The position numbers and the translations under genes are program-made. The notes beneath the pieces were generated by a model. The model worked only from the letters and a program-made list of their open reading frames with translations. It was not told the DNA's origin and did not search any database. Positions 1 to 32,231 of a stretch of 32,231 nucleotides of DNA are shown piece by piece. Origin of the DNA: Legionella drozanskii LLAP-1 (GTDB lineage: Bacteria; Pseudomonadota; Gammaproteobacteria; Legionellales; Legionellaceae); the NCBI RefSeq assembly GCF_001467585.1, contig NZ_LNXY01000011.1, positions 1 through 32,231 on the forward strand. Reading direction: 5' to 3'. Position 1 is the first letter of the stretch. Each line of letters opens with the position of its first letter.

Positions 1-401
1 GTACGATGAGCAACTCCTTTTCCATAATCTATCGTCTGACCACCGAAAGCACGTTGATAAATCTTTCCATTATCCAGACGTGAGAATGGCATGCCCATAT
101 GTTCTAAATCATACATCGCACCAGGAGCCATTTTACACATATATTCAATGCTATCTTGATCTCCTAAATAATCCGATCCTTTAACCGTATCAAACATATG
201 CCAACGCCAATCATCAGGATGAACATTACCTAATGCGGCAGCAATTCCACCTTGTGCAGAAACAGTATGCGAACGTGTGGGATACACTTTCGAAATTACA
301 GCAACCTTTAATCCTGAATGAGCAAGTTGTAATGAAGCGGTCATCCCTGCACCACCAGCGCCTACAATCACAGCATCGAATGTATAATCTACTAAGTTCA
401 T
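1..401 (-). CDS. sdhA: Succinate dehydrogenase flavoprotein subunit, N-terminal part (runs off left edge)
   Basis: Reading the minus strand from ATG at 401 gives an open frame to the window edge (about 133 residues). It starts [20 protein letters not shown], a Rossmann FAD-binding GxGxxG segment, followed by the [18 protein letters not shown] segment typical of SdhA/FrdA, which contains the histidine that carries covalent FAD in this family, and then [20 protein letters not shown]. The protein is the catalytic subunit of complex II, oxidising succinate to fumarate on the cytoplasmic face of the membrane. It begins 13 nt after the sdhD stop, with a GGAG Shine-Dalgarno sequence about 8 nt upstream. 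The C-terminal three quarters lie outside the window. Confidence 0.95.
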
Positions 402-414
402 TCTTAATACTCCA

Positions 415-774
415 TTAAACTATTTTCCACAAAATTTCGACGCCCCAAAAAAAATAAATAATCAATATAAAAATGACTAATACCTGTATGATTAATCGCA
501 TGGCAATAGGATTGATGTAATCGGTGATGACCGTCCAAATACCAACCCAGGCATGCAAAAATAAGCTTAACAATGCTGTTAGTGAAAACACTTGCATCCA
601 TGTGGCAGAGAAAAAATATCGTAAGGTAGTATAATCAAGCTTTGGGTGAAGAAGAAAAAATCCTAATAAGACTAAAAAATAAATTGCTATTATGAGAGAA
701 GAAAAACGTTGCGCTAACCAATCTCGCAATCCATTCCCAGTCAAACTCATACTAACTATTAATTTGTTTACCAT
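415..774 (-). CDS. sdhD: Succinate dehydrogenase membrane anchor subunit SdhD
   Basis: This is a 119-residue protein starting [20 protein letters not shown]. The frame is open further upstream to 933, but that extension lies inside sdhC, is not hydrophobic and does not look like SdhD. The ATG at 774 gives the usual family length and a 7-nt overlap with the end of sdhC, as expected for translational coupling. Three hydrophobic segments are visible (about residues 22-42, 57-78 and 90-115). The [15 protein letters not shown] stretch carries the histidine expected near haem b and quinone. With SdhC it anchors SdhAB to the inner membrane and forms the ubiquinone site. Confidence 0.88.
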
Positions 775-1145
775 AGCCAACTCCCTAATAATATTGCTAC
801 AAGAACGGTAATTATTAAGGATATTCCTCCACTTATGCGTGCACTTCTGAGACTTTCTCCTATCCCAATATCCATCAATAAATGGCGTATACCAGCAATG
901 AGGTGATAAAATAGCGCTACTAAAAAAAGCCACAACATCAATTTAGCAGGTAGATTTGTTAATAGTGTCTGTACACGTTCAAATCCTATTGTTGAACCTG
1001 TAGCAATATCCAGCATCCATAATAGAAAAGGAATCAATAAAAAGACAAAAATGCCTGATAATCGATGTAATAGAGAAATAATAGCGGTGAATGGGTATCG
1101 AATAGTGAATAAATTTAAGTTACGAAATTGCTGCTTATTCATCAT
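768..1145 (-). CDS. sdhC: Succinate dehydrogenase cytochrome b556 subunit SdhC
   Basis: This 125-residue protein has the SdhC signature near the N-terminus: a basic start (FRNLNLFTIRYPF), the SLLHRLSGIFVF motif at the first membrane helix, and a second conserved histidine block FYHLIAGIRHLLMDIG around residues 79-94, where the haem b ligand is found in the family. Three transmembrane helices are apparent. It follows sdhB after 26 nt and overlaps sdhD by 7 nt, so the four genes look like one transcript. It is the large membrane anchor of complex II. Confidence 0.93.
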   Translation of the reverse strand: MMNKQQFRNLNLFTIRYPFTAIISLLHRLSGIFVFLLIPFLLWMLDIATGSTIGFERVQTLLTNLPAKLMLWLFLVALFYHLIAGIRHLLMDIGIGESLRSARISGGISLIITVLVAILLGSWLW

Positions 1146-1171
1146 TAATTCCTTTTGTTAAATCAGAACAA

Positions 1172-1870
1172 TTAAGACTCTTTTTTCGTCATTATTCGAC
1201 GAATATCTGCTATAGCTGCAGAAGGATTTAAATGTTTAGGACATACCACAGTACAATTCATAATCGTGCGACAACGAAAAACACTAAATGGATCTTGTAA
1301 ATCAGCTAAACGTTTATCCGTTGCTTTATCGCGGCTATCTTGAAGAAATCGATTAGCCCATAACAAACCTGCAGGACCAATAAATTTTTCCGGATTCCAC
1401 CAAGATGAAGGGCAAAAACTAGTGCAACAAGCACATAAAATGCATTCGTATAACCCATCTAATTTGGCACGTTCTTCGGGTGTTTGTAATCGTTCTGTAA
1501 TAGGTGGCTGGGTGTCATTTTGTAAATAGGGCTGGACGCGTTCGTACTGTTCAAAAAATAATGTGAAATCTACTACTAAATCACGAATAACGGGCATATT
1601 AACCAAAGGTCTTATCACTATGGGAGGAGTCAAAGACGAAAGTGAAGTGATGCATGCCAAGCGATTCAATCCATTGATGTTCATACCATCAGAACCGCAT
1701 ACACCTTCTCTGCAAGACGCGCGAAATACCAGTGTCTCATCTTGCACGTTTAATAGTTGAAGTGCATCCAGCACCATCATGTCAGAACCGGGCGGAATTT
1801 CCAGTTCATAATCCTTCATATAAGGAGCCGAATCAGTCTCCGGGTTGTAGCGGGAAATTGAAAATCGCAT
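1172..1870 (-). CDS. sdhB: Succinate dehydrogenase iron-sulfur subunit SdhB
   Basis: This 232-residue protein has all three cluster-binding regions of the family: the 2Fe-2S site CREGVCGSDGMNINGLNRLAC (about residues 53-73), the 4Fe-4S site CILCACCTSFCP (about 143-154), and the 3Fe-4S/4Fe-4S C-terminal site with CRTIMNCTVVCPKHLNP. It passes electrons from FAD in SdhA to the membrane quinone site. A strong AGGAGG lies 6 nt upstream of the ATG (1877-1882 on the plus strand). It is the first gene of the run here (order B-C-D-A on the minus strand), whereas the usual gammaproteobacterial order is sdhC-D-A-B. Confidence 0.97.
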   Translation of the reverse strand: MRFSISRYNPETDSAPYMKDYELEIPPGSDMMVLDALQLLNVQDETLVFRASCREGVCGSDGMNINGLNRLACITSLSSLTPPIVIRPLVNMPVIRDLVVDFTLFFEQYERVQPYLQNDTQPPITERLQTPEERAKLDGLYECILCACCTSFCPSSWWNPEKFIGPAGLLWANRFLQDSRDKATDKRLADLQDPFSVFRCRTIMNCTVVCPKHLNPSAAIADIRRIMTKKES

Positions 1871-1996
1871 TAAAGACCTCCTGTCTTTTAATATACGAAT
1901 TCAGCCATATATACTCAAGTATGGCAAAAATCACAGTAGCAATATTGGGGAATAATTGAATATGATATCAATATCGCATTCTATCCTATTATGCAT

Positions 1997-2056
1997 AAAA
2001 ACATAACTCCCCTGCCGCCCTTGAATTGGTGAATATAGCTGGGAAGTTATGTTTTT
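1997..2056 (-). terminator. Hairpin, likely rho-independent terminator
   Basis: Inverted repeat with arms at 1997-2012 and 2041-2056 (AAAAACATAACT-type arm and its complement, one mismatch in 16). On the minus strand it begins just after the stop codon of the small frame at 2059-2223 and ends in a run of five T. It would end that transcript upstream of the sdh promoter region. With A/T runs on both sides it could act in either direction. Confidence 0.5.
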
Positions 2057-2058
2057 AT

Positions 2059-2223
2059 TCACATCCAGAAAATACGAACAAGGATATACAAAATTGTCAT
2101 TCCAATTATAGGGATAACAATAAACCCAAGAAAATTATAAAATCCTATTCGGTTTTCTGCTGATTTATTATAGAATTTTTTAAATATTTTCCATTCACGT
2201 TTAAAAAAGCTTTTTCTGGTCAT
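2059..2223 (-). CDS. Possible 54-residue small membrane protein
   Basis: On the minus strand an ATG at 2223 opens a 54-codon frame starting MTRKSFFKREWKIFKKFYN and ending in a hydrophobic segment (NFLGFIVIPIIGMTILYIL) followed by VRIFWM and a stop. A basic amphipathic N-terminus plus one membrane helix is a plausible small inner-membrane protein. A hairpin terminator starts right after the stop, which supports a real transcript. No strong Shine-Dalgarno sequence is present and I do not recognise the family, so this is tentative. Confidence 0.4.
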   Translation of the reverse strand: MTRKSFFKREWKIFKKFYNKSAENRIGFYNFLGFIVIPIIGMTILYILVRIFWM

Positions 2224-2380
2224 AATAAATCATCCATGATATGGGTTTTTTGCTACTTTCATTTTTTAAAGTATAGCTTTAATACTTAATAATTGTGTTT
2301 AATTTGTTTGGCACGCAACAAAGTTTAATGGTTAAGTAAAACCGGACAATTTTTTAAGCGTTCTTACCCGATTGAAATTA

Positions 2381-2668
2381 CTAATATAATTTTCCTATCC
2401 CAACTAATTTTTTGATTTTATTTAAAAATTGGATGCTTATTTGTCGTGCACAATTTGCTCCTGCCTGTAATGCACGTTCTAACTCGCTAGGATTTCTCAT
2501 CAATTCCTCCTATATTTTGCGTGATTCTCCAATTTCTTTATTGATTGTTTCAAATAGCATATCTTTAACCTCACCCCAGCTAATTCCATTAGCGTATTTT
2601 GTTCGCATAATTGCTACTTGTTCAGATATTAATGATGATAATATTCGTACAGAAGAATTTTCTGGGTA
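2381..2668 (-). pseudogene. 3' fragment of tryptophanyl-tRNA synthetase (trpS remnant)
   Basis: The minus strand from 2668 reads YPENSSVRILSSL, then MRTKYANGISWGEVKDMLFE, then an in-frame TAG, then EELMRNPSELERALQAGA and FLNKIKKLVGIGKLY before the stop at 2381-2383. This order matches the C-terminal end of TrpRS (HPDNS..., YxxGIxWGExKxxLFExI, EELMxNPxELExxLxxGAxxAR..., FLxxVxxxVGI). There is no catalytic domain upstream and a stop precedes the fragment, so it is a 5'-truncated relic with one nonsense codon. A functional trpS must lie elsewhere. The identification is by eye from family motifs. Confidence 0.75.
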
Positions 2669-2698
2669 CTAAATCATACTTTATAAATGGAGATATGT

Positions 2699-3136
2699 AT
2701 GGGTAATCATTTAGCTTCTATTCACTGGCAACGTAATGGGCAAGATTTTAATTATGAAACCTATGATCGTACTTACACAATCAAATTTAGCGGAGGAGAA
2801 AACATTCAGGCATCAAATCCAAAGGACTACTTTGGTAAATCAGAATTGCCTAATCCTGAGGAATTACTCGTGTCAGCATTATCGGGTTGTTATATGCAAA
2901 CATTTCTGGCAGTAGCTTGCAAAAATGGTTATATCATTGATAGTTACATCGATGAGGCTATTGGCATAACGAATAAAAATGAGCGTGGGAAAATTAGCGT
3001 TACAGAAATTACATTGCATCCCAAAATTAAATTTGGAGGATCTAAACTTCCTGACGATAATGCCGTAAATAAAATGCGTGAAAAAGCTCATGAAAATTGT
3101 TTATTTCGAATTCAATTAATAGTCACGTTAACATAG
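2699..3136 (+). CDS. OsmC-family protein, C-terminus altered by a frameshift
   Basis: OsmC/Ohr-fold protein of 145 residues, a family of thiol-dependent hydroperoxide reductases and relatives. Family landmarks are NPEELLVSALSGCYMQTFLA (catalytic-type cysteine after SALSG) and KAHENC near the end, where the second conserved cysteine sits. I chose ATG 2699 because GGAG (2689-2692) lies 6 nt upstream; the ATG at 2687 has no such site. After HENC the frame gives LFRIQLIVTLT and stops. One base restored in the T tract at about 3099-3103 would instead give FISNSINSHVNIEITAS, the usual OsmC-type ending, with a stop at 3151-3153. So a single-base deletion (real or a sequencing error) has changed the last dozen residues. 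Confidence 0.85.
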   Translation: MGNHLASIHWQRNGQDFNYETYDRTYTIKFSGGENIQASNPKDYFGKSELPNPEELLVSALSGCYMQTFLAVACKNGYIIDSYIDEAIGITNKNERGKISVTEITLHPKIKFGGSKLPDDNAVNKMREKAHENCLFRIQLIVTLT

Positions 3137-3223
3137 AGATAACAGCCAGCTAGAACCCCCTTATGGTAAATTAATGCTTTTGTTTTTAGCCTGGATTGGT
3201 GGCATCAAAATTAAGGAGAGAAA

Positions 3224-4030
3224 ATGACTAGAGTTTTGTTTATTACTGGAGGCAGCAGAGGAATAGGGAGGGAAATTGCTTTAAAATTTGCAGCAGAAAA
3301 GGCATGTATTGTAATTGCAGCGAAAACCACACAACCACATCCAACACTTGAAGGAACTATTCACACTGTGGCAAAGGAAATTGAAAATCTTGGTGGACGT
3401 GCACTTCCTTTAATGGTTGACGTTAGGGATGAAGAGCAGATCCAAAATGCTATAAATATAACCATAGAAACTTTTGGAAAACTCGATGTTTTAATAAATA
3501 ATGCAAGCGCAATTAGTTTAACAGATACCCTTAATACACCTATGAAGCGTTATGATTTGATGCAAGAAGTTAATGCACGTGCAACTTATGCTTGCTCTCA
3601 GGCTGCAATTCCACATTTAATAAAAAGCGCTAATCCGCATATTTTGACTTTGTCTCCGCCACTGAATATGGATAAAAAATGGTTTGCTCCTCATTTAGCT
3701 TATACTATGAGTAAATACGGTATGAGTATGTGTACTTTAGGGCTTGCTGAAGAGTTTAAAAAAGCAGGAATTGCTGTTAATTCCTTGTGGCCAAGGACAA
3801 CCATAGCAACAGATGCCATTCGAGTTCATTTTCCTAGCGAAATGTATATGGCAAGTCGAAAACCGCAGATCATTGCTGATGCAGCTCATTGGATACTAAC
3901 TCAACCGGCTAAATTGGTGACAGGCAATTTTTTTATAGATGAAGAGGTATTAATACAGAGTGGTGTAACTGATTTTTCAGCTTATGCTATGGATCCAAAA
4001 GCAGAACTTTATACTGATTTATTCTTATGA
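3224..4030 (+). CDS. HSDL2-like short-chain dehydrogenase/reductase
   Basis: This 268-residue SDR has the NAD(P)-binding TGGSRGIG (residues 8-15), NNAS (92-95), a likely catalytic serine in LTLSPP (S144) and YxxxK in YTMSKYG (Y160, K164). The blocks ILTLSPPLNM and KYGMSMCTLGLAEEF are characteristic of the hydroxysteroid-dehydrogenase-like 2 (HSDL2) subgroup. The SCP-2 lipid-binding domain found at the C-terminus of eukaryotic HSDL2 is absent, as is usual in bacteria. The substrate is unknown, probably a fatty or isoprenoid-type alcohol or ketone. AAGGAGAG at 3213-3220 is a good ribosome-binding site. Confidence 0.92.
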   Translation: MTRVLFITGGSRGIGREIALKFAAEKACIVIAAKTTQPHPTLEGTIHTVAKEIENLGGRALPLMVDVRDEEQIQNAINITIETFGKLDVLINNASAISLTDTLNTPMKRYDLMQEVNARATYACSQAAIPHLIKSANPHILTLSPPLNMDKKWFAPHLAYTMSKYGMSMCTLGLAEEFKKAGIAVNSLWPRTTIATDAIRVHFPSEMYMASRKPQIIADAAHWILTQPAKLVTGNFFIDEEVLIQSGVTDFSAYAMDPKAELYTDLFL

Positions 4031-4092
4031 TGCGTATTCTCAAGCATCACTAAAGAGTATTATTAATATTCATATTACATTTATTGAACAGA

Positions 4093-4635
4093 ATGATCCC
4101 TGAACTTAACTCATCATTTTCCGAAATCTTAAACTTCTGGTTTGCTCCAGAATCAAAACGATATTGGTTTGCTAAAAACAAAAAATTTGATAATTTAATT
4201 AAAGATAAGTTTTTAATAATATATCAAGATGCTTGTTCTGATAAACTAGATTTCTGGAAAAAAACGCCGGCTGGAATGTTAAGTCTCATTATAATATTCG
4301 ATCAATTTCCGCGTAATTTTTTTAGAGGATCTCCACAGGCTTTTGCAACTGACCTTAAAGCTTTAAATTTAGCAAAACTAGCAATTGAACAGAGCATGGA
4401 TAAAAAATTGTCCACTGATGAAAAAAGACATTTTATGTACATGCCTTTCATGCATAGCGAAAACATCGCTGACCAAGAATTGTCCTTAAGATTATTTAAT
4501 CATGCAAAATCCGCCACTAAGCATTACAACATTATAAAAAAGTTTGGCAGATTTCCCCATAGGAATAAAATTTTGAATCGCTCTTCTACATCTGAAGAGA
4601 TAATATTTCTTGCAAAACCATATTCATCATTTTAA
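4093..4635 (+). CDS. DUF924 family protein
   Basis: About 180 residues matching the DUF924 pattern: ILNFWFAPESKRYWF near the N-terminus, a central LIIIFDQFPRNFFRGSPQAFATD (IxLxDQFPRNxxRxxxxAFAxD in the family), the block HFMYMPFMHSENIADQE, and a C-terminal KFGRFPHRNKILNRSSTSEE. The fold is TPR-like helical and the biochemical function is unknown. The frame opens at a TTG at 4084, but the ATG at 4093 is the more likely start; neither has an obvious Shine-Dalgarno sequence. The gene follows the SDR by about 60 nt on the same strand and may be co-transcribed. Confidence 0.88.
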   Translation: MIPELNSSFSEILNFWFAPESKRYWFAKNKKFDNLIKDKFLIIYQDACSDKLDFWKKTPAGMLSLIIIFDQFPRNFFRGSPQAFATDLKALNLAKLAIEQSMDKKLSTDEKRHFMYMPFMHSENIADQELSLRLFNHAKSATKHYNIIKKFGRFPHRNKILNRSSTSEEIIFLAKPYSSF

Positions 4636-4795
4636 AAAACGGGAAAATACGGAAGCTGAGTTTTACCACGGCTTTTCCTTTCGCTGTAAAACAATCAAGC
4701 TAATTCTTCTTCGTTTTGATTGTTCATGATATCCAATAAAAATAATGCACATGGGCTGATGTGAGAATACGAATTACCATTCATTATCTTTCGAA

Positions 4796-5662
4796 TTAGC
4801 CCAGGTTTTTAACCGACTGCTTGAGATCGATAGTTCTTACTTCATCAAGGTGGCTAACAGCTGCCAACTCACACGCGGCCCGCAGTCCCGAGCCACAGCG
4901 TCGCACCCGCACCGCTGCTGGTCGAAACCGGCCACGAATTAATGCAAAATCAACACCGAGACCAGAAGAGCCAGAAATAACCAACGGATACAATGAGACA
5001 TCACGCCTTATATTATAATTGTAGTATGTTACAACCCTGGGTAATTTATCTTCATTAAACGCAGGCAATGGGTGAAAAGTCCGATCAGGCCTGCAATATT
5101 CATTAATCACATGAACAGGAAGGTCACGCTGAGCGATGCCTACCGCCATCCAGGCCGTCTTTCTTTCATCCCAATTCCAGTTATAAAATCCCTGAATATA
5201 CCTTTCCAGTGCTGTTTTGAGTGGAGTAAAGTCAAAATGCTTTGTACAAAATTGTTCAACACGCTGGGTTCCATCAGTCTGGTTAAGTTGTTGGCTATAC
5301 TTTAAGCCGCCCTTCTCTATCGTCTCGCAGCGTTTTAGCATTTCTGATTTTATATTCTCGTCCATATGTTTTTCCAGAATCCGGCACATATGGGTATCCT
5401 TGGCCCAGTAAGCATATTCGTAAGCGGTGCATACAAATGTTCGACCTGAGTAATCAGTGAAGGTTTCTTTTGCTAACAGCAGGTTTTTATAGTTACCTTT
5501 TTCCATTGGTTTATTCAGTAGATTCTCTGCTTCATTTTGTTGACCTCTTGCTACACAATGCAAAAAATTTGACCGGTGAGGTTCTGATGCAAGTGCATTC
5601 AACTGAAATAACACGATCGCATTATCTTTCTTGTCGTCTTGTTTATCGCCTGATTTTTTCAT
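4796..5662 (-). CDS. Effector-like protein of Legionella type, unknown function
   Basis: This is a 288-residue hydrophilic protein. The N-terminal part includes FLHCVARGQQNEAENLL, which resembles a single ankyrin- or helical-repeat unit, followed by FTDYSGRTFVCTAYEYAYW and DTHMCRILEKHMDE. I associate this type of sequence with multi-copy Legionella proteins, several of which are candidate Dot/Icm substrates, but I cannot confirm a specific homologue. No signal peptide or membrane segment is seen. The last 60 codons (4796-5000) are clearly richer in G+C, with many arginine and alanine codons (RGRFRPAAVRVRRCGSG), unlike the rest of the gene. This suggests a different origin for the 3' end. The gene is monocistronic and convergent with the DUF924 gene. 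Confidence 0.7.
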   Translation of the reverse strand: MKKSGDKQDDKKDNAIVLFQLNALASEPHRSNFLHCVARGQQNEAENLLNKPMEKGNYKNLLLAKETFTDYSGRTFVCTAYEYAYWAKDTHMCRILEKHMDENIKSEMLKRCETIEKGGLKYSQQLNQTDGTQRVEQFCTKHFDFTPLKTALERYIQGFYNWNWDERKTAWMAVGIAQRDLPVHVINEYCRPDRTFHPLPAFNEDKLPRVVTYYNYNIRRDVSLYPLVISGSSGLGVDFALIRGRFRPAAVRVRRCGSGLRAACELAAVSHLDEVRTIDLKQSVKNLG

Positions 5663-5997
5663 GATCGCCCTTCATTTATTAGGCAATTATGTTTTAACTT
5701 ATACCATCTGATGTTCATGATCAAATCTCCACGTGTGCTATATTCCAGGTTAGCGATGATAAGCGCAATCCCATGTTTTTGAGTTGATAACATCAATCTA
5801 ACTTCTTCTTAATGAATATTTCCGAGTCATATGAATAGTAGTATAGTGTCATTTTGTTAAAGAGAATCATTTGGCTCAGTTTTCAAACATAACAGTTCCA
5901 ATATTTTTAATTGGGCACACAATTAGTTACTTTGCTATAAAATCGAAATAATACGCAAATCATGCAAAAACAAGATAGGTACTAAGGACGGAACTTA
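5663..5997 (+). promoter_or_regulatory. Intergenic region upstream of norB
   Basis: This is the divergent intergenic region between the effector-like gene and norB. A TATAAA at 5936-5941 could be the -10 for norB, with only a weak -35 candidate (TTGGGC at 5911-5916, spacing 19). AAGGACGG at 5984-5991 is the norB ribosome-binding site. I found no NsrR palindrome like the one at 9699-9721 and no clean FNR/DNR-type TTGAT-N4-ATCAA site. How norB is regulated is therefore not visible here. Confidence 0.35.
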
Positions 5998-8304
5998 ATG
6001 ATAAAGAACAATACAATGGATAGTAAGATTAATTTGCAAGTTGATCCTGTTTCAAATGTCCTTAAATGGGTTCTATTAATCACAGCAATACTATGTTTCA
6101 TCGTCATAATTTGGGGAACGGTTAAAACCTATCAATTAGCACCACCCTTGCCACATCAATTCGTCTCAGCTTCTGGAACAATTCTCATGACAGAAGAAGA
6201 TATTGTTGCAGGAAAAGCAGGATTTCAACGTGCAGATCTTATGGATTATGGCAGTATCTATGGAATGGGGTCTTATTTTGGAGAAGACTATACCGCTCAA
6301 TACTTGGTAGAATTAGGTCGTAAAACAGAAGAAAATATTGCGACTCTAAAATTTAAGAAATCTTTTGTCACTTTATCAGAAGGTGATCAATACGTCGCCC
6401 GAAAAGAAATGCAGGAGGCACTGCAACACGTTGATCTCAGCCATGACACGTCGATAATACCTGAAGTAATTGCAACAGCGATAACCGAGCTTCAGGCAGA
6501 AATAGCAAAGATGGTTCTTAATCACGATCCAATAAAGGGCTGGACAAAGGCGTACAGCTTAAACCAGCAAAGTGCTATCCAGGTCGCTGATTTCCTGATT
6601 TATTCCTCATTAACCACTATTGCGCATCGACCTGGTAAAGATTTTTCCTATACTAATAACTGGCCGTATGAGCCAACCATGGGTAATGTGCCTACTCCGG
6701 CAACCTTTTATTGGACATGGGTGTCCTTTTGCTTCGTTTTTTTTGGTTTTGGTGTAGTTCTCTATATTTATCATCGTTATTTAAATGGACCAGATGATGC
6801 AACTATGACTCCCATTTTGTTAGCATTTAAAGAATTAACAACCAGCCAGAAAAAAGTAGGTAAATATTTTTTAATTGTTGCAATCGTCTTATTAGTTCAA
6901 ATTGCAGTAGGTGTCCTACTCGCCCATTACTATACGGAGCGAACTGGATTTTATGGAATTAATATCAACTCATTCCTTCCTTTTAATTTCTTACGCGACG
7001 TTCATACACAAACACCTATAGTTTGGATAGCCCTTTCTTGGATTAGTTCTGCTGTTTTTCTAGCCCCTATCATTAGTGGCAGAGAAGCTAAAGGGCAGGG
7101 ATTTTTCGTTGATGTATTGTTTTGGGTAACCCTATTTATTGTAGCTGGCGCCATAATTGGCGATTACCTTGGAATCATGGGAGTTATTGACACAGCATGG
7201 TTTTGGATTGGGAATCAAGGATTATCGTATCTCCAGCTGGGTAGGCTTTGGCAGATAGGTTTTTGCATGGGACTTTTTTTGTGGAGTTTTATCGTTTTTC
7301 GAGGCATGTGGCCAACTTGGAATGGTCTAAAAACAGCAACTTTTGAGTTTTGGACAGGAAAAATTAAACTGGAACATTTGTTTTGGGCCAGCACCGTTAA
7401 CATTGCCGTTCTGTATTGTTTTGGAATGATCCCGTTAACCGGAATTGAAAAATCATTTACCATTACTGATTTTTGGCGATGGTGGGTAGTACATCTCTGG
7501 GTTGAACAATCTTTTGAATTTTTTGCAGCCTGTGCTACGGCTTATCTATTAATGGGCGTTGGATTAGTATCAAGGCCTTTAGCAGAACGGACTGTTTTTT
7601 TTGAAGCTATTCTTATTTTTTTAGGTGGTGTCATAGGTACTGGGCATCATTGGTATTGGACAGGAGGACCTGATATGTGGGTGCCTCTAGGATCAATGTT
7701 CTCATTTATTGAAGTTCTACCCATTGCCCTGCTGATTATCAATGCAATCCAGGAACAACAGAAAATTAAAAAGGATAAGGAGTTTAAACACCACTTGGCT
7801 TATCTTTATATTTTAGGAGCGGCTTTCTGGAATTTTGTTGGTGCAGGTGTTTTTGGTGGCGGTACATTAAATGCTCCTTTAGTGAATTATTATGAGCACG
7901 GAACTTTTTTAACTTTGAATCACGCACATACAGCTTTATTTGGAGCATTTGGATTGCTTGCATTAGGAATGATCTATTTTTGCCTGCGTTTTGCGGCAGG
8001 AGATAAAGTCCAGTGGAGCGATCGATTGGGCACATGGGCATTTTGGTTATATAACCTAGGAGTGATTTTGTGGATTTTCCTGAATTTCTTCCCCATTGGT
8101 TGGCCACAATTACAAGCAGTATATGAGCATGGATTAACCTTTGCGCGTAGTCTTGAGTTTTATAATACAACTCTATTATGGCAGTGGTTGCGTATACCGG
8201 GAGATGTTGTATTTGCCATAGCTGCTTTGCTAATGGCATATGATTTTGTAATGAAGTTCAAACTCTTTTTTGTAAAAAATACCGAAAATCTGCAAAGAAG
8301 TTAA
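5998..8304 (+). CDS. norB: Quinol-dependent nitric oxide reductase (qNOR), large subunit NorB
   Basis: This 768-residue membrane protein reduces two NO to N2O at the inner membrane using quinol. The length and architecture fit single-subunit qNOR: a first helix (VLLITAILCFIVIIWGTV), then a periplasmic domain of about 200 residues beginning GKAGFQRADLMDYGSIYGMG, then a 12-helix haem-copper-oxidase-type core. Conserved core motifs include HLWVEQSFEFFAACATAY, GTGHHWYWTG (metal-ligand histidines) and LNHAHTALFGAFG. Glutamates rather than a His-Tyr crosslink mark NOR rather than oxidase. There is no norC nearby, as expected for qNOR. The start has AAGGACGG 6 nt upstream; an internal ATG six codons on is an alternative. 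Confidence 0.97.
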   Translation: MIKNNTMDSKINLQVDPVSNVLKWVLLITAILCFIVIIWGTVKTYQLAPPLPHQFVSASGTILMTEEDIVAGKAGFQRADLMDYGSIYGMGSYFGEDYTAQYLVELGRKTEENIATLKFKKSFVTLSEGDQYVARKEMQEALQHVDLSHDTSIIPEVIATAITELQAEIAKMVLNHDPIKGWTKAYSLNQQSAIQVADFLIYSSLTTIAHRPGKDFSYTNNWPYEPTMGNVPTPATFYWTWVSFCFVFFGFGVVLYIYHRYLNGPDDATMTPILLAFKELTTSQKKVGKYFLIVAIVLLVQIAVGVLLAHYYTERTGFYGININSFLPFNFLRDVHTQTPIVWIALSWISSAVFLAPIISGREAKGQGFFVDVLFWVTLFIVAGAIIGDYLGIMGVIDTAWFWIGNQGLSYLQLGRLWQIGFCMGLFLWSFIVFRGMWPTWNGLKTATFEFWTGKIKLEHLFWASTVNIAVLYCFGMIPLTGIEKSFTITDFWRWWVVHLWVEQSFEFFAACATAYLLMGVGLVSRPLAERTVFFEAILIFLGGVIGTGHHWYWTGGPDMWVPLGSMFSFIEVLPIALLIINAIQEQQKIKKDKEFKHHLAYLYILGAAFWNFVGAGVFGGGTLNAPLVNYYEHGTFLTLNHAHTALFGAFGLLALGMIYFCLRFAAGDKVQWSDRLGTWAFWLYNLGVILWIFLNFFPIGWPQLQAVYEHGLTFARSLEFYNTTLLWQWLRIPGDVVFAIAALLMAYDFVMKFKLFFVKNTENLQRS

Positions 8305-8338
8305 CAGTCAAATTGCCAGAAATGGCAATTTGACTGTT
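8303..8338. terminator. Bidirectional terminator between norB and the reductase gene
   Basis: Perfect 16-bp stem (arms 8303-8318 and 8323-8338, loop GAAA) between the converging norB and reductase genes. The left arm starts inside the norB stop codon. The outer A/T-rich ends supply short T runs for both directions. Confidence 0.85.
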
Positions 8339-8350
8339 TAAACAAAAGCC

Positions 8351-9307
8351 TTACAGAAAAGGATCACTAAAAATAAATTTAGAAGGCACACCTGCAAGAA
8401 AAATACTGGTTTTAAGTTTATTGGTTGTTTCTTTAGGCCCACAAACATATACACGTGTATCACTGGGATTATTAAGACAGGTTAAAACTTTTCGTTCAAT
8501 CGAAGCCTCTGGATAACATCCCTGACTGTTTAGTACGCAAGGTTCATAACGAAAATTTTTGAATACTGCAGCTAGAGTCTTAAGCTCCTCAGCATAATAA
8601 ATATCATTATCAATATAACCGCCATGTATTAGAGTAATAGTGCCTTCATGCCCTTGGCTAAGAGCACTTTTAATGATACCGATTAAAGGGGCTAAACCTG
8701 TTCCTGTCCCCGCCAACAGCATATCAAATGACAAGTTATCAGGATTAAAGTAATAGCATTTACCAAAAGGACCTCTAAGCCTGACTCGTGTATCGATTAT
8801 CGCTGTTTCTTGCAACCATTGACTCATAGCACCATTCTCAACCATCTTAATTTGCAATTCAATATAACCATCTTGAGCTGGTATATTAGCAATAGAGTAG
8901 CTTCTAACAATCTGAGCCGAATTAATTAGATTAAGATATTGACCGGGAATCCAATCATCAAGATTGTCTACTAATAGCTTAATTTTTAACACATTATAAT
9001 TTAGTCGTTCCATGCCAAAAAGCTTGGCTTCCATATCACATTCAGCCGCATCTGGTGATTCGAGTTCTATATCTGTTGCAGGCTTTGCCATGCAGGCAAG
9101 AAAATACCTCTGTGCTTTTAGAGTTTCCGGGAGTCCTTCCTGCCAGGAAGGATCAATCTCACCATCTGTAGCCTTAATAAGACATGACTGACAAATCCCT
9201 GTCTGACATGAATTAGGATAATTAATACCATTGCGTAAAAAACAACTTAAGATGTTCTCATTAGCCGCCAATGAATAAGGCTGATTTTTAAAGGTTATTA
9301 TATTCAT
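8351..9307 (-). CDS. 2Fe-2S ferredoxin / FAD / NAD(P)H oxidoreductase, likely electron donor for the adjacent globin
   Basis: 318 residues in three parts. The N-terminal plant-type ferredoxin domain has cluster ligands C34, C39, C42 and C72 (CQTGICQSC...C). The FAD domain contains VRSYSIAN (RxYS). The NAD(P)H domain contains GTGTGLAPLIG and ends with VYVCGPKE. This order is that of the CDP-6-deoxyglucoseen reductase/phenol hydroxylase reductase-type enzymes. The gene lies 2 nt downstream of a truncated haemoglobin gene that carries an NsrR operator. I infer that it re-reduces the globin haem in an NO dioxygenase reaction, so that the pair replaces a one-chain flavohaemoglobin (Hmp). The 2Fe-2S domain is an extra module that Hmp lacks. 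Confidence 0.88.
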   Translation of the reverse strand: MNIITFKNQPYSLAANENILSCFLRNGINYPNSCQTGICQSCLIKATDGEIDPSWQEGLPETLKAQRYFLACMAKPATDIELESPDAAECDMEAKLFGMERLNYNVLKIKLLVDNLDDWIPGQYLNLINSAQIVRSYSIANIPAQDGYIELQIKMVENGAMSQWLQETAIIDTRVRLRGPFGKCYYFNPDNLSFDMLLAGTGTGLAPLIGIIKSALSQGHEGTITLIHGGYIDNDIYYAEELKTLAAVFKNFRYEPCVLNSQGCYPEASIERKVLTCLNNPSDTRVYVCGPKETTNKLKTSIFLAGVPSKFIFSDPFL

Positions 9308-9309
9308 AT

Positions 9310-9678
9310 CTAACGATCCAAAACATCGGAACGAACGCTATTAGCAATAGCGGCCACTTCATGAATATCGTTATCACTTACACCTAATTCTGTTAGTGTC
9401 GCACCTAAATGCTCGATAATGATGTCAACATGAGAATCGTTTAATCCCATTTTTACTAAATGACGATGCCCCTCTCGCATTCCTTTTCCTGTATAATGAT
9501 TGGGGCCACCAAAAACCATCGTTAAAAAACCTTTTTGTTTGATAATCTGTTGTTCCATATCGATCTCATCAAAAAAATTATTAACGCGTTGATCAGCCAG
9601 GATTTTTCGATAGAAAATATCTACAGCGGTGTTAACCGCTGCTTGGCCACCTAGACGTTCATATAGGGATGTGGACAT
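9310..9678 (-). CDS. Group I truncated haemoglobin
   Basis: 122 residues matching the trHbN/GlbN group: LYERLGGQAAV at the N-terminus, B10 tyrosine (Y23 in IFYRK), Phe pair at 35-36 for the CD1 position, FGGPNHYTGKGMREGHRHL with the proximal haem histidine most likely H71, then MGLNDSHVDIIIEHL. Group I globins with a B10 Tyr commonly turn over NO to nitrate using bound O2. Transcription into the downstream reductase (2-nt gap) and NsrR control of the promoter point to NO detoxification. A ribosome-binding AAGGAG lies about 9 nt upstream. Confidence 0.95.
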   Translation of the reverse strand: MSTSLYERLGGQAAVNTAVDIFYRKILADQRVNNFFDEIDMEQQIIKQKGFLTMVFGGPNHYTGKGMREGHRHLVKMGLNDSHVDIIIEHLGATLTELGVSDNDIHEVAAIANSVRSDVLDR

Positions 9679-9698
9679 AATTTTAACTCCTTACGTTA

Positions 9699-9721
9699 AA
9701 GATGCATTTGAAATACATCTT
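9699..9721 (-). promoter_or_regulatory. NsrR operator overlapping the globin promoter
   Basis: An 11-1-11 palindrome: AAGATGCATTT, G, AAATACATCTT, with one mismatch between half-sites. This fits the known NsrR site (AAGATGyATTT and its complement). On the minus strand a promoter TTGACT (9745-9740), 17-nt spacer, TAAGAT (9722-9717) precedes the globin. The operator covers the -10 and the expected start point, so bound NsrR would block transcription. The site also lies about 50 nt upstream of nsrR and could serve autoregulation. Confidence 0.9.
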
Positions 9722-9768
9722 ATAAAAAGGAATAATAGGAGTCAATAAATAATCTTGGAAATTTTACT

Positions 9769-10203
9769 ATGCAATTAACTCAATTCACGGATTACTCATT
9801 ACGAGCTTTGATCTATATCGCTCTGAAAAAAAATATCTGCACCATCAAAGATATTATTGAAGCTTATACTATTTCGAATAATCACATGATTAAAATAATC
9901 CATAATTTAGCCAAACTAGGGCTAATTAAAACTATTCGGGGTAAAAATGGAGGAATTACCATGGCGGTAAATCCTATAGACATTAATTTGGGAGCCTTGA
10001 TATTAAAACTTGAATCAAATTTTGATTTAGTTCCTTGTTTTAACAAAGAAAAAGCAAATTGTTGTATTGCCCCCGTATGCAAGCTTAAAAATATTCTTTA
10101 TGAAGCTCAGAAAGCATTTATGAATGTGTTAAATCAATTTACCTTAGCAGATATCGTACACAACAAAATCGAATTAAATGCTTTATTAAACATTCATACC
10201 TAA
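9769..10203 (+). CDS. nsrR: Rrf2-family NO-sensing repressor NsrR
   Basis: 144 residues with the NsrR N-terminus MQLTQFTDYSLRALIYIAL, including the aspartate at position 8 that ligates the cluster in characterised NsrR. A winged helix follows, with recognition segment ISNNHMIKIIHNLAKLGLI and wing RGKNGG. The cluster loop has C90, C98/C99 and C104 (PCFNKEKANCCIAPVCKLK), matching the three-cysteine Fe-S loop of NsrR/IscR-type Rrf2 proteins. Nitrosylation of the 4Fe-4S cluster relieves repression. It is divergent from the globin-reductase pair with an NsrR palindrome between them, which makes NsrR rather than IscR the confident choice. Confidence 0.94.
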   Translation: MQLTQFTDYSLRALIYIALKKNICTIKDIIEAYTISNNHMIKIIHNLAKLGLIKTIRGKNGGITMAVNPIDINLGALILKLESNFDLVPCFNKEKANCCIAPVCKLKNILYEAQKAFMNVLNQFTLADIVHNKIELNALLNIHT

Positions 10204-10211
10204 GGTAGTTC

Positions 10212-10338
10212 TCACTGAATTTTTTGGGCTAACAAATGACCAAATAATCCCTGTAAAGGTCTTCCATATTCATCCAGCTTATGAAGAAGTCCTGCAGATT
10301 CTTTACATTCAAGTATCGACCAACCACTGTCCTGATAG
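10212..10338 (-). pseudogene. Short open fragment on the downstream side of the first inverted-repeat element
   Basis: The minus strand from 10338 has an open frame YQDSGWSILECKESAGLLHK continuing LDEYGRPLQGLFGHLLAQ to a stop at 10212-10214. It has no start of its own and begins exactly at the TA flanking the insertion. It may be the 3' part of the gene cut by the element. A second frame across the healed junction is also open, so I cannot say which was translated. No family recognised. Confidence 0.35.
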
Positions 10339-10666
10339 GCCTGGGACTAAGGATCGTGCGGTGAAGTGTAAAATAAGGTCTTTTTTGAGGTTATTTTTAA
10401 AATAAAACCAATATAATCAATAACATAAAGTCATCTTATAAAGGAAATTTATTCGAGTAAAATTTGAGCATGCCTGAAAGGTTGCAATTTAAATTTTTTT
10501 ATTTAATATCAACAAGTTAATCAAAACATGTTCGATGCAATATCGCGAATAAAAAAGTATAAATTTTTCCCATTGACATGAACCTCTAACCCGCACCAGG
10601 ACTGGATCCATCATTAAAAAACAGCTTGATTTTGACACTTTACCGCACGATCCTTAGTCCCAGGCC
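10339..10666. mobile_element. MITE-like element 1 (328 bp, 32-bp terminal inverted repeats, TA duplication)
   Basis: Terminal inverted repeats at 10339-10370 and 10635-10666 match at 31 of 32 bases and begin GGCCTGGGACTAAGGATCG. TA dinucleotides flank both ends (10337-10338 and 10667-10668), the target duplication made by IS630/Tc1/mariner-type transposases. There is no coding frame inside, so it is non-autonomous. It interrupts a DUF1840-like gene region. Confidence 0.85.
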
Positions 10667-10919
10667 TACTAGCGGCTTTGAGCATATTAATTAAAGGTAA
10701 TGCTCTGTGATCTAGCTCATTGTCATCCTCTTGAGTTGCAATCGAGCTGGAGTTTTTACGTTTTTCTTGCTCAAGGGGCTTGTTCTAAGCGAGGAGCTCT
10801 TCAGCAACTATCGCTCCAGGCACAGTAGCACTGTGTCCATCATCATTTAATAGCTTCTTGGCTACATCCCCAAACTTAGTGATATTTTCATACTCTTTGC
10901 AGGAGAAAGTGACTAACAT
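10667..10919 (-). pseudogene. DUF1840-like gene, broken by a nonsense codon and a MITE
   Basis: From ATG at 10919 the minus strand reads MLVTFSCKEYENITKFGDVA, KKLLNDDGHSATVPGAIVAE, ELLA, then an in-frame TAG, then NKPLEQEKRKNSSS, and later HRALPLINMLKAAS before the element. DUF1840 proteins share MLVTFxxKxxxxITMFGDVAxxLLxxxGHSGTVPGAI and an HRAxPLxxLLKAA ending, so the assignment is good. The stop in the middle and the insertion at the 3' end indicate decay. No good Shine-Dalgarno sequence remains. Confidence 0.75.
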
Positions 10920-10951
10920 ATAATTCCCTCAAAATCATAGAATGAGTTGCG

Positions 10952-11058
10952 GCAGCGAAGCGAAATCAAGGTTTCTTCATTTTAATCGTTCTAAATTTTT
11001 TGAAAGATGGGATAAGTATGAATGTGTAAGATATATATCCTTGATTTCGCTTCGCTGC
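10952..11058. repeat. 107-bp element with perfect 20-bp inverted repeats
   Basis: GCAGCGAAGCGAAATCAAGG at 10952-10971 is repeated in perfect inverted form at 11039-11058, with an A/T-rich spacer of 67 bp. It sits between the DUF1840 relic and the HAD protein gene. The TTCGCTTCGCTGCATCAAGG type of sequence resembles a small dispersed palindromic repeat; dispersal can only be checked against the genome. Confidence 0.7.
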
Positions 11059-11095
11059 ATCAAGGCTACGATAATATAAATCATTCGAGAGCGCC

Positions 11096-12268
11096 ATGAA
11101 AATTATTTTTTTAGATATTGATGATGTTTTGTACCTTAAAGTTTACCGAGAGCTTTCAGCAACTGAATTGCAGGATATACGTCTCAAATTAAAGGAAAAG
11201 TATTCTCCTGAAGCCGTTGATAGTTTGAAAGAGCGTTTTCTGATAGCTGCTTTAAATTTTACACCTCTAGCCATTGATTATTTAAAAATACTTTGTCAGG
11301 AAGAAGATGTTAAGATTGTTATCTCTTCTACTTGGCGACTTTCCAACTCTCTGGAGCAGTTACAGGCCTTATTTTCCATGTATGAACTGGGCGATAAGAT
11401 AATTGGTTATACCCCAGATATTTACTATTACAACCGCGGTCAAGAAATTGAATCATGGCTTATAGAGCATCTCGATAAGATAGACGCTTTTCTTATTCTA
11501 GATGACGATAATTGGAATATATCGGGTCATTTTTTACCTCGCTTTGTACATTGCACTCAAGGTTTTCATTTTGAAAAGTACTTTTTAGAAGCTCAGCAGA
11601 TCTTAAAAACGCCACTACGAGGAGAAGAGTCAAATGTGGGGCGATATTTCAAAGCTGTTGAGCAGTCCATTGCTTCTAATCGCCCTATTCTTATTCGTTC
11701 TTTTGATATCGCTGAATATAGGTTAATTAATCAATGTAACCAAAGAGAATTTATGGTCTGTCTTGGCAAGCTAATTCCTCAAGGTCCTGAGGATGCCTGC
11801 TCATTCACTTTTGAGAGCCTAGACGGTTCTGCAATTTTAGAAATCCTTAGCTTTCTTGATGAACATAAAATTAATATTAATACACTTCATTTTTTGAATT
11901 GTTATAGTGATCTTGGTTTAGTTCTTAAAAATTGGTTTCAACATGTTTCTGATCCACTCAATATTAAAATTACCCATCGAAAGCCTCAGTTTAGTAATAC
12001 CTTATTTGAAGCCATAGAAGGTAACAACAATCTCTTGGTTGAATTTCACTATGGAGAATCACTATTTTACGAACTTGATCTTGGATTAATTATTGAGCTC
12101 GAACGAAAAAAACGTATTAATTGGTTCTGCTATGATGGAAGTTCAGACAAATCTCAGTCTTCCAAGTTCACATATACTCAAGACGGAGTGCAATTTTTTA
12201 AACGCTTGCCAAGTCGAAATCCAGATGACTTACTTATATCAAGTCAGCCCACCAACTCTTTAGGTTGA
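11096..12268 (+). CDS. HAD-domain ('Swiss Army Knife RNA repair' type) protein with unknown C-terminal half
   Basis: 390 residues. The N-terminal 160 or so form a HAD-like domain: motif I FLDIDDVLYL (DxDxxL at residues 6-10), motif II VISSTWRLS (about 80-88) and motif III-like LILDDDNW (about 140-147). This arrangement is that of the HAD domain found in Swiss Army Knife RNA-repair proteins. The C-terminal 220 residues (ILEILSFLDEHKININTLHF and following) have leucine-spaced segments that could be solenoid-like, but I do not recognise them. The gene stands alone, preceded by a palindromic repeat. Whether it repairs or damages nucleic acid is unknown. Confidence 0.75.
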   Translation: MKIIFLDIDDVLYLKVYRELSATELQDIRLKLKEKYSPEAVDSLKERFLIAALNFTPLAIDYLKILCQEEDVKIVISSTWRLSNSLEQLQALFSMYELGDKIIGYTPDIYYYNRGQEIESWLIEHLDKIDAFLILDDDNWNISGHFLPRFVHCTQGFHFEKYFLEAQQILKTPLRGEESNVGRYFKAVEQSIASNRPILIRSFDIAEYRLINQCNQREFMVCLGKLIPQGPEDACSFTFESLDGSAILEILSFLDEHKININTLHFLNCYSDLGLVLKNWFQHVSDPLNIKITHRKPQFSNTLFEAIEGNNNLLVEFHYGESLFYELDLGLIIELERKKRINWFCYDGSSDKSQSSKFTYTQDGVQFFKRLPSRNPDDLLISSQPTNSLG

Positions 12269-12269
12269 T

Positions 12270-12332
12270 TAGGACCTGTTTAAAAATCTACTGTCTTTTC
12301 AGCTCAAATCAGCGAATTGTAAACAGGCCCTA
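12270..12332. repeat. 63-bp palindromic element between the HAD gene and the recombinase
   Basis: Arms TAGGACCTGTTTA (12270-12282) and TAAACAGGCCCTA (12320-12332) pair with one mismatch. It starts 2 nt after the HAD gene stop. It could be a terminator-like structure or a relic of a small mobile repeat. Confidence 0.5.
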
Positions 12333-12421
12333 TTATTTACAGAGTTTTTAGTTTGAGCTAGATAACGTACCTTATCCATCACAAACAGGGTATAATGAGG
12401 GAAAATCAAAAAAGAGACCCT

Positions 12422-13444
12422 ATGAATTTCCTGGATGACCAAAATCCAAAAAATCGAAAGTTTGTGATAGATAAGATTTTCCATCCTTTGGATGTTCATT
12501 TTGACACCAATTCACTTTCAGCATGGTTGTCTTATTATTACTCAGTGCATGTAAAAGGGGCTCCAGAGAAAACCGAACAAGCCAAAATGAAAGACCTGTC
12601 AAAATTTATTCATTTTTTCCAAAATGAAGTAGGGCATGATTTGGTCGATAGTTGGACACCAGCAGTGAGCAAGCATTTTCAGAAAAATTTATGTAAAACG
12701 ATTTCAGAGAAAACCGGAAAACCATACAAAGCAACTTCTATTAATCGAACGATGGCAACAATTCGCCACGTAGGTCGATGGCTTCATCAACAACGTCCCT
12801 TATTAGCAGGCGATCCACTAGCGCAAGTTAAAGATCTACAAACCGATGCGCCTGATTGGAATGGATTAACTTCACGTCAATTAATGAGATTAAAATCTGC
12901 TTGCGAACAACGGATTAAAAGCTGTACACGCAAAAATCAAAATCCATTAATGGAAATGGCATTATTTTATGTGTTGCTTGGCACAGGGCTTCGCGAATCG
13001 GAAGTGGTTACCTTAAATGTCGGCCAGTATAGACAAAAGGGTTTGTGTGAAGTGTTACGCCATAAATCAAAACGAATCAGCCAAAAAATTCCTTTGCCGC
13101 AAGAGAGTAGGGGATATTTAGATCAATATTTAGAAAGAAGGGAGGCCCAAGAGGATGAACCTTTATTTATCACAAGATATGGTACTCGATTACAAACTTT
13201 AGACGTTTATCGAATATGTCAACGCGTTCTAAAGCAAGCCTTGGCTTTTTTGCCAGATCATGAGAAGTTTGAATTTACTCCTCATAAACTACGACATACT
13301 TTTCTAAAAAAGGTAACTGATAAGCACGGGGTGCATTTTGCGCAGGAAATAAGCGGAAATGTATCTATTAAAGAAATATTTCGTTATGCAAAACCCAGCC
13401 AGGAAGAAATGCAAACAACAATTGAGGAGTTATTTGAAATTTGA
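12422..13444 (+). CDS. Tyrosine recombinase / phage-type integrase
   Basis: About 340 residues. There is a core-binding N-terminal domain (SAWLSYYYSVHVKG onwards) and a C-terminal catalytic domain with GTGLRESEV (catalytic R), a lysine-rich beta-hairpin LRHKSKRISQKIPL, HKLRHTF (HxxR with a following H) and the C-terminal EIFRYAKP tyrosine. The usual second His/Trp (LGHxxIxxTxxY) is replaced: here the block reads ISGNVSIKEIFRY, with Asn at that place. An ATG at 12395 extends the frame by nine codons, but it overlaps a TATAAT (12391-12396) that looks like a -10 box, so I prefer ATG 12422. The role is integration or excision of an unknown element; no attachment sites were identified. Confidence 0.87.
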   Translation: MNFLDDQNPKNRKFVIDKIFHPLDVHFDTNSLSAWLSYYYSVHVKGAPEKTEQAKMKDLSKFIHFFQNEVGHDLVDSWTPAVSKHFQKNLCKTISEKTGKPYKATSINRTMATIRHVGRWLHQQRPLLAGDPLAQVKDLQTDAPDWNGLTSRQLMRLKSACEQRIKSCTRKNQNPLMEMALFYVLLGTGLRESEVVTLNVGQYRQKGLCEVLRHKSKRISQKIPLPQESRGYLDQYLERREAQEDEPLFITRYGTRLQTLDVYRICQRVLKQALAFLPDHEKFEFTPHKLRHTFLKKVTDKHGVHFAQEISGNVSIKEIFRYAKPSQEEMQTTIEELFEI

Positions 13445-13477
13445 AAACATCTTTAACCTATAAAAAGGTAATAGAAA

Positions 13478-14692
13478 ATGAAGCAATATCAAAATCATCA
13501 TTATGTATCTCAATGGTATCAGTATAATTTTATCCCAAGCGAATTCAAAAGTAAGAATCTTTATTACCTTGATTTAAATCCGCCCCAGAGAATAAGTGCA
13601 GGGCATAGATATTCCTTAAAAAATCCAAATTGGTGGGGACCAAGTAAATGTTTTTTTTCAAAGCATTTATATAGTTTAAAGATAGGGGAAGGATATTCCA
13701 CTGAGTTAGAAGAAAAATTTTTTGGAAGAATAGACCGAATAGGGGCGGCTTCACTCAATTATTTTTCAAATTTTACTCATCCGTCTGCCAATTCAACATA
13801 CTTCGACGATTTTATTGATTTTATGAGCACACAGAGATTGCGTACTCCAAAAGGATTAGGCTATTTTCAAAAATTAATTAAAATCAGTGATCAAAATGAA
13901 TTGCTAAAGAAAATTGAGGAACTACAGAGATTGTTTGGTGCAATTTGGTCTGAAAGTCAGTGGTGCATCCTTGATGCAAGTCAGTCTAACATCAAATTTA
14001 TCATTTCTGATCATCCTGTTACTACTTATAATAAGCAGTGTTTTCCAGGTTCAAAATATTGCTTAAGTTTTAATGATCCGGATATTCGATTTTTAGGAAC
14101 ACATACTATTTTTCCTTTAAATTTTAACAAACTCTTAGTACTTACAAATAATGGATGGTTTAGAAATCCTTATCAAAAGCCACTTAAATATCGAGAAAAT
14201 CCTCATTATGTAAGAAATTCTTTCTTTAATTTTCAGGATATCCAAATTGGGCGACAGTTATCGGAACTCGAGGTTAGCCAGATAAATTACATCATAAAAA
14301 ATCGTGCATTTAGATATATTGCGGCGGCTAAAGAAGAATGGCTTTATCCAGAAAGTAAATTGTCGAATACTTATTGGCCGAACTTTGGAAAAGACTTTTT
14401 ATTAATGCCAGATCCTCGTTCTTCATTGATTTCTTCAGGGCCATTAATTTCGTACTTTGACGGAAGAATTGATGCTTATGATATATATGGGCGGAAACCA
14501 CATGATCAAAGGTATGAAGATCAAAAATTAAAGAAAAAAGAGTCTGAAGCTTTCAAGGCATTTAGGGGTGATTATGCTCGGAAATTTGGTCCTAGAAGGC
14601 GAGGCTTGACAGGGGTTGGAGCTGAATTAGGTTATACGGATGATCCTGAATCTCATACAAGAAATATAAAAATTCCAAAACTACAAAACTAA
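13478..14692 (+). CDS. DUF4238 domain-containing protein
   Basis: 404 residues starting MKQYQNHHYVSQWYQYNF, which matches the DUF4238 opening (xxHYVPxxxLxxF). Further family-like segments are the central WCILDAS...FIISDHPVTTY (residues about 165-188) and TIFPLNFNKLLVLTN (about 211-225), resembling the NPF/FIxSDxPV part of the domain. The function of DUF4238 is unknown, though such genes turn up in accessory and defence-rich regions. The gene follows the recombinase by 33 nt on the same strand, so they may be co-transcribed. The C-terminal 60 residues are highly charged (KKKESEAFKAFRGDYARKFG) and are probably a tail outside the domain. Confidence 0.75.
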   Translation: MKQYQNHHYVSQWYQYNFIPSEFKSKNLYYLDLNPPQRISAGHRYSLKNPNWWGPSKCFFSKHLYSLKIGEGYSTELEEKFFGRIDRIGAASLNYFSNFTHPSANSTYFDDFIDFMSTQRLRTPKGLGYFQKLIKISDQNELLKKIEELQRLFGAIWSESQWCILDASQSNIKFIISDHPVTTYNKQCFPGSKYCLSFNDPDIRFLGTHTIFPLNFNKLLVLTNNGWFRNPYQKPLKYRENPHYVRNSFFNFQDIQIGRQLSELEVSQINYIIKNRAFRYIAAAKEEWLYPESKLSNTYWPNFGKDFLLMPDPRSSLISSGPLISYFDGRIDAYDIYGRKPHDQRYEDQKLKKKESEAFKAFRGDYARKFGPRRRGLTGVGAELGYTDDPESHTRNIKIPKLQN

Positions 14693-14753
14693 AGAAACGA
14701 TAAACGGTAATATGGTGAGCCCTTCATTTTTAGCTGAAGCAAAAAGTAGAGGA

Positions 14754-14949
14754 TTACGCAAATAGTGCCAATTTTTGCCTTGGAGGAATCCCTCCAATAG
14801 CAGTATTTGTACGTTCATAACCATTGTTCGCATGAAGTTGTACCTCAGCAATACTTTGAAATAAATATTGAGCTTAACTCATCATACCTAACTCTGGAAT
14901 TATAGCGTTCAATATAGGCATTTTGTTGAATGAGTTCCAGATTCGTGTT
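14754..14949 (-). pseudogene. Remnant of an IS3-family transposase (OrfB C-terminus)
   Basis: The minus strand reads LELIQQNAYIERYNSRVRYD then, after a one-base shift, QYLFQSIAEVQLHA, a deletion, and YERTNTAIGGIPPRQKLA to a stop at 14754-14756. The IS3 OrfB C-terminus reads QQNAYxERYNRxVRYxWLxxYLFxSIxEVQ...WLWxYNxERPNxAxGGITPxQKLA. The relic therefore keeps the last 65 or so residues with one frameshift and a short internal deletion. No inverted repeats or N-terminal half are seen. Confidence 0.8.
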
Positions 14950-14968
14950 ACATAATTGACCCCTGTTC

Positions 14969-16003
14969 TTAAATCAAGACGGGCATATTGGCAATGTCAG
15001 GTTTTAACGTTTTGTTACTAATGTCATTAGTTATCAAGCACTCACGCAGAGGAGTTAGTACATAATTGGTATAAGGGACATTAATTTTAATTACATCTGC
15101 AAAATGTTGTAGGTGATTATTTATGCAATGATTAACTAACTTATCCAAACTTGGAAATTTTCCTGTTTCTAAATAATGAGTGCACGGGCTTCTGAAAAAA
15201 AGAAATGATCCTTTTTGTGCTTGAGCACGTATATTAAATTGAAGCTCATCATCATTATAAAGAAAACAGGGAGCGTCATCAGAAAAATCTAGTTGTTTGT
15301 AAGCGTAAACTGAAAAACATGTAGAGTCGATTTTATCTCCACCATCAGTAGCAAAATGTAGAGCAACTAAATAGCATGTAGTTACGTCTACTGCTGCTGT
15401 TGGAAAATCGTAGTGCTGGGGGAATGTTTGATTGTAACTTGTTATAACATTATCATGGCTACCTTTTTGGTGGATATTTCCATCCATCAAAATTATATCT
15501 AATAATAAGGGTAGAGTATGTTGAATATAACCAATGAATTTATCTTTCGTAGCCCAAACTTGATAAGGAATAACTTCACAAAGAGATGAAGTTTTCTTAT
15601 CAAAGAGATGATTGTTTGGATTTTGGCTAACATAGAGACCAAGATAAAAATTATATTTTAATAAGAATGTCCCCAATTCAAATAATTTCTGAATTTTGAG
15701 TGGTAATTGCTCAAAATATCGTATTTTATTTTTATTCTTATAAAGAATTAAGCTCACAAACTCTAGAATTTCTTTACAATTAAGCCATTCTTTTACAACA
15801 GATTCGTTAAATGGATATGAATAATTAGAAGAGGGGACTTGTATTTTCTTTATATATGCATCGAGCCGATTTTCTCTAAAAATACTAGGAATTACATGCC
15901 ATTGAATTGCATCTCGTTGACCTCGAAAAAAATACCCCTGTCCTGAAAGAGCTTCTAAAAAAGGAATTAGTTCTTTTAATGAATTAAAGTAACGGCTTTT
16001 CAT
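14969..16003 (-). CDS. FRG-domain protein
   Basis: 344 residues. The N-terminus has SLKELIPFLEALSGQGYFFRGQRDAIQWHVIPSIFRE, the FRG motif (F/Y-R-G-Q followed by W and PS.FR). Later QHYDFPTAAVDVTTCYLVALHFAT is the second conserved block of the domain (QHxGxPTxxLDxTxxxxxALxFA). FRG domains occur in proteins of unknown biochemistry, often near phage-defence and toxin genes. It is transcribed away from the xre-RES pair, leaving a 334-nt divergent intergenic region. No catalytic function can be assigned. Confidence 0.88.
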   Translation of the reverse strand: MKSRYFNSLKELIPFLEALSGQGYFFRGQRDAIQWHVIPSIFRENRLDAYIKKIQVPSSNYSYPFNESVVKEWLNCKEILEFVSLILYKNKNKIRYFEQLPLKIQKLFELGTFLLKYNFYLGLYVSQNPNNHLFDKKTSSLCEVIPYQVWATKDKFIGYIQHTLPLLLDIILMDGNIHQKGSHDNVITSYNQTFPQHYDFPTAAVDVTTCYLVALHFATDGGDKIDSTCFSVYAYKQLDFSDDAPCFLYNDDELQFNIRAQAQKGSFLFFRSPCTHYLETGKFPSLDKLVNHCINNHLQHFADVIKINVPYTNYVLTPLRECLITNDISNKTLKPDIANMPVLI

Positions 16004-16282
16004 TTTTATTTTTCAATATTAATCATAGTACATGACAATAATTTAAAGGCCATATTGTTCTGATAATATACATCATCAAATCATAAAAACAACCAGTCAT
16101 CGGAATAAATTAGCATGAGATTAAAGATAGTGCGCAAGTAAAAACACTGTTACTGCCCAATAAAGTAAAAAACTTAATTATTGTAAATTGATCTTAGATT
16201 CATTTAAACGAATCTTTCGAGTTTATCATTCCGAAAATGGAACATTGAGTGGGGAAATCTAATTTGTATTTATGTCCTTTCA

Positions 16283-16332
16283 TAGACAATTGTCCCTGAG
16301 TGGACTATAATTTACTAAAGTTTATGAGGAGA
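16283..16332 (+). promoter_or_regulatory. Promoter, possible operator and RBS of the xre-RES operon
   Basis: A -35 TAGACA (16283-16288), 17-nt spacer and -10 TATAAT (16306-16311) precede the antitoxin gene, with GAGGAGA (16326-16332) as ribosome-binding site. Two overlapping palindromes fill the spacer: GACAATTGTC (16285-16294) and GTCC...GGAC (16292-16305). These are likely binding sites for the Xre antitoxin, by analogy with autoregulated toxin-antitoxin operons. The remaining intergenic DNA back to 16004 shows nothing further. Confidence 0.6.
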
Positions 16333-16337
16333 TCATT

Positions 16338-16712
16338 ATGCAAATTAATACAAATTCGTTACAACAAATACCTGATGAGGTGATATGGAAATCGTTAATT
16401 AATCTTGTAGAACGTTTTGATTTGAAAGAAAACGAAGCCCGTATTTTAATGGGAGACATACCTCGATCAACATATACTTCTCATAAGGCAAAATTAAATA
16501 GGGATCAAAAAGAACGAGTTTCTTATCTTTTAGGAATCTATAAATCTTTACGTATTTTGTTTGATGATGCAGAGCAAGCTAGGACATGGATTAATCGTAA
16601 AAATAAATTACCTCCTTTTAATGGCTTAACCCCAAAGGAATATATGCTGGAAGGGGGGATGATTCGTCTTGCCGATGTGAGAAAGTTTCTGGATTTCTGG
16701 AGAGGTTATTAA
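16338..16712 (+). CDS. Xre/ParS (MbcA-type, DUF2384) antitoxin
   Basis: 124 residues. The first half is a helix-turn-helix (DEVIWKSLINLVERFDLKEN, ILMGDIPRSTYTSHKAK) and the second a DUF2384-type toxin-binding region (RVSYLLGIYKSLRILFDDAE, AWINRKNKLPPFNGLTPKEY and MLEGGMIRLADVRKFLD; the family pattern is pN...F.G.tPl..m..G....l..V...L). It neutralises the RES toxin encoded 1 nt downstream and probably represses its own promoter. The length and order (antitoxin first) are typical. Confidence 0.9.
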   Translation: MQINTNSLQQIPDEVIWKSLINLVERFDLKENEARILMGDIPRSTYTSHKAKLNRDQKERVSYLLGIYKSLRILFDDAEQARTWINRKNKLPPFNGLTPKEYMLEGGMIRLADVRKFLDFWRGY

Positions 16713-16713
16713 G

Positions 16714-17394
16714 ATGTACTCATTTAGGGATTATGATAAAAAAGTTCATAGATTAATACCCTCTAAATTCCCACCAGTAACATTATTTGATTGGGCAGAT
16801 TCGCTAGAAGAGCTTGAGCAAATTGCTCTTCTTGAAGGTTTAACTAATGAAAGGATTTTATTAGAGCTTGGTAAAATAAATCTAATAGACAAAGAAGATT
16901 GGATAGGAGGCCCTGGTTCGACGCCCATCATGGCTGCTTTTACGCATACTGGATTTGGTTCAAGATTTAGCGACGGCAACTTTGGTGTTTACTATGCTGC
17001 TTCGTCACTTGAAACAGCTATAAAAGAAACTTGCTTCCATCGAGAAAGATTTTATAGTGCCTCTAATGAAAAACCATGTTCCATCTCTATGCGAGAGTAT
17101 CTTAGTAAAATACGAAAACCATTAGTGGATATTACAGATAAACGCTATGAGAAATTATTTAATCCTGATCCTGCAAATTATAGTATAAGTCAAGAGTTTG
17201 GAAAAAAAATACACGAGGATAAACATTGGGGATTGTTGTATCCAAGTGTTAGAAATATTAATGGCTTATGTATGGGGATATTTAGACCTCCTGCTTTAGA
17301 AATACCTATACAAGGATGTCATTTAAGGTATATTTGGGATGGACAACGAATTTCAGAAGTATATAAAGAAAGTAAAATAAGGAATTTGCCATAG
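16714..17394 (+). CDS. RES-domain toxin (NAD-consuming type)
   Basis: 226 residues. RES-domain landmarks are the arginine in HRLIPSKFPP near the N-terminus, RFSDGNFGVYYAASSLETAIKET (the R...G...YxAxxxxTAxxE core, about residues 87-110), and a conserved serine late in the domain (LLYPSVRNINGLCMGIFRPP). Characterised RES toxins (MbcT, Res) degrade NAD+ and halt growth when released from their Xre antitoxin. The start ATG is 1 nt after the xre stop with GGAGAGG a few bases upstream, so the two are translationally coupled. A MITE-like element sits 4 nt after the stop codon. Confidence 0.92.
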   Translation: MYSFRDYDKKVHRLIPSKFPPVTLFDWADSLEELEQIALLEGLTNERILLELGKINLIDKEDWIGGPGSTPIMAAFTHTGFGSRFSDGNFGVYYAASSLETAIKETCFHRERFYSASNEKPCSISMREYLSKIRKPLVDITDKRYEKLFNPDPANYSISQEFGKKIHEDKHWGLLYPSVRNINGLCMGIFRPPALEIPIQGCHLRYIWDGQRISEVYKESKIRNLP

Positions 17395-17398
17395 TGTA

Positions 17399-17644
17399 GA
17401 CCTCCGGCCGGGATCTTAGCGAAAAAGGGTCATGTGGTTTATTTAATTAATTATCAATCTATATTCTTAATTAATTTTAAAGAGGTTATGAGTAGTTTGT
17501 TCTAATTTAAACTTCATTGCTCTTTTATGTGTACTATTTTTATGCCAACTAGTGAGATAATAAAAAAAATTTAAACACATATTGGATGGAATATGTATGT
17601 AATTTGCACATGACCCCTTTTCGCTAAGATCCCGGCCGGAGGTC
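17399..17644. mobile_element. MITE-like element 2 (246 bp, 38-bp terminal inverted repeats, TA duplication)
   Basis: Terminal inverted repeats at 17399-17436 and 17607-17644 match at 37 of 38 positions and start GACCTCCGGCCGGGATCTTA. TA flanks both sides (17397-17398, 17645-17646), again pointing to an IS630/Tc1-type transposase acting in trans. There is no coding capacity. It is inserted directly behind the RES toxin gene. Its inverted repeats differ in sequence from those of element 1. Confidence 0.85.
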
Positions 17645-17646
17645 TA

Positions 17647-17815
17647 TTTGGATGACTGGTTTAGCTCATTGATTCATGGATATGAAAGACTAGATAAAAA
17701 TTTTAAAAAGCTATTTATTTTTGAGATTGACGAATTGATATTTTTACTTGCCCTTCCGATGAAAAATAATTTTAGGACACCATATTCTTGGATGGCTTCT
17801 TCCAATGGATGTTGA
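17647..17815 (+). pseudogene. Short open frame cut at its 5' end by element 2
   Basis: Immediately after the element the plus strand has an open frame YLDDWFSSLIHGYERLDKNF continuing KKLFIFEIDELIFLLALPMK to a stop at 17813-17815. If the element and one TA copy are removed, the frame joins a GTG at 17394-17396 preceded by an AAGGAA about 9 nt upstream. It could therefore have been a 55-codon third gene of the RES operon. I do not recognise the protein and the case is weak. Confidence 0.3.
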
Positions 17816-17824
17816 TTGTTTATG

Positions 17825-17862
17825 CACTGAGCCTTTTCAAAATCATTGAGGCTCGGTGTTTT
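17825..17862 (+). terminator. Rho-independent terminator
   Basis: Stem CACTGAGCC (17825-17833) with GGCTCGGTG (17850-17858), one G-T wobble, followed by TTTT (17859-17862). It is placed to end the xre-RES transcript. Confidence 0.7.
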
Positions 17863-17896
17863 CTAAGCAGAAAGCAATGTATGTGCTCTGAACTTA

Positions 17897-18191
17897 GGGT
17901 TGAATTACAGCTCTGGGGTAAAAGCGAACTGCAAATGAGTAATTTTGAAAGGATTTGATAGGTCAAGGCAAAAATTGATATTTTTTAACTAATATGAGTA
18001 ATTTGCAAGCTAAATAAAGCGATTTTTCATAACTGCTCGCATAATAAGTTACTGAAAAAAATATCATACAAAGTTAAGATGACAATTAACAATTTGATTT
18101 TTTTGTAAAAAATTGCTTCGATATAACTCATAATAACTATTTATCAAAAAATGAGACGATTCGCTTTTGCCCCAGATCTGTAATTCAACCC
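17897..18191. mobile_element. MITE-like element 3 (295 bp, 32-bp inverted repeats)
   Basis: Inverted repeats at 17897-17928 and 18160-18191 match at 30 of 32 positions and start GGGTTGAATTACAG. There is no coding frame inside. The flanks (TTA on the left, ATA on the right) do not give an unambiguous duplication, unlike elements 1 and 2. Its right end directly abuts a truncated NERD-domain gene. Confidence 0.75.
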
Positions 18192-18598
18192 ATATTTGTA
18201 ATTGAAACCAAGCACTACAAAGGCTGGATATTTGCTAATCCTAAATCGAATTTTGGACTCAGACCATCTTTACAAAGAAATGTAGATTTCGGAATCCAAT
18301 TCATCAAAATTATAAACACGTTAAAGCCATTCAAAATATTTTTGAATTATTAGAGAAGCGGTATATCTATAATGTTGTTGTTTTTAGTGATAGAGCGGTA
18401 TTTAAAACTGTTAAGCCAGAAAATGTGTTTTATATAGAAGAATTACTTTCTTCACTAGAACAATATTCAGATGGCGCTTTAAGTTTAAACCGCGTTCAGT
18501 TTTGTGTGGGACGATTAGAGTATCTACGGTTAGAATTAACACAACAAACCGATATTGAACATCGTGCATCTTTAGCGCAAAGATTTGGTAGATTTTGA
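18192..18598 (+). pseudogene. NERD-domain (nuclease-related) gene remnant
   Basis: From 18192 the plus strand reads IFVIETKHYKGWIFANPKSN, then needs one extra T in the TTTT at 18251-18254 to continue as WTQTIFTKKCRFRNPIHQNY, KHVKAIQNIFELL and VVVFSDRAVFKT, ending at TGA 18596-18598. The pattern VIETKxYxGWIxG, QNPxxQNxxHVxAL and VVFxxxAxFK is that of NERD domains, found in DNA-processing proteins. The N-terminal part is missing and element 3 sits at the break. The single-base frameshift confirms that the gene is dead. Confidence 0.8.
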
Positions 18599-18686
18599 AA
18601 ATTTATATAATTTTTAATCTTTACTTCAATAAACAACCTTGGGTACAAGGTACTCTAACGTATTGATAACGAAGTTTTAGATTATC

Positions 18687-19175
18687 ATGTATAACGAACG
18701 ACTAAAGAAATTAATTGAAGAGAAAAAGTTAAGTATTCCACAGCTTGCAAAATTAATACAAAAGAGCCCTAATACAATCAAATCTTGGTTAGCTAATCCA
18801 GATTCTACAAAATTTAGATCTTTGTCTTATCATATGTTTATGTATATCGTTTCTGTAGTTACTTTACATAATTGCAAAAATGACCGCGACATCGAATATC
18901 TAATTGCTGATCATAATTATAGTGCTGAATATCATATTAAAAATGCCATGGGGTTTTTAGACGCATTATTAAATAAACTGAACAATTATAATAATGATAT
19001 AGCTTCACATATCATAAAGAATCTAGAATGTGCTTTGGATGATATTACAATTACAAATCAAATTATAAGGGAGTATCTGCCATCAATAAGATCCAATCAG
19101 CCTTCATTAGTTATTCATAAAGAAACCAATGAATACATTATTGAACGAAATGTTGAAAGGGAAATGGGAAAGTAG
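18687..19175 (+). CDS. Small HTH (Xre/Cro-like) protein
   Basis: 162 residues. Residues 3-36 (ERLKKLIEEKKLSIPQLAKL, IQKSPNTIKSWL) form a Cro/C1-type helix-turn-helix with the expected Q-L-A and T-I-x-S-W spacing. The rest (residues 40-162) is mostly helical with no recognised domain. It is probably a DNA-binding regulator. It stands alone after the NERD relic, with no obvious toxin partner on its own strand. Confidence 0.6.
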   Translation: MYNERLKKLIEEKKLSIPQLAKLIQKSPNTIKSWLANPDSTKFRSLSYHMFMYIVSVVTLHNCKNDRDIEYLIADHNYSAEYHIKNAMGFLDALLNKLNNYNNDIASHIIKNLECALDDITITNQIIREYLPSIRSNQPSLVIHKETNEYIIERNVEREMGK

Positions 19176-19197
19176 GGTAGATCCAATCCGCCAAATA

Positions 19198-19548
19198 TTA
19201 TTTTATCCAAAGCAATATATCTTGTAATTCATTTTTATAGTTGACTATCTTAGCCACTTCAGAACAGTTCTCCACGGTTGAATAATTCAGAGCTTTTATT
19301 GCTAATTGTAAATCAAGTTTTGCAGTGAAATTATCGTCTTCTGTGAAAGCTTCTCCAGCCATCTCTGCACTTATGGATGCATCATATAATTTTTCCGCGC
19401 AAAAAACGTTTGATTCTAGCTCTTTTGTTTCAACTAATTTTATAGATAACTGATGACATCGTTTTGCCAGGTTCATATCGAGAAAACCAGCATTTACAGT
19501 TAAAGGCATTGACAAAATTAGGGAGATAATTATTGTTTTTTTTATCAT
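19198..19548 (-). CDS. Small exported protein, unknown function
   Basis: 116 residues. The N-terminus MIKKTIIISLILSMPLTVNA is a clear Sec signal peptide with a cleavage-type VNA/G junction at 20/21. The mature part is about 96 residues, helical in character, with three cysteines (C31, C50 and one near residue 95), so a disulfide is possible in the periplasm. It is convergent with the HTH gene (22 nt apart). Family not recognised. Confidence 0.7.
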   Translation of the reverse strand: MIKKTIIISLILSMPLTVNAGFLDMNLAKRCHQLSIKLVETKELESNVFCAEKLYDASISAEMAGEAFTEDDNFTAKLDLQLAIKALNYSTVENCSEVAKIVNYKNELQDILLWIK

Positions 19549-19683
19549 AAAACATCCTAGTTATTTAACTATTTTCAATTTTTTGATTACCCGCGGTGAT
19601 TAAAACATAAAGTCGACATGTCATACAAGAAATTGCTAACGTTAATTTAATCGTGGCAATAATATAAATAAGTGCTAGAACTA

Positions 19684-19914
19684 CTAGTTTTTTGGTGTTT
19701 TATTCAAATCTAAAACATATTCCCCAAATCTCTTGATATGCTCAGTCATGTAAGGGCTCATATGGCTCACATCCAAAACAAATAAATCGTTTAATAATCT
19801 TCTGAAATATATTTTTATTAAATAACATATAAGAATAGCGAACTGCGCAAATCCGAGATAATGAGAATTTTCTTTTTTTTTACTTTTTTCTTTTGACTGA
19901 TGATAGCCTTTCAA
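19684..19914 (-). CDS. Doubtful 76-codon frame
   Basis: Open only from a TTG start (19914-19912). It would encode a basic, lysine-rich N-terminus, one hydrophobic stretch (FAQFAILICYLIKIYF) and a charged end. There is no convincing ribosome-binding site, no recognised family and it starts within 50 nt of a divergent real gene. It is listed because nothing else explains the 400-bp gap between the neighbouring exported-protein genes. Confidence 0.2.
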   Translation of the reverse strand: MKGYHQSKEKSKKKENSHYLGFAQFAILICYLIKIYFRRLLNDLFVLDVSHMSPYMTEHIKRFGEYVLDLNKTPKN

Positions 19915-19962
19915 GTAAATTCGCGTTCGCTTAAAAAGATGTAATGGAAATGGAGATACTGG

Positions 19963-20346
19963 ATGAAAAAAATATTACTACTGTCCACTATTTTAGGGGT
20001 GTTGCCCCTAAGTCTACATGCTGGAATGGTTTCTACAACCGTTCACAGCCGCGCCAATTGCTACAACAATGAATCTATAACTTGGTGGTTTAATCATCCT
20101 TATGATTGGAGAGTTGTAAGCACTCATGGAAATATTTATGGGGCTGACCGGGATCACATGATTGATACAGGTTACAGTGTAACATGGAGGCAAGCTGCTG
20201 TTCATTGGGGAGAAGCACCGCTAAATGATCACAGATGGTTCGTTTCTGGATACCATTATCTAAGTGATTATGGTAATGGAAGAATTCCGTTTGATAAAAC
20301 TAATGTTAAAGATTGCAGTATTTATAACGGTTGGTGGGATCACTAA
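19963..20346 (+). CDS. Small exported protein, unknown function (first of a pair)
   Basis: 127 residues. The signal peptide MKKILLLSTILGVLPLSLHA is followed by GMVSTTVHSRANCYNNESIT. The mature protein is rich in Trp, His, Tyr and Asn (WWFNHPYDWR, VHWGEAPLNDHRW, NGWWDH) with two cysteines, one at each end of the mature chain, which could form a disulfide. It may be a secreted, carbohydrate-binding or toxin-like protein, but I recognise no family. It is followed 29 nt later by another exported-protein gene on the same strand, probably one operon. Confidence 0.72.
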   Translation: MKKILLLSTILGVLPLSLHAGMVSTTVHSRANCYNNESITWWFNHPYDWRVVSTHGNIYGADRDHMIDTGYSVTWRQAAVHWGEAPLNDHRWFVSGYHYLSDYGNGRIPFDKTNVKDCSIYNGWWDH

Positions 20347-20375
20347 ACACTTATTTGGGTTAAAGGAATAGATAA

Positions 20376-21206
20376 ATGAAGAAAAAATTATTAATAGCAG
20401 GAATGTCAGTTATATTTTCTTTTAAAGCAATGGCAGATGTTCAACCTACTATAACTAACGAAGAAATCGACAAACGTAATAGAGCAATGCTTGCTAAAGC
20501 AGGTATTGAACTACCGGACTCTATTGAAGTAAGTATGGTTTCTGCAAATAAATACATTGAAAGCAATAGTATTAAACAAAATGCAAACGATGCTCATATG
20601 GCAACAAAGATGAAAGAGTATCTAGCCCTGAATAATGAGCAACAAAAAAATGGCTACGTTAAAGATAATGAGCCACGAGCAAAAGAGTTAATCGAGTTAA
20701 AACATGTTGCTTTGTATCATAAGGCAAAATATAAAGGAGCTCTTTCCTCTGAAAGTACTCATATACGAGCATCTATTGACGAGTTAAAAATAGCTTATAC
20801 TTTTGTCGGTGTTCCTATTGAAGAAATGGATCTCAACATTGGGGTCGCTCCTTATGGCGCTTATAAGTCATTGAAAAATGGAGATGATGGAGACGGATGG
20901 GACGGTGCTGTTCAGTTCTTTGACAAAAAAGGGATTGGCAGTTGCGCTTTTACTGAACACAATAGAAAACTTGCTCATAGTGGCGTTGAGCTGATAAAAG
21001 AGTTGGTTACTTATGATGTCCATAACAAACCGACTATAGTGCTAGTTAAAGGAAATAAAGAATCAGGTTTTGTTTATAAGTTAAAATGGTATGACAACAC
21101 TTTTAGCAGAGAACTTGAGTGTGCTAATTCTGAGTTCAGCCAACAATTACGGACTGAAATAATTGCTTTGGCTAATCGTATTGAATCCTATCAGCAACCT
21201 TCTTAA
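20376..21206 (+). CDS. Exported protein, unknown function (second of the pair)
   Basis: 276 residues. The signal peptide MKKKLLIAGMSVIFSFKAMA has an A-M-A/D cleavage site at about 21/22. The mature part is acidic to neutral and largely helical at the start (TNEEIDKRNRAMLAKAGIEL), with two cysteines (SCAFTEHN and ECANSEF) late in the chain. No lipobox and no recognised domain. AAAGGAATAG precedes the ATG. Being co-directional with and close to the 127-residue exported protein suggests that the two act together outside the cytoplasm. Confidence 0.72.
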   Translation: MKKKLLIAGMSVIFSFKAMADVQPTITNEEIDKRNRAMLAKAGIELPDSIEVSMVSANKYIESNSIKQNANDAHMATKMKEYLALNNEQQKNGYVKDNEPRAKELIELKHVALYHKAKYKGALSSESTHIRASIDELKIAYTFVGVPIEEMDLNIGVAPYGAYKSLKNGDDGDGWDGAVQFFDKKGIGSCAFTEHNRKLAHSGVELIKELVTYDVHNKPTIVLVKGNKESGFVYKLKWYDNTFSRELECANSEFSQQLRTEIIALANRIESYQQPS

Positions 21207-21229
21207 TTTACCAATGAGCTTGAGTTGGA

Positions 21230-21269
21230 TTTTGAAGTCGTCAAAGTGGTAGTAATGATGACTTCAAAA
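21230..21269 (+). terminator. Hairpin after the exported-protein pair
   Basis: TTTTGAAGTCGTCA (21230-21243) pairs with TGATGACTTCAAAA (21256-21269), one mismatch. It lies 23 nt after the stop codon of the second exported-protein gene. There is no long T run, so it is a weak or factor-dependent terminator. Confidence 0.5.
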
Positions 21270-22040
21270 CCATAAGAATGTAAAAGAAAGTTAAGTAAGG
21301 GGCTAAGGGAGTAATGGAACCGCCAACCCACTTAAGCATTAAATTGAGCCTGTAAAAAATTTGTGTAACTGCAAAATCTCAATTAACGGGTTTTACCGCA
21401 TAATATGCCACAGCATAAAAATTGTAATTTGCTTACCTAACCCCAATAAGTGCAATAATGGGAACAATTTCGCTTATCATGATTCCCATTATTTTTGTCT
21501 TATGTTTCCCGTCACTTAGATGGGTGCGAATAGCAAGCTCTGAAACAAAAGGTGCCTCTGGATAGTTATCGAATTATGGTGTGTTTACTCACCGCCGGAA
21601 CAGGACATTCTTACCGCATAGCGGCTTATCCCAACAGGCTCTTTGGAGGGGCTTCTTAATTTCCCCCTTATAGGAAGGAGCTTAATGATTCTCTTCATAT
21701 GGAGTCTACCATCAAGCACATTAATTTTACGCAAATTGAAATTAAATTAGGTTGAAAAAACATATTTTGAACTAATGGGCTAATTAACACTCTATAGAAA
21801 ATGGACAAATAATTGACAAAACAAAAAAAGTGCTCTTAAAATCCGCTACTAGTAAATATTCTGCCAATTAAGTCGAATGGTACTAGGCTTCGACGTAATA
21901 TGGGACAAATTAAGAGTCATCATATGGCATCTTCGGCTATCTAAATTTTAAGTTTCAATTTCTGAAAATAGTTTGATAGCTCGCATTCTATTCCTACTAC
22001 GTGAGGTAAAGAATGCAAAGTTTAAATTAGCAGGATTTTA
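21270..22040. other. 770-bp intergenic region before cas1
   Basis: No convincing gene. The segment near 21346-21370 (GAGCCTGTAAAAAATTTGTG) resembles the end of an insertion sequence, but I could not find a matching opposite end. A minus-strand stretch (about 21433-21560) is open without a start (SELAIRTHLSDGKHKTK). Near cas1, TTGATA (21973-21978) and TACTAC (21995-22000) could be a weak promoter, and GTGAGGTAAAG lies upstream of the gene. A site CC-AATTAA at 21864-21871 resembles the seed of the CreR-like guide described below. Confidence 0.4.
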
Positions 22041-22988
22041 ATGGAAATATTAACTGACTTAAAAGCAATTTTGCACTCGAAACGCGCGAATATTTATTAC
22101 TTAGAAAAATGCCGCATTATGCAAAAAGATGGAAGAGTGCTGTATCTTACTGAGGCAAAAGAGGAAAACCAATATTGGAATATCCCTATTGCTAACACAA
22201 CCTGTCTGCTACTGGGAACTGGAACATCTATTTCTCAAGCTGCAATGCGCATGCTGGCTCAAGCCGGAGTATTAGTTGGATTTTGTGGCGGAGGAGGTAC
22301 ACCACTGCTTATGGCGAATGAAGTCGAATGGTTCAGTCCTCAAAGCGAATACCGCCCCACAGAATATGTGCAAGGATGGATGAAATTTTGGTTTGACGAA
22401 ATAAAACGCTTAAATGTAGCTAAACGATTTCAGCAGGCTCGTATTACTTTTATTGAACAAGTATGGGGAAGAGATTCGGATTTGATATCAAAGGGATTTT
22501 ATCTTGATGATATTGATATTCAGACGGCATTAACCAACTTTCGTAAAAGCATTGTCAATGCCCAAGGAGTATATGAGTTATTACTTATTGAGGCCAAGTT
22601 AACCAAAGCCCTATATAAGATTGCTGCGAATCGTACGAATCAAGCTGGATTTACACGTGAATATAATAGTGACGACGATGCTAATGCGTTTTTAAATCAT
22701 GGTAATTATTTAACGTATGGACTTGCTGCGACAGTATTGTGGGTATTAGGTATCCCACATGGTTTTGCTGTTATGCATGGAAAAACGCGTCGTGGGGCGT
22801 TGGTTTTTGATGTGGCCGATTTGATTAAAGATGCCTTAATTCTGCCATGGGCTTTTATATGTGCCAAAGATGAAACAACAGAGCAAGAGTTTCGTCAACA
22901 ATGCTTACAAAATTTTATTAAACATAATGCGCTTGAGTTTATGTTTGATTTTGTTAAAACAATCAGTTGTGAAGGGCCTTCTTTATGA
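22041..22988 (+). CDS. cas1: CRISPR-associated endonuclease Cas1, type I-F
   Basis: 315 residues. The integrase of the adaptation complex, which with Cas2-3 inserts new spacers at the leader end of the array. Type I-F Cas1 landmarks: LKAILHSKRANIYYLEKCRI at the N-terminus, LLLGTGTSISQAAMRMLAQA and VGFCGGGGTPL, and the C-terminal metal-binding region with NHGNYLTYGLAATVLWVLGI and HGKTRRGALVFDVADLIKD (conserved His and Asp). It overlaps cas3 by 4 nt (ATGA), so adaptation genes are translationally coupled. The start ATG at 22041 gives the full family length. Confidence 0.98.
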   Translation: MEILTDLKAILHSKRANIYYLEKCRIMQKDGRVLYLTEAKEENQYWNIPIANTTCLLLGTGTSISQAAMRMLAQAGVLVGFCGGGGTPLLMANEVEWFSPQSEYRPTEYVQGWMKFWFDEIKRLNVAKRFQQARITFIEQVWGRDSDLISKGFYLDDIDIQTALTNFRKSIVNAQGVYELLLIEAKLTKALYKIAANRTNQAGFTREYNSDDDANAFLNHGNYLTYGLAATVLWVLGIPHGFAVMHGKTRRGALVFDVADLIKDALILPWAFICAKDETTEQEFRQQCLQNFIKHNALEFMFDFVKTISCEGPSL

Positions 22989-25900
22989 TGGTCACGTTTG
23001 TATCACAATGCGAGAAAAAAGCGTTAAATAAAACACGTAGGGTATTGGACTCATTTGCAAGTCGTATTGGTGAAAATACTTGGCAAACTATTATCACCCA
23101 TGAAGGTTTAAATGCAGTTAAAAAATTATTAAAAAAAACAGCCTCAAAGAATACGGCTGTTTCTTGTCATTGGCTGAGGAGTCGTAGCCGTAGCGAATTA
23201 ATTTGGATTATAGGAAATCGTAGTAAATTTAATGCGCAAGGTATTGTTCCGGTACACTTCACGCGAAAAGATATTGTAAATACGCGCTGGGAAAATGATT
23301 GGCATTATCTTCCTTTGATTAAATGTCTGGCAGCCTTAGCCTCCTTATTTCATGATTTTGGCAAAGCTTCGAGGTACTTCCAGGAGAAATTGAAACCTGA
23401 AAGTAAAAACAAACTGGGTGACCCCTTGCGGCATGAGTGGGTATCGGTTTTATTGTTTCAAGCATTTGTAAAAAATAACTCAGATGTAAAAAATAACTCA
23501 GACGCTCAATGGCTGGATCGTTTGATCCATGGGGATCTGAATGAAATGGTTTTGGCACAAAATATTTCAGAAACACCGTTGGAAAATTTACCCCCGCTAG
23601 CAGGCCTGTTGGCGTGGTTGATAGTATCTCATCATAAATTGCCAATTAATTTAAACCGTAATTACAAAGATGACCACTTAAGAACACTAGATGAAGCGTT
23701 ACGTCAAATTTCTCAAACTTGGGGTTATGAAAACAGAAAAGATGAGAAATTTTATGAGGCCAAGCTTAAACAGTGTTTGACCTTTGATGATGGTTTGTCC
23801 AGCCAATCACTGCCATGGTTAAAACTTGTCAAAAGATGGGCATCCAAAATGCGAGATTGCCTATTTTTATTAAATAAGGCTATGGAAAATGGTAGCTGGC
23901 GATTAATTTTATATCACGCGCGTTTATCATTAATGTTGGGCGACCATAATTATTCATCACAAGGTGCCAGCAAAACCTGGCATTCAGATATGGATTTGAT
24001 AGCCAATACATATAGAAAAGATTGTAATGGCCATAGTAAAGGAGAGCCCAATCAAAAGCTGGATGAACATTTGGTTGGAGTAGCTCATTCAGCGCTTGAT
24101 ATCGCCCAATTATTACCGGCATTTGAGAATGAATTACCTTATGCGTACGATATAAGAGCACTCAAGAAAAAAAGCCCGTCTGCATTTGGATGGCAAGATA
24201 AGGCCGTTGAAAAAGTTAAAGAATGGAAACAAAGCGTTCCTGTTGCATACCAAGATAAACAACATGGTTTTTTCGCAGTTAATATGGCAAGTACGGGTTG
24301 TGGTAAAACTTATGCCAATGCAAAAGTCATGCGCGCCCTATCACCTGATCGTGAGAGTCTTCGTTTTATTTTAGCATTGGGTCTCAGAACACTTACGCTT
24401 CAAACTGGTGACGAATATCGGGAACGTATCGGTTTGGACAACAGCGAGCTTGCAGTAATGATTGGCTCCAGAGCTGTAATGGAGTTGCATAAACAAAATA
24501 AGCTTGAACAAAAAGAGCAAGAAGACTTTAATGAATCAGCCGGTGCTGAGTCAATGGGGGCTCTACTGGATGATGATATGATTGATTATGAATGCGTAAT
24601 ACCGGAATCGCGGTTAAATACTGTTCTAATTGATGAGCGTAGTCGGAAATTTCTTTATTCACCTGTGCTGGCTTGCACAATTGATCATTTAATACCCGCC
24701 ACAGAGTGTGTGCGTGGAGGGCGTTATATTTTGCCAAGTCTGCGATTAATGTCGTCAGACCTAGTAATTGATGAGATTGATGACTTTAATGGGGCCGATC
24801 TTGTCGCTATTGGTCGCCTTATTCATTTGGCTGGTATGTTGGGACGAAAAGTCATGATTTCTTCTGCAACAATCCCCCCAGATCTTGCGGAAGGTTATTT
24901 AAACGCCTACCGCGAGGGCTGGTTGTTATTTGCCAATACACGAGATGTTAGTTTCAATATTGCTTGCGCATGGATCGATGAATTCGGGACTCAGATTGAG
25001 ACGTTGTCTGATTCAGATACTAAACAGGCACTGAAGTGTTACGAGAACTATCATCAAACGTTTATCAAGAAACGAGTTAAAAAATTAAAAGCGGAGCCAA
25101 TCAAGCGTAAAGTCGAAATAGTTTCGTGCCAGCACATTAAGGAATTTAGAGCTCAGGTTAAAACAAATGAGGATAAGATAACAATAGAACATGCATATTT
25201 TAACGTAATACAAAAAGCAATTATAGAAAAGCATTTACAGCATGCAGAGATTGAACCGTTAACTGAAAAAATGGTTTCAATTGGTCTTGTGCGTATGGCG
25301 AATATAGATCCTTGTGTAGCTTTGACTGAATATTTGGCTACTATCGATTGGCCGAATGACATTGATTTTCGTGTGATGGCTTATCATAGTCAGCAGGTGT
25401 TGTTATTACGTAGTGAACAGGAAAAACATCTCGATGAAGTGCTGAAGCGCAATGAAAAGGGTGGAGAAATTCCAAAGCCTTTTCAAAATGAGATTATTCG
25501 TTATCACTTATCAAATAGCAAATCACAACACATAATTTTTATTTTGGTTGCTACTCCAGTTGAAGAGGTAGGGCGCGATCACGATTTTGATTGGGCTGTA
25601 GTAGAGCCGTCTTCTTTTCGTTCTATTATTCAATTGGCTGGTCGAGTGCTGCGTCATCGCAATAAAATACCAAAAACACCTAATATCGCTTTGATGCAAT
25701 ACAATTTGAAAGCGTTAATTAATGCCGATGAACACCCTGCATATTGCTGTCCTGGTTATGAACAAAAAGATTGTTTATTTTCTACACATGATATTAATCA
25801 GTTAATTGACCATAAATTATTAACCGAAGGTATCAATGCTCTACCACGGATACAACGGGATATTAGTCTCAAATATAAGCACAATTTTGCTGATATGGAA

Positions 25901-26362
25901 CATTACTCCATATCAAAACTATTAACAGGTTGGAAAATTAAAGATAGCGCTGCATTAGTTGGGCCTGAAGAAATGCAGGGATGGTTGACCCAATGTTGGT
26001 GGTTAACCGCTTATCCACAAAATTATAATCGGTTTCGTGAAAGTGGTTTAGATAAACAGTTATTTTTAGAGGCAGAATGTGGTGAGCTGAAATTTATGCA
26101 AAAAACTGAGGGAATTCCGATTGAGTATGTGAATCGAACCGCCGTTTATGGGATTAAAGTGAATCAACCGGTAGAACGAATACTAAGTAAATTATGGCTG
26201 GATTGCGATTATCAACAATTAATAGAAGTTATTGCCAATAAAACAAACAAAACTAAATCACAGGCCACACGTATTTATGGTGAAATTTCATTGCCAGTAT
26301 ATAGTCATAAAATTCAGTTTTATCAGTACTCATACCAACTAGGTTTATCTCGACTACGCTGA
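22985..26362 (+). CDS. cas3: Cas2-Cas3 fusion nuclease-helicase, type I-F
   Basis: 1125 residues. Domains in order: an N-terminal Cas2 domain (about 1-95), a HD nuclease (LFHDFGK with H123/D124, SHHKLP at 215-220, GDHNYSS at 319-325), and an SF2 helicase with Walker A ASTGCGKTY (435-443), DExD-type VIDEID (594-599), SAT motif (626-629) and a motif VI-like QLAGRVLRHRNK. The helicase unwinds and HD degrades target DNA recruited by the Csy complex; the Cas2 part works with Cas1. An 18-nt tandem duplication inside the HD domain gives KNNSDVKNNSD (residues about 163-173), in frame. The gene is intact. Its transcript probably ends in the hairpin just after the stop. Confidence 0.98.
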   Translation: MMVTFVSQCEKKALNKTRRVLDSFASRIGENTWQTIITHEGLNAVKKLLKKTASKNTAVSCHWLRSRSRSELIWIIGNRSKFNAQGIVPVHFTRKDIVNTRWENDWHYLPLIKCLAALASLFHDFGKASRYFQEKLKPESKNKLGDPLRHEWVSVLLFQAFVKNNSDVKNNSDAQWLDRLIHGDLNEMVLAQNISETPLENLPPLAGLLAWLIVSHHKLPINLNRNYKDDHLRTLDEALRQISQTWGYENRKDEKFYEAKLKQCLTFDDGLSSQSLPWLKLVKRWASKMRDCLFLLNKAMENGSWRLILYHARLSLMLGDHNYSSQGASKTWHSDMDLIANTYRKDCNGHSKGEPNQKLDEHLVGVAHSALDIAQLLPAFENELPYAYDIRALKKKSPSAFGWQDKAVEKVKEWKQSVPVAYQDKQHGFFAVNMASTGCGKTYANAKVMRALSPDRESLRFILALGLRTLTLQTGDEYRERIGLDNSELAVMIGSRAVMELHKQNKLEQKEQEDFNESAGAESMGALLDDDMIDYECVIPESRLNTVLIDERSRKFLYSPVLACTIDHLIPATECVRGGRYILPSLRLMSSDLVIDEIDDFNGADLVAIGRLIHLAGMLGRKVMISSATIPPDLAEGYLNAYREGWLLFANTRDVSFNIACAWIDEFGTQIETLSDSDTKQALKCYENYHQTFIKKRVKKLKAEPIKRKVEIVSCQHIKEFRAQVKTNEDKITIEHAYFNVIQKAIIEKHLQHAEIEPLTEKMVSIGLVRMANIDPCVALTEYLATIDWPNDIDFRVMAYHSQQVLLLRSEQEKHLDEVLKRNEKGGEIPKPFQNEIIRYHLSNSKSQHIIFILVATPVEEVGRDHDFDWAVVEPSSFRSIIQLAGRVLRHRNKIPKTPNIALMQYNLKALINADEHPAYCCPGYEQKDCLFSTHDINQLIDHKLLTEGINALPRIQRDISLKYKHNFADMEHYSISKLLTGWKIKDSAALVGPEEMQGWLTQCWWLTAYPQNYNRFRESGLDKQLFLEAECGELKFMQKTEGIPIEYVNRTAVYGIKVNQPVERILSKLWLDCDYQQLIEVIANKTNKTKSQATRIYGEISLPVYSHKIQFYQYSYQLGLSRLR

Positions 26363-26366
26363 TTAA

Positions 26367-26398
26367 AAGTTATTGATCTTTCATGAGGCCAATAACTT
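26367..26398. terminator. Hairpin after cas3, also at the end of the antisense RNA candidate
   Basis: AAGTTATTG (26367-26375) pairs perfectly with CAATAACTT (26390-26398), 5 nt after the cas3 stop. Read on the minus strand the stem is followed by a T run (CAATAACTTTTAATC), so it could end the leftward CreR-like transcript; on the plus strand it could end cas1-cas3 transcripts. Confidence 0.45.
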
Positions 26399-26415
26399 CT
26401 GTTAATTTTCGGTAA

Positions 26416-26489
26416 AAATGTTGCTGCCTATTCGGCAGTTCATAAATTAATGGAATTAATTTTTCTAAGCTACCTCTCCGGCAGTAAAG
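26416..26489 (-). ncRNA. Degenerate two-repeat mini-CRISPR: candidate CreR-like cas-regulating RNA
   Basis: On the minus strand a pseudo-repeat (26489-26462) matches the array repeat at 23 of 28 positions and ends in the exact 5' handle CTTAGAAA. Next comes an 18-nt guide AATTAATTCCATTAATTT (26461-26444). A second pseudo-repeat (26443-26416) matches at 18 of 28, keeping the Cas6f stem-loop CTGCCGAATAGGCAG but losing the last seven bases. Only the parts needed in a mature crRNA (5' handle, 3' hairpin) are conserved. The guide is shorter than the 32-33 nt of the array. A possible -10 TATACT lies at 26540-26535 on the minus strand. The function is inferred: Cas6f-processed RNA loading a short Csy complex. 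Confidence 0.75.
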
Positions 26490-26614
26490 AGTTCAATTAG
26501 TCGGTTTAGCTCACAGCTTAGTAAATTAACATAAAGTATATAGAGCATAGAATCCTTCTTCTGAGCTTATATTAAAAATATAATCACAGCTGATTCATAA
26601 AAAACCAAAAAAGA

Positions 26615-26636
26615 AATAATTAATAGAAATAATTGG
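26615..26636 (-). promoter_or_regulatory. Candidate CreR target site with CC PAM next to the csy1 promoter
   Basis: On the minus strand CC (26636-26635) is followed by AATTATTTCTATTAATTA (26634-26617). Against the guide AATTAATTCCATTAATTT this is 15 of 18, with mismatches at positions 6, 10 and 18. The CC is the 5' PAM used by type I-F. The site ends 2 bp before the -35 box, so a bound Csy complex, whose large subunit sits on the PAM side, would block the promoter. Confidence 0.65.
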
Positions 26637-26637
26637 T

Positions 26638-26666
26638 TTGACAATTGTGTTGAGAGTACTTATATT
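26638..26666 (+). promoter_or_regulatory. Strong sigma-70-type promoter for csy1-csy2-csy3-cas6f
   Basis: TTGACA (26638-26643), exactly 17 nt, TATATT (26661-26666). The start point would be near 26673, giving a 5' leader of about 20-25 nt before csy1. This is the best-looking promoter in the cas region and shows that the interference genes are transcribed separately from cas1-cas3. Confidence 0.85.
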
Positions 26667-26698
26667 TCCGCCCGATCGCACTAAAACGGGGAGTGATT

Positions 26699-27928
26699 TT
26701 GGGTGATGTTATTAAGACCTTTTTATTTGAAAGAAAGGCGAGTTGGATTAAGAAAAAAATCAATTCCGGAATGACTTCCGAGGAAATAAAGCGTATTGAG
26801 CAGGAGTCAAATAATATTTTTTCGCCTGATAGCTGGTTACCTGACGCTGCCAAAAGGGCTAGTCAATTATCCATAGTGAGTCATCCTGGAAAATTTAGTC
26901 ATCCTGCTGCAAAAATCAGTCCTATTATCGCTGAGTGTAAGAGATCCGAGGATGGATTTTTAAGGACGGGCAATGCACATGCTCAATTAGACGTTTTTGG
27001 TAATGCTGCAGCTATGGATGTGTTTAAATTCTTGTCGTTGACGCTGGACGATGGGCAAACAATTTTGACACATTTAGAGCTTAATACAGAGGTCATTCAA
27101 AATGAAATGAATGTATCGACTATGCATTTTGATGTGTTACGCAAAGGGTTTCTTTCGATAAAGAAAAATACGACTACTGCGATTACAAGTGAGTGTGTGA
27201 AGCAAGTATATTTTCCTGTTGCTAGTGGTTATCATTTATTATCAATTTTGACACCCTCAGGTTTGGTATACGAATTAAGAAACCGTATTCAAAGTATTCG
27301 ATTTTCTGATGAAATTAAAGAAGCTCGGGATAACAAACGAAAAAATCTTTATAACGAAAAAGGTTTTGATGAGTTATATGGTTTAGCGATGATTGGATAT
27401 GGGGGAACCAAACCACAAAATATCAGTATACTAAATAGTACCTACGGTGGAAAATCCTATTTGCTCTCCAGCATCCCTCCAAATTTATCCAGTCATCATA
27501 TTCGGTTGCCTAAAAATAATTTTTTTTCTAACACTCTGAGACCCAAAAGTTTTGAGCAACATTTTGTCAAAATACATAATTTATACCTTGCGGATTATAA
27601 TAATAAAAAAATACGCGATAGCTTGGATTGGAGAGTGCAAGATATTATTAACGATATTATTGAAAGAATGTGGGTGGTCCGTCTAGCTGAGCCAGGTTGG
27701 TCGAAAGACACAAATTTACCAATTTACCAAAAAATATGGCTTGATGAGTCTCGTAAGGATGAACGCTTAACGGATGAGGATTGGCTTGATTCGGTGAGTA
27801 CTGATTTTGCACGCTGGTTTATTTCAACCTATGAGAAGTTAATAGGAAAAATGGCGATTACTTTGGATGATACTTATCTCCAGCATCTCAAGGCAGTGAT
27901 GATAAACAATGAAGAGAACTTGCTATGA
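26699..27928 (+). CDS. csy1: Csy1 (Cas8f), large subunit of the type I-F surveillance complex
   Basis: About 409 residues. Csy1/Cas8f binds the 5' handle region and reads the PAM. Recognised by position in the I-F operon, size and segments such as HAQLDVFGNAAAMDVFKFLS, FPVASGYHLLSIL, GYGGTKPQNISILNSTYGGK (the conserved G..KPQNIS.LN block of Csy1) and LRPKSFEQHFVKI. The frame can start at GTG 26693 or TTG 26699. GGGGAG (26688-26693) gives a 5-nt spacing to the TTG but would overlap the GTG, so I choose TTG. The stop overlaps csy2 by 4 nt (ATGA). Confidence 0.95.
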   Translation: MGDVIKTFLFERKASWIKKKINSGMTSEEIKRIEQESNNIFSPDSWLPDAAKRASQLSIVSHPGKFSHPAAKISPIIAECKRSEDGFLRTGNAHAQLDVFGNAAAMDVFKFLSLTLDDGQTILTHLELNTEVIQNEMNVSTMHFDVLRKGFLSIKKNTTTAITSECVKQVYFPVASGYHLLSILTPSGLVYELRNRIQSIRFSDEIKEARDNKRKNLYNEKGFDELYGLAMIGYGGTKPQNISILNSTYGGKSYLLSSIPPNLSSHHIRLPKNNFFSNTLRPKSFEQHFVKIHNLYLADYNNKKIRDSLDWRVQDIINDIIERMWVVRLAEPGWSKDTNLPIYQKIWLDESRKDERLTDEDWLDSVSTDFARWFISTYEKLIGKMAITLDDTYLQHLKAVMINNEENLL

Positions 27929-28809
27929 AACGAATCCTACTACTTCCATATTTGCGTATACAAAATGCCAACGCCTTATCCAGTCCTTATACCATAGGAT
28001 TTCCGGCTATGACGTCCTGGTTGGGCGCTGTACATGCATTGCAAAGACAATTAAATCAACAGGGATTTACTGATCTTGTATTCAAAGGCGTCTCAGTTGT
28101 GTCTCATGAATTCAAGTTGAATACATTCAAAGGGCATAGTGATTACGTATATTCCATTATTGGAACTGGGAATCCACTAGATAAAAACGGTGAGCGTTCG
28201 GCATTTATTGAAGAGGCGCGTTGTCATTTGACTGTTTCTATTGTGATTGAATATTCTGGCCTTGATAAAGATGATGAAGATAAATTTATAAATATTTTAT
28301 ATGCGCAGATGCATAGGAGTATGAAATTTTCGGGTGGAGATTTCCTAGGGTTTAAGAAGCCTTTTGAAAAACCCGAGATACTTAAAATAGGAGAGGATAA
28401 AGATTATCGTAAACTCGTACGAAAGTTGATGCCAGGTTTTGTTCTAGTCGAGCGTCGTGATTTGATGATTGACGCGATGAAAAATGGGCAGGACGCAATT
28501 GATGCGATGCTTGAGTATTTAAAGATAATGCATCGCAGTGAACAAAATGATCAGGGTAAAGTAACTTGGACTAGCGGACGTAAAACATCTGGATGGATTG
28601 TTCCCATAGCTACTGGTTTCCACGGGATTTCTCCTCTTGGACAAGCACAGAATCAACGAGCCCCTGATATACCTCACCGATTTGCCGAAAGCGTTGTAAC
28701 TCTTGGAGAGTTTAAAATGCTATATCGTATAAAAAATATTGATGACATGCTTTGGCACTCCTGCTTCGATATTGAAAATAATTTATATCTTTGCCAACAC
28801 AATACATAA
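27925..28809 (+). CDS. csy2: Csy2 (Cas5f), 5'-handle-binding subunit
   Basis: 294 residues. Csy2/Cas5f pairs with Csy1 at the 5' end of the crRNA. Characteristic N-terminus: RILLLPYLRIQNANALSSPY and TIGFPAMTSWLGAVHALQRQ (the IxxANA.SS..TIGFPA..A..G..HAL pattern). Later: MRS.KF-type segment HRSMKFSGGDFLG and GWIVPIATGFHGISPLG with FAESVVTLGEFK near the end. It starts inside the csy1 stop (ATGA) and is followed 28 nt later by csy3. Confidence 0.96.
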   Translation: MKRILLLPYLRIQNANALSSPYTIGFPAMTSWLGAVHALQRQLNQQGFTDLVFKGVSVVSHEFKLNTFKGHSDYVYSIIGTGNPLDKNGERSAFIEEARCHLTVSIVIEYSGLDKDDEDKFINILYAQMHRSMKFSGGDFLGFKKPFEKPEILKIGEDKDYRKLVRKLMPGFVLVERRDLMIDAMKNGQDAIDAMLEYLKIMHRSEQNDQGKVTWTSGRKTSGWIVPIATGFHGISPLGQAQNQRAPDIPHRFAESVVTLGEFKMLYRIKNIDDMLWHSCFDIENNLYLCQHNT

Positions 28810-28837
28810 AAACTAAATGTAAGAGGAAATTTATACT

Positions 28838-29869
28838 ATGGCTAAAAATGAAAACATGGCGACCGTACTCGCATTTGAAAAAAAACTGGTACCTTCGGAT
28901 GGTTATTTTTATGGTACAACTTGGAATAAACGTCATCTTGAGGCGACACCTTTGCAACTATTGGAAAAATCAGTACGTGGAACGATTTCGAATCGGTTGT
29001 CAAAACCATTACAAGCTGATCCTACAAAACTGGATGCAAAAGTTGAAAATCCTAACTTACAAACTGTGGATTGCTGTGCTCTTGGTGTTGAACAAGATAC
29101 TCTTAAATTGCATTTCACTCTGAAGATCTTAAGTCAGGTTGAAAAACCTTCTGCTTGTAACAATGCTGTATTTAATGAGAGTTACGCTGCGGCAGCTAAG
29201 AATTATATCGAACAAGAAGGTTTTACGGAATTAGCAAAACGTTATGCTATTAATATAGCCAATGCACGTTTTTTATGGCGTAACAGAGTAGGTGCTGAAC
29301 ATATAGAGGTTAGTGTTAAAGTTTTAAATTCTGAAAAAGAAGAGTCTTGGGTTTTTGATTCCTCTAATTATTCTATTAACGATTTTAACCATAGCGATGA
29401 GTTGATTAATCCCTTGGCTGAAAAAATAGCCCTTGCTTTATCTGGTAAAATACCCTTTTTATTATTGAATATTACAACTTATGCGAAAGTTGGTCGCTCT
29501 CAGGAAGTATATCCGAGTGAAGAGCTAATTTTGGATAAAGGAACTGGTAAAAGCAAAAAGAGCAAGATTTTATACCATATTAACGGCGTTGCTGGAATGC
29601 ATTCTCAAAAAATTGGTAATGCATTAAGAACTATTGATACCTGGTATCCAGAATATAGTCATGTTACTACAGGGCCGATTGCTATAGAACCATATGGTGC
29701 TGTAACTAATCTTGGGATTGCATATCGTAATCCTAGAAATAAATCCGATTTTTTTACCTTGTTTGATAAATTTGCTCGGGGTGAAACGTTGACAACAAAA
29801 GAACAAGAGCATTATGTGATGGCAGTATTGGTCCGTGGTGGCGTTTTTGGCGAAAGCGGTAAGGAGTAA
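28838..29869 (+). CDS. csy3: Csy3 (Cas7f), crRNA backbone subunit
   Basis: 343 residues. Several copies of Csy3/Cas7f coat the spacer part of the crRNA, one per six nucleotides, and define target position flipping. Landmarks: TVLAFEKKLVPSDGYFYGTTW at the N-terminus, NPNLQTVDCCALGVEQDTL, FLWRNRVGAEHIEV, INGVAGMHSQKIGNALRTID, and AIEPYGAVTNLGIAYRNP. AAGAGGAAA lies upstream of the ATG. Only 2 nt separate it from cas6f. Intact. Confidence 0.97.
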   Translation: MAKNENMATVLAFEKKLVPSDGYFYGTTWNKRHLEATPLQLLEKSVRGTISNRLSKPLQADPTKLDAKVENPNLQTVDCCALGVEQDTLKLHFTLKILSQVEKPSACNNAVFNESYAAAAKNYIEQEGFTELAKRYAINIANARFLWRNRVGAEHIEVSVKVLNSEKEESWVFDSSNYSINDFNHSDELINPLAEKIALALSGKIPFLLLNITTYAKVGRSQEVYPSEELILDKGTGKSKKSKILYHINGVAGMHSQKIGNALRTIDTWYPEYSHVTTGPIAIEPYGAVTNLGIAYRNPRNKSDFFTLFDKFARGETLTTKEQEHYVMAVLVRGGVFGESGKE

Positions 29870-29871
29870 TC

Positions 29872-30450
29872 ATGAATTTTTACCAGGATATCACTTTACT
29901 GCCCATGGCTGATATTAATATATATTTCTTATGGGAGAAAATATATCAAATGATTCATCTGGGTTTGGTGGAAACAAAAATGCCTAATGGTTTATCACCA
30001 ATTGGACTTGCTTTTCCAGAGTATGATGCTGAAAAATGTCAGTTGGGTACCAAATTAAGAGTATTTGCTATGGAAAAGCAAATGCTCGAGAAATTTAATG
30101 CAATAAAATGGTTAAATAATTTCTCTGATTATGCTCACATAACTGGAGCTCGTGATGTCCCGGGTAATATAACCAGCTATGTTCGTTTCAAACGAAAGCA
30201 ATCGAAGTCTAATACTGAACGCATAGCTCGAAGAAAGGCAAAGCGCGAAGGGATTGATTTGGAGAGTGCGATGGGATTATTAAAAAATCATAAAGAATCA
30301 TTAATACGTGCGCCATTTATAAAAATTTCGAGCCTAAGCTCCAAAAACACATTTAAGCTCTTTATTTATAAAGAACCCTCTGAGGAACTTATAAATAATG
30401 CATTCAGTTGTTATGGTTTAAGTTCTGTATCAACGCTACCTGACTTTTAA
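29872..30450 (+). CDS. cas6f: Cas6f (Csy4), crRNA-processing endoribonuclease
   Basis: 192 residues. Cleaves the repeat RNA at the base of its hairpin and stays bound to the 3' end. It aligns by eye with Pseudomonas aeruginosa Cas6f: N-terminal YQDITLLP, general-base His at position 29 (KIYQMIHLGLVE), an arginine/lysine-rich recognition helix (YVRFKRKQSKSNTERIARRK), a serine-rich active-site loop (ISSLSSKNTFKLFI, matching RSQSTGQHFRLFI) and the ending SCYGLSSVSTLPDF (CYGLS in the family). Last gene before the array. Confidence 0.97.
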   Translation: MNFYQDITLLPMADINIYFLWEKIYQMIHLGLVETKMPNGLSPIGLAFPEYDAEKCQLGTKLRVFAMEKQMLEKFNAIKWLNNFSDYAHITGARDVPGNITSYVRFKRKQSKSNTERIARRKAKREGIDLESAMGLLKNHKESLIRAPFIKISSLSSKNTFKLFIYKEPSEELINNAFSCYGLSSVSTLPDF

Positions 30451-30582
30451 CCTTTATTTTTGCTGTTCTTTAAAAATTTATTTAAATCAATAGGTTGCGA
30501 TCATATAAAATATCAATGGTTACACATCGATATCTTATACTAGCTTATTGTTTATTAAATTGATTTTAAGTGTGAAATTTGG
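30451..30582 (+). promoter_or_regulatory. CRISPR leader with IHF site
   Basis: A/T-rich 132-bp leader between cas6f and the first repeat. AATCAATAGGTTG (30485-30497) is a perfect match to the IHF consensus WATCAANNNNTTR, located about 90 bp from the first repeat. IHF bending is needed for leader-end integration in type I-F. A TATACT (30536-30541) may be a -10 for pre-crRNA transcription; no good -35 was found at the right spacing. Confidence 0.7.
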
Positions 30583-31993
30583 GTTAACTGCCGTATAGGC
30601 AGCTTAGAAAAATATTATCAAGATTTTATGGAGAAAGCAGATGTTAACTGCCGTATAGGCAGCTTAGAAATGTTAATGAGCTAATTGAAGATGACTTTTT
30701 ACGTTAACTGCCGTATAGGCAGCTTAGAAATTTTATAGTGTCAAATTACGGACCCGCTTGCTCGTTAACTGCCGTATAGGCAGCTTAGAAAAGGCGAGAA
30801 GAAGTACCCAATGCCTGATAAAAGTTAACTGCCGTATAGGCAGCTTAGAAAAACACCCAAGGCTTATTAGCTTATGATAAAGAGTTAACTGCCGTATAGG
30901 CAGCTTAGAAACTTAAAATCATCTAACTTCATGCGCCGCCAATGTTAACTGCCGTATAGGCAGCTTAGAAATTGACCCAACATATGCCCCACATTACGGC
31001 CAAGTTAACTGCCGTATAGGCAGCTTAGAAATACTAATAATTTGTAATCGCAGCGCTATGAGTGTTAACTGCCGTATAGGCAGCTTAGAAACGAAAGCGA
31101 TAAAGTAGTAATCGACTCAGTTAGTTAACTGCCGTATAGGCAGCTTAGAAAAAAGGCTAATATAGGATTAAGACCTGCTGCCTGTTAACTGCCGTATAGG
31201 CAGCTTAGAAAACGCTGCCAAGCAGTCGAAGACATAATAGATTGTTAACTGCCGTATAGGCAGCTTAGAAAAATAATATGACCATGCTCTGTAAACGACT
31301 TAGGTTAACTGCCGTATAGGCAGCTTAGAAAGGTACTGTTATTCCCGGACAAACCGGAGCTCCGTTAACTGCCGTATAGGCAGCTTAGAAATGTGAAGAT
31401 TTATGACATTGCTAGTTGCAGGGGTTAACTGCCGTATAGGCAGCTTAGAAATTTAAATTATCTCACTTGTTCGGGTCAATCGTGTTAACTGCCGTATAGG
31501 CAGCTTAGAAGGATAGGTTTTGGAGTTTTAGAGCCGGTTTTAGGTTAACTGCCGTATAGGCAGCTTAGAAAATTGCAAGGTCATCGCTTGAAAAAGTTAG
31601 GGTGTTAACTGCCGTATAGGCAGCTTAGAAACAAGAGGAAATTGCAGGCCATCTAGGTATATGCGTTAACTGCCGTATAGGCAGCTTAGAAAGCGAAACG
31701 GTCGGAATACGTATTTGTTGCAATGTTAACTGCCGTATAGGCAGCTTAGAAACAACAACCCCGTTATTGCGAGCCTGGCATGCCGTTAACTGCCGTATAG
31801 GCAGCTTAGAAATGTTAACTTCTCGAATTGCTTCCCGGCGCAAAGTTAACTGCCGTATAGGCAGCTTAGAAATTTACATCATATGTCAATAAATGTTATT
31901 TATTGTTAACTGCCGTATAGGGCAGCTTAGAAAAATTAAACATATTTTACTTCTTTTTGCGTCGTGTTAACTGCCGTATAGGCAGCTTAAAAC
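30583..31993 (+). CRISPR. Type I-F CRISPR array, 24 repeats and 23 spacers
   Basis: 28-bp repeat starting GTTAACTGCC, with stem-loop CTGCCGTATAGGCAG and ending CTTAGAAA, so crRNA is read from the plus strand. Repeats start at 30583, 30643, 30703, 30764, 30824, 30884, then every 60 bp to 31604, then 31665, 31725, 31785, 31845, 31905 and 31966. Spacers are 32 bp, apart from two of 33 bp (30731-30763 and 31632-31664). Variants: the repeat at 31484 ends in G, the one at 31905 has an extra G (29 bp), and the last ends CTTAAAAC, the usual decay at the leader-distal end. Cas genes are directly upstream, so leader, orientation and type agree. I saw no spacer matching this window. Confidence 0.98.
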
Positions 31994-32146
31994 AGGAAGA
32001 TGATTACATTAAGTCGCTATAATGAAAAATATTATCCATCTTTATTATCGTTGCAATAAAATTTATCACAGCATTCTTAAAATGAGCACATCATGATATG
32101 ATTTACTCCTCATAAATTTTAGAAATTCTGTAATCTGGCTCAATAT
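31994..32146. other. Leader-distal flank, no gene seen
   Basis: A/T-rich DNA between the last repeat and the next start codon. No further repeat copies and no cas genes follow. It contains nothing else that I can identify; promoter elements for the edge gene are probably here. Confidence 0.5.
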
Positions 32147-32231
32147 ATGAAAGCAACCACCCCAATTTTCCTCCTATCGTTATTTGTTATATTTCTTTTT
32201 TTCCTTTTCTCAACCGTTTCTACTATTCCAG
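32147..32231 (+). CDS. Start of an exported or membrane-anchored protein (cut by right edge)
   Basis: From ATG 32147 the frame is open to the edge and reads MKATTPIFLLSLFVIFLFFL followed by FSTVSTIP. This is a signal peptide or N-terminal membrane anchor. Only 28 residues are visible and no clear Shine-Dalgarno sequence precedes the start, so neither the protein nor its function can be named. Confidence 0.5.
   Translation, partial: MKATTPIFLLSLFVIFLFFLFSTVSTIP

What the first reader, a model, noticed from the sequence alone, without database searches (positions are those of the whole stretch)
26615..26666. Guide of the mini-CRISPR matches a PAM-flanked site abutting the csy1 promoter
Guide AATTAATTCCATTAATTT against the minus strand after CC at 26636-26635, AATTATTTCTATTAATTA: 15 of 18 match, with mismatches at 6, 10 and 18. 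Positions 6 and 18 are not paired in class 1 complexes because every sixth base is flipped out. The CC is the type I-F PAM, and the PAM lies 1-2 bp from the -35 TTGACA of a 17-nt-spaced promoter. Limited complementarity would favour binding without Cas3-driven destruction. The model: the Csy complex loaded with this RNA represses its own operon, so that loss of crRNAs, or Csy-blocking anti-CRISPRs, would raise csy expression.
Basis: partly seen in the sequence, partly recalled or inferred. Interest (0 to 1): 0.95.

Follow-up and report, generated by a model that had tools for sequence, protein, structure and literature searches.

The report
CRISPR guide targeting its own promoter
A tiny CRISPR unit in this Legionella genome encodes a short guide that fits the switch of its own CRISPR genes, most likely a built-in dimmer of a kind already described in other bacteria.

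Summary
A two-repeat mini-CRISPR lies antisense between cas3 and csy1 of a complete type I-F locus in a Legionella genome. Its 18-nt guide matches a CC-flanked site 15/18 (mismatches 6, 10, 18), 1 bp from the -35 of a TTGACA-17-TATATT promoter before csy1. One other CC-flanked site in the genome matches as well, inside a coding sequence.

Of 105 csy1 stretches scanned, 27 carry a mini-array antisense upstream of csy1; all 27 have a CC-flanked partial match on the array's strand. Searched without a PAM, the best match is CC-flanked in 25 of 26, with one tie. Mismatches pile up at positions 6, 12 and 18 (51 of 75, against 28 of 382 elsewhere). A promoter-like sequence begins 0-2 bp after the PAM in 23 of 26, against 8 of 273 control sites. 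L. nautarum's guide differs only at position 6.

So this is most likely a CreR-type autorepressor guide: a new Legionella member of a known kind. Repression was not tested.

The parts
22041..22988 (+). cas1f
   Evidence: TIGR03637, 480 bits
22985..26362 (+). cas3f, ends just upstream of the gap
   Evidence: TIGR02562, 963 bits
26416..26443 (-). R2 of the mini-CRISPR: ATGAACTGCCGAATAGGCAG|CAACATTT; Cas6f-type hairpin, followed by a T run (terminator-like)
26444..26461 (-). 18-nt guide AATTAATTCCATTAATTT (position 1 = 26461, position 6 = 26456)
26462..26489 (-). R1 of the mini-CRISPR: CTTTACTGCCGGAGAGGTAG|CTTAGAAA; hairpin with one G-U pair, 5' handle CTTAGAAA identical to that of the array
26617..26634 (-). 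target (protospacer) AATTATTTCTATTAATTA, 15/18
26635..26636 (-). PAM CC (GG on the + strand), 1 bp from the -35
26638..26666 (+). csy1 promoter-like sequence TTGACA-17-TATATT (11 of 12)
26693..27928 (+). csy1 (cas8f); start GTG 26693 or, by comparison with the 75% identical homologue L017, TTG 26699
   Evidence: TIGR02564, 216 bits
27925..28809 (+). csy2
   Evidence: TIGR02565
28838..29869 (+). csy3
   Evidence: TIGR02566
29872..30450 (+). csy4 (cas6f), the expected processing enzyme
   Evidence: TIGR02563
30583..31993 (+). canonical CRISPR array, 24 repeats (consensus GTTAACTGCCGTATAGGCAGCTTAGAAA), 23 spacers of 32-33 nt

Best explanation
The gap between cas3 and csy1 holds a self-regulatory guide gene of the CreR kind. 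The mini-CRISPR would be transcribed leftward. Cas6f (Csy4) would cut both repeats and release a short crRNA: 8-nt handle, 18-nt guide, 20-nt hairpin. Loaded with it, the Csy complex would recognise CC at 26636-26635 and open an R-loop of about 18 bp immediately upstream of the -35. The complex would then cover the -35 and block RNA polymerase. The R-loop is too short to license Cas2/3, so the chromosome is not cut. The result is negative feedback on csy1-csy4: repression is strong when free Csy complex is plentiful. It eases when canonical crRNAs compete for Csy proteins or an anti-CRISPR removes the complex. Shown here: the repeats, guide, target, PAM, promoter register and their recurrence in other type I-F loci. 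Inferred: transcription, processing, binding, repression and its relief.
For: Anatomy. In the genome, one equal CC-flanked match besides this one, in a coding sequence.

Comparative series (105 csy1 stretches taken). In 27 of 27 antisense mini-arrays the best CC-flanked site is unique and on the array's strand; positions 1-5 have 0 mismatches in 27, position 6 has 18/27, position 12 16/27, position 18 18/24. Pooled with L. nautarum dropped: 51 of 75 against 28 of 382. Guides tried on other loci's stretches reach 15/18 or more in 6 of 624 pairs, all six within one genus or family; own guides do so in 16 of 23. Without requiring a PAM, the best site is CC-flanked in 25 of 26 and tied with a TA site in one. 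A promoter-like sequence starts 0-2 bp after the PAM in 23 of 26 at score >=7, 19 at >=8 and 14 at >=9, against 8, 2 and 0 of 273 other GG sites.

L. nautarum: the gap differs by 2 of 330 bases. By reading, one is guide position 6 (26456), giving 16/18, and the other is 26614, outside the target.

In the WCHA45 CreA, mutating pair 10 was tolerated, 6 and 18 are naturally unpaired, and 2-5, 7-9 and 13-17 are needed (PMC10097628). Here the three mismatches fall at tolerated positions and all the needed ones pair.
Against: No expression, processing or binding data. The distribution in the window's family is patchy: of 12 csy1 loci found in 143 genomes, only the window and L. nautarum carry the intact arrangement. 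G083 (Csy1 75% identical) has a degraded version: R1 stem mismatch, no clear R2, no CC-flanked site better than 9/14, best site 12/14 next to CT. The other nine show none by the stem scan.

The match is AT-rich, a second 14/18 CC site lies in the same gap, and genome-wide the number of near matches is like that of the reversed pattern. Promoter-like sites in the gap are not more frequent than in shuffles, and another on the csy1 strand (26526-26553, 10 of 12) might also serve csy1. In the wider series, when the promoter was sought anywhere from 80 bp before to 120 bp after the PAM, the top-scoring one lay 0-2 bp after it in only 18 of 27. L065, L074 and L110 have no good promoter there. Only 4 of 26 loci have no mismatch outside 6, 12 and 18; the window is not one of them.

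No good promoter was found for the mini-array: the best on its strand, 9 of 12, overlaps the target itself. The folded unit prefers pairing R1 with R2 over two local hairpins.
Confidence: 0.84

Rival explanations
1. An addiction module (CreTA or CrePA kind): the guide represses a toxin, not csy1, so that loss of the Csy complex poisons the cell.
For: The described Acinetobacter I-F creTA lies in exactly this cas3-csy1 gap, with a CC-flanked target (PMC10097628 section 6) and a 20-nt guide.
Against: In that module a 33-bp mini-ORF with its own ribosome-binding site follows the target. Here only 26 bp separate the -10 from the csy1 GTG, with no room for one. A 27-codon ORF in the gap (26548-26465, minus) is on the array's strand and not under the targeted promoter. 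I did not list every ORF shorter than 80 codons.
Confidence: 0.07
2. A relic or chance: a decayed pair of repeats whose AT-rich filler happens to resemble an AT-rich promoter.
For: AT-rich guide; a second 14/18 site in the gap; genome-wide count of near matches like that of the reversed pattern; a degraded relative in G083.
Against: Shuffles, position of the match at the promoter, intact hairpins and handle, and the same pattern in the other antisense mini-arrays.
Confidence: 0.05
3. The guide serves another target (a mobile element), or the repeats act as a Racr-like decoy for Cas6f, and the promoter match is secondary.
For: Solitary repeat mimics of phages bind and are processed by Cas6f and inhibit immunity (PMC10651486, abstract start, passages).
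Against: Racrs are described as solitary units in viral genomes; this is a two-repeat unit with a guide in a host cas locus. All 27 antisense mini-arrays match a CC-flanked site between themselves and csy1. Other targets of this guide outside its own genome were not searched.
Confidence: 0.03

Closest known systems
CreR, cas-regulating RNAs of modulatory mini-CRISPRs (types I-B, I-E, V-A)
   Same: A crRNA-like RNA partly complementary to the promoter of its own cas genes, generally without a toxin gene (PMC13131331 and PMC12737573 passages). That it comes from a two-repeat mini-CRISPR is recalled from the primary abstract.
   Different: Type I-F; guide of 18 nt. The passage names I-B, I-E and V-A. 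The primary paper was not seen.
Regulatory mini-arrays of Shmakov et al. 2023 (NAR, gkad495), including a type I-F1 case
   Same: From my recall of its abstract: mini-arrays partly complementary to cas8 promoters, one type I-F1 case shown to act as a regulatory guide. This is the nearest precedent.
   Different: The paper is not held; only its citation was seen. I cannot say whether Legionella is in its tables.
CreTA of type I-F in Acinetobacter (PMC10097628)
   Same: Same position between cas3 and csy1, CC PAM, guide of 20 nt with pairs missing at 6, 11 and 18, antitoxin action that needs the Csy complex but not Cas1 or Cas3 (passages and section 6).
   Different: There the target lies downstream of a toxin promoter and a mini-ORF follows; here it abuts the -35 before csy1 and no toxin ORF follows.

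Membership tests
CreR-type cas-regulating mini-CRISPR | Two degenerate repeats able to form the Cas6 hairpin, outside the array | tested here: met
   R1 and R2 each fold to a 5-bp stem with a 5-nt loop; the array is 4 kb away. Folded together they pair with each other
CreR-type cas-regulating mini-CRISPR | Guide with limited complementarity to a PAM-flanked site at a cas promoter | tested here: met
   15/18, CC, 1 bp from the -35 before csy1; the promoter itself is a consensus match, not shown to be active
CreR-type cas-regulating mini-CRISPR | No toxin gene under the targeted promoter | tested here: met
   Only 26 bp between -10 and csy1 start
CreR-type cas-regulating mini-CRISPR | RNA processed by Cas6, and Cas-dependent repression | not testable with these tools
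   No expression data
CreTA (type I-F) | Mini-ORF toxin with ribosome-binding site downstream of the target | tested here: not met
   No room for a separate ORF between 26666 and csy1
Canonical CRISPR array | Identical repeats with spacers of about 32 nt | tested here: not met
   R1 and R2 differ from each other and from the array repeat; spacer is 18 nt against 32-33 in the array
RNA anti-CRISPR (Racr) | Solitary repeat mimic encoded in a viral genome | tested here: not met
   Lies inside a complete host I-F locus with two repeats and a guide; definition from the abstract start of PMC10651486

The most novel reading that the evidence does not exclude
Type I-F autorepressor guides follow a written rule that can be read from sequence alone. 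The CC PAM sits 0-2 bp from the csy1 -35, pairing is kept at positions 1-5 and nearly kept up to about 17, every sixth base is free to drift, and complementarity mostly ends near 18 nt so that the R-loop stays below the length that licenses Cas2/3. The window and L. nautarum would show the rule in action: the one guide base that differs is position 6.
Probability: 0.6. Interest if true: 0.55.

Novelty: new member of a known kind. Interest (0 to 1): 0.42.

Why it matters
It brings RNA-guided self-control of CRISPR to a Legionella type I-F locus. The wider comparison gives a sequence rule (PAM register, six-base mismatch rhythm, short guide) for spotting such regulators automatically. It also suggests how a DNA-destroying machine can safely sit on its own chromosome: by keeping the R-loop short rather than by weak binding. 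It predicts that phages with anti-CRISPRs would trigger more Csy production in such hosts.

Tried and rejected
Chance was considered and rejected, although the genome-wide count of near matches alone (7 against 5 for the reversed pattern) would not reject it. A CreTA reading was considered and rejected for lack of a toxin ORF. The second CC site at 26391-26408 was rejected as a likely operator: mismatches at 4, 6, 10 and 11, and position 4 is needed in the WCHA45 CreA. The five mini-arrays found only on the csy1 strand (L115, L116, L118, L120, L121; distant Csy1s) were left out of the 27. Tested apart over their whole stretch, each has a best CC-flanked site of 14-17/18. Loci L060 and L064, missed by the detector and read by eye, give 14/18 (mismatches 6, 11, 12, 18) and 16/18 (6, 18); they are not in the counts. 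Selection between the window and L. nautarum could not be tested: the gap differs at only 2 of 330 bases and the cas genes are 98.8-99.8% identical. A base-by-base listing of that gap was misaligned by my own offset error and is not used. The output was cut and is not relied on.

The 105 stretches (1,560 bases each) are: 12 of 12 genomes with a match; 29 others of the 30 loci fetched (32 genomes matched); 26 of 27 loci (L099 repeats L062); 29 new ones of the 30 fetched (47 genomes matched); and 9 of 11 loci (L006 and L007 repeat L003 and L018). They are not dereplicated further; some come from related genomes, so the 27 are not 27 independent events. Of the 33 stretches with a repeat pair, L122 was a canonical array and was dropped, and a second hit on the other strand of L105 was dropped.

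Full report
What is there. The window is one whole contig of a 3.56-Mb genome. Its nearest named relative at this locus is Legionella nautarum, csy1 99% identical. G014 of the window's genus group, whose contig has the same length as that L. nautarum record, holds the same locus; I take the two to be one genome and the window to be a Legionella. The locus is a complete type I-F system: cas1f, cas3f, csy1-csy4 and a 24-repeat array. The 330 bp between cas3 and csy1 hold a two-repeat mini-CRISPR on the minus strand and a TTGACA-17-TATATT promoter-like sequence on the plus strand.

The observation. The guide (minus 26461-26444) and target (minus 26634-26617, CC at 26636-26635) match 15 of 18 with mismatches at 6, 10 and 18. 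The PAM is 1 bp from the -35. Guide shuffles that keep dinucleotides reach this at any of the 19 CC sites of the gap in 0.195% of 20,000; shuffles of the gap reach it in 0 of 5,000. Restricted to the 15 sites between R1 and csy1, p = 0.004. Over the whole genome two CC-flanked sites reach 15/18, and the other is inside a coding sequence that I read as secF, by eye. Against this: the genome's 7 matches at up to 3 mismatches over CC plus guide compare with 5 for the reversed pattern, so the place and not the count is the evidence. A 14/18 CC site at 26391-26408 (+) lies in the same gap. Promoter-like sites in the region number 3 against 1.6 +/- 1.3 in shuffles.

Anatomy of the guide RNA. R1 keeps the 3' handle CTTAGAAA of the canonical repeat and a 5-bp stem with one G-U pair; R2 keeps a perfect stem. 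Cas6f cutting at the base of both stems (established for Csy4; recalled) would give an 8 + 18 + 20 nt RNA. The WCHA45 CreA is reported with a 20-nt 3' handle, as typical of a I-F crRNA. The R2 hairpin is followed by a T run and also scans as a terminator-like site. Folded as a whole, the unit pairs R1 with R2 arms (-19 kcal/mol), so local hairpins are not the predicted minimum. No convincing promoter for the mini-array was found: the best on its strand (TTGTCA-17-AATTAT, 9 of 12) overlaps the target. If it is real, the guide would also repress itself.

Relatives in the family. In 143 genomes of the window's family, 12 have csy1. L. nautarum (L003) has the same mini-array. Its gap differs at 2 of 330 bases, which by reading searches are 26456 (guide position 6) and 26614 (3 bases beyond the target). 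Its guide therefore matches 16/18. G083 (L017, csy1 75% identical) has a degraded version: same R1 handle and first eight guide bases, an A-A mismatch in the R1 stem (by reading), no clear R2, no CC-flanked site better than 9/14, and a best site of 12/14 next to CT upstream of TTGACT-17-TATATT. CT does serve as a PAM in one described I-F1 system (PMC7296934 abstract). The other nine show no mini-array by the stem scan of 1,560 bases; in several, by reading, csy1 follows cas3 closely.

Relatives at large. I scanned 105 csy1 upstream stretches (sources and drops are in Tried and rejected). Thirty-three had an R1+R2 pair: one was a canonical array, five were on the csy1 strand only, and 27 were antisense like the window's. 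In all 27 the best CC-flanked site between mini-array and csy1 is unique and on the array's strand. Mismatches by guide position 1 to 18 are 0, 0, 0, 0, 0, 18, 1, 2, 1, 4, 2, 16, 1 of 27; 4, 4 of 26; 4, 6, 18 of 24. With L. nautarum dropped, positions 6, 12 and 18 are mismatched in 51 of 75 cells and all other positions in 28 of 382. Only 4 of these 26 loci have no mismatch outside 6, 12 and 18. When each guide of 18 nt or more is tried on the other loci's stretches, 6 of 624 pairs reach 15/18, all six within one genus or family (L002-L003; L132, L140, L143; L149, L150), while own pairs do so in 16 of 23. Because CC was imposed in that count, I repeated it without a PAM: the best site is CC-flanked in 25 of 26 and tied between CC and TA in one. 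A promoter-like sequence scoring at least 7 begins 0-2 bp after the PAM in 23 of 26, against 8 of 273 other GG sites of the same stretches; at 8 the figures are 19 and 2, at 9 they are 14 and 0. L065, L074 and L110 are the exceptions. A freer search, from 80 bp before to 120 bp after the PAM, put the top-scoring promoter at 0-2 bp in 18 of 27 and elsewhere in 9. Guides are 13 to 33 nt long. Of the five guides of 24 nt or more named here (L054, L065, L068, L070, L074), complementarity falls off from about position 18, or earlier, in four; L074 still pairs at 20-23.

Mechanism. That every sixth crRNA base is flipped out and unpaired in type I complexes is established knowledge (recalled). The mismatch rhythm above is what that predicts for sites under selection for binding. 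For the window's third mismatch, position 10, mutation of that pair was tolerated by the WCHA45 CreA, whose natural mismatches are 6, 11 and 18; the positions it needs (2-5, 7-9, 13-17) all pair here (PMC10097628 passages). A type I-F1 Cascade binds with spacers from 14 nt, but only R-loops of full length or longer trigger Cas2/3 (PMC7296934 abstract), which explains how an 18-nt guide can be harmless to the chromosome. The WCHA45 CreA acts through the Csy complex without Cas1 or Cas3. The most likely function is therefore RNA-guided repression of csy1-csy4 by the Csy complex itself.

The CreR logic in the review passage (PMC12737573) is competition: canonical crRNAs pull Cas proteins away from the regulatory RNA, so more crRNA raises cas expression. 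Loss of canonical crRNAs should deepen, not relieve, repression. Relief by anti-CRISPRs agrees with that passage.

Novelty. Cas-promoter mini-CRISPRs are known: CreR in I-B, I-E and V-A (PMC13131331 passage), and, from recall of an abstract I could not open, cas8-promoter mini-arrays including a tested I-F1 case (Shmakov et al. 2023; citation seen). In my paper searches none of the rows listed, by title and start of abstract, describes a Legionella case or the six-base rhythm for I-F mini-arrays. One search listed 20 of 69 papers and 12 of 13. One Legionella CRISPR paper was looked at by passages only (PMC5071653, 12 of 27 places shown; the word 'promoter' does not occur in it). The library lacks the Shmakov paper, and the primary CreR paper was not seen, so this is weak evidence of novelty. 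I file the finding as a new member of a known kind.

Noticed in passing
L062 1308 onward and L068 1324 onward (flipped to csy1 strand): Between the guide-targeted promoter and csy1 lie small ORFs of 63 and 58 codons with similar starts (KKYVKEET / KRYVRKET); no Pfam match at E 0.001. They could be regulated cargo such as a CrePA-like toxin or an accessory Cas protein.
   Followed up: partly
L115, L118, L100: Some I-F mini-arrays have two CC-flanked partial targets (L118: 17/18 and 15/18; L115: 15/18 and 14/18; L100: 15/18 and 14/18), suggesting dual operators.
   Followed up: partly
L115, L116, L118, L120, L121: Distantly related I-F loci carry the mini-array on the same strand as csy1, several hundred bases upstream, each with a CC-flanked partial match downstream.
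   Followed up: partly
L105: A 20-nt guide matches its csy1 promoter site over 18 of the first 18, so there the short guide alone would have to prevent self-cleavage.
   Followed up: no
21722-30582: The cas genes are 98.8-99.8% identical to L. nautarum, yet the integrase gene at 12395-13444 is 86% identical over 919 bases and lies at another distance, and the left flank has no match in the 40 kb compared apart from that gene and a 72-base stretch; the two arrays share no identical spacer (23 against 11). The I-F locus may have moved recently between species.
   Followed up: partly
16338-17394: Xre/MbcA/ParS-type antitoxin followed by a RES-domain toxin, a toxin-antitoxin pair.
   Followed up: no
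5998-10203: Nitric-oxide handling cluster by family matches: NorB-type reductase, flavin/2Fe-2S reductase, bacterial globin and an Rrf2 regulator.
   Followed up: no
26217-26234 and 26391-26408: Two further sequences resembling the target (AATAACTTCTATTAATTG in cas3, minus strand, no CC; AATAACTTCTGTTAATTT after cas3, plus strand) lie left of the mini-array; origin unexplained.
   Followed up: no
26465-26548, minus strand: A 27-codon ORF (MLYILYVNLLSCELNRLIELFTAGEVA) with a purine-rich sequence before it ends in the R1 handle.
   Followed up: no
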